This document shows positions 1 to 64,000 of a DNA stretch of 64,000 bases, in pieces. The translations under genes were made by a program, and so were the position numbers. The notes under the pieces are model-generated. The model did no database searches and was not told the DNA's origin. It saw only the letters and a program-made list of their open reading frames with translations. The DNA lies in NCBI GenBank assembly GCA_022826755.1, contig JAJDUG010000049.1, forward strand, positions 1-64,000. Direction: 5' to 3'. The stretch is from Acidobacteriota bacterium. GTDB taxonomy: Bacteria > Acidobacteriota > Terriglobia > Versatilivoradales > Versatilivoraceae. Position 1 is the first letter of the stretch; each line of letters opens with the position of its first letter.

Positions 1-40
1 GGAAACGTAGCGAGCCGGCTTCCCGTGCGACAGCGTCTCG

Positions 41-67
41 TCCTGTTAATCCTGTGCATCCATGTTC
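41..67 (+). repeat. Dispersed repeat family B (CCTGTGCAT element)
   Basis: The core CCTGTTAATCCTGTGCATC is followed by CATGTT. The same element occurs at 28672-28706 (inverted) and 28797-28828. All copies are intergenic. This type of short element is known from many environmental genomes; its function is unknown. Confidence 0.6.
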
Positions 68-149
68 AATAGGTAGATATCCGGATCAACGGGACAGGGT
101 CCTTGTTGCCGATAGGCCACGAAGAAAAACTGAAACAGATCCATACGGA

Positions 150-188
150 TTCGTGCCTATTCGTGTTCATTCGTGGTTCGTCTTTATT
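150..188 (+). repeat. Dispersed repeat family A (TTCGTG element)
   Basis: The copy has three TTCGTG units followed by GTTCGTCTTTATT. It matches the reverse complement of 31208-31250 almost base for base, and shorter relatives lie at 31391-31425 and 54733-54770. All copies lie outside genes. Confidence 0.7.
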
Positions 189-349
189 AACGCACCTCTG
201 TTTCACCCTCGAATGATCCGCCTGTCGTGGGGACGGGGCGGAACTTGCCGGGAACACCCTTGTTTCAGGCGCCGTTTGACACCGGATCGGCCGGGTTTTT
301 ATACTGGGATTCGTGGCTGCTACCCCAACTCCAACCCAGGGTTGACCCG

Positions 350-3106
350 GTGACCGGTCCCGGCAAAACCGACAGGCTCAGGCCCGCCAGACGACGTTGG
401 CGCGGCGCGGCGGTTTTCCTCACTCTCACACTAGTCTTTGCGTCAGTATCCCTTCCCGCTGACTCGTCCCCCGCGGATGCTCAAGCTGAAACGCACCTTG
501 CCAACGCCGCACGGCTCATTCGGAATGGCAACCTGCCGAATGCCGAGACCGAGCTGCGCCGGGCAGTGGACCTGGTTCCCGACAATCCCGCCTATCTGGC
601 CAGGCTGGGCCAGGTTCTCGGAATGCAGAACCGAATGGAGGAATCCGGCCGCTACTACCGTCGGGCCTTGCAACTGGCTCCCGACAACGTGGCCATTCGC
701 CGCAATCTGGCGTTGACCCAGTGGTCGCGACGCCGGTTTGCGGAAGCCATGGCCAATCTGGAGCAGGTGCTTGTCAGGGTTCCCGAAGACGAGCTCACCC
801 GGTTCCTGCTGGGAATGATTCTGGTGAATTCCGGAGAATATGCCCGTGCGGTGGAGCTGCTGGGGTCGGTGCCGGAACGGGTGCGCGGCCAAGGCGAAGC
901 GGTGGCTGCTCTGGCCAGGGCCCAATACGCCCTGGGCAGAAAGGAACTGGCTCGGGCCACTCTGGAATCGATGGCGCTCAACCGGTCATTGCCCCCCGGC
1001 GATGTCTTTGCCTGCGCCACGACAGCCGCCAATGCCGAAGATTTCGCCACCGCCGAGACACTCTTCATGTCCATCCGTTCCACCTATCCCGACGCCGCGG
1101 GGCTGAGCTACCGGATTGCCCTCATGCAGTTTCGGGACGACAGGATCGACCGCAGCCGCCAAACTCTCCTGGAAGCCATCGACAAGGGCCAGCGCTCCGG
1201 ATCGATTTACAACCTGCTCGGCCAATGCCACGCAGCCCGGAACCGGCTGCAGAGCGCCGTTGCCTCCTTCGAGCAAGCCATGGATCTGGAACCGGCCGAG
1301 GAGTCCCACTATCTGAATGCCGTGCAACTGCTGGCCGAGCATCAGATCTGGCGGGTCCTGATCCGAATTGCCGAAAAGGGAGTGGCCCGCATCCCCGGCT
1401 CGGACCGACTCTATCGAATGAAGGGACTGGCCGAAACGGCCATGCTCTACAGCGAGGATGCCGTCCGATCCTACCGCCGGGCCCTTGAAATCAATCCCGC
1501 CTCGGCCAAAGCCAACCTGGGGCTGGCCATAGCCCAGCGAACCGCGGGAAGTCGTGAAGATGCCGCCGCCACCTTCGAAAGAGGTATCCGGAAGTTCCCC
1601 GACCATGGAGCCCACTATCAGGAATATGGCCTCATGCTCCTCAAAGCAGGTGAAACCGGGGACGACGGCGCCCTGAAACGGGCTGTCTCCCTGCTGCAAA
1701 AAGCCGTCAAGCTCGATGCTTCCCTTCCCGCGGCCCCCTACCAGCTCGGCAGGCTGGCCCTGGAAAGGGACCGCGCCGGCGAGGCGCTCCCCTACCTGGA
1801 AACCGCTGCCAGGCTGAGGCCCGATCAGAGCAACGTTCACTTTCTGCTGGCGCGCGCCTATCGCAGCCTGGGGCGGAGCGAGGAGGCGCGGTCCCACCTG
1901 AAGATCTTTCGCCGGATGAAGACGGCCGAGGAGTCCAGGGACGAGCCCGGCGCAGGACCCGAGTTGCCCCTGACGCCCAATGAACGGTCGCTTCAGGACC
2001 CTCAGGAACTTGGAGCGACGGTCAGCCACCAATACAAACAGGGAAATAGAGACAAGGCTCGCCGGATTCTGGCTGAGGCGTCCCGGAAGACATCGGTGGA
2101 CCCTCAGACCCTCTTGCTCTATGGCCGGATTGCCGGAGAGGCTGAAGACTATGAGACTGCCGAGAAGCTGTTCACTTCCATTGGCTCGAATCATCCCGAG
2201 CCCCTGAACGTGGCCTACCATCTCGGCCTGGTGCAATTCCGCACCGGTCGGTTCAGCGACTGTCAGCAGACCCTGCTCGAGGCTCTCTCCGGCGAGCAGG
2301 GAAACAGCAAGATCCAGAACCTTCTGGGCCACTGCTACCAGGGGCAGGAACAGGTGCAGGAGGCCACGGCAGCCTTCCAGGGAGCCATCAGCCGGAATCC
2401 GACCGAGGAAACCAACTACCTGGACCTGGTCCAGCTCCTTGCGGACGAGAGTCTGCTCGCCTATTGGCTCGATCCCGGCAGAGGCCCCCGGCTGCGCTGG
2501 CACTTGGCACTCCAGGCTCTCGACCGGGGGGTCGAGGAACTCCCGGCTTCGGCCCGCCTCTTTGAAACCAGGGGATTCGTTCAGGCCAAGCTGGACTACA
2601 CCCGGCAGGCCATACGATCCTATGCCCGGGCCCTGGAGCTGGAGCCCGATTCCGCCAACGCCCACCTGGGGCTGGGCGTGTCGCAGCGACTGGCCGGCAA
2701 TATCCGTGAAGCCGGAGAAACCTTCGAACAGGGCATCAAGCAGTTTCCTCTGAATGCCTCCTTCTACCAGGAGTACGGACTCCTGTTGGCCAAAGCGGGA
2801 GACTCCGGAGATGAAACGGCACGTTCCCGTTCGACCGCGCTCCTCAGGAAGGCTCTCGACCTGGATGCCTCCCTGGTCGAGCCCCGCTATCAACTGGGCC
2901 AGTTGGCTCTGGCGCAAGGAAAACCCGAAGAAGCGGCCCGACACTTCGAATCGGCCGTGCAACTGGCGCCCCGGGAGAGCAAGCTGCGCTACGGCCTGGT
3001 TCGGGCCTACCGGAGATTGGGACGCCAGCAGCAGGCCCGGGAGCAGGCCGGAAAATACCGCCAGCTCAAGGCCGCCGAGGAAGCCCAGGGAGCCCCCCCT
3101 GAGTGA
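350..3106 (+). CDS. Exported TPR-repeat protein with duplicated halves
   Basis: About 918 residues if it starts at GTG 350. This start puts an n-region (RPARRRWRG) directly ahead of a hydrophobic signal segment (AAVFLTLTLVFASVSL). The frame is open back to ATG 227, but that would bury the signal peptide. The rest is almost all tetratricopeptide repeats (A-L-P/D-P-N-A-x-A-x-x-x-L pattern), a scaffold for protein-protein contacts, here probably periplasmic. Roughly residues 290-560 and 600-900 align with each other block for block (LFMSIRSTYP/LFTSIGSNHP, RQTLLEAI/QQTLLEAL, YQEYGLMLLKAG/YQEYGLLLAKAG). The ASPIC/UnbV gene at 4016 is a frequent neighbour of such TPR proteins in Acidobacteria. No catalytic domain is visible. 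Confidence 0.85.
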   Translation: MTGPGKTDRLRPARRRWRGAAVFLTLTLVFASVSLPADSSPADAQAETHLANAARLIRNGNLPNAETELRRAVDLVPDNPAYLARLGQVLGMQNRMEESGRYYRRALQLAPDNVAIRRNLALTQWSRRRFAEAMANLEQVLVRVPEDELTRFLLGMILVNSGEYARAVELLGSVPERVRGQGEAVAALARAQYALGRKELARATLESMALNRSLPPGDVFACATTAANAEDFATAETLFMSIRSTYPDAAGLSYRIALMQFRDDRIDRSRQTLLEAIDKGQRSGSIYNLLGQCHAARNRLQSAVASFEQAMDLEPAEESHYLNAVQLLAEHQIWRVLIRIAEKGVARIPGSDRLYRMKGLAETAMLYSEDAVRSYRRALEINPASAKANLGLAIAQRTAGSREDAAATFERGIRKFPDHGAHYQEYGLMLLKAGETGDDGALKRAVSLLQKAVKLDASLPAAPYQLGRLALERDRAGEALPYLETAARLRPDQSNVHFLLARAYRSLGRSEEARSHLKIFRRMKTAEESRDEPGAGPELPLTPNERSLQDPQELGATVSHQYKQGNRDKARRILAEASRKTSVDPQTLLLYGRIAGEAEDYETAEKLFTSIGSNHPEPLNVAYHLGLVQFRTGRFSDCQQTLLEALSGEQGNSKIQNLLGHCYQGQEQVQEATAAFQGAISRNPTEETNYLDLVQLLADESLLAYWLDPGRGPRLRWHLALQALDRGVEELPASARLFETRGFVQAKLDYTRQAIRSYARALELEPDSANAHLGLGVSQRLAGNIREAGETFEQGIKQFPLNASFYQEYGLLLAKAGDSGDETARSRSTALLRKALDLDASLVEPRYQLGQLALAQGKPEEAARHFESAVQLAPRESKLRYGLVRAYRRLGRQQQAREQAGKYRQLKAAEEAQGAPPE

Positions 3107-3130
3107 ACCGCTGTTTGGAGCCCCTACACA

Positions 3131-3200
3131 ATGAAATACTTCGCCTACGGTTCCAATATGTTGACTGAGAGGCTTCAGGACCGTGTGTCCTCCGTAAATA
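3131..3200 (+). pseudogene. Gamma-glutamylcyclotransferase-like 5' stub
   Basis: The first 20 or so codons read MKYFAYGSNMLTERLQDRV, the diagnostic start of the gamma-glutamylcyclotransferase (AIG2-like) fold with its YGSN motif. Similarity then ends abruptly; the frame runs to 3355 with composition that does not resemble the family, and the catalytic glutamate region is absent. It is a decayed remnant, probably truncated when the HicAB module arrived. Confidence 0.65.
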
Positions 3201-3293
3201 TGAAGAATCCAAGAAGTTGGCCCAACCAGACAAAATCAGCCGACGAGAAACGTCTCCAGGATAATCTGCATCGTCAGCGGGTTGGTAATAGTG

Positions 3294-3308
3294 GTACTAA
3301 TGTAGTAT
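3294..3308. promoter_or_regulatory. Probable hicAB operator (TACTA-ATG-TAGTA)
   Basis: A perfect 5-bp inverted repeat, TACTA and TAGTA around ATG, ends 10 bases before the hicA start. HicB antitoxins carry a C-terminal ribbon-helix-helix domain and bind palindromes at their own promoter, so this is the expected autoregulatory site. No Shine-Dalgarno is visible between it and the GTG start. Binding is inferred. Confidence 0.5.
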
Positions 3309-3317
3309 CATATCCAA

Positions 3318-3512
3318 GTGCCCCCGAAAATCCGCCAACTCATCCGAAGCCTTGAAACTGCCGGATTCCGGAATCGTGGTGGTAAGGGCAGTCATCGAAA
3401 CTATAGTCATCCCAAAGGTGTACGGATAACGATTAGTGGTTCATCGGGTTCGGACGCCAAGCCGTACCAGGAAAAGGCGGTGAAAGGAGCTATTGCCAAG
3501 GTGTGGGAATGA
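3318..3512 (+). CDS. hicA: HicA-family mRNA interferase toxin
   Basis: A 64-residue protein with the double-stranded RNA-binding-like fold of HicA (YcfA family). The motif GSHRNYSHP (about residues 24-32) contains the catalytic histidine, followed by the beta-strand VRITISG and the terminal helix KAVKGAIAKVWE. HicA cleaves mRNA during translation and is neutralised by HicB. The start is GTG 3318. It overlaps hicB by four bases (ATGA at 3509-3512), as expected for a translationally coupled pair. Length is normal, so it looks functional. Confidence 0.85.
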   Translation: MPPKIRQLIRSLETAGFRNRGGKGSHRNYSHPKGVRITISGSSGSDAKPYQEKAVKGAIAKVWE

Positions 3513-3847
3513 AAAAATCAGCTCAATATCGAAAGATCGTGGAGTGGTCCGAGGAGGACCGCTGCTATGTGGGTCGGTGCCCCGAACTCATGTTCGCTGG
3601 TGTGCACGGAAAGAATGAACAGAAGGTTTTCGCTGAACTGTGCGCTGTTATCGAGGAGTGGATAGAAATTTCCGAAAGGGACAATGAGCCGCTCCCTCCC
3701 GGATTGGCTGGGAAAAAGTACTCGGGCAAGTTCAACCTTCGACTGGATCGACAGTTGCATGAGAGCCTGGCGTTGGCAGCGATGAAAGAGGGCAAGAGTT
3801 TGAATGCATATTGCGCGGAAGCACTCGAAAGCACGATCAACGACTAA
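3509..3847 (+). CDS. hicB: HicB-family antitoxin
   Basis: A 112-residue antitoxin in the usual two-part arrangement. The N-terminal half (EWSEEDRCYVGRCPELMF, then an acidic helix) is the degenerate RNase H-like domain that masks HicA. The C-terminal half (KFNLRLDRQLHESLALAA then SLNAYCAEALES) is a ribbon-helix-helix DNA-binding domain that should bind the palindrome at 3294-3308. ATG 3509 was chosen because it gives the ATGA overlap with hicA; an in-frame GTG lies at 3503. The pair sits in a lower-GC pocket beside a truncated gene, consistent with mobility. Confidence 0.85.
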   Translation: MKKSAQYRKIVEWSEEDRCYVGRCPELMFAGVHGKNEQKVFAELCAVIEEWIEISERDNEPLPPGLAGKKYSGKFNLRLDRQLHESLALAAMKEGKSLNAYCAEALESTIND

Positions 3848-3877
3848 AGTCATTCACGAGGTGGCTACTGCCAGGAG

Positions 3878-3946
3878 ATGGGAAATGATGCGGTCAAGCA
3901 TCTAATTGAAACCGCCAAGCAGGACATCGTTAGCGCTTTAAAATAG
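3878..3946 (+). other. Possible 22-codon gene fragment
   Basis: A short frame begins MGNDAVKHLIETAKQDI and stops after 22 residues. It has an amphipathic helical look and is preceded by CAGGAG, but I recognise no family. It may be a remnant of cargo that came with hicAB, or chance. Confidence 0.2.
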
Positions 3947-4015
3947 TTCCGAAGACGATGGTCCACCCAACAGCAATCCCGCTGCAGGTCAACCAGAAGT
4001 CTCCCTCCCTTTCCC

Positions 4016-5743
4016 ATGTCTCAATCATTGGCACGAATCGCCGCTACCCTCCTCTTGGCACCCTCTTTGTGCCGATGGGCTGAACCTGCCGAGCAATCCT
4101 CGCCGGAACTCTTCACCGACGTTTCCCTCCAGGCCGGCATCACCTGGAGACATTTCAACGGGCAGTCCCGGGACCGCTTTCTCATTGAAGCCTCCTGCGG
4201 CGGGGTCGCCTTTCTGGACTTCGACAACGACGGGTGGCTGGATATCTACTTCGTCAACGGCGGTGAAACCCCGAACGGCAAGAGTCCATCACCGGTCCGA
4301 AACGCCCTCTACCGCAACCTCGGCAACGGCAAGTTCGAGGATGTCGCAGTGAGCGCAGGGGTGGCCCGGGTACCCTTCTATGGAATGGGGGCGGCCAGCG
4401 CCGATTACGACAATGACGGGTTTCAGGACCTGTATGTCACCGGCTTCCCCACCAGCGCCCTGTTTCACAATGAAGGAGACGGCACCTTCCGTGAAGTCAC
4501 CCAACAGGCGGGCCTGGCAAACGCCGGCGAATGGGCGGCCAGCGCGGTCTGGTTCGATTACGACCGCGACCGGCAACTGGATCTATTCGTTTGCAACTAT
4601 GCCGAGCTGTCTTTTGCCCATCCCCGTCCCTGCAACTTTGCCGGCAAGCCCGAATACTGCTCCCAGCGGGCCTACCCTCCGCGGCGCCCCAAACTCTACC
4701 GCAACGACGGCGACGGGGCCTTCAGCGACGTGAGCCGTTCGTCGGGAGTGGCCCGGCACCCGGGACGGGCCTTCGGAGTCGTCAGCGTGGACATCGACGA
4801 CGACGGCTGGGATGACCTGTTCGTGGCCGGGGACGCCTCGCCCGACCTGCTGCTGCTGAATCGCAGGAACGGTTCCTTCGAGGATCGCGGGTTCGACGCG
4901 GAAATCGCCTACAGCGTGAACGGCGAAGCTCGCGCCGGCATGGGAGTGGACGCCTCGGATCTCAATGGGGACGGCCGCCCCGATTTCATCGTGACCAACT
5001 TTCACGACGAGTACCACGCCCTCTACTTGAGCACCCCGGAGCTGCTCTACCGCGAGTGGACACGACCTTCCGGGTTGGCAGGCTTCACCCGGCCCTTCGT
5101 GGGCTGGGGCGCCCGCTTCATCGACTACGACAACGACAGCGACCTGGACCTGGTGATCGTCAATGGCCACGTGAGCCAAACCATCGAGCTGTCGCGCAGG
5201 GATATCCGTTACCGCCAGCTTCCCCTGCTGCTGGCCAGCGTCGGGGACCTGAAATTCCGCAACATGGCTTCCCAAGCGGGACCGGTGTTCCGTACTCGGC
5301 ATTCTGCCCGAGGGATGGCGGTGGGAGATTACGACAATGACGGGGACATGGATGTGGTCTTTGTCCGGCTGAACGAAACGCCGGTGCTGTTGCGAAACAA
5401 CACCGGACAGGAAAGGGCCTGGATAGGATTCGAGCTGCAGGGGGACCTCAGCAATCGGGACGCTATCGGCAGCAAGCTGTCCCTGAGGTCGGGTGACAAG
5501 CGTTTCACCCGGTGGCTGACCGGTGGGGCCAGCTTCCTGGCCTCCCATGACAAACGCGTGGTCTTTGGGCTGGGGAAACCTGTGAAGGAAGAGTGCAGCC
5601 TTGAGATCCGTTGGCCCAGCGGAGTTGTCCAGTCAATTTCCGGACTCGAGATCAACCGCTACCATAAAATAGTCGAGTCCGGCGAGATCCCCGGCGGTGA
5701 GACGAAAGCCTCCAGCGACGGCAAGGACAAGAACGGGAGCTGA
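4016..5743 (+). CDS. ASPIC/UnbV-type FG-GAP (CRTAC1-like) protein
   Basis: 575 residues. A signal peptide (about 1-25, ATLLLAPSL) is followed by VCBS/FG-GAP beta-propeller repeats, each with a calcium-binding DxDNDGxxD loop (DFDNDGWLDIY, DYDNDGFQDLY, DIDDDGWDDLF, DYDNDSDLDL, DYDNDGDMD). The C-terminal ASPIC/UnbV module (about 470-555) ends in LEIRWPSGVVQ, its hallmark. The family is secreted, related to human CRTAC1, with no proven enzymatic role; binding or scaffolding is likely. In Acidobacteria it often lies beside TPR proteins, as here. Four bases separate it from the next gene, suggesting co-transcription. Confidence 0.9.
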   Translation: MSQSLARIAATLLLAPSLCRWAEPAEQSSPELFTDVSLQAGITWRHFNGQSRDRFLIEASCGGVAFLDFDNDGWLDIYFVNGGETPNGKSPSPVRNALYRNLGNGKFEDVAVSAGVARVPFYGMGAASADYDNDGFQDLYVTGFPTSALFHNEGDGTFREVTQQAGLANAGEWAASAVWFDYDRDRQLDLFVCNYAELSFAHPRPCNFAGKPEYCSQRAYPPRRPKLYRNDGDGAFSDVSRSSGVARHPGRAFGVVSVDIDDDGWDDLFVAGDASPDLLLLNRRNGSFEDRGFDAEIAYSVNGEARAGMGVDASDLNGDGRPDFIVTNFHDEYHALYLSTPELLYREWTRPSGLAGFTRPFVGWGARFIDYDNDSDLDLVIVNGHVSQTIELSRRDIRYRQLPLLLASVGDLKFRNMASQAGPVFRTRHSARGMAVGDYDNDGDMDVVFVRLNETPVLLRNNTGQERAWIGFELQGDLSNRDAIGSKLSLRSGDKRFTRWLTGGASFLASHDKRVVFGLGKPVKEECSLEIRWPSGVVQSISGLEINRYHKIVESGEIPGGETKASSDGKDKNGS

Positions 5744-5747
5744 GCCG

Positions 5748-6764
5748 ATGAGACGGACTGCCACCCTGATCACCGGAGCCAGCGGTGAAATGGGGCATGG
5801 GCTCATCGGCCGGCTGGCCGAGGAAGGTGTCGAGGACCTGGTGGCCCTGGATATCCGGCCCATCGACAGCGGGGTCGGAAGCCAGTGCAAGGCCTGCGTC
5901 AACGGAGACATTCTGGACGAGAGGCTGCTGGAGCGGATGCAGAGCGAGTACGAAATCCACACCGTCTACCACTTGGCTGCCTTGCTGTCCACGCGGGCCG
6001 AGTTCACCCCCGATGCCGCCCACCGGGTGAACGCGGGCGGCACGCTGAGACTGCTCCAGATGGCTGTCGAGCAGTCTCAATGGCACGGCCGCCCGGTAAA
6101 ATTCATGTTCCCCAGTTCCATCGCCGCCTACGGACTGCCCGGCCCGGAGGTCAAGCAACGCACCGGCAGGGTCCGGGAAACCGAGTGGAACTTTCCCACC
6201 ACCATGTACGGGTGCAACAAGCTCTACTGCGAGCACCTGGGGCGCTATTACGCCAACCACTACCGGCAACTGGCGGCCGATTCATCGGGCCACGGCATCG
6301 ACTTCCGCTGCATCCGATTCCCCGGACTCATCAGCGCCGTCACCCTGCCCAGCGGCGGCACCACCGACTATGCTCCGGAAATGATCCATGCCGCCGCCGC
6401 CGGCAAGCAGTACGGCTGTTTCGTAGTCCCCGACACCCGCCTCCCCTTCATCGTCATGCCGGACGCCATCAACGCCCTGCTGCAACTCCAAAAGGCACCA
6501 AGGGAAAAGCTCCGCCAGACCGAGTACAACGTCAGCAGCTTCAGCATGACGGCGGCGGAAATACACCAACGCATCCTGGAGGAGTGGCCTGAGGCGGAGA
6601 TCGACTTCGAGCCCGACCCGAAGCGCCAGGGAATCGTGGATTCCTGGCCGGCCGAGGTGGACGATTCGGCAGCCCGCAGCGATTGGGGCTGGTCACCCCG
6701 CTACGACAAGGAGGCCGCCTTCGGCGAGTACCTGATCCCTCGAATCAAGAGCCGGTACGGCTAG
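5748..6764 (+). CDS. SDR-family NAD-dependent dehydrogenase, threonine dehydrogenase-like
   Basis: 338 residues, extended short-chain dehydrogenase/epimerase fold. The Rossmann motif is TGASGEMGHG (about 9-18) and the catalytic pair is YGCNK (YxxxK). The later segments RFPGLIS, GGTTDYAPEM, DTRLPFIVMPDAI, YNVSSFSMTAAEI and IVDSWPAEVDD match the SDR-type L-threonine 3-dehydrogenase subgroup, which makes 2-amino-3-ketobutyrate from threonine using NAD. No 2-amino-3-ketobutyrate CoA ligase is nearby, so the substrate is inferred. ATG 5748 has GGGAG upstream. The TAG stop overlaps the CTAG target of the insertion sequence, so the protein is not truncated. Confidence 0.8.
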   Translation: MRRTATLITGASGEMGHGLIGRLAEEGVEDLVALDIRPIDSGVGSQCKACVNGDILDERLLERMQSEYEIHTVYHLAALLSTRAEFTPDAAHRVNAGGTLRLLQMAVEQSQWHGRPVKFMFPSSIAAYGLPGPEVKQRTGRVRETEWNFPTTMYGCNKLYCEHLGRYYANHYRQLAADSSGHGIDFRCIRFPGLISAVTLPSGGTTDYAPEMIHAAAAGKQYGCFVVPDTRLPFIVMPDAINALLQLQKAPREKLRQTEYNVSSFSMTAAEIHQRILEEWPEAEIDFEPDPKRQGIVDSWPAEVDDSAARSDWGWSPRYDKEAAFGEYLIPRIKSRYG

Positions 6765-7577
6765 GGCCTGTTAACACTAAACAGTAAAACCATGCTATCC
6801 TTGACGGATGGAACTCACCGAAGCGCAGTACCAACGCATCGCCTCGGTCCTGCCAGTGCAGCGAGGCAACGTCAGCCTGTCGAACTTGCAGGTGCTCAAC
6901 GCCATTCTCTATATGGCCGAACACGGCTGCAAGTGGCGGGGATTGCCGCCTCGGTTCGGCAACTGGCATACCATCTATACCCGGATGAATCGCTGGTCGA
7001 AAAACGGGGTCCTGGACCGAGTCTTCGAACACCTGCAGCGGGAAAAGATCCTGCACATCAAGCTGGAGGTGTTATCGATCGACAGCACCGCAGTCAAGGT
7101 CCATCCCGATGGGACCGGCGCCTTAAAAAAAACGGCCCTCAGTCCATCGGCAAGTCCCGAGGGGGTTGGACCAGCAAAATTCATCTGGTTGCCTCGGATG
7201 CTGGAACGGCTCTAAGGGTGTCGCTGTCTCCCGGACAGGCTCACGACGCCCCGGAAGGCCGCAAGCTTCTCCAAGACCTGGGTCCTCAGCTCCAGACCCC
7301 GTTTCTGGTGATGGACCGTGCCTATCAAGACAACCAGACGCGGCAACTGGCCTCGGCATTGGGCTATACCCCGGTGGTCCCACCGCTACGGACCCGGGTG
7401 GACCCCTGGGAGTATGACCGCCAGATTTACAAGAGGCGCAACGAAGTCGAGCGTTTGTTCCGTCGGTTGAAGGGCTATCGCCGCATCTTCACTCGCTACG
7501 AGAAACTCGATGCCCTCTTCCTCGGATTTGTCTTGTTTGCCCTCATCTTCGAGGCGCTTCGCTAGGGTTAACAGGCC
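6765..7577 (+). mobile_element. Complete IS5-family insertion sequence
   Basis: The ends are inverted repeats: left GGCCTGTTAAC at 6765 and its reverse complement GTTAACAGGCC ending at 7577. Both are flanked by CTAG (6761-6764 and 7578-7581), which fits a 4-bp target duplication; because CTAG is itself palindromic, a 2-bp TA duplication with a longer repeat is equally possible. The element is about 813 bp and carries one transposase in two overlapping frames. The length and the frameshift point to the IS427/IS1031-like groups. It is intact and may be active. Confidence 0.85.
6808..7565 (+). CDS. IS5-family transposase, two frames joined by -1 frameshift
   Basis: Frame 1 (6808-7215) begins MELTEAQYQRIASVLP, contains the DUF4096-type helix-turn-helix domain (CKWRGLPPRFGNWHTIYTR) and the first catalytic aspartate in LSIDSTAVKVH. 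Frame 2, ending at 7565, contains GGWTSKIHLVASDAG, the second aspartate (LVMDRAYQDN) and the catalytic glutamate region (YKRRNEVERLFRRLKGYRRI). The frames meet at a run of eight A (7125-7132) in the phase TTA AAA AAA ACG, where a -1 slip yields a DDE transposase of about 252 residues. Frame 1 alone would stop at 7215. Confidence 0.85.
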
Positions 7578-7651
7578 CTAGTCTGGGACAGCTCCGTTGC
7601 GCTCCGAACGAACGGCCGCGTGTTATCGGACTGGGGCGGGGCCAGGTGAAT

Positions 7652-7805
7652 AGTGGAGAGTGGAGAGTGATTGAATCGATGCGTCAAGCGTCTTGTTGAT
7701 CTTGGCGCAGCCGTATAGGCCGGAAAAGGAGTGCGACCAAGCTCCAAGGCGCATGCGTGTTCCTGGAATCCTCCGCTGACCACTCTTCACTCTCCACTCT
7801 CCACT
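7652..7805. repeat. Inverted AGTGGAGAGTGGAGAGTG arms
   Basis: The purine-rich arm 7652-7669 is the reverse complement of the pyrimidine-rich arm 7781-7805, about 110 bp apart, in the gap between the insertion sequence and the potassium-channel gene. The arms could form a long stem. No gene is visible between them. Short repeats of this type are common in environmental genomes. Confidence 0.6.
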
Positions 7806-8838
7806 AACTAAAGGCCTCGAGTTTCCCCTGGGCCATTTCAGGAAGGTTTCGGAGCTGTTCCCGGGTTCCGAGAACGAACATCCTCAGACCGGCGGTCAAT
7901 CGGGTATCGGCGGAGGGGCTGGCGTCGATCCCGCCATCGGCCAGCTTGCAGGCCAGAACCGTGACGCCGAAGCGGGCGCGCCAGCGGCACTGCTCCAGGG
8001 TCTGGCCTACCAGGGGGGAGTCCGGCGAGAGTTTGAACTGCTCCATGTAGAGCTCGAGGCCGCTCTCGTAGACCACTTCATCCAGGAAGTTCGAGACTTC
8101 GGGCCGAATCAGCATGGTGACCATCCTGCGGCCGCTGAATCGATAGGGCAAGATCACCCGATTGGCGCCGGCTTTCACCAGCTTGCTTTCCGACTGCTCG
8201 TCTATCGCCCGGGCCACGATCAGGAGGTCCGACCTCACGCTGCGTGCGCTGAGCACGATGAACACGTTCTGGGCGTCGGAATCGGCAGCCACCAGCAGAC
8301 CGCGGGCTCGCTCGATTCCGGCTCGAGCCAAGAGTGCTTCGTTGGCCCCATCCCCCTGGAGCGCCAGGAACCCGGACTCGCCGACCCGGCTGATCTTCTC
8401 GGGCGAGGGATCGATCACCACGAAGGGGATACCCTGGGCAGCCAATTCGCCAGCCACGTGGCGGCCCACCCGGCCGTAGCCGCAGACGATGACGTGATCG
8501 CAGAGTTTGTCCAACATTCGGAGCAGGCGTCGTTGTTTCAGGTAGGCCCGTCCTTCGCCTGAGAGCAGAAAATCGGCCATGCCGCTCAGCAGGTACATGG
8601 CCAGCCAGCCGGCTCCCAGAATGAGCACGATGGTGAAGAGCTTGCCGCCCGGCGTCAGAGGCTTGACTTCGCCGAAGCCGACCGTGCTCAAGGTGATCAC
8701 GGCCATGTAAAGGGCATCCAATAGCTTCATGCCCTCCAGCAGCCAGAATCCCGTGGTGCCGAACAGCAGCAGGCCGGCCAGGGCAACCGCCGTTTTCCAG
8801 AAGCGCCGATGAGGGTGGGAGACAACCCGCCTTTGCAC
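7804..8838 (-). CDS. Two-TM potassium channel with RCK domain
   Basis: 344 residues. TM1 is about 14-32, the pore helix and filter STVGFGE lie at about 51-57, and TM2 about 66-86. TVGFG is the potassium selectivity filter. A cytosolic RCK (TrkA-N) Rossmann domain follows (HVIVCGYGRVGRHVAGEL, about 115-132, with the acidic ligand end VVID), then a TrkA-C domain (about 255-340). The architecture matches MthK-type channels gated by ions or nucleotides at the RCK ring. It reads toward the insertion sequence with no operon partner and is divergent from the copper ATPase. Stop TAG overlaps the repeat arm at 7804. Confidence 0.88.
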   Translation of the reverse strand: MQRRVVSHPHRRFWKTAVALAGLLLFGTTGFWLLEGMKLLDALYMAVITLSTVGFGEVKPLTPGGKLFTIVLILGAGWLAMYLLSGMADFLLSGEGRAYLKQRRLLRMLDKLCDHVIVCGYGRVGRHVAGELAAQGIPFVVIDPSPEKISRVGESGFLALQGDGANEALLARAGIERARGLLVAADSDAQNVFIVLSARSVRSDLLIVARAIDEQSESKLVKAGANRVILPYRFSGRRMVTMLIRPEVSNFLDEVVYESGLELYMEQFKLSPDSPLVGQTLEQCRWRARFGVTVLACKLADGGIDASPSADTRLTAGLRMFVLGTREQLRNLPEMAQGKLEAFS

Positions 8839-9245
8839 CAGGAACTCCTTAGATCGACCCGGCAGCTCTCGGGATCAGCCAACTCGACGGAACAATAGCA
8901 TAATTCCAGCCGATTCAATCAAGAGACCCGAGGCGGACGCGGAGGCGTTGCAGGGGACATGCAAGACCTGAGCGGGCGTGTAGAATAGCAAGCGAAGTAT
9001 TTGTGATTGTTGATTTCTGATTGTTGATTGGGAGGCAAGACCAATCGACTTTGCCGCAAATCAAGAATCTTCAATCAACAGAGCCTTTTGCAAATTTGGC
9101 CGGGGAGCGGGATTTATTGCCGGGAAGGCTCAACAATCCAAGATTCAGGAATCTTGACTCATCTTTCGACGTTGTTTCGATTTTTCAGCGCCGGAGAACC
9201 CATTTCAGCCCGCCACTCCCCCGAAGCCACCACGCGTGACAGGCC
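8839..9245. other. Divergent intergenic region
   Basis: About 400 bp between the divergent channel and copper-ATPase genes, so promoters for both should be here. The segment 9003-9079 contains TTGATTTCTGATTGTTGATTG and an imperfect reverse complement (AATCTTCAATCAACA), another short AT-rich repeat. No gene and no clear CueR-like or CsoR operator could be identified by eye. Confidence 0.5.
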
Positions 9246-11651
9246 ATGGACCCTCTCACATTGAACATCCTTCCGGACCCGGGCGAGCCGAGCGGCCATG
9301 TCCCTTCAGGTCCCAAGCCCGGCGCCGTGCGGGACCCGGTGTGCGGCATGTGGGTCGATCCGAAAACGGCCGCCGATTCGTGCGCCTTTGGCGAACAGAC
9401 CTATTACTTCTGCCGCACGCACTGCCGGACCCGATTCGAGGCCGATCCCGATCGTTTCCTGGGCAGCCCGGAGACCCCCGCGGCCCCGGACACCGGAAGT
9501 GGAACTCCGGAAGTGGAGGAACACCACCGGCAGCCGGGGAGCTACACCTGCCCCATGCACCCCGAGATCCTGACCGATCGACCCGGAGCCTGTCCGCTTT
9601 GCGGCATGGCCCTGGAACCCCGAGCGGTGAGCCTGGAGGAGCCCGACAATCCGGAGCTGTCCGACATGAGGGGCCGCTTCAGGATCAGCCTGGTTCTGAC
9701 GCTTCCCGTCTTCCTGCTGGCCATGTCGGAAATGATTGCCGGCGGTTCCCTGCTGCCGCACTGGCTGGCCGAGGTTTCGGCCTGGATTCAATGCCTGCTG
9801 GCAGCGCCGGTGGTTCTCTGGGGTGGATGGCCGCTGCTGCAGCGCGGGTGGGCCTCACTGGTCCACCTCAGCCCCAACATGTTTACCCTGATCGGATTGG
9901 GCACGGCCACCAGCTACCTCTACAGCCTGGCGGCCACCCTGGCTCCCTCCCTTTTCCCGGACGCCTTTAGAGGTCCTGGCGGGTCCGTTCCCGTTTACTT
10001 CGAAGCGGCAGCCGTCATCACCACCCTGGTGCTGCTGGGGCAGGTGCTGGAGCTTCGGGCCCGGCAGCGGACCGGCAGCGCCATCCGCTCGCTCCTGAAG
10101 CTGGCTCCCGAGACCGCGCGCCGGTTGCGCGAGGATGGAACCGAGGAGGAGATCTCCCTCGACCTCGTCCAGGTGGACGCCCGGTTGAGGGTTCGTCCCG
10201 GTGAGCGCATCCCGGTGGACGGAGTGGTCCTGGAGGGCGCCAGCTCGGTGGACGAATCCATGGTCACCGGCGAACCGCTTCCGGTCCAGAAGCTTCCCGC
10301 CGACCCGGTGACCGGGGGCACCATGAACCAGACCGGCAGTTTCCTCATGCGCGCCACCCGGGTGGGACAGGACACCTTTTTGGCCCGGATCGTCCAGATG
10401 GTGGCCGAAGCCCAGCGGACACGCGCGCCCATCCAGCGCTTTGCCGACGCGGTTTCCGCCCGCTTTGTCCCCGCGGTGCTCCTGGCCGCCCTGCTGACCT
10501 TTGCGGGCTGGAGTCTGCTGGGGCCACAGCCCGCCATGGCCTACGGCCTGGTCAATGCCGTGGCCGTGTTGATTATCGCCTGCCCCTGCGCCCTCGGTCT
10601 GGCCACGCCCATGTCGATCATGGTGGCGACCGGACGAGGAGCCGGCTGCGGCGTGCTGGTCAAGAATGCCGCGGCCCTGGAAGCCCTGGCCGGCGTGGAC
10701 ACCCTGGTGCTGGACAAGACGGGAACTCTCACCGAGGGCAAACCCCGGCTTCGGACACTGGTGGCCCTGCCGGGCTGGAGCGAAGAGGAGCTGTTGTCGG
10801 CGGTGGCCAGCCTGGAGCAGGCCAGCGAACACCCCCTGGCAGGAGCCATCCTGGAAGCGGCCGGGAGCCGCAACCTCGATCCGGCCCCCGTCCGGGAATT
10901 CCAGGCCGTTCCCGGGAGAGGGATTCGGGGAAGCGTGCGAGGACGGTCCCTGGTGGTGGGCAACGCAAGGATGCTGGAGGAGTTGGGGATCGAAACGGGG
11001 GCGCCCCATCACCGGAGGGACCATGTGAGCGAGTCGGGCCAGGCCGTGGTGCTGGTGGCCGCCGACGGCCGATTGGCCGGATGGCTGGGAGTGGAAGACC
11101 CCGTCAAGAGCTCCGCCAAGGAGGCCGTATACCGGCTGCAGCATGCGACCCGGCGCGTCCTGATGGTCACCGGGGACCACCGCAAATCGGCCGAAAGCGT
11201 AGCCTGCGAGTTGGGAATCGAACATGTCCGGGCAGAGGTGGATCCCCGGGAAAAGGCAATGATCGTCAAACGGCTGCAAGACGAAGGCAGTCGGGTGGCC
11301 ATGGCCGGCGACGGCATCAACGACGCCCCGGCGCTGGCCCAGGCGCAGGTGGGAATCGCCATGGGGAGCGGCACCGACGTGGCCATGGAGAGCGCCGGGA
11401 TCACCCTGGTGGGAGGAGACCTGGGAGGCCTGGTTCGCGCCTTCCGCCTGAGCCGCCGCACCATGCGCAACATTCGGCAGAACCTGTTTCTGGCGTTTGT
11501 CTACAACCTGCTGGGCATTCCGATTGCCGCCGGCCTCCTCTATCCGCTCTTCGGCCTCTTCCTGAACCCGATGATTGCCGCCGCCGCCATGACCTTCAGT
11601 TCCCTGTCGGTCATCGCCAACGCCCTGCGCCTCAGACGACTGCCACTGTGA
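9246..11651 (+). CDS. Copper-type P1B ATPase with YHS and CPMHP domains
   Basis: 801 residues. The N-terminus holds a YHS domain (about 28-75; [17 protein letters not shown]) then a heavy-metal-binding domain (YTCPMHPEI...CPLCGM, about 98-124) in place of the usual HMA domains. The core has the transport motif CPCALG (about 446-451), the phosphorylation site DKTGTLTEG (Asp about 490), the P1B HPLA histidine motif and the hinge [10 protein letters not shown]. The eight-helix topology ends with [16 protein letters not shown], the NxxxxxxxxMxxSS signature of Cu(I)-exporting CopA. It should pump Cu+ from the cytoplasm. No chaperone or regulator lies beside it. Confidence 0.92.
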
Positions 11652-11849
11652 GGCGCGGGACCAAACGGCCACGGACCGACGACTCCCCTTCCCGGCCCCA
11701 CAACACCGCGACAGGGGCACGGCCAATGGGCTTGGCTGAGAAGGGGCTTTGTGCAGGCCCTGATGGAGATGCCTTACGAGTGGTCCGCAATACCCTGAAC
11801 TTCTCGACTGCGCATCCGGCGCCCGCGTAGAACGTCGGGCCGGCGCCGG

Positions 11850-12995
11850 TTACGTTCGGCGGCGGGAGCCGAAGAAGCGCCGCCAGCTCATCGCGAGACC
11901 GGTCCAGACCATGACGGCGACGCCCAGGGACACGCCGCCGGCGATCGACTGGCCGACCACGCCGTACACTTCTCCGGTGTGCGCAAACCGCAACCAGCGA
12001 CGGATCTTGAAGCCGGGCGTGAAGGTCGGATAGCCGGACCGCTCCACCAGCTCGCCGGTTGCCCGGTCGAACAGCAGATCCTCGCTCTTCGACGGCTGGC
12101 GGCCGTTTCCGCGGTCGACCGCGACCACGACGGGGTGGTGAATCGACTCGGGAATATCAACGGTGAGCGTTCGCCAGCCGGGCGTCTCGATGCCGGCCTT
12201 CGTGGCCAGCATCTGCAGCTCGACCAACGGGGCCGCCGGCTCCAGCGCGACCGACGGATTGTCCCGCGCATCCGACTGCCGCTGCCGCGGCGACTGCTGA
12301 AACGGTGGCGTGTCGCCCGCCAGCCGATGGACGAGGTCGGCGGCCCACTGGTAGGAGATGGTGGCCCCGCTGAAAACGATGACGGCGAGCGGAATGGCCG
12401 ACCAGAATCCGATCACGGTATGCCAGTTGAAATCGCGCGACCGTCCCCTGAGCCGGCGGCGGAACCACAGCGCGTGTCTCCAAGCGGCGCGGCTTCGGAT
12501 CGATGGCCACCAGAGATAGACCCCGCTGAAGAGCAGGAACAGGAATCCGAGGTTGGCAACTGCAACGACCGTCCGACCGACAATCCTATACTCCCCCTCC
12601 AGGGCCAACCACCGGTGCCAGACCATGACGCTCCGGAGGAAGCGCCGCGTTCGCGTGTTGCCATCGCCCAGCCGCTCGCCGGTGAAGCGATCGACGAAGA
12701 CGGTGGCTCCGCCGTCGATCTCGACGACCGCCGGCTCCAGCGGGTCTCTGCGCAAGGCCACCGAAGTGACGACATCGGCGGACTGCCCGCCGGCGACCCG
12801 CGCGATCAACGCGTCGAGCCCGAGCGGTGCAACGCCCGGGCCCGGCGGATCGGCTCGATAGTCGCGGAGCGCCCACCGGTTCAACTGCGCCTCGTAGGCG
12901 AGGATCACGCCGGTCACCGCCAGCATGAGGATCACGACGGCGGCGGTGACGCCGACCGCCAGGTGGACCCAGAAGATTGCCTTGCGCAGGGACAT
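11850..12995 (-). CDS. PepSY-associated TM helix protein, probable ferric reductase
   Basis: 381 residues starting MSLRKAIFWVHLAVG; an in-frame upstream ATG (13136) would overlap the preceding gene and add non-family sequence. Four TM segments (about 10-35, 155-175, 200-220, 345-368) flank periplasmic PepSY-type regions. Histidines lie at membrane positions typical of haem ligands: WVHL, VWHRWL, NWHTVIG and FAHTGEVYG. The family (PiuB/FoxB-like) includes inner-membrane reductases that release iron from siderophores. It is downstream of and co-directional with the Tat lipoprotein behind a Fur-box match, supporting an iron role. No TonB receptor is in the window. Confidence 0.82.
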   Translation of the reverse strand: MSLRKAIFWVHLAVGVTAAVVILMLAVTGVILAYEAQLNRWALRDYRADPPGPGVAPLGLDALIARVAGGQSADVVTSVALRRDPLEPAVVEIDGGATVFVDRFTGERLGDGNTRTRRFLRSVMVWHRWLALEGEYRIVGRTVVAVANLGFLFLLFSGVYLWWPSIRSRAAWRHALWFRRRLRGRSRDFNWHTVIGFWSAIPLAVIVFSGATISYQWAADLVHRLAGDTPPFQQSPRQRQSDARDNPSVALEPAAPLVELQMLATKAGIETPGWRTLTVDIPESIHHPVVVAVDRGNGRQPSKSEDLLFDRATGELVERSGYPTFTPGFKIRRWLRFAHTGEVYGVVGQSIAGGVSLGVAVMVWTGLAMSWRRFFGSRRRT

Positions 12996-13142
12996 GTCCG
13001 GTCGAGTCTCGGGGCGAGGGCTCCGGCGCTGGTAACCTGTGGCGATACGCTCGGCGCCGAGAGCGGCGAGACACCTTGCGGGGAGAGGGCAAGGCAATGT
13101 GGGCTCAACGCAGGAGTTCGCGCCGTTGTCCGGCACAGATTC

Positions 13143-13397
13143 CTACTCCTGCTGGTCGGAATCGGTCGCCTGATCGGAGTCAGCCGGCGGCGCACCGGCA
13201 TCGCCTTCACCGTCGGAATCAGTTCCGCTGGCGCAGGCCGCGACCATGGCGGCAGCCGCCGCGATCGAGCCGGCCGCGACCGCCCGAGAGAGAAACGAGC
13301 GGCGATCGACCTGGACAGTGGTGATGTCCTCGTCCGTCAGTGCCGCCGGGGATCCGGGACGAGTCGCGCCGAGCTTGCCGTTCTCCGATCTGCTCAT
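13143..13397 (-). CDS. Small Tat-signal lipoprotein with DSD repeats
   Basis: 84 residues. A hydrophilic leader (1-30) precedes the twin-arginine motif DRRSFLSR (31-38), an alanine-rich h-region and a lipobox VAAC (52-55). The mature part is only 30 residues, acidic, and has DSD three times (60-62, 73-75, 79-81), ending DQQE. No catalytic fold fits, so it is a small exported, probably lipidated, peptide. It starts 25 bases from a Fur-box match and is followed by the PepSY gene on the same strand. Its role is unknown; a metal-binding peptide or an oxygenase substrate is conceivable. Base composition resembles its two neighbours rather than the flanks. Confidence 0.6.
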   Translation of the reverse strand: MSRSENGKLGATRPGSPAALTDEDITTVQVDRRSFLSRAVAAGSIAAAAAMVAACASGTDSDGEGDAGAPPADSDQATDSDQQE

Positions 13398-13421
13398 TAC
13401 CTTGCTCCTAAGACTGGAAAC

Positions 13422-13436
13422 TGAGAATGAGTCTCA
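13422..13436. promoter_or_regulatory. Fur-box-like palindrome
   Basis: TGAGAATGAGTCTCA is a near-perfect palindrome (TGAGA, five bases, TCTCA) that fits the Fur core TGAGAATNATTCTCA closely. It lies between divergent genes, 25 bases from the Tat lipoprotein start and about 80 from the JmjC start, so one site could repress both directions when iron is replete. Fur itself is not in the window; binding is inferred from sequence. Confidence 0.6.
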
Positions 13437-13518
13437 ATATGCTAATAACGCGATGCTAGTGATGTGTGCCCTGGCTGTCAAGCCGTGACCGACAGCCGTG
13501 ACCGGAGCCGCGGAACCA

Positions 13519-14775
13519 ATGAGTGACGACAACGGTGGCAACGCACGGAGCGCTCAAATGACTACGGACCGCACCCGGGCAGGACAGGCGATCGACCGCG
13601 GCTGGTACGCCTGGCTCATCGATCCGCTGTCGACCGTGGAGTTCGAAAACGACTACTACGAGCAGCGGCTTCTCCACATCCGGCGCAAGGCATCCGCGTA
13701 CTACGCCGGGCTCCTGTCGGTGAGCGATCTCGACATCGTGCTCGGCACTCACTCGGCCGGTCATCGAGACATCAAGCTGGTTCGGGATGACGGCGACGTC
13801 GCCTCCCGTGAGTACCTGAACGGCGCCGGCAGGGTGCGGCCTCTCGAGGTCGCGAGGCACTTCGACAACGGCTCGACCGTCATCTTCAACCAGCTCCACA
13901 CGCGCGTGCCGACGCTGGCGCGGTTGTGCGCCGCGCTCGGGAGTCGCTTCTCGTCGCGAGTCCAGGCCAACGTGTATCTCACGCCGCCCGACGCGCAGGG
14001 ATTCGCCCCGCACTGGGATGTCCACGATGTCTTCGTCTTGCAGATCAGCGGCGCCAAGCGCTGGTCGATCTACGACACCAAGGTGCGATTGCCGCTGTGC
14101 GGCCAGCGCTTCGAACCCGGCACGCCTCCGGGCGACCTTAGCGATGAGTTCGAACTCAGTCCGGGCAGCACCCTCTACCTTCCGCGCGGCCTCATGCACT
14201 CCGCCCGCTCGACGGGTCAGGCGTCCTTGCACATTACGCTCGGGCTCACGGCATTCACATGGGCGGCGTTCCTGGTCGAAAGCGTCAACGCGGCGGCGCT
14301 CGAGGAAGAATCGCTGCGCCGCAATCTCCCTCGCGAGTTCGCTCGCGAGGGATTCCCTGCGTCCGAGCGGGAGCGCCTGTTCAGCGAGAAGCTGGACTTG
14401 CTGCAATCACGGTTCGACCCCGAGGTCGTGTGGCGCCGCTTTACGGACGAGGTCCTGGCCACCGACGTACCGCTGTTCACCGACCTGCTTGGCCAGCGGC
14501 TCCGCCCGGATCGGCTGGCGCCGGGCTCGCGGGTAAGGCGCCGTGTCGGGTTGCTCACTGAAGTCGCGACGGACGGCGAGACCTGCGTCCTCCGGTTCTG
14601 TGGCCGGGAACTCAGGCTGCCGGCCGGCGCGTGGCCGGCGTTGCAGTTCGCCACCACGGCTGATGAGTTCCGCGTCCTGGACCTGCCCGACTGCCTGGAT
14701 GCCGAGGGCAAGCTGACCCTGGTGAAGAGACTCGTCAAAGAGGGGGTTCTCCAGCGCGCTGCCCAGGGGGGATGA
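13519..14775 (+). CDS. JmjC/cupin_4 Fe(II) 2-oxoglutarate oxygenase
   Basis: 418 residues from ATG 13519 (GTG 13498 is in frame upstream). The cupin_4 JmjC barrel has the facial triad HWD (about H165, D167) and the distal histidine in PRGLMHSARST (about H227). The C-terminal 90 residues look like the winged-helix part of the YcfD/RoxA and MINA53/NO66 protein hydroxylases. Enzymes of this family hydroxylate arginine or histidine on ribosomal proteins using O2 and 2-oxoglutarate. Its position opposite a Fur-box match, beside a Tat lipoprotein and a PepSY protein, makes an iron-linked substrate plausible. Frequent GCG/CGC codons set it apart from flanking genes. Confidence 0.82.
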   Translation: MSDDNGGNARSAQMTTDRTRAGQAIDRGWYAWLIDPLSTVEFENDYYEQRLLHIRRKASAYYAGLLSVSDLDIVLGTHSAGHRDIKLVRDDGDVASREYLNGAGRVRPLEVARHFDNGSTVIFNQLHTRVPTLARLCAALGSRFSSRVQANVYLTPPDAQGFAPHWDVHDVFVLQISGAKRWSIYDTKVRLPLCGQRFEPGTPPGDLSDEFELSPGSTLYLPRGLMHSARSTGQASLHITLGLTAFTWAAFLVESVNAAALEEESLRRNLPREFAREGFPASERERLFSEKLDLLQSRFDPEVVWRRFTDEVLATDVPLFTDLLGQRLRPDRLAPGSRVRRRVGLLTEVATDGETCVLRFCGRELRLPAGAWPALQFATTADEFRVLDLPDCLDAEGKLTLVKRLVKEGVLQRAAQGG

Positions 14776-14949
14776 CCTGTCCTCCAATGAGGCGCTGTCT
14801 TCCGGGACCGGGATTCGGATCTTTCCTCTCGCGTCGGCCGCGAACCGTTGCGCCTCTCTCCAATCAAGCGGTACAGTAGTGCCGAGTCCGGCTGGGGCGG
14901 GCTGCAGGGCAGGTTGCGGGCAGCCGTCCGAAAATCGGGAGGCGATGGA

Positions 14950-15744
14950 TTGAAGCTCACCGAAAGTCAAAGGCGCGGCAGGCGCGTTCTCCACATTCTG
15001 GGACTGTCGCTGCTGGCATTGACCATGACCTCCGCGGGGCCGACGGCCGGCGATCGGCATTCGCCTCGGGCGATCATCGACCGAGTGGACCAGGTGTTGC
15101 GAGGGGCTTCCAGTCGCGGCGTGGCTACCATGAGGGTGGTCACCCGGCACTGGGAACGGAGCCTGACCATGGAGGTCTGGTCCCTGGGCGCCGACTACTC
15201 CCTGGTCCGGGTCCTGGCTCCCGCCAAGGAAGCCGGCACCGGCACCCTGAAAGCCTCCAGGGATATCTGGAACTACCTGCCCAAGGTGGATCGCACCATC
15301 AAGATTCCCGCCTCCATGATGATGGGGTCCTGGATGGGGTCCCACTTCACCAACGATGACCTGGTCAAGGAAAGCCGCCTGGTCGAGGATTACGAAATAG
15401 AAACCTCCTTTGAAGGAGCTCGCGAAAATGTCAGGGTCTGGGAATTTGTCCTGACCCCGAAGCCGGAAGCCGCCGTGGTCTGGGGAAAGATCGAATACCG
15501 GGTCCGTCAACGGGACTTCATGCCTCTGCAGGCGCGCTATTTCGACGAAGAGGGCGAACTGGCGCGAACCCTCACCTTCAGTGACTTCCGTCGCATGGGA
15601 GACCGCCTGGTTCCGGCCCGCATGGACATGCAACCCCACGACAAACCCGGCGAGCGAACCAGCGTGAGCTACGCCGAGCTGCAGTTCGACCTGAATATCG
15701 ACAAGTCCTTCTTTTCCCTGCGAACCCTCCGGCGCGGGAGGTGA
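14950..15744 (+). CDS. LolA-like outer-membrane lipoprotein-sorting protein
   Basis: About 264 residues if translated from TTG 14950, which places a basic n-region (RRGRRVLH) before the h-region ILGLSLLALTMTSAG; an ATG at 14848 is in frame but leaves the signal internal. The body has the family pattern RVVTRHWERSLTMEVWS, KASRDIWNYLPKVDRTIKIP, MMMGSWMGSHFTNDDLV and a closing beta-strand region, as in the periplasmic proteins annotated outer membrane lipoprotein-sorting protein, with the half-barrel of LolA/LolB. It is first in an operon with two FtsX-type permeases and an ATPase, so it probably accepts the substrate they release. Six bases separate it from the next gene. Confidence 0.82.
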   Translation: MKLTESQRRGRRVLHILGLSLLALTMTSAGPTAGDRHSPRAIIDRVDQVLRGASSRGVATMRVVTRHWERSLTMEVWSLGADYSLVRVLAPAKEAGTGTLKASRDIWNYLPKVDRTIKIPASMMMGSWMGSHFTNDDLVKESRLVEDYEIETSFEGARENVRVWEFVLTPKPEAAVVWGKIEYRVRQRDFMPLQARYFDEEGELARTLTFSDFRRMGDRLVPARMDMQPHDKPGERTSVSYAELQFDLNIDKSFFSLRTLRRGR

Positions 15745-15750
15745 GCGGTC

Positions 15751-17010
15751 ATGGCTCTGCCTTGCTGGTGGCTGATCGGCTGGCGCAATCTCGGACGCAA
15801 CCCCAAACGCACCTTCATCACGGCCCTGGGACTGGCGGCCGGCTACTTCGCCGTCATCTTCATGGTCGGCTTCGCCGACGGACTCAAGGTGGAGATGATT
15901 GACAACGGCACCGGCCTGATGACGGGGCAAATACAGATCCACTCACCCCGCTACCGGCCGGACCGCAGCCTCTACGAGACTATCGGGGGCCGCGCCGGGG
16001 CCGACTTCGAAGCCGTAATCCGGACGGCGGTCCGAGACCCCGCCGTGGTCGCGGCTGCTCCCCGCGTCTACGGCGCGGGCCTGCTGAGCTCGGGACAATC
16101 CACCAGGGGCGGCATGCTGATGGGCATCGACCTCGATCGCGAGCCCGAGGTCAGCCGCCTCATCAATTCTCTATCGCAAGGGCGGACCCCCTCTCCGGCA
16201 GCCAACGAATTGATGATCGGGGCCGAGATGGCCCGCCGGCTGGAATTGCAGGTGGGCGATGAAGTCATCCTGGTGGCTCCCGCGGCAGACGGCTCCATGG
16301 GCAACGACATCTTCCGGGTATGCGGCCTCTACCGGACCGGCATGGCCGATCTGGACGGGGCCTTCGCCCTGATTCCGATCCGGTCGCTGCAGCGTTTGCT
16401 GGCGCTCGATCCGGAGAGGATCCACGAGATCGCCCTCTCCACCGCCGATCCCTGGCTGGCTCCGGAAGCCGGACGACGGCTGCTTGCCGGCCTGGCGCCG
16501 CTGGGGGTGGAACTGGAGGTGCTTGACTGGACCGGACTGCGGCCGGAAATGCTGGAATACGCCCTGTTGATGGATTCCTGGTATTCGATCGTGGTGCTCA
16601 TCGTCTTCTCCATAGCGCTTTTCGGCGTCGCCAATACCATGCTCATGTCCACTTACGAGCGACGGCGGGAGTTCTCGGTGATGCTGGCTCTGGGAGCCAG
16701 GCCCCACCAGGTACTGCTCACGGTGGTTTCGGAGGCGACCGCGCTGGGATGGATCAGCCTGGCCCTGGGCGTGGCCGTCACCTTCCCGCTCATTGCCTGG
16801 TGGCACCATTCCCCCATCGACCTGAGCTGGATCTACGGCGATCTCACCATGCTGGGAGCGCTGATACGTCCCGTGCTCAGGGTCGAATACAACCTTCCCG
16901 TGTCCGTGTGGACCGGCTTGGCGCTGCTGCTGACCGCGGTGACCGCCGGTCTCTACCCCGCAGCGCGAGCCGCATGGTTGCCGCCGGCGGACACACTCTC
17001 CGGCCAATGA
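15751..17010 (+). CDS. FtsX/LolC-like ABC permease (first)
   Basis: 419 residues with the FtsX/MacB topology: TM1 (about 22-42), a periplasmic domain of roughly 230 residues, then three TMs (about 278-300, 325-350, 385-405). The segment MLMSTYERRREFSVMLALGARPHQV just after TM2 is the conserved cytoplasmic loop that contacts the ATPase. The N-terminus LIGWRNLGRNPKRT is the usual amphipathic helix. Strong RBS GGGAGGTGA precedes ATG 15751. Its stop overlaps the start of the second permease (ATGA at 17007), so the two should be made in equal amounts and form a LolCE-like heterodimer. Confidence 0.88.
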   Translation: MALPCWWLIGWRNLGRNPKRTFITALGLAAGYFAVIFMVGFADGLKVEMIDNGTGLMTGQIQIHSPRYRPDRSLYETIGGRAGADFEAVIRTAVRDPAVVAAAPRVYGAGLLSSGQSTRGGMLMGIDLDREPEVSRLINSLSQGRTPSPAANELMIGAEMARRLELQVGDEVILVAPAADGSMGNDIFRVCGLYRTGMADLDGAFALIPIRSLQRLLALDPERIHEIALSTADPWLAPEAGRRLLAGLAPLGVELEVLDWTGLRPEMLEYALLMDSWYSIVVLIVFSIALFGVANTMLMSTYERRREFSVMLALGARPHQVLLTVVSEATALGWISLALGVAVTFPLIAWWHHSPIDLSWIYGDLTMLGALIRPVLRVEYNLPVSVWTGLALLLTAVTAGLYPAARAAWLPPADTLSGQ

Positions 17011-18284
17011 GGTTCAAAACCACCGTCATCGCCAGATTGGCCCTGCGCAACCTGCGAAGACAGGCCCGGCGCAGCCTGCTGACGGCTGCCTCCATGATTG
17101 CCGGCAGCGCCCTGCTGATATTCAGCTTGATCCTGGGGGATGGGACCCACGAGCAATGGATCGACTCGGCCGTGCGCATGGCTGATGGACACCTTTCAAT
17201 CCAGTCGCCCCGATTCCAGGGCAGCCGCGCCCTGAAGGACCGCATGCCCGCCGCATCCCGGGCCTCGGTGGAGCAAGCCCTGCGTCAAGGCGGCATTCCC
17301 GGAGAGGTCCGTGCCGTGGCGCCACGGCTGGCTGTCACGGGGATGGCCAGCTCCGCGGCCGGGGCGCGGCCGGCTCGTATCCTGGGGGTCGAGCCCACCG
17401 CCGAGGCTGCCTTTTCCCTGCTGGACGAGAAAGTACGGCAGGGCCGTTACCTCCGACCCGACGACAGGCTGGCCGCCTACGTGGGAATCGGGCTTCTCGA
17501 GGCCCTCGATCTGAAGTTGGGCTCCAAGTTTGTGCTCACCGCCCAGGATGCCGGCGGGGAGATCGCCGGCCAACTGGTTCGGGTGGTGGGGACCTTCCGC
17601 ACGGGCATTCCCGAGGTGGACCGCTCGCTCCTGCATATTCCGCTCTCCACCGCCGGGGCCTGGCTGGGCTGCAGCGGCGACGTTACCTCCCTGGGGCTGC
17701 TGTTGAGCAGCAGCGAGCAGGTGCCTCAGGCTCGGCGCTCACTGCAGCAAAGACTCTCGGAAACTCGCGGGACGGAAGCGCTGGGGGCATTGAGTTGGCG
17801 GGAATCCCTGCCGGAGTTGGACGCTGCCGTGAAGATCGATGACTTTTCCAACTACCTCTTTCAGGGAATCCTCTTCAGCATCATCGCCCTGGGAATCGTC
17901 AACACGGTGCTCATGTCGGTGATGTACCGGCGGAGAGAGTTCGGCGTGCTGCAGGCCCTGGGTCTGACTCCCGGCCAATCGGCCAGCCTGGTTCTGGTGG
18001 AGGGCCTCATTCTAACCGTCCTCAGCGGGACCATCGGCATCGCCCTGGGCTTGTCGGTCACCTGGTTCCTCTGGGGAGAGGGACTCGACCTGTCCTCCAT
18101 GATGGACAATGAGTGGACGTTCTCCGGGGTGGTGATGGAGCCGGTGGTGGTGCCCCGATTTCGGGTGGCCCGGATGGTGCAGGGGCTGTCATTCATTTTC
18201 CTCATTGGCATGCTGGCCTCCCTCTACCCGGCCCTGAGAGCCATGCGCATCGACGTGGCCGAGACCATGAAGTTCGAGCGCTGA
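17007..18284 (+). CDS. FtsX/LolE-like ABC permease (second)
   Basis: 425 residues, starting MRFKTTVIARLALRNLRRQ from an ATG overlapping the previous stop. Same layout as its neighbour: TM1 (about 28-48), a large periplasmic domain, and three C-terminal TMs. The coupling loop VLMSVMYRRREFGVLQALGLTPGQ is nearly the same as in the first permease, showing the two are paralogues. Together with the ATPase at 18297 they form a type VII (mechanotransmission) ABC transporter, the class of LolCDE and MacB, which acts on the periplasmic side of the membrane. The substrate is unknown. Confidence 0.88.
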   Translation: MRFKTTVIARLALRNLRRQARRSLLTAASMIAGSALLIFSLILGDGTHEQWIDSAVRMADGHLSIQSPRFQGSRALKDRMPAASRASVEQALRQGGIPGEVRAVAPRLAVTGMASSAAGARPARILGVEPTAEAAFSLLDEKVRQGRYLRPDDRLAAYVGIGLLEALDLKLGSKFVLTAQDAGGEIAGQLVRVVGTFRTGIPEVDRSLLHIPLSTAGAWLGCSGDVTSLGLLLSSSEQVPQARRSLQQRLSETRGTEALGALSWRESLPELDAAVKIDDFSNYLFQGILFSIIALGIVNTVLMSVMYRRREFGVLQALGLTPGQSASLVLVEGLILTVLSGTIGIALGLSVTWFLWGEGLDLSSMMDNEWTFSGVVMEPVVVPRFRVARMVQGLSFIFLIGMLASLYPALRAMRIDVAETMKFER

Positions 18285-18296
18285 AGGAGCGAGATC

Positions 18297-19001
18297 GTGG
18301 GTAATCCGGCCCTGCGTACCGAAGCAGTCTGGAAGGTCTTTCATCAGGAAGCGGAAGAGGTGCGGGCCGTGCGCGGGGTCACCCTCACCATCCAGCCCGG
18401 AGAGTTCGTTGTGCTGGCCGGCCCCTCGGGATCAGGCAAGACCACCCTGCTCAACCTGATCGGGGGCTTGACCCGGCCCACCGACGGCCGGGTGTGGGTG
18501 GACGGACTGGAACTGACGCGGATGAGCAGTCGCGAGCTTGCCCGGATGCGCCTGGAGAAGCTGGGCTTCATCTTTCAGTCCTACAATCTGCTGCCGGTCC
18601 TCTCGGCCCTGGAGAACGCCGAGTTCCCGCTGCTTTTGCAGGGACTGGAACGCGGCCAAAGAGAGCATCGGGTCCGGGAACTGTTCCAGCGCACCGGACT
18701 GGCGGGACTGGAGCACCGCCGTCCCGGCAAGCTGTCGGGGGGCCAGCAGCAACGGGTGGCCGTCATTCGGGCGGTGGTGGGAGAGCCCGCCCTGGTCCTG
18801 GCGGACGAGCCCACCGCCAACCTCGACTCTGCCGCCAGCGACATCCTGCTGACGGTGATGGAGGAACTCAACCGGGACCTTGGAACCACCTTTCTCTTCG
18901 CCACCCACGACTCCCGACTGATGGAACGGTCCCGTCGCCTGATCCATCTGGTCGACGGTCAAATAGCCTCCGACCAATGGCAAGAGCCCCGGCGCGGATA
19001 A
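18297..19001 (+). CDS. LolD/MacB-type ABC ATPase
   Basis: 234 residues from GTG 18297, with AAGGAG upstream. Walker A is GPSGSGKTT (about 42-50), Q-loop FIFQSYNLLPVLSALEN, signature LSGGQQQRVAV, Walker B LVLADEPTANLD and H-loop FATHDSRL. The Q-loop and D-loop text match the LolD/MacB subfamily. It powers the two FtsX-type permeases directly upstream. The last 25 bases overlap the start of the outer-membrane protein gene, indicating tight translational coupling of the export operon. Confidence 0.92.
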   Translation: MGNPALRTEAVWKVFHQEAEEVRAVRGVTLTIQPGEFVVLAGPSGSGKTTLLNLIGGLTRPTDGRVWVDGLELTRMSSRELARMRLEKLGFIFQSYNLLPVLSALENAEFPLLLQGLERGQREHRVRELFQRTGLAGLEHRRPGKLSGGQQQRVAVIRAVVGEPALVLADEPTANLDSAASDILLTVMEELNRDLGTTFLFATHDSRLMERSRRLIHLVDGQIASDQWQEPRRG

Positions 19002-20182
19002 TCGTTTCCGCTGCATTCCTCCTGGCCATGGGGGTGAACCATGGCGGCCCCGGACCGGCAGCGGCCCAGACGCCCCTGATTCAGGGCTACTATCACAACC
19101 TCCCCTTGTGGAGCCGGGCCACCCCCACCCGTCGCGGGTTCTTCGGCGACTTCAACCGTTTTCGGCTGATGAGCGAGCCTCGCTGGGGTCCCCTTTCCCT
19201 GGAGATCGCTTACGAGCACACCCTCGGCTTGAACCGGCTGCCCACCTCCCCCGCCCTTGCGATCGCCGGCGTCCCCGAAATCAGGCCCTGGCTGGACCTC
19301 CAGTGGAACCTTTGGGAAAAAGACCATGTGAGCTGGCAACACCGCTTCGATCGCCTGAACTTTCGCTGGGCGCCCTCCGGGAATCTGGACCTGACGCTGG
19401 GGCGCCAGACCGCCTCCTGGGCGACCACGCTCTTTCTCACCCCGGCCGACCCCTTTTCCCCCTTCAATCCGGCCGACCCCTTTCGCGCCTACCGCGGAGG
19501 CATCGACGCCGCCCGACTTCAATTCCATCCGGGGCCCCTCAGCCAGGTGGAGGTCGTGGTGCGGCCCACCCGATCGGCCACCGGCAGGGAGGTCACTGCC
19601 CTGGCACGAGGTCTGACCACCTGGAAGAGCTGGGAAATTTCGGGTTGGGCCGGAGCCCTCTTCGACGAGCCTGCCGCGGCCGCGGCGGCTTCAGGTTCGC
19701 TGGGCCCGGTGGCGGTGCGCGGCGAGGCCTCGCTGCGCAGGATCCTCGGCAAAACCATGGTGAGAGGCACCCTCGGCATCGACCGCCGCCTCACCCTGTC
19801 CAACCGCGACCTCTACCTGGTGGCCGAGTACCAGCACGACGGCCTGGGCGCCGCCGGCGCCGCTGAAACCTCGTCGGTCCTGGAGTCCGAGGCCTTCACT
19901 CGGGGCGAGCTGCAGGTGCTGGGGCGCGACGAGGCCGCCGCCCAGGCTCAATATCAGCTCCATCCCCTGTGGAGCCTCTCCCTTCTCTGGTTGTGGAACC
20001 TCAACGACCGCAGTTCCCTGCTGGCCCCAAGCCTCTCCTACTCGGCCAGCAACGAGGTCACTATCACCGGCGGCGTTTTCAATGGGTTCGGCCAAGTCTC
20101 GACAGGCTCCGAGGGGCCGCCCGCCTCCGAATACGGCAGCCTCGGCACCACCGCCTACCTCTCGCTCAGCATTTTCTTCTGA
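18977..20182 (+). CDS. Outer-membrane beta-barrel protein of the Lol-like operon
   Basis: 401 residues, start ATG 18977 overlapping the ATPase gene. A signal peptide (IIVSAAFLLAMGVNHGG...AAAQ, about 8-31) precedes alternating polar/aromatic strands (LTLGRQTASWATTLFLTPADPFSPFN, LYLVAEYQHDGLG, WSLSLLWLWNL, AYLSLSIFF) and a terminal phenylalanine, the BamA-recognised end of a barrel. The segment GRQTASWATTLFLTPADPFSPF resembles the transporter/porin-like proteins often found with this type of operon. No specific family name could be assigned. It may be the cargo of the transporter or its outer-membrane exit. Confidence 0.7.
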   Translation: MARAPARIIVSAAFLLAMGVNHGGPGPAAAQTPLIQGYYHNLPLWSRATPTRRGFFGDFNRFRLMSEPRWGPLSLEIAYEHTLGLNRLPTSPALAIAGVPEIRPWLDLQWNLWEKDHVSWQHRFDRLNFRWAPSGNLDLTLGRQTASWATTLFLTPADPFSPFNPADPFRAYRGGIDAARLQFHPGPLSQVEVVVRPTRSATGREVTALARGLTTWKSWEISGWAGALFDEPAAAAAASGSLGPVAVRGEASLRRILGKTMVRGTLGIDRRLTLSNRDLYLVAEYQHDGLGAAGAAETSSVLESEAFTRGELQVLGRDEAAAQAQYQLHPLWSLSLLWLWNLNDRSSLLAPSLSYSASNEVTITGGVFNGFGQVSTGSEGPPASEYGSLGTTAYLSLSIFF

Positions 20183-20305
20183 GCCCCTGCCACCACCCTC
20201 GTCCGTGATAGACTAACCCGCACCCGGACCGCCCTCGCTCGGGGGAGGGTCTCGAGTGCCGGGGCTGCCGCATACGCCCCATCCGGAGAATTCAAAGGAG
20301 CCGCC

Positions 20306-21334
20306 ATGAAACTCGCCATGCTTCGCGGTCCCAGAGACCTGCACATCGAAGAGCACCCCCTGGATACCAGCAGCCTGAAGCCGGATGAAATCTGGATCCG
20401 CACCCGGGTGAGCGCCCTGAAGATCGGGACCGACCGAGGCAACTACGAAGGGGCCGAACACGTCCCCGGGGCCCCGGTATATCCCCGGTGGGTGGGGGAC
20501 AGCAACCTGGGAATCGTGATGGGAGTGGGCAGTGCGGTCCGTCGGGTCCAGGTCGGGGACCGGGTGGTGACCCGGCAACCCCACCAGTCGGAATACATCA
20601 CCAACGAGTCGGCCAGCCTGGTGAAGGTTCCCGAGGGCGTGGACGACGAGGACGCGGTGTGGTGTCACCTCTACGGGCTCAGCTCCCTCTGCTACCGCAA
20701 GGCCCACTTCGAGCCGGGCGAAAACGTGGCCGTGGTCGGACTGGGAGTGCTGGGCCTGGGAGCGGTGGCCCTGGGGCCGCTATTCGGTGGGCGGGTGATT
20801 GCGGTCGGCAACAGCCCCACCCGCCTGGAGATGGCCCGGCGCATGGGAGCTCACGACGGCTTCCTCTACAACGACCCGGACCTGAAAGCCAAGCTGGACG
20901 ACGCCACCGGAGGAGCCGGCATCGACCTGGTGATCCTGACAGCCAATCCCTGGCCCGCCTACCGCACCGCCCTCGAGATTGTGCGCCAGCACGGCCGAGT
21001 TTCCATCGTCAGCCTGCTGGGGCGGGGAGAAACTCCCCTGGAATTCAATCCGTTGTCCATGTCCCTGTTCTACACCCGCGGCATCACGCTGCATGCCGTT
21101 TCGGGACCAACGGGATATCTCTATCCGGACGGTAACGGCGGGCCCACCATGGAAAACCGCTTCTCCAACGATCGAGCCGCCGAACACGTTCTCTTTCTGA
21201 TGGAGACGGCCTCGCTGGAACCCAAGAAGCTGATCACTCACCGCTTCCACTACACCCGGATGGTGGAAGCCTACGAGATGATCTACCACCGGGAAAAATC
21301 CATGCTGGGTGTCCTCTTCACCTGGGAGGACTGA
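20306..21334 (+). CDS. Medium-chain (zinc-type) dehydrogenase-like protein
   Basis: 342 residues, MDR superfamily. The GroES-like N-terminal half (about 1-120) is followed by a Rossmann domain with GLGVLGLGAVAL (about 145-156) and the tail motif VSIVSLLGRG. The catalytic zinc ligands of classical alcohol dehydrogenases are not evident: the usual Cys position reads ALKIGTDRG, so it resembles the sugar- or polyol-dehydrogenase-like subgroup without structural zinc. The physiological substrate is unknown. A clear RBS (AAAGGAG) precedes ATG 20306. Directly after its stop comes a fragment of an NHL-repeat gene, so an original neighbour has been lost. Confidence 0.8.
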   Translation: MKLAMLRGPRDLHIEEHPLDTSSLKPDEIWIRTRVSALKIGTDRGNYEGAEHVPGAPVYPRWVGDSNLGIVMGVGSAVRRVQVGDRVVTRQPHQSEYITNESASLVKVPEGVDDEDAVWCHLYGLSSLCYRKAHFEPGENVAVVGLGVLGLGAVALGPLFGGRVIAVGNSPTRLEMARRMGAHDGFLYNDPDLKAKLDDATGGAGIDLVILTANPWPAYRTALEIVRQHGRVSIVSLLGRGETPLEFNPLSMSLFYTRGITLHAVSGPTGYLYPDGNGGPTMENRFSNDRAAEHVLFLMETASLEPKKLITHRFHYTRMVEAYEMIYHREKSMLGVLFTWED

Positions 21335-21340
21335 AAAAAG

Positions 21341-21445
21341 TTCTACTGGGCCCACGACGTGGCGGTGGCACCGACCGGAGAGGTTTACGTCTGCGACGTG
21401 CTGGGCCGGCGGGTCCAGAAGTTCGTGGCCGGCCCCTCCGGCTGA
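21341..21445 (+). pseudogene. 3' remnant of an NHL-repeat protein
   Basis: Thirty-four codons read FYWAHDVAVAPTGEVYVCDV then LGRRVQKFVAG and a stop. This is a typical final NHL blade (HDVAVxPxGxVYVxD...RVQKF), as in peptidyl-alpha-hydroxyglycine lyase-like and 6-bladed propeller proteins. There is no start codon and no upstream blades; the frame opens just after the stop of the dehydrogenase. It overlaps the antisense tail of the ABC ATPase gene, implying a deletion that fused the two ends. Confidence 0.7.
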
Positions 21446-22584
21446 CACAGAGAACGGCCGCTGCCCGCGTCGAACAGGTGGGCCCTGGACAGATCCAGAC
21501 TCACCCTTTCGGGCGGGGAGGCACCCGCCGCTTCAGGTCCCCAGAGCGCCAGCAGCGTATGCGAGCCGGCCTTGAGATAGAGGAGCACGCTGCTGCCCAT
21601 CGGCTCCACCACCTCCACCTCGATTTCCAACCGCACAAGACTTGAGTTCCCCTCGAGCCCGGGGCCGCCTTTGAGAACGTGTTCCGGGCGGATGCCCAGC
21701 GTGACCTGTCGGCCGCTCCAGTCCCGATGAAGGTTCAGCTCTGAGAGCGGCAGCCGCAGGCTGTGGGTTTCCAGCCAGAGTTCCCCGTCGAGGGCGGCCA
21801 CCTCCCCTTCCAGGAAGTTCATCTCCGGCGACCCCAGAAAGCCGGCCACAAACCGGTTGGCCGGCCGATTGTAGAGTTTGAGGGGAGTATCCACCTGCTG
21901 CAGGATTCCCCGGTTCATGACGGCGATGCGGTCCCCCATGGTCATGGCCTCGACCTGGTCATGGGTCACGTAGACGGTGGTCACTCCCAGCCTGCGGTGC
22001 AGCTTGACCAGCTCGGCCCGGGTGGCCACCCGCAGCTTGGCGTCCAGGTTGGAGAGGGGCTCGTCCATCAGAAACGCCTTGGGCTCGCGGACGATGGCCC
22101 TTCCGAGGGCCACCCGCTGGCGCTGCCCGCCGGAAAGCTGCTTGGGACGCCTCCCCAGCACTTCCTCAAGCTCCAGCATCCGGGCGACGGACCGGACCCG
22201 CCGATCGATGCCTTCCCGTTTCCTCATCCAGGCCCGGCGGTCGAGCAACCGAGCCAGAGGGCCGTGGGGGGGCGTCCTCAGGCGGAGGCCGAAGGCCAGG
22301 TTCTCCCGCACGTTCATATGGGGATAGAGGGCGTAGTTCTGAAACACCATGGCCACGTCCCGGTCCTTGGGAGAGAGGGTGTTCACCCGGCGCTCCCCGA
22401 TAAGGATCTCTCCCCGGGTCAGCTCTTCCAGTCCGGCAATGCAGCGCAGCACCGTGCTCTTGCCGCAGCCCGAGGGCCCGACCAGCACCAGGAACTCCCG
22501 GTCGGCGATCTCCAGGCTCAGGTCGTCCACCGCCGTCACCTCGCCAAACCGCTTGGTCAAATTTTTCAGCCTGATCTCGGCCAT
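21385..22584 (-). CDS. MalK/UgpC-type sugar ABC ATPase with added tail
   Basis: 399 residues. Walker A GPSGCGKST (about 36-44), signature LSGGQRQRVALGRAIVREP, Walker B FLMDEPLSNLDAKLR and the H-loop VYVTHDQVEAMTMGDR. The C-terminal OB-fold regulatory domains (about 240-375) mark the CUT1 carbohydrate family (MalK, UgpC, MsmX). A short insertion (PLARLLDRRAWMRKREG) lies between the Q-loop and the signature. The family normally ends near FDAGSGRSL; here about 20 residues follow that are encoded antisense to the NHL remnant. No permease or binding-protein gene lies nearby, so it may serve transporters elsewhere, as MsmX does. Confidence 0.88.
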   Translation of the reverse strand: MAEIRLKNLTKRFGEVTAVDDLSLEIADREFLVLVGPSGCGKSTVLRCIAGLEELTRGEILIGERRVNTLSPKDRDVAMVFQNYALYPHMNVRENLAFGLRLRTPPHGPLARLLDRRAWMRKREGIDRRVRSVARMLELEEVLGRRPKQLSGGQRQRVALGRAIVREPKAFLMDEPLSNLDAKLRVATRAELVKLHRRLGVTTVYVTHDQVEAMTMGDRIAVMNRGILQQVDTPLKLYNRPANRFVAGFLGSPEMNFLEGEVAALDGELWLETHSLRLPLSELNLHRDWSGRQVTLGIRPEHVLKGGPGLEGNSSLVRLEIEVEVVEPMGSSVLLYLKAGSHTLLALWGPEAAGASPPERVSLDLSRAHLFDAGSGRSLCQPEGPATNFWTRRPSTSQT

Positions 22585-22908
22585 GGGCTTATGCGCCCGT
22601 CAGGTTCTTGACGTGGTTGCAAAGCGAGCGCCACACCGGTGCTGCCACTTCGGCGCCCCGGCTTCGCGGCAGAATAGCGAAAATTCAAGGCAATGGAAAG
22701 CCGAGCCGCGGTTGCCCCCGGGCCTGTTCCGGCCCTTCGCCGCGGACCGGCTCTCAACCACCGTGGGGGTTCAAGAGCCCGGTTGACGCAACCGGAGGAG
22801 CAGGATATGTTACGGCGGCAAACCGGCCCATCGGAAACTCCGGCCGGCCCTTGACCTGCTCCTGAACGACTCCCGCCACGGGACCGCCGTGCCGGTCTGT
22901 CGAAGCTC
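22585..22908. other. Divergent intergenic region, no gene seen
   Basis: About 320 bp between the divergent ATPase and acyl-CoA ligase genes. It should contain promoters for both. I could not identify a gene, a terminator or a recognisable operator. Confidence 0.5.
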
Positions 22909-24456
22909 ATGAATCTCGCCCTCCTGTTGAGCCGTGCCGCCCGGGCACACCCGGACAAGCCAGCCCTGGTGCAGGGCAAGAGGATCCTGGATTACGGGGA
23001 ATTCAACCGGCGGGCCGGCCGATTGGCCGGGGCCTTGCAGGCCCTGGGGGTCCGGAGGGGAGATCGGGTAGCCATCCTCCAGCACAACGGACCCTCATTT
23101 CTGGAGACCCTCTTTGCCCTCTTCCGCATGGGGGCCGTGGCCGTCCCCATCAACGTCAGGCTCCATCCGCGCGAGGTTGGCTACATCCTGGAGCAGAGCC
23201 TGACCACTGCCGTGATCCACGGCGACTTTATCAATCCCCGCATTCCGCAAGCCCGCCGCGAAACCTCGGTGCGTCACTGGATCAGCACCGGCGACCTAGC
23301 TTCCGCCGACTCACTCGGCTACGAGGATCTGCTGGCCCAGGGACCCGAGCTCCCGGACGATGTCGAGCTGGAAGAGGATGCTCTGGCCTGGCTTTTCTAC
23401 ACTTCCGGCACCACCGGCAAGCCCAAGGGGGCCATGCTTTCCCATCGCAACCTGCTGGCCATGACCATGAGCTTCTTCGCCGATCACTACGTCCCCGACG
23501 AAACCGACGTGGCGCTCCATGCGGCCCCTCTCTCTCACGGCAGCGGCCTCTATGCGCTTCCCCTTGTTGCCAGAGCCGTCACCAACATCCTTCACGATTC
23601 GGTGGGCTTCAGCCCTGCCCTGGTGTTCGAGGAAATCACCCGCTGGAAGGTGACCCTCATCCCCTTTCTGGCCCCCACCCAGGTCAAGCGCCTGGCCGAG
23701 GCACCGATCGGCTCCGGCCACGACCTCTCCAGCCTGCGCGCCATTGCCTGGGGCGGCGCACCCATGTACGTGGAAGATGCTCGTCGGGCCGCCGCCCGCT
23801 TCGGCCCCATCCTGACCGAGCTGTACGGGTTGGGAGAGTCTCCCATGACCATCACCGCCCTCAGCCGGCGGGCCATGGCGGCGGAACTGGAGAAGGCGCC
23901 TCCGCTGCTGACCGCGGGATTGCCGCGCACCGACGTGGAAGTCCGCGTTGTCAATGAAGCCGGCCAACCGCTGCCCGCGGAAAGCCCCGGCGAGGTCCTG
24001 GTGCGGGGGGGCGTGGTCATGCAGGGGTACTGGAACAACCCGCGGGCCACGGCCGAGACCTTGCGCGGGGGTTGGCTCCATACCGGGGACATCGGCTACC
24101 TGGACAAACGGGGGTATCTCTTCCTGGTGGACCGCAAGAACGACATGATCCTCTCCGGGGGATCCAACATCTATCCGCGAGAGGTCGAGGAAGCCCTGAT
24201 GGAGCACCCCCAGGTGGCCGAGGTGGCCGTGTTCGGCGTACCCGATCCGGAGTGGGGGGAATCGGTGAAGGCCGCCGTCAGGCCCCGCAACCCGCAGGCT
24301 CCACCCCCGACCGAAGAGCTGATTGCCTTCTGCAGGGAGCGCATCGCCAGCTTCAAGAAGCCGCGATGGGTGGTCTTCGTGGAGGAGATCCCCAAGAACG
24401 CCTACGGAAAAACACTACGCCGGGAACTGCGGGAACGCTTCGGCTCCGCGGATTGA
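22909..24456 (+). CDS. AMP-forming acyl-CoA synthetase/ligase
   Basis: 515 residues, ANL superfamily. The P-loop is YTSGTTGKPKG (about 164-174), the A5 motif YGLGESPM, the A7 motif GWLHTGDIGYLDKRGYLFLVDRK, the hinge DMILSGGSNIYPREVEEAL and the catalytic lysine motif IPKNAYGKTLRREL (A10). All motifs are present, so it should adenylate a carboxylate and transfer it to CoA; closest in layout to long-chain or aromatic acid CoA ligases. The substrate cannot be read. It lies 230 bp upstream of hyuA on the same strand, so a functional link to the amidohydrolase pair is possible but unproven. Confidence 0.9.
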   Translation: MNLALLLSRAARAHPDKPALVQGKRILDYGEFNRRAGRLAGALQALGVRRGDRVAILQHNGPSFLETLFALFRMGAVAVPINVRLHPREVGYILEQSLTTAVIHGDFINPRIPQARRETSVRHWISTGDLASADSLGYEDLLAQGPELPDDVELEEDALAWLFYTSGTTGKPKGAMLSHRNLLAMTMSFFADHYVPDETDVALHAAPLSHGSGLYALPLVARAVTNILHDSVGFSPALVFEEITRWKVTLIPFLAPTQVKRLAEAPIGSGHDLSSLRAIAWGGAPMYVEDARRAAARFGPILTELYGLGESPMTITALSRRAMAAELEKAPPLLTAGLPRTDVEVRVVNEAGQPLPAESPGEVLVRGGVVMQGYWNNPRATAETLRGGWLHTGDIGYLDKRGYLFLVDRKNDMILSGGSNIYPREVEEALMEHPQVAEVAVFGVPDPEWGESVKAAVRPRNPQAPPPTEELIAFCRERIASFKKPRWVVFVEEIPKNAYGKTLRRELRERFGSAD

Positions 24457-24545
24457 CCGGGCCGCCGTGCCGGGCGGATCGTCCAGGGACGAAACAAAGG
24501 GAATCTTGATGGCGTATCGGGAGCCGGGAAGGGTTCCGGTTCCTT

Positions 24546-24601
24546 CATCGTTTTTCTTCGTGTGTCTTCGTGGTCCTTCATGTGTCTTCGTGGATCACTC
24601 T
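24546..24601 (+). repeat. Dispersed repeat family A, variant copy
   Basis: Four CTTCGTG/CTTCATG units followed by GATCACTCTTTTTC lie in the 234-bp gap before hyuA. The layout (CCTTCGTGGATGACTC then T-rich tail) is shared with 55340-55392. No gene is visible in this gap. Confidence 0.5.
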
Positions 24602-24690
24602 TTTTCTCTGTTGTTTCAGGCAACGCAAGTGCGCATTTGTCACCGTCAGGGGGAGAATCAAGGCATGGAATGCGGTTGCGGGAGTCCGGC

Positions 24691-26787
24691 ATGAAACCGA
24701 CTGGTCCGATCCGGGTGGGGGCCGACGTCGGAGGGACCTTCACCGACGTGGTCCTGGCCGACGCCGGGGGAAACGTCTGGACCGCCAAGGTCCCCTCGAC
24801 ACCGCCCGACTTCGAAACCGCCGTGCTCAACGGCATCTCGCAGTTGCTCAATGACACCGCGGCTTCCGGAACGGAGGTGGCTGAAGTGGTTCACGGGACC
24901 ACGGTGGCCACCAACGCCATCCTGGAGCGCCGAGGGGCCCTGACGGCCCTGATCACCACCCGCGGCTTTCGCGACGTGCTGGAGCTGCGCCGCATCCGGG
25001 CGCCCCAGATGTATGACCTCTTTTTCCGGAAGCCGCCGGAGTTGGTGGAGCGCCGGCTGCGGTTCGAACTCGGCGAACGCCTTACAGCCCGGGGCGAGGT
25101 TCTGGCCGAGGCAGACCCGAACGACCTGGACCGCATCGCCCGCCGCCTGAAGGAAGAGAAGGTCGAATCGGTAGCCGTGTGCCTGCTGCACGCCTACGCT
25201 TGGCCCCAACACGAAAACCTGGTGGGGGAATGTCTGCGCCAGCATCTGCCCCAGGTCCCGGTCTCACTCTCCTCCGAGGTGCTTCGCGAGCGCAAGGAAT
25301 ACGAACGCACCGCCACCACCGTGGTCAATGCCTACGTGCGGCCGGTCATGCGCGGCTACCTGGCGGCCATGAGATCGGGCATGGAGGCCCTGGACATCCG
25401 CTCTCCCCTGCTCATCATGCAGTCGGCCGGGGGATTGACCCCCGAAGAGGAAGCGGCTCGCCGTCCCGTCTACGTCCTGGAATCGGGACCGGCCGCCGGG
25501 GTGCTGGCCTCCCAGGCCACGGCCCGCCACCTGGGACTGGAGAACGTCATTACCCTGGACATGGGGGGAACCACCGCCAAGGCCTCCCTGATCGAGGAGG
25601 GCCGGGTGCGCTACAGCCCCGAGTACGAGGTCGGCGCTTCCCTCTCGGCGGGAAACCGCCTGGTCGGCGGAGGCGGCGAGCTCATCCGGGCTCCCAGCAT
25701 CGACATCGCCGAAGTGGGGTCGGGCGGCGGCAGCATTGCCTATCTGGACGGAGCCGGCGGAGTCCGGGTGGGTCCGCGCAGCGCCGGGGCCGTCCCCGGA
25801 CCCGCCTGCTATTCCCGTGGCGGGGAGGAGCCGACCGTGACCGACGCCAACGTGGTGCTGGGGTACATCCGTCCGGGCCGACTGGCCAACGGGGACATCG
25901 CCATCGACCCGGAGGCCGCCGCAAGCGCCGTTCAGGACCGGATCGCCACACCTCTGGGCATGGAACTGCTGCATGCGGCCGAAGGCATCCACCGGATTGC
26001 CAACGCCAGGACCATGCGGGCACTGCGCGCCGTCTCCACCGAGCGGGGCCGGGACCCGCGAGAGTTCGTGTTGATGGCCTTTGGCGGATCCGGCCCCGTC
26101 CATGCAGCGGGTCTGGCCCGGGAACTGCATATCAGCCAAGTCATCGTCCCACCTCTTCCGGGACTGTTCAGCGCCCTGGGCCTGCTGGCCTCGGGAGTAG
26201 AGCACCACGACGTCAGGAGCTGCCTGCTTTCCGCCGCCGGCGCCGAAGCGGAAAACCTGGAGCGGATTCGGCGTGAATTGAGGCAGAAGATGCTGGCCCG
26301 ATTCCAAGCCGAGGGCTACGCCGCTTCCCGAGTGGCCTTGAGTTGGAGCGCCGACCTGCGCTTTCAGGGCCAGGCCTCCGAGATCCGCCTGGAGCTTCCC
26401 GGCGGCCCCCTGGACGGACCCGGGATCCAGGCCTTGAACGAGGCCTTCGAAGCCGAGCACGAGCGGCTTTACGGCCACCGCTCGGACCCCGAGAATCCCA
26501 CTGAAATCATTGCCGTGCGCCTGGTGGGCCAGGTGGCCGCCCCGGGACGGGAGGCGGGGTTCAGGCCCAGGGATTCCGCCTTTGCAACCCAGTCCCGCCG
26601 GCAGGCATACTTCGGCTCCGACTACGGCCTCATCGACACTGCGGTGGTGGCCCGCTCCGACCTTTCCGAAACCGCCAGGGGGCCCCTGCTGATTGACGAA
26701 TACGACTCCACCATCGTCGTCCCCCCCTTCATGTCGGTTCGGCGGGACAAGCACGGGAACGTGGTGATGGAGGTGGAGGATGAGTAA
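24691..26787 (+). CDS. hyuA: Hydantoinase/oxoprolinase family protein, HyuA-like
   Basis: 698 residues from ATG 24691, the start that gives the family N-terminus IRVGADVGGTFTDVV (ATP-binding phosphate 1 motif). The second ASKHA motif is LDMGGTTAKASLIEEG and the adenosine motif region is VLMAFGGSGPVHAAGL. Hydant_A_N and Hydantoinase_A domains are both complete. Family members couple ATP hydrolysis to ring opening of N-methylhydantoin or 5-oxoproline, or act as acetone or acetophenone carboxylase subunits. The stop overlaps hyuB by eight bases. Which substrate applies cannot be decided from sequence. Confidence 0.9.
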   Translation: MKPTGPIRVGADVGGTFTDVVLADAGGNVWTAKVPSTPPDFETAVLNGISQLLNDTAASGTEVAEVVHGTTVATNAILERRGALTALITTRGFRDVLELRRIRAPQMYDLFFRKPPELVERRLRFELGERLTARGEVLAEADPNDLDRIARRLKEEKVESVAVCLLHAYAWPQHENLVGECLRQHLPQVPVSLSSEVLRERKEYERTATTVVNAYVRPVMRGYLAAMRSGMEALDIRSPLLIMQSAGGLTPEEEAARRPVYVLESGPAAGVLASQATARHLGLENVITLDMGGTTAKASLIEEGRVRYSPEYEVGASLSAGNRLVGGGGELIRAPSIDIAEVGSGGGSIAYLDGAGGVRVGPRSAGAVPGPACYSRGGEEPTVTDANVVLGYIRPGRLANGDIAIDPEAAASAVQDRIATPLGMELLHAAEGIHRIANARTMRALRAVSTERGRDPREFVLMAFGGSGPVHAAGLARELHISQVIVPPLPGLFSALGLLASGVEHHDVRSCLLSAAGAEAENLERIRRELRQKMLARFQAEGYAASRVALSWSADLRFQGQASEIRLELPGGPLDGPGIQALNEAFEAEHERLYGHRSDPENPTEIIAVRLVGQVAAPGREAGFRPRDSAFATQSRRQAYFGSDYGLIDTAVVARSDLSETARGPLLIDEYDSTIVVPPFMSVRRDKHGNVVMEVEDE

Positions 26788-28558
26788 AGCTGACATGACA
26801 GCCGGTATCGGATCCGCCGGGAAGGCCCCGGTCGACCCCATCACCCGGGAGATCGTCCAGAACGCCCTGGCCTCCGCCGCCGACGAGATGGCGCTGGCCC
26901 TCTACCGGACCGCCTACTCCACCATCGTGCGCGATTGCCTGGACTACTCGACCTCTCTTTGCAACGCCGAAGGGGAGATGATCTCCCAGGGCGTCACCAC
27001 TCCCCTGCACCTGGGCACGATCCCCTACGCCATGGAGGCCCTCTTCCGAAAGTATGGAGAGAGTATGTCCCCCGGCGATGTCTTCATTCTCAACGACCCC
27101 TTCGACGGGGGCATGCACATTCCGGACATTTTCATCGTGAAGCCCGTCTTCTGGGAAGACCGCCTGGCCGCCTTTGCCGTGAGCACGGCTCACCACCTCG
27201 ACCTGGGAGGACGCCTCCCCGGCAGCTCGGCTTGCGACAACACCGAGATCTTTCAGGACGGGCTGAGGATTCCCTGGTTGAAGCTCTACCGGCGGGGAGA
27301 GCCCGACGAAGCCCTCTTCGCCCTGCTCAGAACCAACGTCCGGGTGCCGCGCATGACCATCGGAGACGTGCAGGCCCAGATCGCGGCCTGCCACATCGGG
27401 GAACGGGCCATCCACGAGCTCATCCGGCGCTACGGCCTGGAGACCTTTACCCGCTGTGCCGCCGAGTTGATTGCCTACACCGAAAGGCTGCTCCGGCGGG
27501 AAATCGCCTCCTGGCCGGACGGCCGCTACTCCTTTATCGACCACATGGACAGTGACGGCGTCGGCGGCCCCCCGGTGCCCATAAAGGTCACGATCACGGT
27601 GGAGGGAGATTCCCTGACCGCCGATTTCACCGGCTCGGCTCCCCAGGTGCGGGGAGCCATCAACTGCACGCTCTCCTTCACCGCCTCGGTGGTGGCCCTC
27701 TGCATCCGCTCGGTCATGCGGGAGGAGGTCCCCAACACCGCCGGACTCTTCAAGCCGTTGCGGATCGTGGCTCCGCCGGGCACGGTGGTGCACGGGGTCA
27801 TGCCGGCGGCTTCCTCCATGAGGGGAATCACCGGATTCCGCATGGTGGACGCCGTGTTCGGCGCCCTGGCAGGCCTTCTGCCGGACCGCGTCTTTGCGGC
27901 CAGCGAGGGAGGCAACACCCTGGTGATCATCGGCGGCCTGCGGGAACAGGGCGGTCGCCGCGCGCCCTATGTCTACTACGAGCTGCTCTCGGGGACCTGG
28001 GGAGGCCGCCCCGACCGGGACGGCAACGACGGGTTGTGCAACGTCGCCAACGTGGCCGCCAACATTCCGGTGGAACAGGCCGAGTGCGAATATCCCGTCC
28101 ACATCGAACGCTACGGGATGGTGACCGACAGCGGAGGCGCCGGCCGCTACCGCGGCGGGCTGGGCATCGAGCGGGAATGGCGCCTGCTGGAAGGGGAAGC
28201 CCACCTGGCCATCCGCTCCGACCGCAGGGACCATCCCCCCTACGGCCTCTCGGGCGGCCGGCCGGGCCGGGGCTCCATCAACGAGCTGCGTGGGAAAGGG
28301 GAAACGCGGGTCCTGCCGACCATGATCTCGACTTCCATCAAGAAAGGCGAACGCATCTACCACCGGCAGGCGGGCGGCGGCGGCTGGGGCAACCCGCTGC
28401 AGCGCTCTCCCCGGGCGGTGGAGCGGGACGTCAGGAACGGCAAGGTCTCCCCGGCAGCCGCCCGGCGGGAGTACGGTGTGGCGATCGACGAGCGGACCGG
28501 GAAGGTGGATGCGGCCGCTACGGAGGAGTTGAGGCGGGGAGGACAAGCGGAGGGATGA
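26780..28558 (+). CDS. hyuB: Hydantoinase B/oxoprolinase family protein, HyuB-like
   Basis: 592 residues, a full Hydantoinase_B domain. Characteristic segments are DPITREIVQNALASAADEM, AYSTIVRDCLDYST, DPFDGGMHIPDIF, HHLDLGG, EGGNT and the C-terminal GGGGWGNPLQRSPRAVERDV. The metal-site residues in DPFDGGMH and AHHLD are intact. It should form the hetero-oligomer with HyuA made from the overlapping gene upstream. No gamma subunit (as in acetone carboxylase) is present, which favours hydantoinase or oxoprolinase-type activity. Confidence 0.9.
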   Translation: MSKADMTAGIGSAGKAPVDPITREIVQNALASAADEMALALYRTAYSTIVRDCLDYSTSLCNAEGEMISQGVTTPLHLGTIPYAMEALFRKYGESMSPGDVFILNDPFDGGMHIPDIFIVKPVFWEDRLAAFAVSTAHHLDLGGRLPGSSACDNTEIFQDGLRIPWLKLYRRGEPDEALFALLRTNVRVPRMTIGDVQAQIAACHIGERAIHELIRRYGLETFTRCAAELIAYTERLLRREIASWPDGRYSFIDHMDSDGVGGPPVPIKVTITVEGDSLTADFTGSAPQVRGAINCTLSFTASVVALCIRSVMREEVPNTAGLFKPLRIVAPPGTVVHGVMPAASSMRGITGFRMVDAVFGALAGLLPDRVFAASEGGNTLVIIGGLREQGGRRAPYVYYELLSGTWGGRPDRDGNDGLCNVANVAANIPVEQAECEYPVHIERYGMVTDSGGAGRYRGGLGIEREWRLLEGEAHLAIRSDRRDHPPYGLSGGRPGRGSINELRGKGETRVLPTMISTSIKKGERIYHRQAGGGGWGNPLQRSPRAVERDVRNGKVSPAAARREYGVAIDERTGKVDAAATEELRRGGQAEG

Positions 28559-28864
28559 CGGCTGTGTTTTACGCCGCCTCGTAAGTTACAGGGACAAATT
28601 ACATCGATGGACAGGACATACAGTATTAGCTTTGCCAGTCCGGCATTTCTTAATCTGGCGCATCTCAGTGAATTATTAACATCGATGCACAGGATTAACC
28701 GGATGAAAGGTATCTGCGCCAGAAGCCGGCTCGGGCGATGACCCGGTGCGGGTTTGCAGTTGTTCAGGATTACAGGACGCCGGACTCCCAAAAACAAATC
28801 CTGTAAATCCTGTGCATCGATGTTAATGATGAAAAAATATCGATCCCCCGGCGAAGACAGCCGC
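28559..28864. other. Repeat-bearing intergenic region after hyuB
   Basis: Convergent space between hyuB and the alpha-toroid gene. It contains two family-B repeat copies in opposite orientation (28672-28706 and 28797-28828) and a partial third (ACATCGATGGACAGGACAT near 28600). No gene is seen. Confidence 0.6.
28672..28828. repeat. Inverted pair of family B repeats
   Basis: TTAACATCGATGCACAGGAT (28676 onward) is the reverse complement, over about 29 bases with two mismatches, of the copy ending GTGCATCGATGTTAA at 28797-28828. The arms are about 90 bp apart and could form a long hairpin between the convergent transcripts of hyuB and the alpha-toroid gene, possibly acting as a bidirectional terminator. 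Confidence 0.65.
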
Positions 28865-30013
28865 CTATGGCACCTTGGCCGAGGCGCTGCGGTTGGGCGG
28901 CAGCGCGTCGCAGAGGTGGAGGGCCACCAGGGGATAGAGGGTCCCGCTGAAGGCGATGAAGTGGTAGTTGTCGGTGTTGAGCGAACGGGTCCACCAGCGT
29001 CCCGACTCACGCTGATTTGCCAGCAACCAGCGAACACCCTTTTGGATCCCGGGATCCCGGGCGCCGACTCCGGCCTCTCGTAGCGCAACCAGGGCCAGGC
29101 CCGTCTGGTGGCCGTCGCTGGGAGGGTCGGCGAATTCCCTTTCAGCCCTGAGCTTCTCGGCCCGGTTCCCCTCGCCCCACTGCTCGGGCTCGGCAAAGGC
29201 GCGCAGCGCCCAGCCGCCGTCGGCCCGCTGCTTGCTCCGGATCATTTCGATGATCCGTTCCTTTTCACCCTCCTCCAGCAGCCCTTCCAATTTGGTCGAG
29301 GCCAACAGGAGCATCACCCTCCCATAGTCGTGCGGCGGCTCGACCTTGCGGAGGTAGTCCTGCAACCGCTTCACTCCGGCTTTCAGTCCCTCGTCGCTCA
29401 GGCCGGCCAGCCAACCCGGAGCCGTCCCCACCGCCAGGGCCGCGATGGTGGCTTCCTGAAAGGCGCTGGATTCCAGCGGCGGCCAGCACAGAGCGGCCTT
29501 CCATTCCCCGGTGGGAAGCTGCCGCTCGAACAACTGTTTCAGGGCCTGCTCGGTCTCCTCCGACAAGGTTCCGGACACATGGGCGTCCCATTCGGCCAGT
29601 CCGCGGGCAAGGTAGATCATTTGCGAGTCCCCCAGCTTGCCCTCCTTGCCCAGTCGGGAGGTTCCTTCCCGAAGCACCTTCCCGAAAAAGTCCCGCAGCT
29701 CGGGGGCGGGTTGGCCCAAGGGTTTGGTCAGCGCGGGACGTAGCGCCATGTAACTTCCGTTGGTGTGGCAGGTTACGCACTTGTGTCCGCGACTCCAGGC
29801 AGTGGCGCCCTGGTCGAGATATTTCAGGGCCCGCTGCACCGAGACCTCCCGGCGTTTGGGCTCGTCGGCGTCCAGCCTGGGGATCCGAATGGATTCGAAT
29901 TCGTATTGATACTTGAACTTGTCCTCCGCCCCCGCAACCCCGGCCGCCCCCAACAACAGGAGTCCTCCCAAGCCACCGGCCAACCATGCTCTATTTGCTG
30001 TTCGACCCATCAT
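28865..30013 (-). CDS. Exported alpha-toroid (squalene cyclase-like) protein with CxxCH
   Basis: 382 residues. A signal peptide (about 9-29, GGLGGLLLLGAAGVAGA) precedes a c-type haem motif CVTCH (79-83) and then helical repeats typical of the terpenoid-cyclase/prenyltransferase alpha-alpha toroid (KRLQDYLRK, DGGWALRAF, HQTGLALVALREAG, GVRWLLANQRESGRWWTRSL). The QW-like motifs DGGWA and SGRWWT are recognisable but the DxDD protonation motif of squalene-hopene cyclase is absent, so triterpene cyclisation is unlikely. Related proteins occur with Planctomycete-type cytochromes, suggesting an electron-transfer or binding role in the periplasm. Encoded alone. Confidence 0.75.
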   Translation of the reverse strand: MMGRTANRAWLAGGLGGLLLLGAAGVAGAEDKFKYQYEFESIRIPRLDADEPKRREVSVQRALKYLDQGATAWSRGHKCVTCHTNGSYMALRPALTKPLGQPAPELRDFFGKVLREGTSRLGKEGKLGDSQMIYLARGLAEWDAHVSGTLSEETEQALKQLFERQLPTGEWKAALCWPPLESSAFQEATIAALAVGTAPGWLAGLSDEGLKAGVKRLQDYLRKVEPPHDYGRVMLLLASTKLEGLLEEGEKERIIEMIRSKQRADGGWALRAFAEPEQWGEGNRAEKLRAEREFADPPSDGHQTGLALVALREAGVGARDPGIQKGVRWLLANQRESGRWWTRSLNTDNYHFIAFSGTLYPLVALHLCDALPPNRSASAKVP

Positions 30014-30078
30014 CCGTCACCTCGCTGCCTTCGAAATTCTTCGGGAATCAAGCCTCTCCTGCCTGCCCCGCCCCAACA

Positions 30079-31119
30079 TCATCGCAAATTTCGCCGTAAT
30101 TCGTCCATGCTTCTCACACGTGCCCAGGCCAAGGTGTCGATGGACTCCTCGGCGGCCAAGCCCAGGCAGTGCAGTCTGGCCATATCTTCAGCCGGCACCC
30201 CCGAGACGGGTTTTCCCTCAAGTTGGTCCAGGAATTCGGAAAGGCACTCCCGCAACCCGGGCCATCCGGCAAAGGGCCGCAGGGCCGAGACCACTCGATC
30301 CACCCGCCACTCGGGGTCGGACCGGCTTCGAAGTCGCAACTCTCCGGTGAAGAGATCCGCAAAGAGGTCTCCGTCCCGGCCCTGGACCTCGACCCAGGTT
30401 TCAGGGCCCTGAACGCTGGAGATGTTGGCTTGAAAGCTTCCCCAAACGCCGCCATAGTCCAACTGGGTCAGGGCGTAGGCCTGCATGCGGCCTTCGGTTC
30501 CCCGGCCGTCCTGAACCAGCACTCTTTGGGGATGAGAGTCCAGCATCGCGTCCAGGACATCCACGTACCAGGGAGCCAGCACAAGGGGCAGGCTGAGGCC
30601 GGCTCCCGGCCGTGCATTCCAGTTGCCGTTCATCCGGATCCTGGCGGTCTGCGGCTCTCCGATGGCGCCCTCGGCCAGCCTCAGGGCGGCCGCGCCCACT
30701 ACCGGGAGGAACCTCAGCTCCAGGTCGGCCTGCTGGATCTGGGCGGCTTCCAGCAATGCCTCCAGTACGGGAGCAATCCGGTCCCTACGGTGCGACACCG
30801 GAGGCTCATAGAAAAAGGGAATCCCCGAAGCGACTGCGGCCAGCAGGGCCGGCTCGTGCACGGCTTCGGGCAGAGCCATCAGCACGGCTTCGGGCAGAGC
30901 CATCAGCACGCCATCCAGACCTCCGGCCCCCAGCATGGCCTCGAAGTCGGGAAAGATGCGAACCTCTTCACCCAGTTCCTCCCGGATGCGCTCCCGGGTG
31001 GCCCGGCTGGGAGCCGAGGCGGCCACCACTGTGCCCCTGCCGTCAGCCCGCAGGGCCGGAACATAAGCTTCGCGAGCCCAGTTGCCGTAGCCGGCAAGAC
31101 CGATGCGCAACGGCTTCAT
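30079..31119 (-). CDS. Gfo/Idh/MocA-family oxidoreductase
   Basis: 346 residues starting MKPLRIGLAGYGNWAREAY; GGAGAG lies six bases before this ATG, preferred over an in-frame ATG at 31140. The Rossmann motif GLAGYGNW is present, followed by the EPPV-like segment FFYEPPVSHR where many relatives have EKP. The C-terminal domain is degenerate compared with the Tat-exported members at 46607 and 51774, and no Tat signal is present, so this one is cytoplasmic. A tandem eight-codon duplication (VLMALPEA twice, 30862-30909) lies in the Rossmann half. Substrate unknown; probably a sugar or inositol derivative. Confidence 0.75.
   Translation of the reverse strand: MKPLRIGLAGYGNWAREAYVPALRADGRGTVVAASAPSRATRERIREELGEEVRIFPDFEAMLGAGGLDGVLMALPEAVLMALPEAVHEPALLAAVASGIPFFYEPPVSHRRDRIAPVLEALLEAAQIQQADLELRFLPVVGAAALRLAEGAIGEPQTARIRMNGNWNARPGAGLSLPLVLAPWYVDVLDAMLDSHPQRVLVQDGRGTEGRMQAYALTQLDYGGVWGSFQANISSVQGPETWVEVQGRDGDLFADLFTGELRLRSRSDPEWRVDRVVSALRPFAGWPGLRECLSEFLDQLEGKPVSGVPAEDMARLHCLGLAAEESIDTLAWARVRSMDELRRNLR
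30862..30909. repeat. 24-bp perfect tandem duplication inside a gene
   Basis: The unit GGCTTCGGGCAGAGCCATCA plus GCAC occurs twice in direct succession (30862-30885, 30886-30909) with no mismatch. It adds eight residues (MALPEAVL) in frame to the oxidoreductase, after the Rossmann strand that normally reads VLMALPEAVH. Confidence 0.9.
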
Positions 31120-31469
31120 GGCATGCTCTCCTGCGTTCAATTACGAGTGGTCAGTGGTCAGCCGAGCCCCCGCCCCGCGGATCATACGAGGGGAAACAGC
31201 TGATCTTAAATAAAGACGAACCACGAATGAACACGAATAGACACGAATACAGATGGACCTTCTTCAACGACAAGCGGCGCCAGATTGCTTCTGCAACCTT
31301 GTGCCTTTGGTGTGACTGCGTGTCCGTGGTTTATAACCCCCTCGATATCGGTTGTCACATTCCCCCAATCAACACCTCATCAATCAGTTTATTGGTGTTC
31401 ATTCGTGTCCATTCGTGGTTCGTCGTTCTCCTTCGTGGTTTGTAGGCCGAGATTGGCGAGGGACGCGGT
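31120..31469. other. Repeat-bearing intergenic region
   Basis: About 350 bp with family-A copies in opposite orientation at 31208-31250 and 31391-31425, roughly 140 bp apart, and AGTGGTCAGTGGTCAG at 31146. No gene is visible between the two minus-strand genes. Confidence 0.6.
31208..31425. repeat. Inverted pair of family A repeats
   Basis: 31208-31250 (AAAGACGAACCACGAATGAA, then two ACACGAATA units) is the reverse orientation of the element at 150-188, while 31391-31425 (GTTCATTCGTGTCCATTCGT) is in forward orientation. Together they form a potential long stem enclosing about 140 bp. Confidence 0.7.
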
Positions 31470-32666
31470 TCATCCGGGTTGGGCGTCAAATCCCAGCAGG
31501 GACTCCACCGTACTGGCGGCGGCCAGCAGGGCCCCGTCGGCCATGGGACGGGCCGACAACTGCAGGCCCAGCGGCAACCCTTCGGGGGACAGCGCCGCCG
31601 GCAGCGTCACGGTGGGACACCCGGTATAGGTCCAGATCAGGCTGAAGCGGGGATCGCCGGTAATGGCCAGGCCCCGGCGTGCGGCTCCCTCTGCCGAGGG
31701 AGACAACACCAGGTCCACCTGCTCCAGCAATCCCGACAGGGAGACCGTCAGCGAGCGCCGGTGTTCCTGAATCCGATCCAGGTCTTCGCGAGTGACCGCT
31801 TCCCCCTCCAGCAGCAGCGCGCGCAGCTTGGGGGGATAGCGGTCGCCGTAGCGGGTCATCAGCTCCGCATGGCCTCGGGCCCCTTCGGCGGCAATCAGGT
31901 CGAAGTGGTTCCGGTAGGCGGCGGCGCACTCGTCCGGCAGGGTGACCGTGCTGACCTGGCATCCGCCGGCGGCCAGACGGTCTCCGGCCTCCGACAGCGC
32001 CCTCAGCATGATGCCCTCGGCAGGCTTGGAGCGCAGGTCCGGCGCCAGTCCGATCCTCAGTGTCCCCGGTTCCCCCGCCGTGGGCTCACCCAACAGCGCT
32101 GCAGCCGCTTGTTGCATGTCGGCAACGCCGCGAGTGAAAAAACCCACCGTATCCACGCTGGGGGAAAAGGGAAAGATGCCGGTGACCGGCAGGCGTCCGT
32201 AGGTGGGCTTGAACCCCGTCACTCCGCAGTAGCTGGCCGGACGGTTGACCGAAGCCATCGTCTGGGAACCCAGCGCCAACCGGACCATCCCGCAGGCCGC
32301 GGCCGCCGCCGAGCCGCTGCTGGAGCCGCCGGGAGTGTGGCCGGGATTCCAGGGATTGCGGGTGACTCCCGGATCCAGAAAAGCAAAAGTGGTGGTAACC
32401 GTCTTGGAGAGGACGAAGGCGCCCAGGGACAGCAGCCGACCCACCACGCCGGCGTGTTCCCGGGCCGGGGTTTCCGGGAGAAAGTCCACGTTGCAGCGGG
32501 TCGGCATGCCCTGGACGTCGATGATGTCCTTGACCCCCAGCGACCAGCCGCTCAGCGGCCCGGCGCCGCACTGCTCCCGGCGCTGCCGGGCTCCGTCCGG
32601 GTCCCAGTCCACCAGGGCCCTGACGGTTCCCTCCCAACGCCGGATGGCTGCAAGCTCCTCTTCCAT
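31470..32666 (-). CDS. Amidase-signature family hydrolase
   Basis: 398 residues. The Ser-cisSer-Lys triad is recognisable: lysine in LGVKDIID (K46), the glycine/serine stretch TPGGSSSGSAAAAA (about 111-124) with the cis-serine, and the nucleophile serine in QTMASVNRPASYCGVTGFKPTYG (S139; the usual TGGS reads MASV). The family hydrolyses amides; substrates range from indoleacetamide to allophanate and glutamyl-tRNA. The protein is shorter than the usual 450-500 residues at the N-terminus. It reads away from the DMT transporter. The altered TGGS means activity should be treated with some caution. Confidence 0.82.
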   Translation of the reverse strand: MEEELAAIRRWEGTVRALVDWDPDGARQRREQCGAGPLSGWSLGVKDIIDVQGMPTRCNVDFLPETPAREHAGVVGRLLSLGAFVLSKTVTTTFAFLDPGVTRNPWNPGHTPGGSSSGSAAAAACGMVRLALGSQTMASVNRPASYCGVTGFKPTYGRLPVTGIFPFSPSVDTVGFFTRGVADMQQAAAALLGEPTAGEPGTLRIGLAPDLRSKPAEGIMLRALSEAGDRLAAGGCQVSTVTLPDECAAAYRNHFDLIAAEGARGHAELMTRYGDRYPPKLRALLLEGEAVTREDLDRIQEHRRSLTVSLSGLLEQVDLVLSPSAEGAARRGLAITGDPRFSLIWTYTGCPTVTLPAALSPEGLPLGLQLSARPMADGALLAAASTVESLLGFDAQPG

Positions 32667-32766
32667 GCCTGTTCTCCCGAGGCTGTGCCCTCAGCGAGGT
32701 TGCCGTGAACCTTGGGTATAATCATCCGGGCACGATCCCGACCGACCCGGCCCGCCGACCGACTCC

Positions 32767-33672
32767 ATGCAACCCATCGCCCTGCTGCTGATCCTCATCT
32801 CCGCGGTCATTCACGTGGGATGGAACACCCTCGGCAAGCGAAGCCAGCCCAGCGGCGCCCTCTTTCTGGCCGCCAACCTGGTGGGTTGCCTCTGCCTGCT
32901 GCCGGGGCTGGCCTACCATATCCCGAAAATTCCCGCGATTCTAGCGGAATTGTGGCCGCTGCTGGCGGTAAGCGGGTGCGCCACCGTCATCTATTACCGA
33001 AGCCTGGCCGCCGCCTACAACTCCGGGGATCTCTCCCTGGCCTATCCGCTCTCCCGATCCTCCCCGCTGTTCATCGTGGCGGTCATGTTCCTGCTGGGAC
33101 GAGGCTCGGAGATCAGCCCCGCCTGCCTGGCAGGCATCGCACTGGTGCTGGCGGGCTGCATTCTCCTGCCCATGAGGCACATGGCCGACCTCAAAGGCAG
33201 CCACTACCTCAGCCGCGTCTTCCTGGCAGCCCTGCTGGCGGCCCTGGCCACCACCGCCTACTCCATCGCCGACGAGCAGGCCTTGCGTCTGCTGGTCTCG
33301 GGGCGGTCGGGAACGCTTTCCAACCTGGAGGCCAGCCTGGTCTACGCCGCCCTGTGGGCCCTCTCCTCCAGCGGTCTGCAGGCGGCGGTGGTGCTGTCCC
33401 GAGGGCCGGAGCGGGCTTCCTTCCTGGAGCTGATTCGCCGGCGCTCCCGCATCTACATTCCCCTGGGACTGGGCATCAACCTGGGCTACCTGCTCATCCT
33501 GGCCGCCATGACCTGGAGCCACAACGTCAGCTACGTGGTGGCCTTCCGCCAGGTCAGCATTCCGCTGGGCGCCTTGCTCGGAATCTTCTGGCTCAAGGAG
33601 CCGCTTCCCCTCCCCAAGGCCGTGGGCCTGCTGATTTTCCTCATCGGCCTGACGCTGGTGGCCATCGGATGA
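32767..33672 (+). CDS. EamA/DMT-family membrane transporter
   Basis: 301 residues made of ten predicted TM helices in two EamA halves (about 1-135 and 150-300); the first half starts QPIALLLILISAVIHVGWN and the second ends LPKAVGLLIFLIGLTLVAIG, the usual last-helix pattern. Drug/metabolite transporters move amino acids, nucleotides or sugars, usually as exporters. The pattern HVGWNTLGKRS in TM1 resembles the subgroup with a conserved N in helix 1. It is divergent from the amidase, so a shared promoter region lies at 32667-32766. Substrate cannot be inferred. Confidence 0.85.
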   Translation: MQPIALLLILISAVIHVGWNTLGKRSQPSGALFLAANLVGCLCLLPGLAYHIPKIPAILAELWPLLAVSGCATVIYYRSLAAAYNSGDLSLAYPLSRSSPLFIVAVMFLLGRGSEISPACLAGIALVLAGCILLPMRHMADLKGSHYLSRVFLAALLAALATTAYSIADEQALRLLVSGRSGTLSNLEASLVYAALWALSSSGLQAAVVLSRGPERASFLELIRRRSRIYIPLGLGINLGYLLILAAMTWSHNVSYVVAFRQVSIPLGALLGIFWLKEPLPLPKAVGLLIFLIGLTLVAIG

Positions 33673-33797
33673 AGAGCCGCGGCGAGCGGGCCTCAAAGGG
33701 AGTGACATTGATCCGGGGCTCTTGTATATTTTGTTGCATCCTTCAATGGGCAGCCTTGACTCGCCGTTCGAGGCGGGGGAGGCCGCGGGGTGCGTGG

Positions 33798-36353
33798 ATG
33801 GACCGGCCATCGCCACATTCCGGATCGTTTCGGACAGCCTCCAGAAAGTTGCCGATGGCCTGTCTGGGCGCAACCCTGCTCCTGTTGGCCGGGCTTCCGG
33901 CCCCAGCCTCCGTGGACTTCCAGGACCAGGTGCTGCCTGTCCTGCAGGAGAACTGCCTCCCCTGCCACGACCGCCACACCCGAACCAGCGGCTTTTCGGT
34001 GGAAAGCCTGGACTCGGTTCTGGCGGGAGGCGCCCGCCACGGGGCCGCCGTCATGCCGGGGGCTCCCGAGCAGAGTCCCTTGCTGAAGGTGCTGCGCGGC
34101 CAGATAGAGCCCCGGATGCCGCTGGGCCGGGCCTTTTCCGAAGACCGCATTCAGCTCATCGAGCAGTGGATCAGCGGGCTCTCCGCTACTCCCCGGACGG
34201 ACTCGCCCGCGGAGCCTTACTGGGCCTACGTCAAACCCGCTGCAGGACCGCCCCCCCAAGTACAGGACTCGCCCTGGATCCGGAACGGCATCGATCCCTT
34301 TATTTTGAAGCGCCTGAAGGAAGAGGGACTCTCACCCGCGCCCCCCGCCTCCCGCGGGACCCTGATCCGCAGGTTGTTCTTCGACCTGTTGGGGGTGCCG
34401 CCCGAGCCGGCCGAGGTGAAGGCCTTTGCCGATGATCCCTCCCCCAACGCCTATGAAACCCTGGTGGACCGTCTGCTGGCCGATCCACGCTACGGGGAGC
34501 GCTGGGGGCGCCACTGGCTGGACCTGGCCCGTTACTCCGACACCAACGGCTACGAAGGCGATCCGGAGTACTACCACACCTGGCGTTACCGGGATTACGT
34601 CATCGATGCCTTCAATGCCGACAAGCCCTACGACCGGTTCGTGAAGGAACAGTTGGCCGGGGACGAGTTCTTCGAGATGATGTCGGCCGGAGCGCTGCCG
34701 CCTCCGGACCCTGAATCGGTAGTGGCCCTGACCTTTCTGCGCCTGGCTCCCTTCACCGAGCCCCGCGGCGAAGAGGACCGGCACGTCCTGCTCAGCGAAA
34801 TGACCTCCACCGTCGGCTCCGTCTTTCTGGGGCTGACGGTGGGCTGCGCCCAGTGTCACGACCACAAGTACGACCTGCTGCCCACCAGGGACTTCTACCG
34901 GCTCAAGGCCTTTTTCGCAACGGTGCAGATCGACCCCCCGCGCCCCGGAGACATCCAGCAACTGGGAGGGCCGCAACCCGCCAGTTTCGTCGATCCGGCC
35001 CGCAAGGAGCGATGGGACCGGGAGCGGGCCGCATTGGAACAACAGTTGCAAACCACCGAAAAGTCTTTCGCGCTCTTTTACGAACCGCTGCTGGAGCGAC
35101 TGAAAGCCTACAGGATGGAAGCCGCCCGAGACCGCCTGGCCTCCCCGGAGCCCGAACCGCCCACTTTCAAGGACCTGAAGAAAGCCATCCGGGACGACCA
35201 GGGCTACCGGAAGTTTTCCATGGAAGAACACCGGCAGTTCACCGACTTCAGGCACCGTGTACTTCGGCTCAAGAACGCCATCGAGCGGCGCAAGCCGCTG
35301 GCCATGTCCTTGAGAAACGCCGACGGTCCGCCCTACGGCCCCAACGTCTCCACCACCTACGTCCTGGAGAGGGGCCATTGGAACCGCAAGGGAGAACCGG
35401 TGGAACCGGGATTCCCCAGCGCCATCGAGGGCCACTCCCAACCGGCCCGGGTCGACCTGGATCCCTTCGGGCGCTACCCGACCAGGGGCCGTCGACTGGC
35501 ACTGGCAAAGTGGATCGCCAGTCCCGAGAATCCCCTGACGGCCCGGGTGATGGTGAATCGCCTCTGGCACTGGCACTTCGGCCGGGGCATGGTGGACACG
35601 CCCAGCGATTTCGGCAAGAACGGGGCGGCCCCGACCCATCCCCGCCTGCTCGACTGGCTGGCGCACGAGCTGGTGAAGCAGAACTGGAGTCTCAAGGCCA
35701 TGCATCGACTCCTGGTGACTTCAGGCGCCTACCGCCAGTCTTCGCTTCACTCCGATCCCGACGCCGCCCGGATCGACCCGCAGAATCGAACCCTGTGGCG
35801 ATTTCGGCGGAAACGATTGGAGGGAGAAGCCGTCCGGGACAGTATCTTGACGGCCAGCGGCAGGCTCAACGGCGACCGGGGAGGACCTCCCGTCTTTCCT
35901 CCCCTGCCCCGGGGGCTTGACGACGCCCAGAAGGTCCAGGGCACCAACACCTGGGAGACCATGGCCGGCCCGAGGGGCCGCAAGCGAAGCGTTTACATCT
36001 TTCAGCGGCGGTCTCTGAGCATGCCGCTGATGGAAACCTTCGACGCGCCGGTTCCCAATGCCTCCTGCGCCCGGCGGGAGACCTCGGTCTCGGTCCTCCA
36101 GGCCTTGACCATGTACGACGGGGAGTTCGTCAACGAAGAGGCGCGCCACTTCGCCGAGCGCGTCAAGCGCGAGGGCGGCGCCGGCCCTGCCTCCCGGATC
36201 CGTCAGGCCTTTCAAATTGCCCTGGGCCGGAGTCCCGGGCCCGAGGAGACCGCGCAGGCAAGGCGACTGCTGGAGGAGAGCCCGTCCGGCGACGGGTTGA
36301 CGGCCCTCTGCCGGGTGCTGCTGAACAGCAACGAGTTTGTGTATATCGATTAG
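33798..36353 (+). CDS. PSCyt1-DUF1549-DUF1553 cytochrome-type protein
   Basis: About 851 residues from ATG 33798; a second ATG at 33855 also leaves the hydrophobic signal (ACLGATLLLLAGLPAPA) usable. Haem-binding CLPCH (about 53-57) marks the Planctomycete-type cytochrome C domain. DUF1549 follows (DPFILKRLKEEGL, WGRHWLDLARYSDTNGYEGD, and a second CAQCHDHKYDLLP). DUF1553 is at the C-terminus (LAKWIASPENPLTARVMVNRLWHWHFGRG, RRKRLEGEAVRDSIL). The role of these exported multi-domain proteins is not established; they are expected to act in the periplasm with the DUF1501 partner encoded 13 bases downstream. Confidence 0.9.
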   Translation: MDRPSPHSGSFRTASRKLPMACLGATLLLLAGLPAPASVDFQDQVLPVLQENCLPCHDRHTRTSGFSVESLDSVLAGGARHGAAVMPGAPEQSPLLKVLRGQIEPRMPLGRAFSEDRIQLIEQWISGLSATPRTDSPAEPYWAYVKPAAGPPPQVQDSPWIRNGIDPFILKRLKEEGLSPAPPASRGTLIRRLFFDLLGVPPEPAEVKAFADDPSPNAYETLVDRLLADPRYGERWGRHWLDLARYSDTNGYEGDPEYYHTWRYRDYVIDAFNADKPYDRFVKEQLAGDEFFEMMSAGALPPPDPESVVALTFLRLAPFTEPRGEEDRHVLLSEMTSTVGSVFLGLTVGCAQCHDHKYDLLPTRDFYRLKAFFATVQIDPPRPGDIQQLGGPQPASFVDPARKERWDRERAALEQQLQTTEKSFALFYEPLLERLKAYRMEAARDRLASPEPEPPTFKDLKKAIRDDQGYRKFSMEEHRQFTDFRHRVLRLKNAIERRKPLAMSLRNADGPPYGPNVSTTYVLERGHWNRKGEPVEPGFPSAIEGHSQPARVDLDPFGRYPTRGRRLALAKWIASPENPLTARVMVNRLWHWHFGRGMVDTPSDFGKNGAAPTHPRLLDWLAHELVKQNWSLKAMHRLLVTSGAYRQSSLHSDPDAARIDPQNRTLWRFRRKRLEGEAVRDSILTASGRLNGDRGGPPVFPPLPRGLDDAQKVQGTNTWETMAGPRGRKRSVYIFQRRSLSMPLMETFDAPVPNASCARRETSVSVLQALTMYDGEFVNEEARHFAERVKREGGAGPASRIRQAFQIALGRSPGPEETAQARRLLEESPSGDGLTALCRVLLNSNEFVYID

Positions 36354-36366
36354 AAGGAGTTGGACC

Positions 36367-37833
36367 ATGACTAAGGACCACCGGAACCGCACCGCCAGGC
36401 TGCCGCTGCAGGCCCTGTCCCGGCGGGATTTTCTCTGCCGATCCTGCAACGGCATCGGCGCCCTGGCCCTGGCCGGCATGCTGGCGGACGAGCTGCCTGC
36501 AGGAACCTCTGCACCGGCCGGCCTTCCCCTGCCCCACTCCGGACGCAAGGCCAAGCACTGCATCTTCATGTTCATGGCGGGAGGGGTCAGCCACGTGGAC
36601 AGCTTCGACTACAAGCCGGCCCTGCAGAAACTGGCCGGGCAGAAGCTGCCCCCCTTGAGCGGTCTTTCCGGAGAGATCCAGGGCTATCTCAACAAGCCTC
36701 ACCGGGTCATTCCCAGCGCCTTTGAATTCAAGCGCTACGGCCAGTCGGGCCGCGCCATCTCCAGCCTCTTTCCCCGCATCGGCCAATGCGCCGACGACCT
36801 GGCCTTCGTCTACGGGATCGAAGTCGAGAACAACAACCACGGCCCCGCCACCATGCACGTCACCACCGGGTCCCAGTTCCAGGGCAGCGCTTCGGTGGGT
36901 TCCTGGGTCACCTATGGACTGGGCAGCCCCAACCGGAACCTGCCCGGCTACATGGTGATTCAAGACCCCAGGGGCGCCCCGGTGAACGGCGCCGCCGTCT
37001 GGGGGAGCGGCTATCTGCCCGCCGCCTACCAGGGCACCGTGCTGCGCTCCAGCGGCACCCCCATTCTGCACCTGGACCTCCCCGGCGGAGTGGACCGCGG
37101 CCAGCAGCGGCGGGAGTTCGACCTGCTCCACTTCCTCAATTCCCGGCACCTGGACCAACGCCCCGGAGCTTCCGAACTGGAAGCCAGGATCAGCGCCTAC
37201 GAGCTGGCCTACCGCATGCAGGCCGCCGCCCCGGAAGCGGTGGACCTGTCGGAGGAGTCGGCCCACACCCGTCGTCTCTACGGACTGGACAATCCGGTCA
37301 CCGAGGGGTTCGGCCGCCAGTGCCTGCTGGCCAGGCGGATGGTGGAACGCGGAGTGCGCTACACGCTGCTGGTTCACGGCGTGGAGATCAACAAGCACAG
37401 TTGGGACGATCACACCAATGTCGAGGGACGCATGCGGAACCACGCCGCCGAGGTCGACCTGCCGGTGGCGGGGCTGCTGCAGGACCTCAAGCAGCGGGGA
37501 CTGCTGGAGGAGACCCTGGTGGTCTGGGCCTCGGAAATGGGCCGCACTCCCTTCCTCAACGACCTCGAGTCCAAGACTCCCGGCCGCGACCACAACCAGT
37601 TCGCCCTGGTCATGTGGATGGCCGGAGGAAATGTCAAGGGAGGCGCCACCGCCGGAGCCACCGACGAGTTCGGCGTCAAGGCCCTGGAAGAGCAGATCCC
37701 CCTGCGCGACGTCCACGCCACCATCCTGAATCTGCTGGGGCTGGACGACATGCGCCTGACCTACCTCCATGGCGGGCGCTTCCGCCGCCTCACCGACATC
37801 GGCGGCCGGGTGCTCCAGGAGATCATCGCCTGA
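36367..37833 (+). CDS. DUF1501 protein with Tat signal
   Basis: 488 residues from ATG 36367 (AAGGAG upstream). SRRDFLCRS near residue 20 is a twin-arginine motif, followed by a hydrophobic alanine stretch. The alkaline-phosphatase-like DUF1501 fold is shown by FMFMAGGVSHVDSFDYKP near the N-terminus, LLVHGVEINKHSWDDH, VVWASEMGRTPFLND and GRDHNQFALVMWMAGG. Sulfatase/phosphatase-type metal residues (D and H in HVDSFD, WDDH, EMGRTP, GRDH) are conserved. No activity has been proven for the family. It is paired with the DUF1549/DUF1553 gene just upstream and ends six bases from the stop of the convergent symporter gene. Confidence 0.9.
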   Translation: MTKDHRNRTARLPLQALSRRDFLCRSCNGIGALALAGMLADELPAGTSAPAGLPLPHSGRKAKHCIFMFMAGGVSHVDSFDYKPALQKLAGQKLPPLSGLSGEIQGYLNKPHRVIPSAFEFKRYGQSGRAISSLFPRIGQCADDLAFVYGIEVENNNHGPATMHVTTGSQFQGSASVGSWVTYGLGSPNRNLPGYMVIQDPRGAPVNGAAVWGSGYLPAAYQGTVLRSSGTPILHLDLPGGVDRGQQRREFDLLHFLNSRHLDQRPGASELEARISAYELAYRMQAAAPEAVDLSEESAHTRRLYGLDNPVTEGFGRQCLLARRMVERGVRYTLLVHGVEINKHSWDDHTNVEGRMRNHAAEVDLPVAGLLQDLKQRGLLEETLVVWASEMGRTPFLNDLESKTPGRDHNQFALVMWMAGGNVKGGATAGATDEFGVKALEEQIPLRDVHATILNLLGLDDMRLTYLHGGRFRRLTDIGGRVLQEIIA

Positions 37834-37839
37834 ACCTGC

Positions 37840-39321
37840 CTACAGGTCCATGACCCGGTCCACCTCGGGGTCCAGCTTCTGCGGCTTGGAGAGGAGGGAG
37901 ATGCCGAAGAAGAGGGTGAGGGAGACCAGCAGGGCGATGGCTCCGGCGTCGATGCGGAAGGGGATCTGGACCTTCAGCAGCTTGACCCCCAGATTGATGA
38001 CCAGGCTGGAGATCATGGCCGTGTTGGCCGCCAGGGCGGTGGCCCGCTTCCAGTTGAAGCCGATGGTCACCACCGGGACCAGGGCCGCCGCAAAGGTGCC
38101 CCAGCCAAAGGCTCCCAGGATGGCCACCAGGTCGCCGGAGTAGATGGCAATCAGGGATGCCGCCAGGGCAATGACCACCGTGGCCGTTCGGGCCCACAGC
38201 AGTTCGTTCTTCAGCGACCGGCCCCGCAGGGATTGGGGAATGTCGTGGACGATGGCGGCCGAGCCGATGTTGAGGAAACCGTCGGCGGTGGACATGATGG
38301 CGGCGAACAGGGCCGCGAAGACCAGCCCGGCCAGCAGCGGATGGGTATAGGCCTGCAGGAATTGCGGCGCCGCGGCATCGATCCCGGGCAGTTCGGGATG
38401 GCTGCCCGACAGCACCAGGGTTCTCATGGCCAGGCCGATGGCCAGCCAGAGGAGCGCGGTCAGCGAGTACCCCACCACCGAGATGGGCAGTGTGCGCCGC
38501 ACATCCTCCACCCGCTTGCTCATCATCAGCTTGGTGATCACGTGAGGCTGGCCCGAAGCCCCCAGGGTAAAGAGGAAATACCAGGAGAGGCATCCCAGCA
38601 TTCCCACCGATCCCCAAGGGCTCATGGCTTCGGGGTCGTCGGCCCCGATGGTCAGCGACATGCCGGCGAAGCCGTCCGGTACGGCTGTGGTGGCCGCCAC
38701 CAGCACCAGCAGGGCCGCGATCACCATGATGAAGCCTTGAATCACGTCGGTATAGACCGAGGCGATGATGCCGCCGGTGACGCAGTAAAAGACCAGGACG
38801 GCAAACGACACGGTCACGCAGGCTTCCAGGCTCAGCCGGCCGATGGGAGTGTTGGCGATGATGTCCTGCAGGACGGTGGCCATGGCCAGAATCTGGGTCC
38901 CCAGGTAGCCCATCACGCCCAGCAGGATGGCGAGGGAGGTCAGCAGGCGGGTAAGCCGGCTCTTGTAGCGGGCGGCCACCACGTCCGGCAGCGACACCGA
39001 CTCTTTCAACTCGGCCAGCAGGCGGATGCGTTTCCCCAGCAGGTAGAAGGAGATGCAGGTACCCATGGGGGCGCTGATCACCATCCACAGGGAGCTCATT
39101 CCCATGTGGTAGACCAGCCCCGGCCCGCCCACGAAGCCGAAGCCGCTCATGATGCTGGAAAAGACGGCGAAACCGGTGACGATGACCCCCAGGTTCCGGC
39201 CGGCCATGAAGAAATCCGCGCTGGACCGGGTCCGCCGAAGCGCCCACAGCCCCACCACGATGCAGATTCCCATGTAGAACACCACCGAGAACAGGATGGT
39301 GATGCCCCGGTCCGTGTCCAT
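37840..39321 (-). CDS. Sodium:solute symporter (SSS family)
   Basis: 493 residues with about 13 TM helices. Family hallmarks include FAVFSSIMSGFGFVGGPGLVYHMG in the first helices, GYLGTQILAMATVLQDII, FYCVTGGIIASVYTDVIQGFIMVIAALLV and AALFAAIMSTADGFLNIGSAAIVHDI, the region with the second sodium site serines. It should import an organic acid, amino acid or sugar with sodium. It is last in the operon that begins with the ThDP enzyme at 43464; its ATG overlaps the stop of the small membrane protein gene (TGATG), so the two are probably one transport unit. Confidence 0.9.
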   Translation of the reverse strand: MDTDRGITILFSVVFYMGICIVVGLWALRRTRSSADFFMAGRNLGVIVTGFAVFSSIMSGFGFVGGPGLVYHMGMSSLWMVISAPMGTCISFYLLGKRIRLLAELKESVSLPDVVAARYKSRLTRLLTSLAILLGVMGYLGTQILAMATVLQDIIANTPIGRLSLEACVTVSFAVLVFYCVTGGIIASVYTDVIQGFIMVIAALLVLVAATTAVPDGFAGMSLTIGADDPEAMSPWGSVGMLGCLSWYFLFTLGASGQPHVITKLMMSKRVEDVRRTLPISVVGYSLTALLWLAIGLAMRTLVLSGSHPELPGIDAAAPQFLQAYTHPLLAGLVFAALFAAIMSTADGFLNIGSAAIVHDIPQSLRGRSLKNELLWARTATVVIALAASLIAIYSGDLVAILGAFGWGTFAAALVPVVTIGFNWKRATALAANTAMISSLVINLGVKLLKVQIPFRIDAGAIALLVSLTLFFGISLLSKPQKLDPEVDRVMDL

Positions 39322-39923
39322 CAGCCATTCTCCTCGGGCGAATCGCGGCCGGTTTGGGTAGCGCTCCCCGCAGGGCCGTTATCGACCAGCTCGCGGAAGC
39401 GGCGGCTGTCTTCCTTGCGGAACACCCAGTCCTCGAACCTCAAGCTGTATACCAGCACGAAATAGAGGGGGAACGGCCACAGGACCCACAGCATGACGGC
39501 CGTGGGCGGCGGCAGCGACACCAGCAGCCGGGCGGGATCTTTCACGTAGCCCTGGTAAGCGAGGATCAGGACCGTGAAGACAGCCAGGTAGAGGAGGCCG
39601 CCCAGCAGGAGGGCTCTTCTCTTTTCCCGGGAAGAACCCCTGGCGCCCCGCAGGCCGAAGCCCAGGCAGGCCACGAAGAGCAGCAGTTGCAGAACTCCGA
39701 AAGCCGCGCCCAGCCACAGGACCTGAGCATGCCGCTCCCCGGTCCCCCCTTGCCGCATGGTCCTCAGCTCCCCGTGCCCGTATCCCTGGCTGTCGGCTGG
39801 CTCCTCCCAGAAGAGAGCCACTCCCACCACCAGGCACAGCGCCAGCAGCAGTCCGAAAAGGACCCAGTGCAGGGAATCGGAATCAGAAGTTCGGTTGTTC
39901 AAGGGAAAAGCGTGCTCCTTCAA
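39321..39923 (-). CDS. Four-TM membrane protein coupled to the symporter
   Basis: 200 residues with four TM helices (about 20-38, 68-88, 103-122, 137-158). Helix four is rich in tryptophan and proline (AVMLWVLWPFPLYFVLVYSLRFEDWVF). I recognise no named family. Its stop overlaps the symporter start, and many SSS transporters have small accessory membrane subunits, so a role as a symporter partner is the best inference. The C-terminus is hydrophilic and low in complexity. The start at 39923 lies 14 bases after the upstream SDR stop. Confidence 0.6.
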   Translation of the reverse strand: MKEHAFPLNNRTSDSDSLHWVLFGLLLALCLVVGVALFWEEPADSQGYGHGELRTMRQGGTGERHAQVLWLGAAFGVLQLLLFVACLGFGLRGARGSSREKRRALLLGGLLYLAVFTVLILAYQGYVKDPARLLVSLPPPTAVMLWVLWPFPLYFVLVYSLRFEDWVFRKEDSRRFRELVDNGPAGSATQTGRDSPEENG

Positions 39924-39937
39924 ACGATTGAGCGTGA

Positions 39938-40711
39938 TCAGATCATTCGCTCCACGTTTCCGCAGACGCTCAGGGCCTGGCCCGTGATGGCGGCTCCCGC
40001 CTCCGAACAGAGAAAGAGGGCCATGTTGGCGATCTCGTCGGGGTTCACCATTCTGCGAAGCGAGACCTGGCGCAGGTGTTCCGCCTCCAGTTCCTCATAG
40101 GGTTTTTGCATGGCCGCCGCCTTGGCGGCGATGACGGAGCGGATGCGGTTCCCATCCACCATTCCGGGCAGCAGGGCGTTCACCCGGATCCGGTGGGGAC
40201 CCAGCTCCATGGCCAGGCTCTGGGTAAAACCCACCACGGCCCACTTGGAAGCGGCATAGGGGGTTCGCATCGGATACCCCAGCCGTCCGGCCACTGAAGA
40301 GAGGTTGATGATCGAACCGCCTCCCGACTGCTTCAGAAGGGGCACCGCCAAGCGGGCGCAAAGGAACTGGCCGGTGATGTTGACGTCCAGGGTCCGGCTC
40401 CAGTCCTCCGGGCTCACCTGCTCCACCGGCGCGGTGGGTCCGGCGATGCCGGCGTTGTTGATCAGCACGTCCAGCCCGCCCAAGTGAGCCGCCAACTCGG
40501 CAAAGAGTCGCTCCACGTCGGCGGGAACGGCCACGTCGGCCCGGGTGAAGCCCACCCCCGGAAGCTCCTGGAGCAGATCCGCGCCTCGGTCCCCGGCAAC
40601 ATCGCAGACATGCACCCCGGCCCCCTCTCTCAGGAAGGCAGCCGCCATCCTGCGGCCGATCCCGGAGGCTCCGGCCGTCACCAGCACCCGTGTTCCCTCT
40701 CGAATCTTCAT
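39938..40711 (-). CDS. SDR-family oxidoreductase (FabG-like)
   Basis: 257 residues starting MKIREGTRVLVTAGASGIGR; the longer frame to 40852 adds non-family sequence. Classical SDR motifs are complete: AGASGIGRRM (cofactor), INNAGIAGP, catalytic serine in INLSSVAG, and YAASKWAVVGF (YxxxK). The C-terminal SVCGNVERMI is an unusual ending where FabG has GG and a short tail. It probably oxidises or reduces a beta-hydroxy acid or polyol, in keeping with the hydroxyacyl-CoA dehydrogenase and ThDP enzyme in the same operon. Substrate unknown. Confidence 0.85.
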   Translation of the reverse strand: MKIREGTRVLVTAGASGIGRRMAAAFLREGAGVHVCDVAGDRGADLLQELPGVGFTRADVAVPADVERLFAELAAHLGGLDVLINNAGIAGPTAPVEQVSPEDWSRTLDVNITGQFLCARLAVPLLKQSGGGSIINLSSVAGRLGYPMRTPYAASKWAVVGFTQSLAMELGPHRIRVNALLPGMVDGNRIRSVIAAKAAAMQKPYEELEAEHLRQVSLRRMVNPDEIANMALFLCSEAGAAITGQALSVCGNVERMI

Positions 40712-40829
40712 GGTTCGCTCGTTGGTTGCTTTCGGAAGCCCCGGACCCGCTCTGCGCCGGGGCGCGCCATCCCGGGGCTGCCCATCCCAGCGCTCGGCGC
40801 CGCCAGGGGTGCCCCCCTCCTCAATGCTT

Positions 40830-41786
40830 CTATGTCCGGGGCTCTGCTCCACGGTGGAACAACCGCAAAAGCGCCAGAAAGCGGCGGTCTCGCTCCGACA
40901 CCTTCGCCTGCACCGTCTCCGGGGTATAGCGGTAGATCCCCTCTCCGCTCTTCACTCCGAAACGGCCCGACCGGACCGCCTGCTCCAGCGCCGCCGGAAG
41001 CTGCCGGTCGGATCGGACGTCCACCACCAGGTTCTCGAACACGCTGGCCGTGACGTCCAGACCCGCGAAGTCGATGACCTCCAGCGGGCCGATAGCCGCC
41101 AGGCGAAAACCGATGGTGCTCTTCACCGCCCGATCGATCTCCTCGGGATCGGCCACCCCCCGGTCCAGCAGGTCCAGAATCTCCCGCAGCATGGCGATCT
41201 GGATGCGGTTGACCAGAAAGCCCGGAACTTCCTTCTTCAGTTGCACCGGCGATTTTCCAACCTGTCGCAGCAGGGCCAGGGTTGCCTCGACGGCCTCGGT
41301 CCCGGTCTTTTCTCCCGGCACCACCTCCACCAACGGCACGATGTGGGGCGGGTTGAACCAGTGGGTGATCAGGGCCCGCCGGGGACGGCTCAGATCCCCG
41401 GCAAGCCCGGAGATGGGAAAACTGGAGGTGTTGCTGGCCAGGATGGTTTCCGCCTCAACCTGGGACTCGATCCGGGCGAAAAGCCTGCGCTTGACTTCCA
41501 GGTCCTCTGTAACCGCCTCCACCACGAACTCGGAACCCTGAACCGCTTGGGCCTCGGTTTCACAGACCCGGAAGCGGGCCAGGGCCGGTGCAATGGCCGC
41601 CTCATCGCCGAAACCGGCTTGGGCAGCCGTCCGCAGGTTGTGCTCGATCCGGCTAGCTGCCTCCCCTCGCACCTCGGCCGACCGGTCGTAGCCGCTGACC
41701 CGGCAGCCTCCCACGGCAAAGGCCTGGGCGATGCCGTGCCCCATGGTTCCCAGCCCCAGCACCGCGATGTTTCTGATAGTGGACAA
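40830..41786 (-). CDS. 3-hydroxyacyl-CoA dehydrogenase
   Basis: About 318 residues from TTG 41786, which has AAGGAAAA upstream and sits 13 bases after the ThDP gene; an ATG at 41846 would overlap that gene by 47 bases. The NAD-binding motif is VLGLGTMGHGIAQAF, with the glutamate/serine motif ASNTSSFPIS and the catalytic histidine motif ITHWFNPPHIVPLVEVV. The C-terminal helical domain (QIAMLREILDLLDRGVADPEEIDRAV) is complete. It oxidises 3-hydroxyacyl-CoA to 3-oxoacyl-CoA, or acts on related hydroxy acids; no thiolase or enoyl-CoA hydratase is present, so a non-beta-oxidation role is possible. Confidence 0.85.
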   Translation of the reverse strand: MSTIRNIAVLGLGTMGHGIAQAFAVGGCRVSGYDRSAEVRGEAASRIEHNLRTAAQAGFGDEAAIAPALARFRVCETEAQAVQGSEFVVEAVTEDLEVKRRLFARIESQVEAETILASNTSSFPISGLAGDLSRPRRALITHWFNPPHIVPLVEVVPGEKTGTEAVEATLALLRQVGKSPVQLKKEVPGFLVNRIQIAMLREILDLLDRGVADPEEIDRAVKSTIGFRLAAIGPLEVIDFAGLDVTASVFENLVVDVRSDRQLPAALEQAVRSGRFGVKSGEGIYRYTPETVQAKVSERDRRFLALLRLFHRGAEPRT

Positions 41787-41799
41787 CGTTTGGTTTTCC

Positions 41800-43464
41800 T
41801 TACCCCCAGGGATCGGGAGCCAGCGCCTCCATGTCGGTGACCGCATCCAGCACCACCGGACGGTCGGCCCGCAGGGCCTCCTCCAGGGCGGGAACGACCC
41901 CCTCGGGCTGCTCCACCCGGATGCCCCGGCAGCCCAGCGACTCGGCCATGGCGGCGATGTTCAGGTCCCGGAACTGCCACATCTCCAACCCCCGGCGCTG
42001 CACGCCCCCGTAGGCGCTGGCGAATATCTCGGTCTCCTGATTGAGGGAACGGTTGTCGTTCACCACGATCACCGGATGGATGCCGTAGCGGAGGGCCGTC
42101 TCCAACTCCGACAGGTGGTAGTAGAAGCCGCCGTCGCCGGTAAAGCAGACCACCGGCCGATTGGGAGCGGCGCACTTTGCCCCGATGGCCGCCGGCAGGC
42201 CCCAGCCCAGGGATCCGGCAGCCCGGATGTAGCTCTGCCCGGGGTGGTGCAGCTCGATATGGGTCCCCGACCAGATCCCCGAGTGGCCGGTATCCGACAC
42301 CAGGACCGCGTTGGGCGGCAAGGCCGACTGGATTTCCTGGCAGAGGCGCTCCGGGCGCATGGGCACGGCCGGCGACGACCGCAGGGGAGCTACCTCCGAC
42401 CGCCATTCGGCCACCACCTGCTCCACCCGCGAGAGCCACCCGGAGTCGGGCGGCCGGGAGTCCAGGACGGCGTTCAACTCCTGCAGCCCCACCTTGGCGT
42501 CTCCCCACAAGCTGCAGAGGTTGGGGTAGTTGCGGCCCAGCTCCCCGGGCTCGATGTCCAGTTGAAGGACCGGAGTCCCCTTGGGCGGGATGCGCCAACT
42601 GTTGGTGACCTGCCCCCCGGTGCGGCTGCCGATGAAAAAGACCAGGTCGGCCTCGGCCACCAGCCGGTTGGCGCAGGCGCGGGAGTAGGAACCCGCCACC
42701 CCGATCGACAGGGAGTGGTTTTCCGGAAGGGTCCCCTTGGCGTTCAGAGAGGTCGCCACCGGGATGGAGAGCCTTTCCGCCAACTGCCTCACTTCGGCTT
42801 GCGCCCCTGAAAGGGTGACCCCTCCTCCGGCAACCATGACCGGACGGCAGCTTTGGTTCAACAGTTCGGCCGCCCGCTGCAGGCTGTCGGGTTCGGGACG
42901 TGGGCGGATGGCTGGAAATCGAGCGAATCGGGGCTCGAAGACCGGGTCCAGATCGGCCTCCCCCTCGATCGCCTGACCGAAGTTGCCGGCGATCTCCAGG
43001 TGAACCGGAGCCGGACATCCGGTGGTGGCTTCCCGAAAAGCCTGGCGGAGCAGGTCGGGCAGTCGCTGGGGCAGATCCACCTGGGCGTTGAACTTGCTCA
43101 AGGGCTCGAACAGGGGAAAGTCATCCACTTCCTGGTAGACGCCGCGGTGCTTGCTCTCGGGAAGCTTGCCGCCGTTGATGGCAATGACGGGGGCACAGGC
43201 CAGGTAGGGATCCCGCAGGCCTGCCGCCAGGTTGGCCGCACCGATGGTCTGGGCCATAGCCACCCCCGGCCTGCCCGAGATTCGAGCGTAGCCGTCGGCC
43301 ATGTAGACGGCCGCCTTCTCGCTGTGGGCCGTGACCCGCACGATATTGAGGTCTTCCATTTCCGCCAGGGCGGGTGTCAGGATGGTGGGGACCAGAAAGA
43401 CGTGGGTGACCTCATAGGCCTGCATGGCCTCGGCGAAATAGCGGGATCCCGTCATGGGGGGCAT
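41800..43464 (-). CDS. Thiamine diphosphate-dependent enzyme (acetolactate synthase-like)
   Basis: 554 residues with the three ThDP domains. The catalytic glutamate lies in RVTAHSEKAAVYMADGYAR (about residue 49), the middle domain carries the nucleotide-like fold, and the cofactor motif is CFTGDGGFYYHLSELETAL...VIVVNDN (GDG to NDN). The central domain lacks the full FAD-binding pattern of catabolic acetolactate synthase, so a decarboxylase or carboligase of the benzoylformate-decarboxylase or glyoxylate-carboligase type is equally likely. It heads a five-gene operon ending in a sodium symporter, consistent with breakdown of an imported 2-oxo acid. Confidence 0.85.
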   Translation of the reverse strand: MPPMTGSRYFAEAMQAYEVTHVFLVPTILTPALAEMEDLNIVRVTAHSEKAAVYMADGYARISGRPGVAMAQTIGAANLAAGLRDPYLACAPVIAINGGKLPESKHRGVYQEVDDFPLFEPLSKFNAQVDLPQRLPDLLRQAFREATTGCPAPVHLEIAGNFGQAIEGEADLDPVFEPRFARFPAIRPRPEPDSLQRAAELLNQSCRPVMVAGGGVTLSGAQAEVRQLAERLSIPVATSLNAKGTLPENHSLSIGVAGSYSRACANRLVAEADLVFFIGSRTGGQVTNSWRIPPKGTPVLQLDIEPGELGRNYPNLCSLWGDAKVGLQELNAVLDSRPPDSGWLSRVEQVVAEWRSEVAPLRSSPAVPMRPERLCQEIQSALPPNAVLVSDTGHSGIWSGTHIELHHPGQSYIRAAGSLGWGLPAAIGAKCAAPNRPVVCFTGDGGFYYHLSELETALRYGIHPVIVVNDNRSLNQETEIFASAYGGVQRRGLEMWQFRDLNIAAMAESLGCRGIRVEQPEGVVPALEEALRADRPVVLDAVTDMEALAPDPWG

Positions 43465-43589
43465 GGGTGTCCTTCAGGTCGGGCTTGACGGCTGGCAACG
43501 CTGGCGCGAATATTACTCTGCACTGCCTCTCGACACAACCCCGTTGCGGTGATTGAGACAGCAGACAGGCAGGGACTCAGGAGGCAACC

Positions 43590-44555
43590 ATGCATGGCCG
43601 GCCGCCCGACCGCCGGGATTTTCTCCGGACTTCATTCCACTTCATGCTGCTGAGCGCGGGCTGGAGCTGCGCCCCCCAGGGGGGCGGCGGTAAGAAACCA
43701 GCCGGGCAGGCGGATGGCAAGGAGACTCGTATGAAACTATCGCTATCGGCCCGGGTTGCGGAGAGCTTTTCCAACAAGGAGGAAGCCTCGCTGAACCTGG
43801 CTCAACTCATTGACCTGGCCCGAAACCACGGGTATCGGGCCCTTTGCATGCGGGCCTCCCAGGCAGGCATCCATTCCCCGCCCGAACAGGTGAGCCGCAT
43901 GAGCCGGCAGATCGGGGAGGCCGGCCTCACCGTCTCCATGGTCACCGGAGACTTCGCCGTGCCCCGCAACGACGAACTGGGGCCCTCCGGTCTTCGCAAC
44001 ATCGCGCCCTTCCTGGACCTGGCGGAAACCTTCGGGGCCGACCTGATCCGGATCTGCATGAAGAAGGAGGAAGACATTCCCTGGGCTCAGAGGGCCTCCG
44101 ACACCGCCGCCGAGCGGGGCATCCGCCTAGCCCACCAGTCCCACTGCGCCAGCCTCTTCGAGACGGTAGAAGGCTCCCTCCAGGTGCTGGAGAAGGTGGA
44201 CCGCCCCAACTTCGGGATCATCTACGAACCCGCCAACTGGATGATCGCGGGAGAAGACTACGGCCGGGAGACCATCAAGAGGCTGGGTCCGCACCTCTTC
44301 AACGTCTACGTCCAGAACCACCGCCTCAATCCCGAGGGAGAGGGCGCGGTCCGCACCTGGAACCGGGGCCCGGTCCGCCTGGACCACATCGGGCTGTGGG
44401 AATCGGGAGGAATCGATTTTGACGAGGTCTTCCAGGGCCTGCAGGAGGTCGGCTACCGGGGCTACGTCACCGTTCACCAGGCCTTCGCGGGCATCATGTC
44501 GGTGTCCGAAGCCGCCCGCCGCAGCGCGAGCTTCCTGCAACCCTGGATGGAGTGA
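43590..44555 (+). CDS. Exported xylose isomerase-like TIM barrel protein
   Basis: 321 residues, ATG 43590 with CAGGAGG upstream. The N-terminus DRRDFLRTSFHFMLLSAGWSC contains a twin-arginine motif and a lipobox-like end (SAGWSC), so the protein may be a Tat lipoprotein. The AP endonuclease 2/xylose isomerase-like fold is shown by LIDLARNHGYRALCMRASQ, GIRLAHQSHCASLF, NFGIIYEPANWMIAGEDY and GGIDFDEVFQGLQEVGYRGYVTVHQA, with metal ligands E, D/H and H at the usual strand ends. It probably isomerises or epimerises a sugar derivative outside the cytoplasm. No operon partner. Confidence 0.8.
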   Translation: MHGRPPDRRDFLRTSFHFMLLSAGWSCAPQGGGGKKPAGQADGKETRMKLSLSARVAESFSNKEEASLNLAQLIDLARNHGYRALCMRASQAGIHSPPEQVSRMSRQIGEAGLTVSMVTGDFAVPRNDELGPSGLRNIAPFLDLAETFGADLIRICMKKEEDIPWAQRASDTAAERGIRLAHQSHCASLFETVEGSLQVLEKVDRPNFGIIYEPANWMIAGEDYGRETIKRLGPHLFNVYVQNHRLNPEGEGAVRTWNRGPVRLDHIGLWESGGIDFDEVFQGLQEVGYRGYVTVHQAFAGIMSVSEAARRSASFLQPWME

Positions 44556-44581
44556 GAAGGGCTGATTGAAGGTGGGGCACG

Positions 44582-44845
44582 TCAGAGGAGATCCTGGGGC
44601 CTGGTAGCCGGGTCCGGGATATTCGGGAAATCCTCGTCCAAGGGCCTCAAACGGGACAAGACCTCGGCAAGCGACGGACGGTATTGGACGGGAACGACAA
44701 CCAGACGGTCGCCTTCCCTGCTTATCAATACTTCGTCCGCGCTGAGTTCAAACTCTCTCGGGATTCGAACAGCCTGGTCGCGGCCAATTCGAAACAGCCG
44801 TGCACGGCGAGCCGGACTTCGAATGTTCGGTTTTTCGTTCGGCAT
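44582..44845 (-). CDS. Orphan AbrB/VapB-type antitoxin
   Basis: 87 residues from ATG 44845; a longer frame to 44935 is not family-like. LFRIGRDQAVRIPREFELSADEVLISREGD is the SpoVT/AbrB swapped-hairpin of VapB and MazE antitoxins, which binds DNA at the operator. The C-terminal tail LSRLRPLDEDFPNIPD is the type that wraps a PIN toxin. No toxin gene follows: the gene stops 26 bases from the end of a convergent, unrelated gene. It is a solitary antitoxin, either functional as a regulator or a remnant of a lost vapBC pair. Confidence 0.75.
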   Translation of the reverse strand: MPNEKPNIRSPARRARLFRIGRDQAVRIPREFELSADEVLISREGDRLVVVPVQYRPSLAEVLSRLRPLDEDFPNIPDPATRPQDLL

Positions 44846-45207
44846 AAGATAATTCAAATACTGGGGAAATTGCTGCCGCCGCCTTCGCGGCTCTCTTGGA
44901 ACCCCGGGCTGGTACCCGGCAATCCAATAATTCAAATAATCCTGTCCCCCTGCAGTGTCGTCGGTTTGGGGAGAGCTACGAAGCTGCGGTTGAGGTGGTT
45001 ACCCAAGGAAACGTCCCCTGCAGGCTATCTCTATAGAGCAGCGTAGCTGCGGCTCAGGGTAGCCCCGGGCGGGAGCCCGGGGTCGTCTGATCCCGCACTG
45101 CCGTAGCCGCATACGCGGCGAATCAAGAGCCAGGTCCCGGACCGTAGTGCCTCTCCAAAACAACACCAGCCAGTCACGGCTTCTCAAGGGATCCCTGCTC
45201 TCGGCGC
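44846..45207. other. Intergenic region with GC hairpin
   Basis: About 360 bp without a recognisable gene. It contains the sequence CCCCGGGCGGGAGCCCGGGG (45063-45082), an 8-bp perfect stem with a 4-base loop, preceded by AGCAGCGTAGCTGCGGCT. This type of GC-rich palindrome is a common intergenic repeat in such genomes. There is no T-run, so a classical terminator is unlikely. Confidence 0.5.
45063..45082. repeat. GC-rich palindrome
   Basis: CCCCGGGC-GGGA-GCCCGGGG is a perfect 8-bp inverted repeat, flanked by GTAGC on one side. It lies about 125 bp past the stop of the minus-strand hydroxyacid dehydrogenase gene. Confidence 0.7.
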
Positions 45208-46212
45208 CTAATACCACTTCGCCTTGTCCACCAGGTTGCGTAGCGGCCTGCCTTCCGCGAAACGGCGCACGTTGTCCAGCAAAACTCCCAGGTGGCGTTC
45301 GGCGATTCTGGGCGTAGCGGCGGCCACGTGCGGCGTGAGGATCACGTTGTCCATCTTCCAGAGCGGATGGTCGGGGGGAAGGGGCTCGATCTCGTAGACG
45401 TCCAGTCCGGCCCCAGCGATCTCGCCCGCCTGCAGCGCCTCGGTCAGGTCGGCCAGGTCCACGATCATCCCACGGCCGATGTTGATGAAGTAGGCTTCCG
45501 GCTTCATCTGCTGAAAGAGCGGCCGGCGGAACAGCTTCTCGGTCTCGGGTGTGTGCGGGGCCGCGACTACCACGAAATCGCTGGCGGAGAGCAGGTCGGG
45601 GAGTCGGTCCGGCCTCCACAGGGCCTCCACCCCCTCGGGAGCCTGCTCTTGCTTGGGGTCCACGGCCAGTACCCTCATCCCGAAGGCCAGGCCCCGCCGG
45701 GCGATTTCGGAGCCGATGCTCCCCAGACCGACGATCCCCAGGTTTGAATCCGGAAGGTGCCGGTGGGCGCGGTCCATGCCGCTGACCCTCGAGGGTCCCA
45801 GGACAAAACCCGAGCGTTCGGCCTCCCCGCCCGCCGCTTCCCAGTGAGAGCGGAGCTGCTGCCGGAGGTACAAGGGGAAATTGCGGGCGAAGCAGAGGAT
45901 GTAGCCGAAGACGTGGTCAGCAATGACGTCGGCATAGATCCCGCGCATATTGGTGAGCCTGCAGGGGTGTTCCACCAACGCCGGGAACATGTAGTGCTCC
46001 AGGCTGGCGGTGGGAGACTGCACCCAGCGCAGCCGCCCCGCCGCCGCCAGCAGCCGGGGCGTGAGCTTCCCGAAAAAGGCATCGGCTTCGGCGATCTCCC
46101 GCAGTGCCGCTTCCTCATCGGCAGTGTTAACCACCGACATGGGCCGAGCCGCCTCCACAATCTTGCCGAGCCGCTCGGATTCAACCGCGGGATAGATCAG
46201 CAACTTCATCAC
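45208..46212 (-). CDS. D-isomer specific 2-hydroxyacid dehydrogenase
   Basis: 334 residues. The NAD motif is LGIVGLGSIGSEIARRGLAFG (about 158-178), the active-site arginine lies in FINIGRGMIVD, the glutamate in GAGLDVYEIEPLP and the histidine in VILTPHVAAAT, so the R-E-H catalytic set is complete. It interconverts D-2-hydroxy acids and 2-oxo acids (glyoxylate/hydroxypyruvate reductase or phosphoglycerate dehydrogenase-like). No ACT domain is present, which argues against serine biosynthetic SerA. Its single-gene context next to Gfo/Idh and TIM-barrel genes suggests sugar-acid catabolism. Confidence 0.88.
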   Translation of the reverse strand: MMKLLIYPAVESERLGKIVEAARPMSVVNTADEEAALREIAEADAFFGKLTPRLLAAAGRLRWVQSPTASLEHYMFPALVEHPCRLTNMRGIYADVIADHVFGYILCFARNFPLYLRQQLRSHWEAAGGEAERSGFVLGPSRVSGMDRAHRHLPDSNLGIVGLGSIGSEIARRGLAFGMRVLAVDPKQEQAPEGVEALWRPDRLPDLLSASDFVVVAAPHTPETEKLFRRPLFQQMKPEAYFINIGRGMIVDLADLTEALQAGEIAGAGLDVYEIEPLPPDHPLWKMDNVILTPHVAAATPRIAERHLGVLLDNVRRFAEGRPLRNLVDKAKWY

Positions 46213-46301
46213 GGCACCTCAGCGTCACCTTACTCATTGCCTGCCTGAATCTGGAGCAATCAGATTCTTGCCAATAGTGATTCGAATCGAAAACAACGCG
46301 C

Positions 46302-46562
46302 TCAGCTTTCATCGGCCAGAAGCGCTTCGAGCTCGGTTGCTGTCAAGCCCTTGCCGGACGCTTCTGCGCCCAGGGCATTCATGGTCACTGTCAGACGCTC
46401 CCAGGCAACGCCGAGAAGTCGTTCATAGTGTTGCATCGACATCATTACGCCGACCGAACAGCCTTTCTGGGTCACCCGCACAGGCGTGCTCTGCACGACA
46501 TCCAGCAATTCGCCGAAGCGGTTCCTGGCATCCATGGCGTTAATCTCTCTCATGAAGGCCAT
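46302..46562 (-). CDS. Orphan Phd/YefM-type antitoxin
   Basis: 86 residues. EINAMDARNRFGELLDVVQSTPVRVTQKGCSVGVMMSMQHYERL is the Phd/YefM N-terminal DNA-binding domain. The C-terminal part (AEASGKGLTATELEALLADES) is the toxin-binding helix. A second in-frame ATG at 46553 could be the true start. A RelE/Doc/PIN partner would be expected just downstream on the minus strand, but 46213-46301 is too short and holds none. It is therefore a solitary antitoxin or remnant. Confidence 0.8.
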   Translation of the reverse strand: MAFMREINAMDARNRFGELLDVVQSTPVRVTQKGCSVGVMMSMQHYERLLGVAWERLTVTMNALGAEASGKGLTATELEALLADES

Positions 46563-46606
46563 AGTCGCAAGTGGAGCCTTGTCTTATGTCTCGGACAACC
46601 CCATCC

Positions 46607-47887
46607 TCACACCGACCAGGGCTCTCGGTACTCCTTGGTCAGCAGCGCGTTGGCCTCGGGGTCATCGCGAACGGTTTCGGTTTCCGGGTCGAAGTGGAGC
46701 ACCCGCTGGGTCCGGTAGGCGACCTCGCCCAGGTGGCTGAGGGCGCAGGAGAGGTGGGCCAGTTCGATGGGAGCGTTGGGCTGCTTGCGCGAACGCACGC
46801 AGTCCAGGAAATTGGCGAAATGCTCTTCCTTGCCGATACCGCCCCGCATGCCCGGCCCCTTTTCCTCCTTCTTGCCCAGGTAGACCTGAAAGTAGCCGCG
46901 CCGGGAGAAGATCATGAAGCCCTCGGTGCCGTAGAAGGCGTTGCCGCTGTCGAAGCCGAAGCCTCCGTAAGGCGTCCAGCCGCGGTCCTCGTAGAGCAGC
47001 ACCTTGTCGTCCGGATACTGATAGGCCACCATCATGTTGTCGGGGTACTCCCGCACCCCTTTCAGATCGATGCGGCTGCCGTGGGCAGTAATCCTGATGG
47101 GAAGGCCCCTGGGGTTCAGCCCGAAGTGAGCCATGTCCAGGTCGTGGCTGCCGTCGTTCCCGATGTCGCCGTTGCCGTAGTCGCGGTACCACTGCCAGTA
47201 GCTGTGGAAACGATTGGGGTTGAAGGGCCGCTTGGGGGCCGGACCCAGCCACATGTCGTAGTCCACCCCCGGCGGGACCGGACCGTCCGGAACCGGAGTG
47301 CGATGCTTGTGGCGCTGCAGGTTCCAGGCCTTCGACATCTTGACTTCCCCGATCACCCCCGCCCGCAACAGCTCTCCCGCCCTGGCCGTCACCGGGCTTG
47401 ACCGCATCTGGGTGCCGTGCTGCACGATGCGGCCATGTTTCCTGGCGGTATCGGCCAGCACTCGCCCCTCCCGGAACACGTGGCTGGCCGGCTTCTCCAG
47501 GTAGAGGTCCTTGCCGGCCCGTAGCGCCCGCACGGCTATGGGAGCGTGCCAGTGGTGGGGTGTGGCGATCACCATGGCATCGATGGCGTCGTCATCCAGC
47601 AGAAGGCGAAAATCGCTCACCACCCGGGGCTTGCGCCCGGTGGCCTGCATGACGGTGGCGGCGGCGCGCTCTTGAAACTCCGCGTCCACGTCGCAGACCG
47701 CCAGGCAGTCCGTATCGGGACGCGCCAGGATACGCTTCAGATGACTGTTACCGATCCCCCGCAGTCCGATGACGGCCATCCCCAGCCGGTCGTTGGCGGA
47801 CCAGGCCCGACGGGCCGCCAACACCGGGGCCAGAGCGGCCGCGCGTGCCGACCGGGACAAGAAGGTCCTGCGGGTGAGAGTTGTCAC
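46607..47887 (-). CDS. Gfo/Idh/MocA oxidoreductase with Tat signal
   Basis: 426 residues from GTG 47887, chosen because GGAGG lies ten bases upstream and the start gives the Tat motif TRRTFLSRSARAAAL; an ATG at 48004 would run into the DUF4276 gene. The NAD-binding motif is AVIGLRGIGNSHL, the signature EKPASHVFREGR contains the catalytic lysine (EKP), and the substrate-domain motif DIGNDGSHDLDMAHFGL follows. These proteins fold with NAD(P) in the cytoplasm and are then exported. It is a close paralogue of the enzyme at 51774-53084. Confidence 0.88.
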   Translation of the reverse strand: MTTLTRRTFLSRSARAAALAPVLAARRAWSANDRLGMAVIGLRGIGNSHLKRILARPDTDCLAVCDVDAEFQERAAATVMQATGRKPRVVSDFRLLLDDDAIDAMVIATPHHWHAPIAVRALRAGKDLYLEKPASHVFREGRVLADTARKHGRIVQHGTQMRSSPVTARAGELLRAGVIGEVKMSKAWNLQRHKHRTPVPDGPVPPGVDYDMWLGPAPKRPFNPNRFHSYWQWYRDYGNGDIGNDGSHDLDMAHFGLNPRGLPIRITAHGSRIDLKGVREYPDNMMVAYQYPDDKVLLYEDRGWTPYGGFGFDSGNAFYGTEGFMIFSRRGYFQVYLGKKEEKGPGMRGGIGKEEHFANFLDCVRSRKQPNAPIELAHLSCALSHLGEVAYRTQRVLHFDPETETVRDDPEANALLTKEYREPWSV

Positions 47888-47940
47888 GACGATTTTTCCT
47901 CCAGCAAAAACCCGCAGCTTGCTGCAACGAGGGCGCCATC

Positions 47941-48567
47941 CTAGCAGCCGGCTGCCTGGGCCAGCGATAGTAGCTTGTCCATCATTGTTTTCAGATAGGG
48001 ACACTTCTCCCGTGCAACTGTAGGGTCCAATCGGGAGAACAGGTTCGATCCATCCACGATTTTCTTGTAGTCCCGCCTCAACTTTTCCCGGTAGAGCCGT
48101 TGGAGCATCTTTGACGGCGGGTTGTCGAAGTTGACACTCTCCGGATTTTGAACTCTGCCTGGGAGAGCCCTCCTCACCGTGGCCGGCAAATTCTCAGGCT
48201 GGCTCAAAATCCAAGCTTCGAACTCGTGGACTGCACAAAACATGTGGAACTTTGCGCAATCGACTTCGTTCTCGAAGTGCTGACACAACCAATCGTAGCG
48301 CTCTTGAACAGCGGAAACATGATTGGGGTAGTAGTTGACCCCATACAAGTCAAGGATTCCGACAACTGCGATGAGATCCGAATTTGACGGCCCGTTCAAG
48401 TGTCTGCGCACGGCCGATGCAAGTTTGTTTTTGAACTCGCCGCCCCCTTGGAACCGAATTACGTTGATGCCCACACGTTGCGTTGTTGCTGAATTCAGCC
48501 AACCGCCCAGAAAACGAGGAAGGGCTATCCGCTCAAGGTGGCCTTCAACAAAGACGACAAACCTCAT
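47941..48567 (-). CDS. DUF4276 (TOPRIM-like) partner of AAA ATPase
   Basis: 208 residues, DUF4276. The pattern FVVFVEGHLE (E8), then GILDLYGVNYYP (D73) and the motif HEFEAWIL (114-121) corresponds to the metal-binding acidic residues of OLD-type TOPRIM nucleases. The C-terminal YREKLRRDYKKIVDG is helical. ATG 48567 overlaps the stop of the upstream ATPase gene by four bases. Pairs of an AAA/OLD-type ATPase with a TOPRIM-like protein occur in several anti-phage systems (AbiL, PARIS and relatives), so I infer a defence nuclease triggered by its ATPase. Lower GC than the flanks suggests transfer. Confidence 0.75.
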   Translation of the reverse strand: MRFVVFVEGHLERIALPRFLGGWLNSATTQRVGINVIRFQGGGEFKNKLASAVRRHLNGPSNSDLIAVVGILDLYGVNYYPNHVSAVQERYDWLCQHFENEVDCAKFHMFCAVHEFEAWILSQPENLPATVRRALPGRVQNPESVNFDNPPSKMLQRLYREKLRRDYKKIVDGSNLFSRLDPTVAREKCPYLKTMMDKLLSLAQAAGC

Positions 48568-49760
48568 TTGATAGTCTCGAGATGGCCAGAGCGGTACATC
48601 TCGCCTAACGTGTACTCGTTCAACCAGTAGTCAAGTTCGTCGCCGGACAGGATAGAGAGGGCCGTGCAACCGTCGCCCCATCCAACGACGGTCGTGGTCG
48701 GTGCATGATCACCAAAGGCGTCGAGCAACGCCGGCGAGTGCGTCGTCAGAATGAGCTGGGTGCGCGATGCAGCTTGGGAGGCATATTCGGCAACGATAGG
48801 AAACATCGACGGATGCAGCCCCGTTTCAGGCTCGTCAATGGCTACCAGCGAAGGCGGATCGGGAGACGCCAGTACTGCAATCAAAAAGAGGAATCTCAAA
48901 GTTCCATCCGAGAGGTCCGCCGCCGATTGCTCCCGTCGTAGAGATTTCCATCGAACCCTTAATTGAACCCGCTGATCGGCTGCCGGTGGAAAAACGAGCT
49001 TTTCAAACTCGTGTCCGAAAGCCGCTTTCATGGCCGAGTCCACTTCCCGTTCGAAATCTCGATTACCGGAGTAGAGAGTGTGCAGGACCGGTACGAGATT
49101 CTGCCCGTTGGGCTCTACCTGCTGGGCCCATCGGGATACGGCTGCCTGCCGAATAGGCGCGTCCCGATTTGTATTAAGGTCCTGATAGATGCTCCATTCT
49201 GCGAGTCTGCTTCGATAGTTGGAAACGATTCTGTTGGCCGTGAATGGTCCCGCTGCTACAGACAAGAGGGTCTCATCCTCAGCGAAGGATTCATCGGGCG
49301 CCTCCAGGCGTTGATCCTGCTGGTCGTAGACCACGGCGCGCATGAGTTCGCGCTCAAGGAACTTGAATGGCTGTTGCTTTCGGCCAATTTCAACCAGATG
49401 AAATTTCCCCAGCAACTCCTGCTGAATTCGATAGGTACTTGTTCCTTTGAGGTGGGCAAGACTCAGTTCGTAGGTCAGGCGATCGGCAACCGGGTCGCGA
49501 TGCTGTTCGATCGGAGAAGTCTTCACCCTTACTGTAATTGCATCAGACCTTCCGTCCCAGACGAGTGGCTGCATGCCGCCCTCGCTTTGCACGTAGTCTC
49601 CAAGTTTGCCGCGAGCCGAATTAGCAATCATCTCAAGGATACGGAGGACATTTGACTTACCGCTGGCGTTGGGGCCGATGAGTATGTTCAAGTCTCCGGG
49701 TTCCCACTCCACATCGGAGAGTGATCTAAAACCCTGCACTTTAAGGTTTTCGATCTTCAT
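48564..49760 (-). CDS. AAA-type (OLD/AAA15-like) ATPase of a defence pair
   Basis: 398 residues. Walker A GPNASGKSN lies at 29-37, after the signature start IENLKVQGFRSLSDVEWEP. The ABC-type signature LSDGTLRFLFLIAVLASPDPP, Walker B LVAIDEPETGLHPSMFP and H-loop TTHSPALLDAF follow in order, with a C-terminal LGEMYRSGHLETIK. This is the SMC/RecF-like ATPase of the AAA15/OLD type. It is translated ahead of and overlaps the DUF4276 gene. No endonuclease motif is visible in this chain, so nuclease activity should sit in the partner. Triggers (phage proteins or DNA ends) are unknown. Confidence 0.85.
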   Translation of the reverse strand: MKIENLKVQGFRSLSDVEWEPGDLNILIGPNASGKSNVLRILEMIANSARGKLGDYVQSEGGMQPLVWDGRSDAITVRVKTSPIEQHRDPVADRLTYELSLAHLKGTSTYRIQQELLGKFHLVEIGRKQQPFKFLERELMRAVVYDQQDQRLEAPDESFAEDETLLSVAAGPFTANRIVSNYRSRLAEWSIYQDLNTNRDAPIRQAAVSRWAQQVEPNGQNLVPVLHTLYSGNRDFEREVDSAMKAAFGHEFEKLVFPPAADQRVQLRVRWKSLRREQSAADLSDGTLRFLFLIAVLASPDPPSLVAIDEPETGLHPSMFPIVAEYASQAASRTQLILTTHSPALLDAFGDHAPTTTVVGWGDGCTALSILSGDELDYWLNEYTLGEMYRSGHLETIK

Positions 49761-49896
49761 TTCTATCTCGCCACACTCGTAGCAAACTCATTGTAAAGCT
49801 GCCCATCGATGATGCCCCTTTCCAACGGGGAAAATCATAACAGGCAACCATTGCATATCCAAAGGTGACGGCCCTCACCGTCAAATAGCCAGCTAC

Positions 49897-50012
49897 TCAA
49901 TCCTCCGCTTCCTCCTTGCGAATCATGTCCTGCAAGGTTGATGCAGTTGATCTACATGGCCTCTACACGAGAACTGCTGGAGGGCGAAAATGGGTGGCCA
50001 GGGAGAGGAAGA
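49897..50012 (-). pseudogene. Decayed copy of the 3' end of the neighbouring isomerase gene
   Basis: This 116-bp segment aligns end to end with 50670-50785, the last 39 codons of the intact isomerase gene, at roughly four of five bases (by eye). In the isomerase frame it begins FLSLATHFRPP, then meets stops and a one-base gap. It is therefore a degenerate duplicate, in direct orientation, lying 657 bp away from the original. Confidence 0.85.
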
Positions 50013-50208
50013 GAGTGATTATCCTCGTAGTTCACAACGTAGGCGTCACCGTCTACAAACTCGAATACGATTCGCCAATTGCCACTCACTTGGATAGCCC
50101 ACCGTCCCACCTTGTCGCCTTTAAGCAGGTGTAGCCGCCAGCCCGGAATGTTCATATCCTTGATGCTGAAGGCGGTGTGACGGGCCTGCAAACGCTCCTC
50201 AATACAGT
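50013..50208 (-). pseudogene. HigB/RelE-type toxin fragment
   Basis: The frame includes IEERLQARHTAFSIKDMNIP, GWRLHLLKGDKVGRWAIQV and SGNWRIVFEFVDGDA, the C-terminal two-thirds of a HigB toxin (plasmid maintenance killer). The usual first 20-25 residues (FxxKxLxxF...) are missing: the frame upstream continues antisense-like text from inside the DUF2442 gene. At its 3' end family similarity runs to EDNH, then the frame reads straight into the isomerase remnant and stops at 49952. It is a broken toxin; no HigA gene follows. Confidence 0.75.
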
Positions 50209-50516
50209 CAGTTTTTCGTCTCCACGCCCGCAAGGGACCAGAGCTTGGCCATTTTCTGAAGTTCAGGGAGATGTTCAGGCCAGTCATGCAAAGTCGCCGG
50301 GTCCCAATCAGCCCCGTTCGGCCATACCAAGGTATGGACTTCAGGGTCAATTCGAACCTGACTGAACACTGAGGCGTCACGAAGTGGACCAAATAATTCG
50401 CCCTCTAGAAGAGCTTGGAAATCAATTACCCGGTCCGTTCCATCGTCGAAACAAACTCGAAGCGTGTAAGGCCCCTGTATTTCAAAAGAAATCACGCGAT
50501 AAATAGGATGGCTCAT
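50208..50516 (-). CDS. DUF2442 protein
   Basis: 102 residues from ATG 50516; the frame extends to 50618 but only this part is family-like. YRVISFEIQGPYTLRVCFDD, FQALLEGELFGPLRDASVFS and TLVWPNGADWDPATLHDW are the DUF2442 pattern. Such proteins commonly accompany RelE-like or DUF4160 toxin genes and are regarded as antitoxin-like. Here the gene is directly followed by a broken HigB frame. It may be an intact antitoxin left without its partner. Lower GC than the flanking isomerase gene. Confidence 0.78.
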   Translation of the reverse strand: MSHPIYRVISFEIQGPYTLRVCFDDGTDRVIDFQALLEGELFGPLRDASVFSQVRIDPEVHTLVWPNGADWDPATLHDWPEHLPELQKMAKLWSLAGVETKN

Positions 50517-50669
50517 GTCGATCTCATTTATCGAAGGGGGTCGATTTTCACTAGTACCTGACCCGATTGTAGCCGTTCCCAATCTGCCAATAATTCTTCC
50601 TGATGCAACTCTGCCCATGCCTCTATCCGGCGGTGGTTGGCACCTCCAGCTTGAGCTGCAGCAACGTCC

Positions 50670-51740
50670 TCACGCCTCCGCTTCCACCTTGCGGATCATT
50701 TCCTGCAGGTTGCGGTAGTTGATCTGCATGGCCTCTTTGCGGGAACCGCTGGGGGGGCGGAAGTGGGTGGCCAGGGAAAGGAAGACGTCGCAGCCGTGGT
50801 CTCGCATGCCGCGCAGAATGGTGAGGTAGTCCACGTCGCCGTCGCCCAGCGGCCGGTACTCGAACTTGAGCTTGCGGCCGTCGAGCACGTGCAGGTCCTT
50901 GAGGTGAAGCCCATGGAGATAGGGCCGGATGTTGCCGAAGCCGGCGGTGGCCACGTCCCACTCGCCGCAGTTCCAGCAGTCGGCCGGCCCCCACATCACC
51001 GTGAGGCGGCGGGAGCCCACCCGTTCCACCAGGCTGCGGAAATTGCCGGTGGTGTTGGTGTAGTTCCAGGGCATCATGGAGAGGGCCACGTCCACCTGGT
51101 AGCGCTCGGCCTCCTCCGCCACCAGGGTGAAGGCCTTTACCAGCTTCTCCATGTCCACCTCGGCGATGACGCCACCCCGGGTGAGCCAGCGCATGGGCCA
51201 GGTGGGCTTGCCGCTGGAGTACTCGCCCGGCCAGGCGAAGGTGAAGGCGCCCACGGCGCCCACGCCGATGCGGGAGGCGATCTGCATGGAGCGAACCAGG
51301 TGCTTGAAGTCCTTTTTGAACCCCTGGTGATCCGACATGGTCTTGAGATCCAGGTCGGTCAGGTGAACGTGCTTGAAGGGATTGCCGGCGTTGAGCAGAA
51401 AGATCTCGAGGCCGTGCCGCTCCACCCGCTGGGCCATGCGGTCGGCGGCCGCGTCGCTCATTTCAGCCACGGGGGTCTCGTTGAGCAGGCGGTTGAACCA
51501 AACGTAGTCCACGCCGACCTCCTTGGCCTGGGCCATCTCCTCGTCAAAGGGCAGCCTCAACTCCGGGGTGTACATGGCCAGGCGGAAGCGATGCCCGGTT
51601 TTGGTTTTTCCAGGCGATACGGTGGGCCCACCCGGTGCCGCGCCGGCCCGAGCCCGGCCGGCTCCCGCGGTCATTAGAGCGCCGGCGGCCACTCCCAGGC
51701 CGGCGCGCTCGATGGTGGTCAGGAATTCTCGTCGTTTCAT
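50670..51740 (-). CDS. Exported xylose isomerase-like TIM barrel protein
   Basis: 356 residues. A Tat-type signal (KRREFLTTIERAGLGVAAGALMTAGAGRA) precedes an AP-endonuclease-2-like barrel: RLAMYTPELRLPFDEEMAQ, GVDYVWFNRLL, SMMPWNYTNTTGNFRSLV, RLTVMWGPADCWNCGEWD, HLKDLHVL, YRPLGDGDVDYLTIL. Metal-binding glutamate, aspartate and histidine positions are in place, so it should be an active isomerase or epimerase. The last 39 codons are duplicated as a remnant at 49897-50012. It lies 33 bases downstream of the Gfo/Idh gene, with which it is probably co-transcribed. Confidence 0.85.
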   Translation of the reverse strand: MKRREFLTTIERAGLGVAAGALMTAGAGRARAGAAPGGPTVSPGKTKTGHRFRLAMYTPELRLPFDEEMAQAKEVGVDYVWFNRLLNETPVAEMSDAAADRMAQRVERHGLEIFLLNAGNPFKHVHLTDLDLKTMSDHQGFKKDFKHLVRSMQIASRIGVGAVGAFTFAWPGEYSSGKPTWPMRWLTRGGVIAEVDMEKLVKAFTLVAEEAERYQVDVALSMMPWNYTNTTGNFRSLVERVGSRRLTVMWGPADCWNCGEWDVATAGFGNIRPYLHGLHLKDLHVLDGRKLKFEYRPLGDGDVDYLTILRGMRDHGCDVFLSLATHFRPPSGSRKEAMQINYRNLQEMIRKVEAEA

Positions 51741-51773
51741 CTCGTCTCTCCTTGCAGTGGGGGCTCCCGGCGG

Positions 51774-53084
51774 CTACAGGCCTTCCACGGTCCAGGGTTC
51801 CCGGTAGGTCTTGGTCAACATGGCGTCGGCCCGGGCATTGTCGGTGAAGCGCTCGCTCTTCGGATCGAATTGCAGCACCTGGGAGAGCCGGAAGGCGATC
51901 TCCCCCAGATGGATCAGGGCGCAGGAAAGGTGGGCTTCCTCGGCGGGAGCGGTGGGCCGCTTGCGGTCGCGCACGCACTGGAGAAACTGGGCCATGTTCT
52001 GACGACCGGTCTCGGCCAGGCTTCCTTCCTTCATGCCCTCTCCCTTGTGCTCTTTCTTGCCCATGTAGACCTGAAAATACCCTCGCCGCGAGAGCACCAT
52101 GTACCCCTCGGTCCCGTAGAAGGTGTTGCCGCTGTCATACCCATGGAGCCCGTAAGGCGTCCAGAGGCGCTCTTCATAGAGGAGCACCTTGCCTTCCCCA
52201 TACTGGTAGGCCACCATCATGTTGTCCGGATATTCCCGCGCTCCGGCCAGGTCTATGCGGCTTCCGTGGGCGGTGATGCGCTCGGGGTGAGTGTCGACGC
52301 CCAGCGCCCAGCGGGCCAGGTCCAGATCGTGGGCCCCGTCGTCGCCGATGTCCCCGTTGCTGTAATCGCGGAACAGTCTCCAGTTGCGATGAAACCGATT
52401 GGGGTTGAAGGGGCGGCGGGGGGCCGGACCCAGCCACCTGTCGTAATCGACTCCCTCGGGAACCGGGCCATCCGGCACCACCGGGCGTTCGATCTGCCGC
52501 TGCACGTTCCAGGCCTTGGTCGTCTTGATCTCGCCCAGCGTCCCCGCGGCCAGGATCTCGCCGGCGCGGGCCAGCAGCGGGCTGGCGCGCATCTGGGTCC
52601 CGTGCTGAAAGATTCGGCCGTACTTGCGCTCCGCCTCCACCAGCAGCCGGCCCTCCCGGAAGACGTGGCTGGCGGCTTTTTCGACGTAGACGTCCTTGCC
52701 GGCCTTCATGGCCCGCAGCGCCATGGGGGCGTGCCAGTGGTGGGGAGTGGCGATGACGACCGCCTCGATCGAGGGGTCTGCCAGGACCTGGCGGAAGTCG
52801 CCCTCCAGCTTGGGCGTATGGCCGGTCGCATTCCTGACCGTTTCCGTTGCCTTCTGCAGCACCGCCGGGTCCACGTCGCAGAGGGTCACAATGTGGGCAT
52901 CGGTCCGATTGGCCAGGGTCCTGACGTGAAAGTGGCCCATGCCGTTCATGCCGATGACGGCCACGTTCACCTTCCGGTTGGGCGAGGCGGAGCCGGACCG
53001 GATTGCCAGAGTGCCCATCACCCCCAGAGCGGCCGATCCGCCCAGGGAGTAGGACAGGATCCTGCGACGAGTGATCGTTTTCAT
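51774..53084 (-). CDS. Gfo/Idh/MocA oxidoreductase with Tat signal (paralogue)
   Basis: 436 residues from ATG 53084, giving the Tat motif TRRRILSYSLGGSAALGV. The NAD motif is AVIGMNGMGHFHV, the catalytic EKAASHVFREGR (EKA in place of EKP) and the substrate-domain DIGDDGAHDLDLARWAL. About two residues in three match the enzyme at 46607-47887, including the C-terminal NALLTKEYREPW/DAMLTKTYREPW, so the pair arose by duplication. It sits between an MFS transporter and an isomerase in a minus-strand operon, suggesting oxidation and isomerisation of an imported sugar. Confidence 0.88.
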   Translation of the reverse strand: MKTITRRRILSYSLGGSAALGVMGTLAIRSGSASPNRKVNVAVIGMNGMGHFHVRTLANRTDAHIVTLCDVDPAVLQKATETVRNATGHTPKLEGDFRQVLADPSIEAVVIATPHHWHAPMALRAMKAGKDVYVEKAASHVFREGRLLVEAERKYGRIFQHGTQMRASPLLARAGEILAAGTLGEIKTTKAWNVQRQIERPVVPDGPVPEGVDYDRWLGPAPRRPFNPNRFHRNWRLFRDYSNGDIGDDGAHDLDLARWALGVDTHPERITAHGSRIDLAGAREYPDNMMVAYQYGEGKVLLYEERLWTPYGLHGYDSGNTFYGTEGYMVLSRRGYFQVYMGKKEHKGEGMKEGSLAETGRQNMAQFLQCVRDRKRPTAPAEEAHLSCALIHLGEIAFRLSQVLQFDPKSERFTDNARADAMLTKTYREPWTVEGL

Positions 53085-53154
53085 TTGCCTGTATCTCCGT
53101 TGGCGCTGGCCAGCCGCGCCCTCTTGGCCTCTACCGTTCCTCACACCCCGCCGC

Positions 53155-54447
53155 TCAGTCCCTCAGCCTGTGGTCGGAGCTTTCGGGCGCAAAGAAGATC
53201 ACGATGATTCCGACCGCGTAGATGAAACTGGTCACCCTTCCGATGCGGGCGTAGTCCCCGTCGAAGTGAGCGATCAACCATCCGGCCAACAACACGGCTA
53301 CCGCCGTGAGGATACGACCGAAATTGAAGCTGACACCGGACCCCGTCGAGCGAGCCGCGGTGGGAAAAAGCTCCGGAAGGAACAGCGGCAGCCACCCGAA
53401 ATAGACACCGGAGAAAAATCCCAGGGCCGAGGCCCAAATCAGGAAGGTGTCATGGGTGGGAGTGAGCAGCCAGAACATGTACTGACTGGAAAACAGCGCT
53501 CCCAGACTCATCAGGAAATAGGTGCGGCGGCGGCCCACCAGGCTGGCGATGACGCCCCCCAACAGGCTTCCGATCATCCCTGTCAGCGATCGGGAAGTCT
53601 GAACCCAGGCCGGCAGACTAGGGTCCTCGGCGGCCGCGCCGGCCCAGGGAATCATCCAGTTGGAGGCACCCCATCCCCCCAGCAGAGGAACCGTCCCCAA
53701 GGCGATCCCGATCAGGGTCAACCTTCGCAAAGGCGGCCGGAAGACCTCGGCGGTAGCTTTGGATTTCTTTGCTCCGGCGGGTCGGGGAGCGTTTCGTTGC
53801 GCCAACCAGCGGGGCGACTCCGGAACCGCGGCCAGAACGAACAGACCCAAAACGACGGGGGCTGCTCCCACCACCATGACCCAGCGCCAAGTGTCCGGGG
53901 TGATGTCGACTCCCGTAGCGGTCATGGCCATCAGGAGCAAGCCCACGTTGGCTGCCGTCCCCATGATGCCCGCCAGGATCGGCCGGGAGAGATCGGACCA
54001 GGCCTCCGAGACGATGGCCACGCCATTGGGCCACATGCCCCCGATGCCCAGGCAGGTCACAAATCGAATGACCAGCAACTCGAAGGGACTCTGAGCCCAC
54101 CAGGCCAGGCCGGAAAAAATGGAGAGACACAGAATGCTCCAGCCCATGGCCCTGACGCGGCCGAAGCGGTCTCCCAGACGGCCAAAGAGCCAGCCCCCCG
54201 CGGCGGCGCCGAACAGAAAGGCGCACACGTACCAGGCGAACCACTTTCCGACCAGGGCCTCGTTGGTCGACTGAAGCAGGTCGATGGCCGCCGGTCGCAT
54301 GGCCAGGGAGGTGACGGACATCTGCACTCCGGCGAACATCCACCCCAGAAAGGCCGTCACCACGATCAGGTAGCGGCCTCCCGCGGACAGCGGCTGTGGA
54401 GCAGGACCCGGCAGTCCCGCTGCTGAAGCATCCGGCTTGGTTGTCAC
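53155..54447 (-). CDS. Major facilitator superfamily transporter
   Basis: 430 residues from GTG 54447, with GGGGGGA eight bases upstream; the frame continues to 54735 through repeat sequence only. Twelve TM helices in two halves, the first with GRLGDRFGRVRAMGW (MFS motif A) and GIGGMWPNGVAIVSEAW, the second opening after PPLRRLTLIGIALGT. The pattern PELFPTAARSTGSGVSFNFGRI is characteristic of sugar/organic-acid:proton symporters. It lies 70 bases upstream of the Gfo/Idh gene and is probably part of the same catabolic operon. The RBS lies inside a GC repeat that borders the operon. Confidence 0.85.
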   Translation of the reverse strand: MTTKPDASAAGLPGPAPQPLSAGGRYLIVVTAFLGWMFAGVQMSVTSLAMRPAAIDLLQSTNEALVGKWFAWYVCAFLFGAAAGGWLFGRLGDRFGRVRAMGWSILCLSIFSGLAWWAQSPFELLVIRFVTCLGIGGMWPNGVAIVSEAWSDLSRPILAGIMGTAANVGLLLMAMTATGVDITPDTWRWVMVVGAAPVVLGLFVLAAVPESPRWLAQRNAPRPAGAKKSKATAEVFRPPLRRLTLIGIALGTVPLLGGWGASNWMIPWAGAAAEDPSLPAWVQTSRSLTGMIGSLLGGVIASLVGRRRTYFLMSLGALFSSQYMFWLLTPTHDTFLIWASALGFFSGVYFGWLPLFLPELFPTAARSTGSGVSFNFGRILTAVAVLLAGWLIAHFDGDYARIGRVTSFIYAVGIIVIFFAPESSDHRLRD

Positions 54448-54455
54448 CTGGCTAT

Positions 54456-54675
54456 CCCCCCGGGAGCGCGGGCGTCCCGCCCGCACCGTTTTGCCGCAAA
54501 CCGGGTGCGATCCACCGCCACTGCCTCCGACTGCGTGCCCGACCTGCCGTTGCGGCGGGCTCTTCCCCAAGGCGGAAGGGGGAGTCATCCCCCTTTCCGC
54601 TGAATTGAAGGCAGAGCAGACCGGCTTGGCTGCGCCAAGCCCCTGTGCGGGCGGGACGCCCGCGCTCCCGGGGGG
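54456..54675. repeat. MITE-like unit with 30-bp GC inverted ends
   Basis: Left arm 54456-54487 (CCCCCCGGGAGCGCGGGCGT then CCCGCCCGCACC) is the reverse complement of the right arm 54645-54675. Inside lies a further palindrome, GGCGGAAGGGGGAGTC and its complement, at 54572-54600. It encodes nothing recognisable and resembles a miniature inverted-repeat element or a repeat pair. The same left arm recurs alone at 61543-61572. Confidence 0.65.
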
Positions 54676-54732
54676 ACACAACCCTTCCCGGAAACAAATC
54701 CGGCTTACTGGCGGATTCTGCAAACGGCTCAG

Positions 54733-54770
54733 CAATCAGTCTATTCGTGTTCATTCGTGGTTCTTCTTGG
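54733..54770 (+). repeat. Dispersed repeat family A copy
   Basis: AATCAGTCTATTCGTGTTCA followed by TTCGTGGTTCTTCTTGG, very similar to 31391-31425 (including CAATCAGT upstream) and to 150-188. Confidence 0.65.
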
Positions 54771-54807
54771 ATTTCTTTTTCCCCGCTTGTAGCTCTGAGG
54801 CAGGACA

Positions 54808-55218
54808 CTACAGCTTGACTCCCCGCCATTCGCCCTTGTCGGCGGTCACGTCCACCACGTTGCCGTCGGGGTCTTCGATCTTGAAGGCGCGATCGGGCAG
54901 CCGGCGGCGGTCCAGGTCGATGCGCTCCTTGACGGTCTTGGAGGCCTCGGCGCCCCATTGGCGGCAGCGGTTCCAGGCGGCCTCCAGGTCCTCCACCATG
55001 ACGCCGATGTGCATATACTCGTTGCCCTCCTCGATGCGGGGTCGATCGCAGTCGGCGGGCTGTTGGATCAGGGTGATGTTGGTCACCCCGTCAGTCAGGT
55101 CCATGCCCAGCCGGCTGGGGCGGTAGCCGATGAATTCCCAACCGAAGACACTTTCATAGAAGCGGCGGGACTCCTCCATGTCGCGGCAGCGCAGCGCCAG
55201 ATGACGTATTCGAGCCAT
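54808..55218 (-). CDS. VOC (glyoxalase-like) family protein
   Basis: 136 residues. Two beta-alpha-beta-beta-beta repeats: RIRHLALRCRDMEESRRFYESVFGWEFIG and YMHIGVMVEDLEAAWNRC. Metal ligand positions H8, H in YMHIG and E in FKIEDPDGNVVDV are present, so a metal-dependent lyase, isomerase or dioxygenase function is plausible; VOC proteins are too diverse to say which. It is upstream of the MFS gene on the same strand but separated by a repeat-filled gap of 360 bp. AGGAGGAAAA lies just before the start. Confidence 0.85.
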   Translation of the reverse strand: MARIRHLALRCRDMEESRRFYESVFGWEFIGYRPSRLGMDLTDGVTNITLIQQPADCDRPRIEEGNEYMHIGVMVEDLEAAWNRCRQWGAEASKTVKERIDLDRRRLPDRAFKIEDPDGNVVDVTADKGEWRGVKL

Positions 55219-55448
55219 GATTTTCCTCCTAAATCGTTCCCTTCGTATCCATTGGTGGTCCGTAGTGCCACTTCACGGGTTTCCTTAATGCCCTTGGACC
55301 CTCTTCCCGACCCTTGGCAGACCCCCTTTGAGTCTCCTCCAGCCCCTTGGTGGCCCTTCGTGGTCCTTCGTGGATGACTCTTTTTGTCTTTTCGGATCCC
55401 TTCGCGGGTCTCGTTATTCCCGGCTTGCAGGCCTGAGCTACGCCCTCG
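55219..55448. other. Repeat-bearing intergenic region
   Basis: About 230 bp between the VOC and DUF1501 genes, with a family-A variant (CCCTTCGTGGTCCTTCGTGG then ATGACTCTTTTT) at 55340-55392 and two looser TTGGTGG/TTCGCGG units. It has no gene. Confidence 0.5.
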
Positions 55449-56792
55449 TCAGATCAGCTCCTCGATCGGCCGGCCGGTGGTGTCGTCGAAGGAGTTGGCG
55501 ATCTTGATGGGCCGGCCCACCGGGGTCATGTATTCCCTGGTCCAGTCGATGCCCATGGCCTTGTAGATGGTGGCGAAGACGTCTCCCACCGAGATGGGAC
55601 GCTCGGCCACGTACCCGCCCCTCTCGTCGCTCGTTCCAATGACCTGCCCTCCCTGCAATCCCCCTCCGCCCAGGACCATGGAAAAGCAGAAGGGCCAGTG
55701 GTCGCGGCCGTTGATGGGGTTGATCTCAGGGGTGCGTCCGAACTCGCCCATGGCCATGACGATGGTGGACTCCAGCAGTCCGCGCTGATCCAGGTCGACC
55801 AGCAGAGCCGTGAGGGTCTGATCCAGGGTGGGGCACAGCAGGGCCCGCAGCTTCTTGTCGTTTTCTCCCCCCGAACCCCGGCCGTGGGTATCCCAGCCGC
55901 TGTCCAGGTTGTAGCCGGCCGCGGTGACGAAGCGGGAGCCTGCTTCCACCAGGCGCCGGGCCAGCAGGGCGCTCTGTCCGAATCCGTAGCGGCCGTAGGC
56001 GTCCTTGGTCGTCTCCGACTCCCGGGAGAGATCGAAGGCCTTCTTCATGGCCGGAGACAGGATCATCTCCATGGCCTTGTCCCGAAAGGTCTCGCGCGCG
56101 GCCGCTTCCACCAGGACTTCCTTGCGGCGGTAGAGGTCGTCCACCACTTGCAAAAAACCGCGGCGATCCTCGATCCGCTTCTCGGTGATGGACTTGGGCA
56201 GGGTGAGGTCCTTGAGCTTGAAGTCCTTCTTGCTGGGATCGGGGACCACCAGCGGGTTGTAGGCGGCTCCCAGGGAAGAGGCTCCGTAATAGCTCTGCGT
56301 CAGGTGGGGCGCGCCCAGCACGTAGGGAGGAATGTCGTTGCGAGGCCCCAGCTCCCTGGCAATGATGGACCCTACGCTGGCAAACTCCATGGCCGGGGCC
56401 GGACGGTGTCCGCTGGTGATGTACTCCCGCCCCAGGGGATGGTCCACTTCCTCGTGGGTCATGGAGCGAATGATGGACAACTTGTCCATGTGGCGGGCCA
56501 TTCGAGGCAGAATCTCGGAAATTTGGATCCCGGGCACGTTGGTGGAGATGGGCCGGAAACCGCTGCTGGGTTTCGGGTCCCAGGTGTCCACCTGGCTGGG
56601 CCCGCCTTCCAGCAGGAGCAGGATGCAGGCCCGGGCCTTGGCCGGTGGAGCCGTGGCGCCGGAAGCGGCCATCAGGCCCTTCACTTGGAGATACTGGCCC
56701 AGGTGGATCCCCACCAGGCTCAGGGACCCCACCCGCAGAAAGTGCCGGCGTGCCGGACTCTCGCAGAAACTGTCGCACCCCCATCGAATCAT
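55449..56792 (-). CDS. DUF1501 protein (second cassette)
   Basis: 447 residues. The N-terminus SPARRHFLRVGSLSLVGIHLG has a twin-arginine motif. DUF1501 markers: ILLLLEGGPSQVDTWDPKP, SIIRSMTHEEVDHPLGREYITSG, GWDTHGRGSG, IVMAMGEFGRTPEIN and GRDHWPFCFSMVLGGGGLQGG, with metal-site aspartates and histidines in place. It belongs to the sulfatase/phosphatase-like superfamily and is presumably exported. It follows the DUF1549/DUF1553 gene by 22 bases and is last in the operon, mirroring the order in the cassette at 33.8-37.8 kb but not the sequence. Confidence 0.9.
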   Translation of the reverse strand: MIRWGCDSFCESPARRHFLRVGSLSLVGIHLGQYLQVKGLMAASGATAPPAKARACILLLLEGGPSQVDTWDPKPSSGFRPISTNVPGIQISEILPRMARHMDKLSIIRSMTHEEVDHPLGREYITSGHRPAPAMEFASVGSIIARELGPRNDIPPYVLGAPHLTQSYYGASSLGAAYNPLVVPDPSKKDFKLKDLTLPKSITEKRIEDRRGFLQVVDDLYRRKEVLVEAAARETFRDKAMEMILSPAMKKAFDLSRESETTKDAYGRYGFGQSALLARRLVEAGSRFVTAAGYNLDSGWDTHGRGSGGENDKKLRALLCPTLDQTLTALLVDLDQRGLLESTIVMAMGEFGRTPEINPINGRDHWPFCFSMVLGGGGLQGGQVIGTSDERGGYVAERPISVGDVFATIYKAMGIDWTREYMTPVGRPIKIANSFDDTTGRPIEELI

Positions 56793-56814
56793 GACCGGAA
56801 CTCTCCTTGTCGGA

Positions 56815-59313
56815 TCACTGGTTGTTCAGGAACTGCTCCGAGTTTACCAGGGCCCACAGCAGATCCTCCACTGCCTCTTGCCGTGATTCCCGTTTCCGGA
56901 TCATGGCCTTCAGCGAGGCCTGCTCGGTTTCGGTCGCGAAACGGCACAGGGCCGCCAGATACAGCTCTTCAATGATGGCCTCGTCGGAGGCCTGACGCTG
57001 CAGCAGGCTGTCCACCCGTCCCCCCTCGCGGGAAAGCTTGGCCGTAAAGGTCGGACCCGCCAACTGGTGCAGGGCCTGCAGCAGGCTGGGCTTCATGTCG
57101 CGTTCGGGAATGGAGCTCAGGTCGGGCTTCCCGTAGACGTTGAAGAAGTTTCCGTCCTCTCCCTTCACCCCGCTCACGTGGGAGATGGCCCTCAAGAGCA
57201 CCTCGCTGTCCAGGGGGCGCGGAAGCGCCCTGGAATAGTTGACCCGGTCGTAGCGGTTGGTGGAGTTGGGATCCCCCGAAAGCTGGTAGGTCCTGGACTC
57301 CACCATGAGGCGAATGAGCGAACGCAGGTCGTACCCGCTCCTGACAAAGTGCCGGGCCAGGGCTTCCAGCAGCCGGGGATGGGTGGCCAGGTTGTTGGAG
57401 CGAAAGTCGTCCACCGGTTCCACGATCCCCCTGCCGAAGAAATAGCCCCACATGCGGTTGGCCATGGCCGGGGCAAAGTAGGGGTTATCGGGAGAGGTCA
57501 TCCACTCGGCCAGCGCCAGCCGCCAGTCGTCCCGCCGGTCCCGGGGCAGGGGACTCCCGTCCAGGAACCTGGGCTGCACCTCCTGCTTGGTGCGGGGGTG
57601 AATGACCTCGGATCCCTTGCCGAAGGTCCCGTAGCCCTCGGGATCGTCCATGATCACGAAATCCACCTGGGGAAATCCCGGATGGAGGTTGCTCAACCTC
57701 CCGAAGAAGGCGGTCAGTCCCCAGAACTGGTCCTGGCTCCAGGTCTCGTAGGGGTGGTCGTGGCACTGGGCGCAGTCCATGCGGCGGCCCAGAAAGACCC
57801 GGACCTGTTCGCCCATGGCATTCTGCGGCAGAGGCACGGCCGTGCCCCCCATGTCCTCGTAGTGGCGGGAGGGACCGTCATAACCCTGGGCGGCCACCCG
57901 TTCCCGGGCGAACTGATCGTAAGGCTTGTTCTCGGCAATGGCCCGCCGAACCCAGTCCTTGTAGACCGGGCTGATCACGCGAAGGAAGTCGTAGAAGCGC
58001 CAGGACCAGTGATCCACGAACTCCGGCGACCGGAGCAGCAGGTCGATGAGACGGCTGCGCTTTTGCGGGTCCGGGTCGGCCAGGAACTGGCGCACCCGAT
58101 GAACGGGCGGCAGCCTGCCGGTCAGGTCCAGACAGAGGCGCCGCAGGTACTCGGCGTCGGAGGAGAGCGCCGAAGGAACCAGGTGAAACTTGCGGGCCTT
58201 GGCGAAGACATGCTCGTCAATGAAGTTGTGGCGTGGAACCTCGGGGTAGGCCGCCACCGGCTCCTCGATCACGCCCACGGTGGCGCTGGCGCTCTGCCCG
58301 CCGGCCAGCACCTGGATGGCGGTCTCGCCCACTTGCCGCCCCGTCAGCCGACCGTCGGGTCCCACCGAAACCACTTCGGGGTTGTTGGAAATGTAGCGCA
58401 CCTGGCGGGTGATATCCTCCCGGCCGCCGTCGGCCCAATGGGCGGTCACCAGCAGTTGCCGCTCCCCTCCCTTCCGCATCACCACCTGCCCGGGCGCGAC
58501 CGCCACCCGTTCCAGGGACGCGGATCGAGCGCCGTTCTCAGGGCCGTAGACTGCGCCCCCGCCGATCCAGTCCCGGATGCGCCGGTAGTCCCGCGAGTCC
58601 TGCTCGAGCCGCTGGCCGCCCCCGTGGGGCACGGCCAGGCTGGCTTTCAGCAGCAGCAGGCTCTGGCCGGGATCTTCCAAGTTGACCCGGGACGCCTTCT
58701 CGCCGGTCTCGGCCGTGAGGACGTGGAAGGTGCCGCCCTCCACGATCCAGCGGTAATCTTCCCGGGGAGCGGTGGCGTTCTTGGAGAGCTTGAACCCGCC
58801 CTGGCCGGTGACGCTGCCGTGACATTCGGTGCTGTTGCAGCCCCGCCGGGTGAGAATCCTGGCGATGTCGGGATCGAAACGGAGGGGGCGGCTCACGGTT
58901 GAATCCCGCACCTGCACGATCGCCTGGAGATCCCGACCCGAGGAGCGAACGGTCAGCAGCGTCCGGCCGTCGGATCGGGCCTTTACCCTGCCCCGGGCAT
59001 CGATCTCGGCCAATTCGGGGTCGGCGATGGAGAACCGGCTGGTCTCGGTCAGGTCCCGCTCCAGCCCGTCGGCATAGGTTCCGATGACCAGGAGCTGCTG
59101 GGCGGCGTCCTTGCCCCGGAGCCGCACCTCTTCAGGCAGGAGCCTGACGGAAAGCAGGCGGCCGCCGGAGGGCGGCCCACCGGTTGTCTTCGGGCCGGCG
59201 GACCGGAGCGGCGCCGGCCAACCCAGCAGCCCGATCAACAAGCCCATGATGCAGAGATCGGGCGCGAGAAAAGCTCCCCCGACCCATCCCGGACTTCTGT
59301 TCCCTGTCCTCAT
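56815..59313 (-). CDS. Ig-like/PSCyt/DUF1549/DUF1553 protein
   Basis: About 832 residues from ATG 59313, 17 bases after the PPC gene; the frame runs on to 59529 inside that gene. Order: signal/TM (about 18-36), a bacterial Ig-like (BIG2) domain (about 52-150), a Planctomycete-type haem motif CNSTECHG (159-166, CX4CH), a second BIG2 domain (about 250-330), DUF1549 (FIDEHVFAKARKFHLVPS...MDCAQCHDHPYETW with CxxCH) and DUF1553 (LAEWMTSPDNPYFAPAMANRMWGYFFGRG). This is the larger variant of the protein encoded at 33798-36353. Function is unproven; exported and probably membrane-anchored. Confidence 0.88.
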   Translation of the reverse strand: MRTGNRSPGWVGGAFLAPDLCIMGLLIGLLGWPAPLRSAGPKTTGGPPSGGRLLSVRLLPEEVRLRGKDAAQQLLVIGTYADGLERDLTETSRFSIADPELAEIDARGRVKARSDGRTLLTVRSSGRDLQAIVQVRDSTVSRPLRFDPDIARILTRRGCNSTECHGSVTGQGGFKLSKNATAPREDYRWIVEGGTFHVLTAETGEKASRVNLEDPGQSLLLLKASLAVPHGGGQRLEQDSRDYRRIRDWIGGGAVYGPENGARSASLERVAVAPGQVVMRKGGERQLLVTAHWADGGREDITRQVRYISNNPEVVSVGPDGRLTGRQVGETAIQVLAGGQSASATVGVIEEPVAAYPEVPRHNFIDEHVFAKARKFHLVPSALSSDAEYLRRLCLDLTGRLPPVHRVRQFLADPDPQKRSRLIDLLLRSPEFVDHWSWRFYDFLRVISPVYKDWVRRAIAENKPYDQFARERVAAQGYDGPSRHYEDMGGTAVPLPQNAMGEQVRVFLGRRMDCAQCHDHPYETWSQDQFWGLTAFFGRLSNLHPGFPQVDFVIMDDPEGYGTFGKGSEVIHPRTKQEVQPRFLDGSPLPRDRRDDWRLALAEWMTSPDNPYFAPAMANRMWGYFFGRGIVEPVDDFRSNNLATHPRLLEALARHFVRSGYDLRSLIRLMVESRTYQLSGDPNSTNRYDRVNYSRALPRPLDSEVLLRAISHVSGVKGEDGNFFNVYGKPDLSSIPERDMKPSLLQALHQLAGPTFTAKLSREGGRVDSLLQRQASDEAIIEELYLAALCRFATETEQASLKAMIRKRESRQEAVEDLLWALVNSEQFLNNQ

Positions 59314-59330
59314 CCTGTCCACTCGGTCCT

Positions 59331-61331
59331 TCAGTTCCCGGCGGGAATCACCTGGCTGACGGCCGGTGCGCCTCCCGAGGGGTGGAGCACCATCATCGGA
59401 ATCCGGGCCACGGGGATCGATGGTCCCATCTGTCCCTCCCAGATAGGCCGGAAGGGATCCTCGCCGGTCATCTTGCGATAGCGGTTCAGCCGGCCGGGGT
59501 TGACCGGCCTCAGATGGAACCGGAGCCATCGGGGCTCGGGGGTAGGAGGCGCGTCCGGACGCACCGCCAGCAGCAGGGTGACCACCTGGTCTTCCCCGGC
59601 AAAAACCTCCTTGCGCCCCTGGTCCTGGGGCAGTCCCAGCTCCGGCCCCATATCCGCTCCCGGCAGTACTTCGACCCCCTCGGGGAGATTGTCCACCGAG
59701 ACCGCCAGGTCTCCGGCAAACCCTTCCTCCCGGCTGACGATGACGTTCACCTTCTTGGCCTCGCCGGGATAGAGATTCACCCGGTCCAGCTCGATCATCC
59801 AGTCGAGCATTTCCCGGCCCAGGATATTCAGGACTTCGGCTACCTCGACGTCTCCCACGTGCGGCACCTGGGGACGCACCATGAGACGGTAGCGGAACCC
59901 GGCCCCGCCCTTGCGGCGGGTAACGTCCCGGACCCGGATCAGGTAGGAGCCGCTCTCGGGAAAGCTGAAGACGGCCTTGGATTCAGCCGTCTTCCAGAAC
60001 CACATGTTCTGGGAGGCCTGCCGCTTGTAAATGTTGTCGACCAGTTCCCTGCCCGCCTGGTCGAAGACCTCGATGCGGGGATTGAAGTAGGGGTAGTGAC
60101 GCTCGGGGGTTTCGATCTCGAAAGCCAGGTCCTGCCCGTCCTCCAATTCGAAACGGAAGTGGTCCGCGTCCGCCGGCGAATCGATGCTGCCCTCGATGAT
60201 GGAGGGAATGGCAACCGGGAGGGCCCGCGGGGCGTCGTCGTTGGGCTCCTGCTCCTGAATGATCGCTGCCAAGCGGTCAGCGGCAGGCCCGGACGGCTTC
60301 TGCTCGCCGCTCAGACCCATCAGGTCCCTCAGTTGCTTTTCCATCACGGCCAGGGAAGCCTGGCGCGCCGAACCTCCCGATCGGGCCTGGAGCCGGGCCA
60401 GGCGGTCCGGCTTCAGGCTGCGGCCGAAACCTCGCTCCCGCCACTGGTCCGCGGCCAGCTTGTCGAGGCCGTGGGACCGGACCAGCGGGGGAAAGTCGGT
60501 GGGAGCGCCGATCTGGAGCTGGTAGGAGGCCCCCGGTTCCCCCTTGACTTCCAGGGTGTACCAACCGCCCTTTGCGAAGCGGTGGATCAGCCGGGGCTTG
60601 TAGGCCGAGATATTCTTGTGGAAGACGGCCGTGTTGGCGGTTCCCAGCTTGACCCGGCGCTCGCCGTCGAACCAGCTCTCGCCGGAGCCCGAGAGTTCCA
60701 GGGAGAATCCCGGAGCCCGCCTGAGGTCCCCCCACAGGCGCTGCACGCCTTCCACCACCTCGAACGCCAGTTCCTGGCCCGGATGGGCCTGAAAGCGATA
60801 GAAGTCGGCCTGGCCCTCCTCGGCAATCCGGCCGCTCAGGGCCGAGGGAACGGCGATGGCCTGAGCTTCCTTCGCAGTCCCATGCTCGTCGGCCGTCTCC
60901 TTAAGAGTGGGCATGGGAACCACCCAGAAGATCATCTCGTTGGAGACGCCCTTGGCCGAAACCAGCCTCAAGGCGTGGGGGCCAGGTTGGGCTCCCGGGT
61001 CGATCTCAACGGCCGCCACCACCTTTTGCCCCGGGATCTCCTTGACCTTCCTCCCCTCTTTCATCCGGGCCGAGCCCGGTTCCACCCGCACCACCCGACC
61101 CTGGATGGCGTCGGTGTCCGCCCAGAGGGCGCGGGCCCCCTCCAGGTTCCGACCCTGGATCTCGATCTCCACACTGCTCCCCGGCTGCCCTCCCAGAGGA
61201 AAGATGTGGATGACTTCAGGATCGGTGGGCTCAAGCTCGGCGGCCCCGGATCCGGCGTGCAGGACTCCCGACAGCAGAAGGGCCAAAACCACACAACCGC
61301 AATACCCCGCAACCCTTCGCCGGAAAGCCAT
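59331..61331 (-). CDS. Exported PPC-domain protein
   Basis: 666 residues from ATG 61331 (an ATG at 61352 is in frame). The signal is FRRRVAGYCGCVVLALLLSGVLHAG. IHIFPLGGQPGSSVEIEIQG is an IPT/TIG-like or Ig start. Two pre-peptidase C-terminal (PPC) beta-sandwiches follow: ALSGRIAEEGQADFYRFQAHPGQELAFEV (about 170) and SIIEGSIDSPADADHFRFELEDGQDLAFEI (about 385), which commonly bind carbohydrate or collagen. No protease domain is seen. It is the first gene of the DUF1549/DUF1501 operon, consistent with a periplasmic or surface role. Confidence 0.82.
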   Translation of the reverse strand: MAFRRRVAGYCGCVVLALLLSGVLHAGSGAAELEPTDPEVIHIFPLGGQPGSSVEIEIQGRNLEGARALWADTDAIQGRVVRVEPGSARMKEGRKVKEIPGQKVVAAVEIDPGAQPGPHALRLVSAKGVSNEMIFWVVPMPTLKETADEHGTAKEAQAIAVPSALSGRIAEEGQADFYRFQAHPGQELAFEVVEGVQRLWGDLRRAPGFSLELSGSGESWFDGERRVKLGTANTAVFHKNISAYKPRLIHRFAKGGWYTLEVKGEPGASYQLQIGAPTDFPPLVRSHGLDKLAADQWRERGFGRSLKPDRLARLQARSGGSARQASLAVMEKQLRDLMGLSGEQKPSGPAADRLAAIIQEQEPNDDAPRALPVAIPSIIEGSIDSPADADHFRFELEDGQDLAFEIETPERHYPYFNPRIEVFDQAGRELVDNIYKRQASQNMWFWKTAESKAVFSFPESGSYLIRVRDVTRRKGGAGFRYRLMVRPQVPHVGDVEVAEVLNILGREMLDWMIELDRVNLYPGEAKKVNVIVSREEGFAGDLAVSVDNLPEGVEVLPGADMGPELGLPQDQGRKEVFAGEDQVVTLLLAVRPDAPPTPEPRWLRFHLRPVNPGRLNRYRKMTGEDPFRPIWEGQMGPSIPVARIPMMVLHPSGGAPAVSQVIPAGN

Positions 61332-61971
61332 GCCCTCGCCTCGATGGAACACGAATCTGGCGAAAGTATACCGGAGAGCGTCCCTTGTCTCAATCTTCGA
61401 GGGTCATCCGCGAAAGGCCGCGGAAGGGAAAAGAAATCCACGAAGGGACACCAAGCATGACGGCTCTGTCGTATCGGCACCGGCTGCGGCCCGGCAAGCC
61501 GGCGCGTGCCCCCTTGAGGAGCAAGAGTGTTGGGAAGAGGCGCCCCCCGGGAGCGCGGGCGTCCCGCCCGCATGCTATGCCCGGCACTGCCTCGGCCCTC
61601 TCCGCCACCTGATTCGACCCGTTACTGTGCTGTGGGCCTCCTTGGCCTTGCCACTGCAGTTCACGCCAACGGGTCTGCTGCCTGCCTGCAACCTCCCGCT
61701 GACGCTCCGCGACCTCCAGCCAGGAACGTAGTAGATTTCAACCGACAATTTCTCCCGGAGCCTGTCTTCACGGAGAAAGCGCCCCTACAGCTCCGTTGGA
61801 ATGGTCCCGGTGAGTGTAAGAAGGGTCCCCTGTGCCGGGAATCGACGCCAAAGAGAGCCCTGGCGCGGTTGCGCTTCAGAGGGGCCGGGACGGAGCGACA
61901 GGATCGGGAAAGCAGTCGCGACCGGTTTACTCTTTCAAGCAGAAGCCTGACACCCCGCTACCAGCCGCCGC
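61332..61971. other. Long intergenic region, no gene recognised
   Basis: About 640 bp, the largest gap in the window. Open frames here are short, overlapping and without family resemblance. The one recognisable element is the GC repeat arm at 61543-61572. Promoters for the divergent direction are not expected because both flanking genes read on the minus strand; the region upstream of 61331 should hold the promoter for the PPC operon. Confidence 0.5.
61543..61572 (+). repeat. Solo copy of the GC repeat arm
   Basis: Thirty bases, CCCCCCGGGAGCGCGGGCGT then CCCGCCCGCA, identical to the left arm at 54456-54485. There is no matching right arm nearby. Confidence 0.8.
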
Positions 61972-63051
61972 CTACCGGCCGCCGGCTAGCTGCAGGGGGT
62001 GGTGGAGCCGGTAGTGCCGGGCCAGAACGTCCCGGCCGAAGTCGCCGTCGAAGTCTCTCCAGACGGAGTGGCTGTGGTTGTTGTTGTTCTGGGTATTGTC
62101 GTATTCGATCAGAAAGGAGGGGGCCTGCACCCGGTAGTAGTCGCCGGCTCCCGGCTTGACCGAACCGGCCCAGGCGAAGAAGAGCTGGTCGGGAGGGGTC
62201 TTGCGGGCCTTTTGCATCCTCCTCTCGGCCACCTCGTCCGGAAGGATGTTGGCGTATTCGCCGATCAGGGCCATCAATTGGTCCCGCTGAGCGACGGTCA
62301 TGTCGGAGGCCGGCAACCCTGAGGGCTGGCCCTCCAGCCTGGCTCGCGAGTCCGCCTTGGTGAGAACATCGGGGTAGGCCGTCTCGGCCACCACCGCCTT
62401 GCCGAGCTGCCTGGCGTCCAGGGACCGAAGCAGGGCGCGTGCCATGTCTTCCTCCTTGGCCAAGGCCCTCATCCCCTGGTAGCGCCCCGCCAGCACCCGG
62501 TGGGGGTTGGCTCCCAGGAAGGTGGGGCTGGCCGAAACCAGGCGGCCCTCCTTGAAGGTGAAGTTCAGGGAGATGTGGTGCCCCTCCACCCGGAAGCCCC
62601 AGGTTCCCTCCAGCGACGGCTTGCCGAAAACACTGAAATAGTACTTGTCGATGTCCCGGTTTCCGGTGGTGTCCTTCTCCAGCACCCGAAGGATCTCCTC
62701 CAGGGTCTGGACCGCCATCACCTTGGCGAAGCCCGCCTGGCTCAGTCCGGCTGCCAGCAAAGCATCTGCCAGGCGGCGCTGTTCCGGAGCCATGCCCTTG
62801 TAGTTCACCCCTTTTCGGGCGTAGCCGTACTCCCTGGCGAATGCGCTGTCCGGGAAGAAGTGCCACACCGTCCGGGTCTCGTGGCTGAAGTCGTAGACCA
62901 CCTTGGCCCGCTGCTCGTCCGAGAGCGAGTTCACGAACCGAGTGGCGGTTTCATAGAGGACCGTCTCGGTCCGGGTCCTGTTCTGGGCCGCCACAAGGGC
63001 CAAGGCGCAAACGGCCAGGGCGCAGAGTCGGAAAGTCGTGGGCTTGGTCAT
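61972..63051 (-). CDS. DUF3500 exported protein
   Basis: 359 residues. Signal peptide about 1-22 (FRLCALAVCALALVAAQ). Family features: FVNSLSDEQRAKVVYDF, RKGVNYKGMAPEQRRLADALL, WGFRVEGHHISLNFTFKEG, FLGANPHRV and, near the C-terminus, FLIEYDNTQNNNNHSHSVWRD with FDGDFGRDVL. The H/N/D-rich terminal motif is strictly DUF3500 and may bind metal or a ligand; no activity is known. It is 78 bases downstream of the HpcH/HpaI aldolase gene on the same strand, so the two may be co-expressed. Confidence 0.85.
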   Translation of the reverse strand: MTKPTTFRLCALAVCALALVAAQNRTRTETVLYETATRFVNSLSDEQRAKVVYDFSHETRTVWHFFPDSAFAREYGYARKGVNYKGMAPEQRRLADALLAAGLSQAGFAKVMAVQTLEEILRVLEKDTTGNRDIDKYYFSVFGKPSLEGTWGFRVEGHHISLNFTFKEGRLVSASPTFLGANPHRVLAGRYQGMRALAKEEDMARALLRSLDARQLGKAVVAETAYPDVLTKADSRARLEGQPSGLPASDMTVAQRDQLMALIGEYANILPDEVAERRMQKARKTPPDQLFFAWAGSVKPGAGDYYRVQAPSFLIEYDNTQNNNNHSHSVWRDFDGDFGRDVLARHYRLHHPLQLAGGR

Positions 63052-63128
63052 GCCACCCTCCTGGTGTTGTCGGTTGAGTTTCCTGAATCATACTCCAAGC
63101 GGGACACCGATCCTAGGAAATGAGGCCC

Positions 63129-63890
63129 TCACTCCTTGGCCTGCCGGAGGTAGTTCTGGACCGCCGGGCCGAGCACCGACTCCAGGGAGATGGCGATGAA
63201 GCGAGCTCCCTTTTGCCGCCACTGCCGGGCCGTCTCCAGGTTGCGCACCATGAGCCCCAGGGCCACATCGGTAGGAGCCACGGCATCGGCGATGCGCTGC
63301 ATGGCCGCCTGGACTTCGGGGTGTTGGGCCTGACCCGGAAGGCCCAGCGACTGGGACAGATCGGAAGGCCCGATGAAGACCACGTCGATCCCGCCCACCT
63401 TCAGGATTTCGGGCAGGTGGTCCACCGCCCGGGCCGTCTCGATCTGCAGCACCACCAGGGTTTCGGCGTTGGCCTGTTCCGTGTACTCCCCCAGGGACTG
63501 GGTCTGTCCGTAATCGGCGGCCCGCACTCCCGCCAGGCCGCGGATCCCGAGGGGTTGATATTTTACCGAGCGTACGGCGGCCTCGGCCTCGGCCGCCGTC
63601 TGAACCCAGGGGACCAGCAGTCCCTGGGCTCCGGTGTCCAGAAATCGCAGGATGATGGGCTGCTGATTGGTGGTGACCCGAACGATGGGCGTCACCCCCC
63701 GCAGCTCCGCGGCCCGGGTCATGTTCTCGCAGTCCCGTGGCTCCACCGTTCCGTGCTCTGCGTCGAAGACCAGGAAGTCCCACCCCTGGTATCCCAGGAA
63801 TTCAATCAGTCCCGCGTCGGGATAACGAACGAAGGCCCCGAAGACGGTCTCACCGGCTTTCAACTTGGCTTTGGTTGTATTCTTCTGCAA
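63129..63890 (-). CDS. HpcH/HpaI-family class II aldolase
   Basis: 253 residues, a TIM barrel. Catalytic histidine in FDAEHGTVE (H46), arginine in IVRVTTNQQ, metal ligands E in LQIETARAV and D in FIGPSDLSQSLG, all as in HpaI (2-keto-3-deoxy acid aldolase). The sequence SLGLPGQAQHPEVQAAM is the conserved lid region. It should cleave a 4-hydroxy-2-oxo acid to pyruvate (or a related oxo acid) and an aldehyde. It belongs to the same functional theme as the hydroxyacid dehydrogenase and ThDP genes. Substrate is unknown. Confidence 0.9.
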   Translation of the reverse strand: MQKNTTKAKLKAGETVFGAFVRYPDAGLIEFLGYQGWDFLVFDAEHGTVEPRDCENMTRAAELRGVTPIVRVTTNQQPIILRFLDTGAQGLLVPWVQTAAEAEAAVRSVKYQPLGIRGLAGVRAADYGQTQSLGEYTEQANAETLVVLQIETARAVDHLPEILKVGGIDVVFIGPSDLSQSLGLPGQAQHPEVQAAMQRIADAVAPTDVALGLMVRNLETARQWRQKGARFIAISLESVLGPAVQNYLRQAKE

Positions 63891-63956
63891 AGGAGTACCC
63901 CCATTGATTTGTGCGAACTGGCCGGGCCTGGTTCATGAGGCCGGCCGCCACCGAGT

Positions 63957-64000
63957 TCATCCGGGGCTGCCGACGTCCACCGGACGGTTTTCCCGATAGG
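63957..64000 (-). other. Possible 3' end of a gene running off the window
   Basis: Minus-strand reading from the window edge gives YRENRPVDVGSPG and a stop at 63957, a plausible C-terminus for a gene upstream of the aldolase. It is too short to assign. Confidence 0.25.

Follow-up and report, generated by a model that had tools for sequence, protein, structure and literature searches.

The adjacent genes at 47941–49760 of the window, the 64,000-nucleotide stretch of an Acidobacteriota contig analysed here, probably constitute a two-gene anti-phage system organised like a split OLD or PARIS, with a sensor ATPase partnered by a DUF4276 TOPRIM nuclease. The first gene (48564–49760, minus strand) encodes a 398-aa ABC ATPase of the SMC/Rad50-like kind (AAA_21/AAA_15), designated HEC-01A-like from its ORF, Pfam and PADLOC matches, AlphaFold2 model and structural neighbours. 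The second (47941–48567, minus strand) encodes a 208-aa DUF4276 protein, HEC-01B-like and a predicted TOPRIM nuclease on the basis of its ORF, Pfam and PADLOC matches, AlphaFold2 model, fold matches and conservation. As stated in the original prediction, the ORFs overlap by four bases, sharing an ATGA stop/start at 48564–48567 (minus strand). This arrangement is consistent with translational coupling, and overlap or near-contiguity of the two genes recurs among relatives.

The two genes are inherited together. Among ATPase relatives collected across GTDB, which span many phyla, the DUF4276 gene directly follows the ATPase gene at 65 of the 77 non-truncated loci, and the ATPase is present at 32 of 33 DUF4276 loci. 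Pairwise distances within the two protein families correlate (Spearman rho 0.61, with 0 of 999 permutations as high). Two more ATPase–DUF4276 pairs lie on other contigs of the same genome (L001 on G000:C51 and L002/L164 on G000:C8), and a type I methyltransferase gene adjoins one of them (L164). The pair is carried by 5 of the 19 viral contigs that the ATPase search retrieved; no DUF4276 homologue was found in phage records, and a single-protein scan of a genome-contig collection found no relative. An apparent natural ATPase–DUF4276 fusion (L141) was rejected, its junction being the usual end of the ATPase read out of frame after a deletion, and the long frames (~600 aa) around some DUF4276 matches are apparently the ATPase region in another frame of GC-rich DNA. 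At a Desulfotignum locus (L085, 60–5801), proteins of 1108 and 803 aa without a Pfam match are encoded upstream of the pair, and together with it they may form an undescribed defence operon.

The window ATPase matches Pfam AAA_21 at 6.2e-35 (122.1 bits versus a cut-off of 27) and contains Walker A (GPNASGKS), signature (LSDGTLR), Walker B (LVAIDEPE) and switch (TTHS) motifs, in agreement with the GPNASGKSN, LSDGTLR and TTHSPALLD strings originally picked out. Its AlphaFold2 model (pLDDT 89.2) has SMC heads, Rad50 heads and PtuA as best structural neighbours. As modelled, the protein belongs to the SMC/Rad50-head-like ABC ATPases and lacks a nuclease domain.

The partner matches Pfam DUF4276 at 2.6e-26 (93.5 bits versus a cut-off of 30.2), and the motifs first noted in it are present as EG (8–9), DLYG (73–76) and HEFEAW (114–119). 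The family is unmentioned in the literature searched, and no solved structure was detectable by sequence. Comparison with OLD at the profile level gave faint signals: the Pfam OLD-like_TOPRIM model scores 19.2 bits, below its gathering score of 23.2, and hhalign of the DUF4276 profile against OLD proteins reached a probability of 13.7, the alignment being confined to the surroundings of the VEGxTE motif. The AlphaFold2 model (pLDDT 95.5) supports the suggestion that the protein is TOPRIM-like, as it is predicted to fold like the TOPRIM region of OLD nucleases. Each of the top five Foldseek matches (E 1.4e-4 to 1.9e-3, four of them at E ≤ 0.001) is the C-terminal region of an OLD protein; BFVD yielded no fold match at E ≤ 0.001. 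With VIA-align, the best alignment was to Burkholderia pseudomallei (Bp) OLD (Z 9.2, 4.2 Å over 167 residues, 1–204 on 393–594), followed by Xanthomonas campestris OLD (Z 8.9), archaeal PH0156 (8.8), PARIS AriB (8.0) and Gabija GajA (7.2). The margin is modest, with the best rows at Z 8–9 and unrelated rows at about 7, and the active-site pattern therefore matters.

In Bp OLD, metal A is bound by E400, D455 and D457 and metal B by E404, T506 and E508, with K562 as the lysine; the enzyme tolerated single substitutions of its metal ligands (PMC6755086). Judged by order, spacing and alignment range, DUF4276 residues E8, E12, D73, E117 and K169 parallel E400, E404, D455, E508 and K562: the distances from the first glutamate are 4/65/109/161 in DUF4276 and 4/55/108/162 in Bp OLD, and in the aligned range E8 falls roughly on E400 and K169 close to K562. 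In 36 diverse relatives from multiple phyla these residues are invariant or almost invariant where the position is present (E8 in 35/35, E12 in 30/35, D73 in 36/36, E117 in 36/36 and K169 in 35/35), and E143 is a further invariant residue. The OLD DxD is replaced by D73-L74-Y75, position 75 being Tyr in 25 and Glu in 6 of the 36; since the second Asp is Tyr75 here, catalysis may differ from that of OLD.

It had been asked whether this exact combination is catalogued. A PADLOC profile search answered that it is, as HEC-01 (Hma-embedded candidate 1; PADLOC-DB 2.0). The window ATPase matches the HEC-01A model PDLC04177 (E 1.1e-62, residues 3–394 on 5–388 of 393), the DUF4276 protein matches the HEC-01B model PDLC04188 (E 1.3e-18, residues 2–203 on 14–227 of 230), and gene order and adjacency are the same. 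By these sequence matches the window pair is a divergent member of HEC-01, an assignment made on E-values, coverage and adjacency and not on PADLOC's own numerical thresholds, and the combination of ATPase and DUF4276 is not new. The window copy differs in not being Hma-embedded and in its membership of a divergent clade; the models fit the two paralogous pairs of the same genome far better. Two PADLOC labels look swapped: in L002 (239–2088), PDLC04144 (HEC-01B) matches the ATPase and PDLC04143 (HEC-01A) the DUF4276 protein. HECs are candidates found within Hma systems, and several HECs, such as HEC-06, have shown antiviral activity (PMC12988326). HEC-01 is named in a report on Desulfovibrio piger (PMC12724379).

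The tests applied here place the pair outside PARIS, AbiL and canonical OLD. PARIS (AriA–AriB, called class 4 OLD) likewise consists of two genes for an ABC ATPase and a TOPRIM effector. However, DUF4276 resembles AriB in fold only, without an AriB (PADLOC, E ≤ 1) or DUF4435 sequence match, and the window ATPase fits HEC-01A much better than AriA. AbiL has been grouped with other ABC ATPase plus TOPRIM systems (PMC12409363); the window ATPase matches AbiLi at 6e-21, whereas DUF4276 has no AbiLii match at E ≤ 1. The likeness to the OLD family, an ABC ATPase and a TOPRIM domain with two-metal-site residues, lies in predicted folds and residues only, and the polypeptides are arranged differently, OLD classes 1–3 being single proteins where the window has two ORFs. 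Class 2 OLD and Gabija GajA share the ATPase and the TOPRIM-helical nuclease, OLD being the best fold match for DUF4276, but the window system differs from them in having two genes, no helicase partner seen and DxY for DxD. A point against the nuclease model is that in YbjD the TOPRIM domain is dispensable for the phage phenotype (PMC13261556).

The genomic company of relatives argues for a role in defence. In the nearest named relative (L074, 59% identity, from a Planctomycetota MAG), the pair is built into a BREX type 2 operon (65–16550) with the order PglW–PglX–[ATPase–DUF4276]–PglY/BrxC–PglZ–BrxD, the rest of the operon being intact-looking. Other relatives sit beside type I or type III restriction genes or DrmD, and a distant relative on an Aeromonas plasmid belongs to a Hma-like operon (WYL–SNF2–ATPase–DUF4276–methyltransferase). 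In a class-matched count, the genes beside the pair were slightly richer in defence genes than control stretches; the control is small and the PADLOC tallies are of families, not distinct genes, so we claim a moderate defence association and no more. The wider set of relatives, which is not taxon-matched to the controls, has clearly more defence genes (BREX, DrmD, type I, type III). The window pair is itself a solitary islet outside any larger defence operon, as are most copies, which again makes the defence-island enrichment only moderate. The original reading of the pair as defence genes is thus borne out as far as relatives do occupy recognised defence operons, so that an association with defence loci is present, though the enrichment is only moderate. 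Around the close relative L165, an apparent E1/JAB ubiquitin-type defence operon was rejected, since its ThiS–ThiF–rhodanese, JAB, PLP enzyme (PALP family) and PriA genes are probably housekeeping.

The islet in the window has the composition and neighbours first ascribed to it. GC content falls to 0.51–0.57 over ~48.0–50.75 kb, against ~0.65 in the surroundings, and what had been called toxin–antitoxin debris comprises a HigB-like ORF lacking the start of its domain and a DUF2442 gene. The HigB-like remnant (49952–50392, minus strand) matches positions 29–91 of the 91-position Pfam profile, so that its N-terminus, the first ~28 domain residues, is missing. The DUF2442 gene (50208–50618, minus strand) was identified by a profile match, and both ORFs lie outside the pair. 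The flanking genes encode an isomerase-like protein (50670–51740) and a Gfo/Idh/MocA oxidoreductase (46607–48004). A diverged duplicate of the 3′ part of the isomerase gene (49887–50012, minus strand; 126 bp, ~81% identical to the original at 50660–50785), into which the HigB-like ORF extends, flanks the DUF2442/HigB insert as an insertion-site scar, and recombination with a related gene is a possible route of insertion. MazE-like (44582–44935) and Phd/YefM-like (46302–46562) antitoxin genes, apparently orphan, occupy nearby intergenic gaps.

Comparison of this site between loci of the same genus (L233, L234, L235, L236) showed that its content varies. The two flanking genes are almost contiguous, with the site empty, in two genomes; in genome G006 the site holds 67-aa and 103-aa ORFs that by appearance are an antitoxin–toxin-like pair; in genome G003 it holds a HigB homologue of 105 aa and, next after it, a likely HigA of 97 aa; and in the window (48004–50670) it holds DUF2442, the HigB remnant and the ATPase–DUF4276 pair. 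The alternation of an empty site, toxin–antitoxin-like modules and the pair identifies a small insertion hotspot between two sugar-metabolism genes. The same pattern, with the HigB remnant and DUF2442 in the islet itself, favours the strongest rival to a defence system, namely a selfish toxin–antitoxin module in which the ATPase would act as antitoxin to a toxic DUF4276 nuclease, the module persisting mainly through addiction or element stabilisation, with any phage effect secondary. The similar pair PARIS also carries such wording (PDB 8v45, 'AriA antitoxin'), and AAA_21 was named by Pfam after AbiEii toxin–antitoxin systems. The relatives within BREX, restriction and DISARM-like operons nevertheless fit defence better than simple addiction, and we regard this alternative as rather unlikely; addiction and sensor-triggered defence are in any case compatible.

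The distribution of the pair bears on a second alternative, a housekeeping role in DNA repair or recombination with a RecF/Rad50-like ATPase and a processing nuclease. Such a role would suit an ATPase whose fold is nearest to SMC/Rad50 heads, and not all OLD-family proteins are defensive, Cran1 being a cell-cycle factor (PMC12796447). Against it, DUF4276 is patchy, occurring in 62 of the 299 genomes of the class, the pair is missing at this site from sister genomes, and it resides in a low-GC islet. In addition, the window ATPase belongs to a fully supported clade (100/100) of nine rows from Planctomycetota, Myxococcota, Armatimonadota, Pseudomonadota, Acidobacteriota and Thermodesulfobacteriota, a distribution indicative of horizontal transfer, and a housekeeping role is very improbable. 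That the pair is a decaying remnant whose function is lost, as the truncated neighbouring HigB and the partial duplication at the locus might suggest, is hardly credible given two full-length ORFs that align end to end with relatives and retain intact Walker and candidate catalytic residues.

Under the preferred reading, a two-gene anti-phage system, the ATPase would most likely both sense infection and restrain its partner, DUF4276 being the nuclease, by analogy with PARIS, in which an AriA hexamer sequesters AriB and phage proteins trigger AriB release (PMC12409363). The ATPase would assemble as a sensor that keeps DUF4276 inactive, and an infection cue would cause it to release or activate its partner. 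DUF4276 would then cut nucleic acid at a TOPRIM two-metal site, with E8 and D73 as candidate ligands of metal A, E12 and E117 of metal B, and K169 as the putative catalytic lysine. Its substrate could be tRNA, the target of AriB, or DNA, the target of OLD, and cleavage would prevent phage growth, with a probable cost to the cell.

It is also conceivable, though we advance it tentatively and consider it doubtful, that these pairs represent a second, separately evolved split OLD beside PARIS, with a modified site (DxY plus the invariant E143). They would then be a portable nuclease module that either joins a BREX, restriction, DISARM-like or Hma-like system or occupies a small insertion site by itself, and that might be set off when a phage anti-restriction protein inhibits the host system. 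PARIS fires upon Ocr, a phage anti-restriction protein. The repeated embedding in BREX and restriction loci suggests a back-up role, in which the pair would guard those systems. For DUF4276, an unnamed family, the proposal of an OLD-type candidate site down to individual residues opens a widespread candidate system to direct test.
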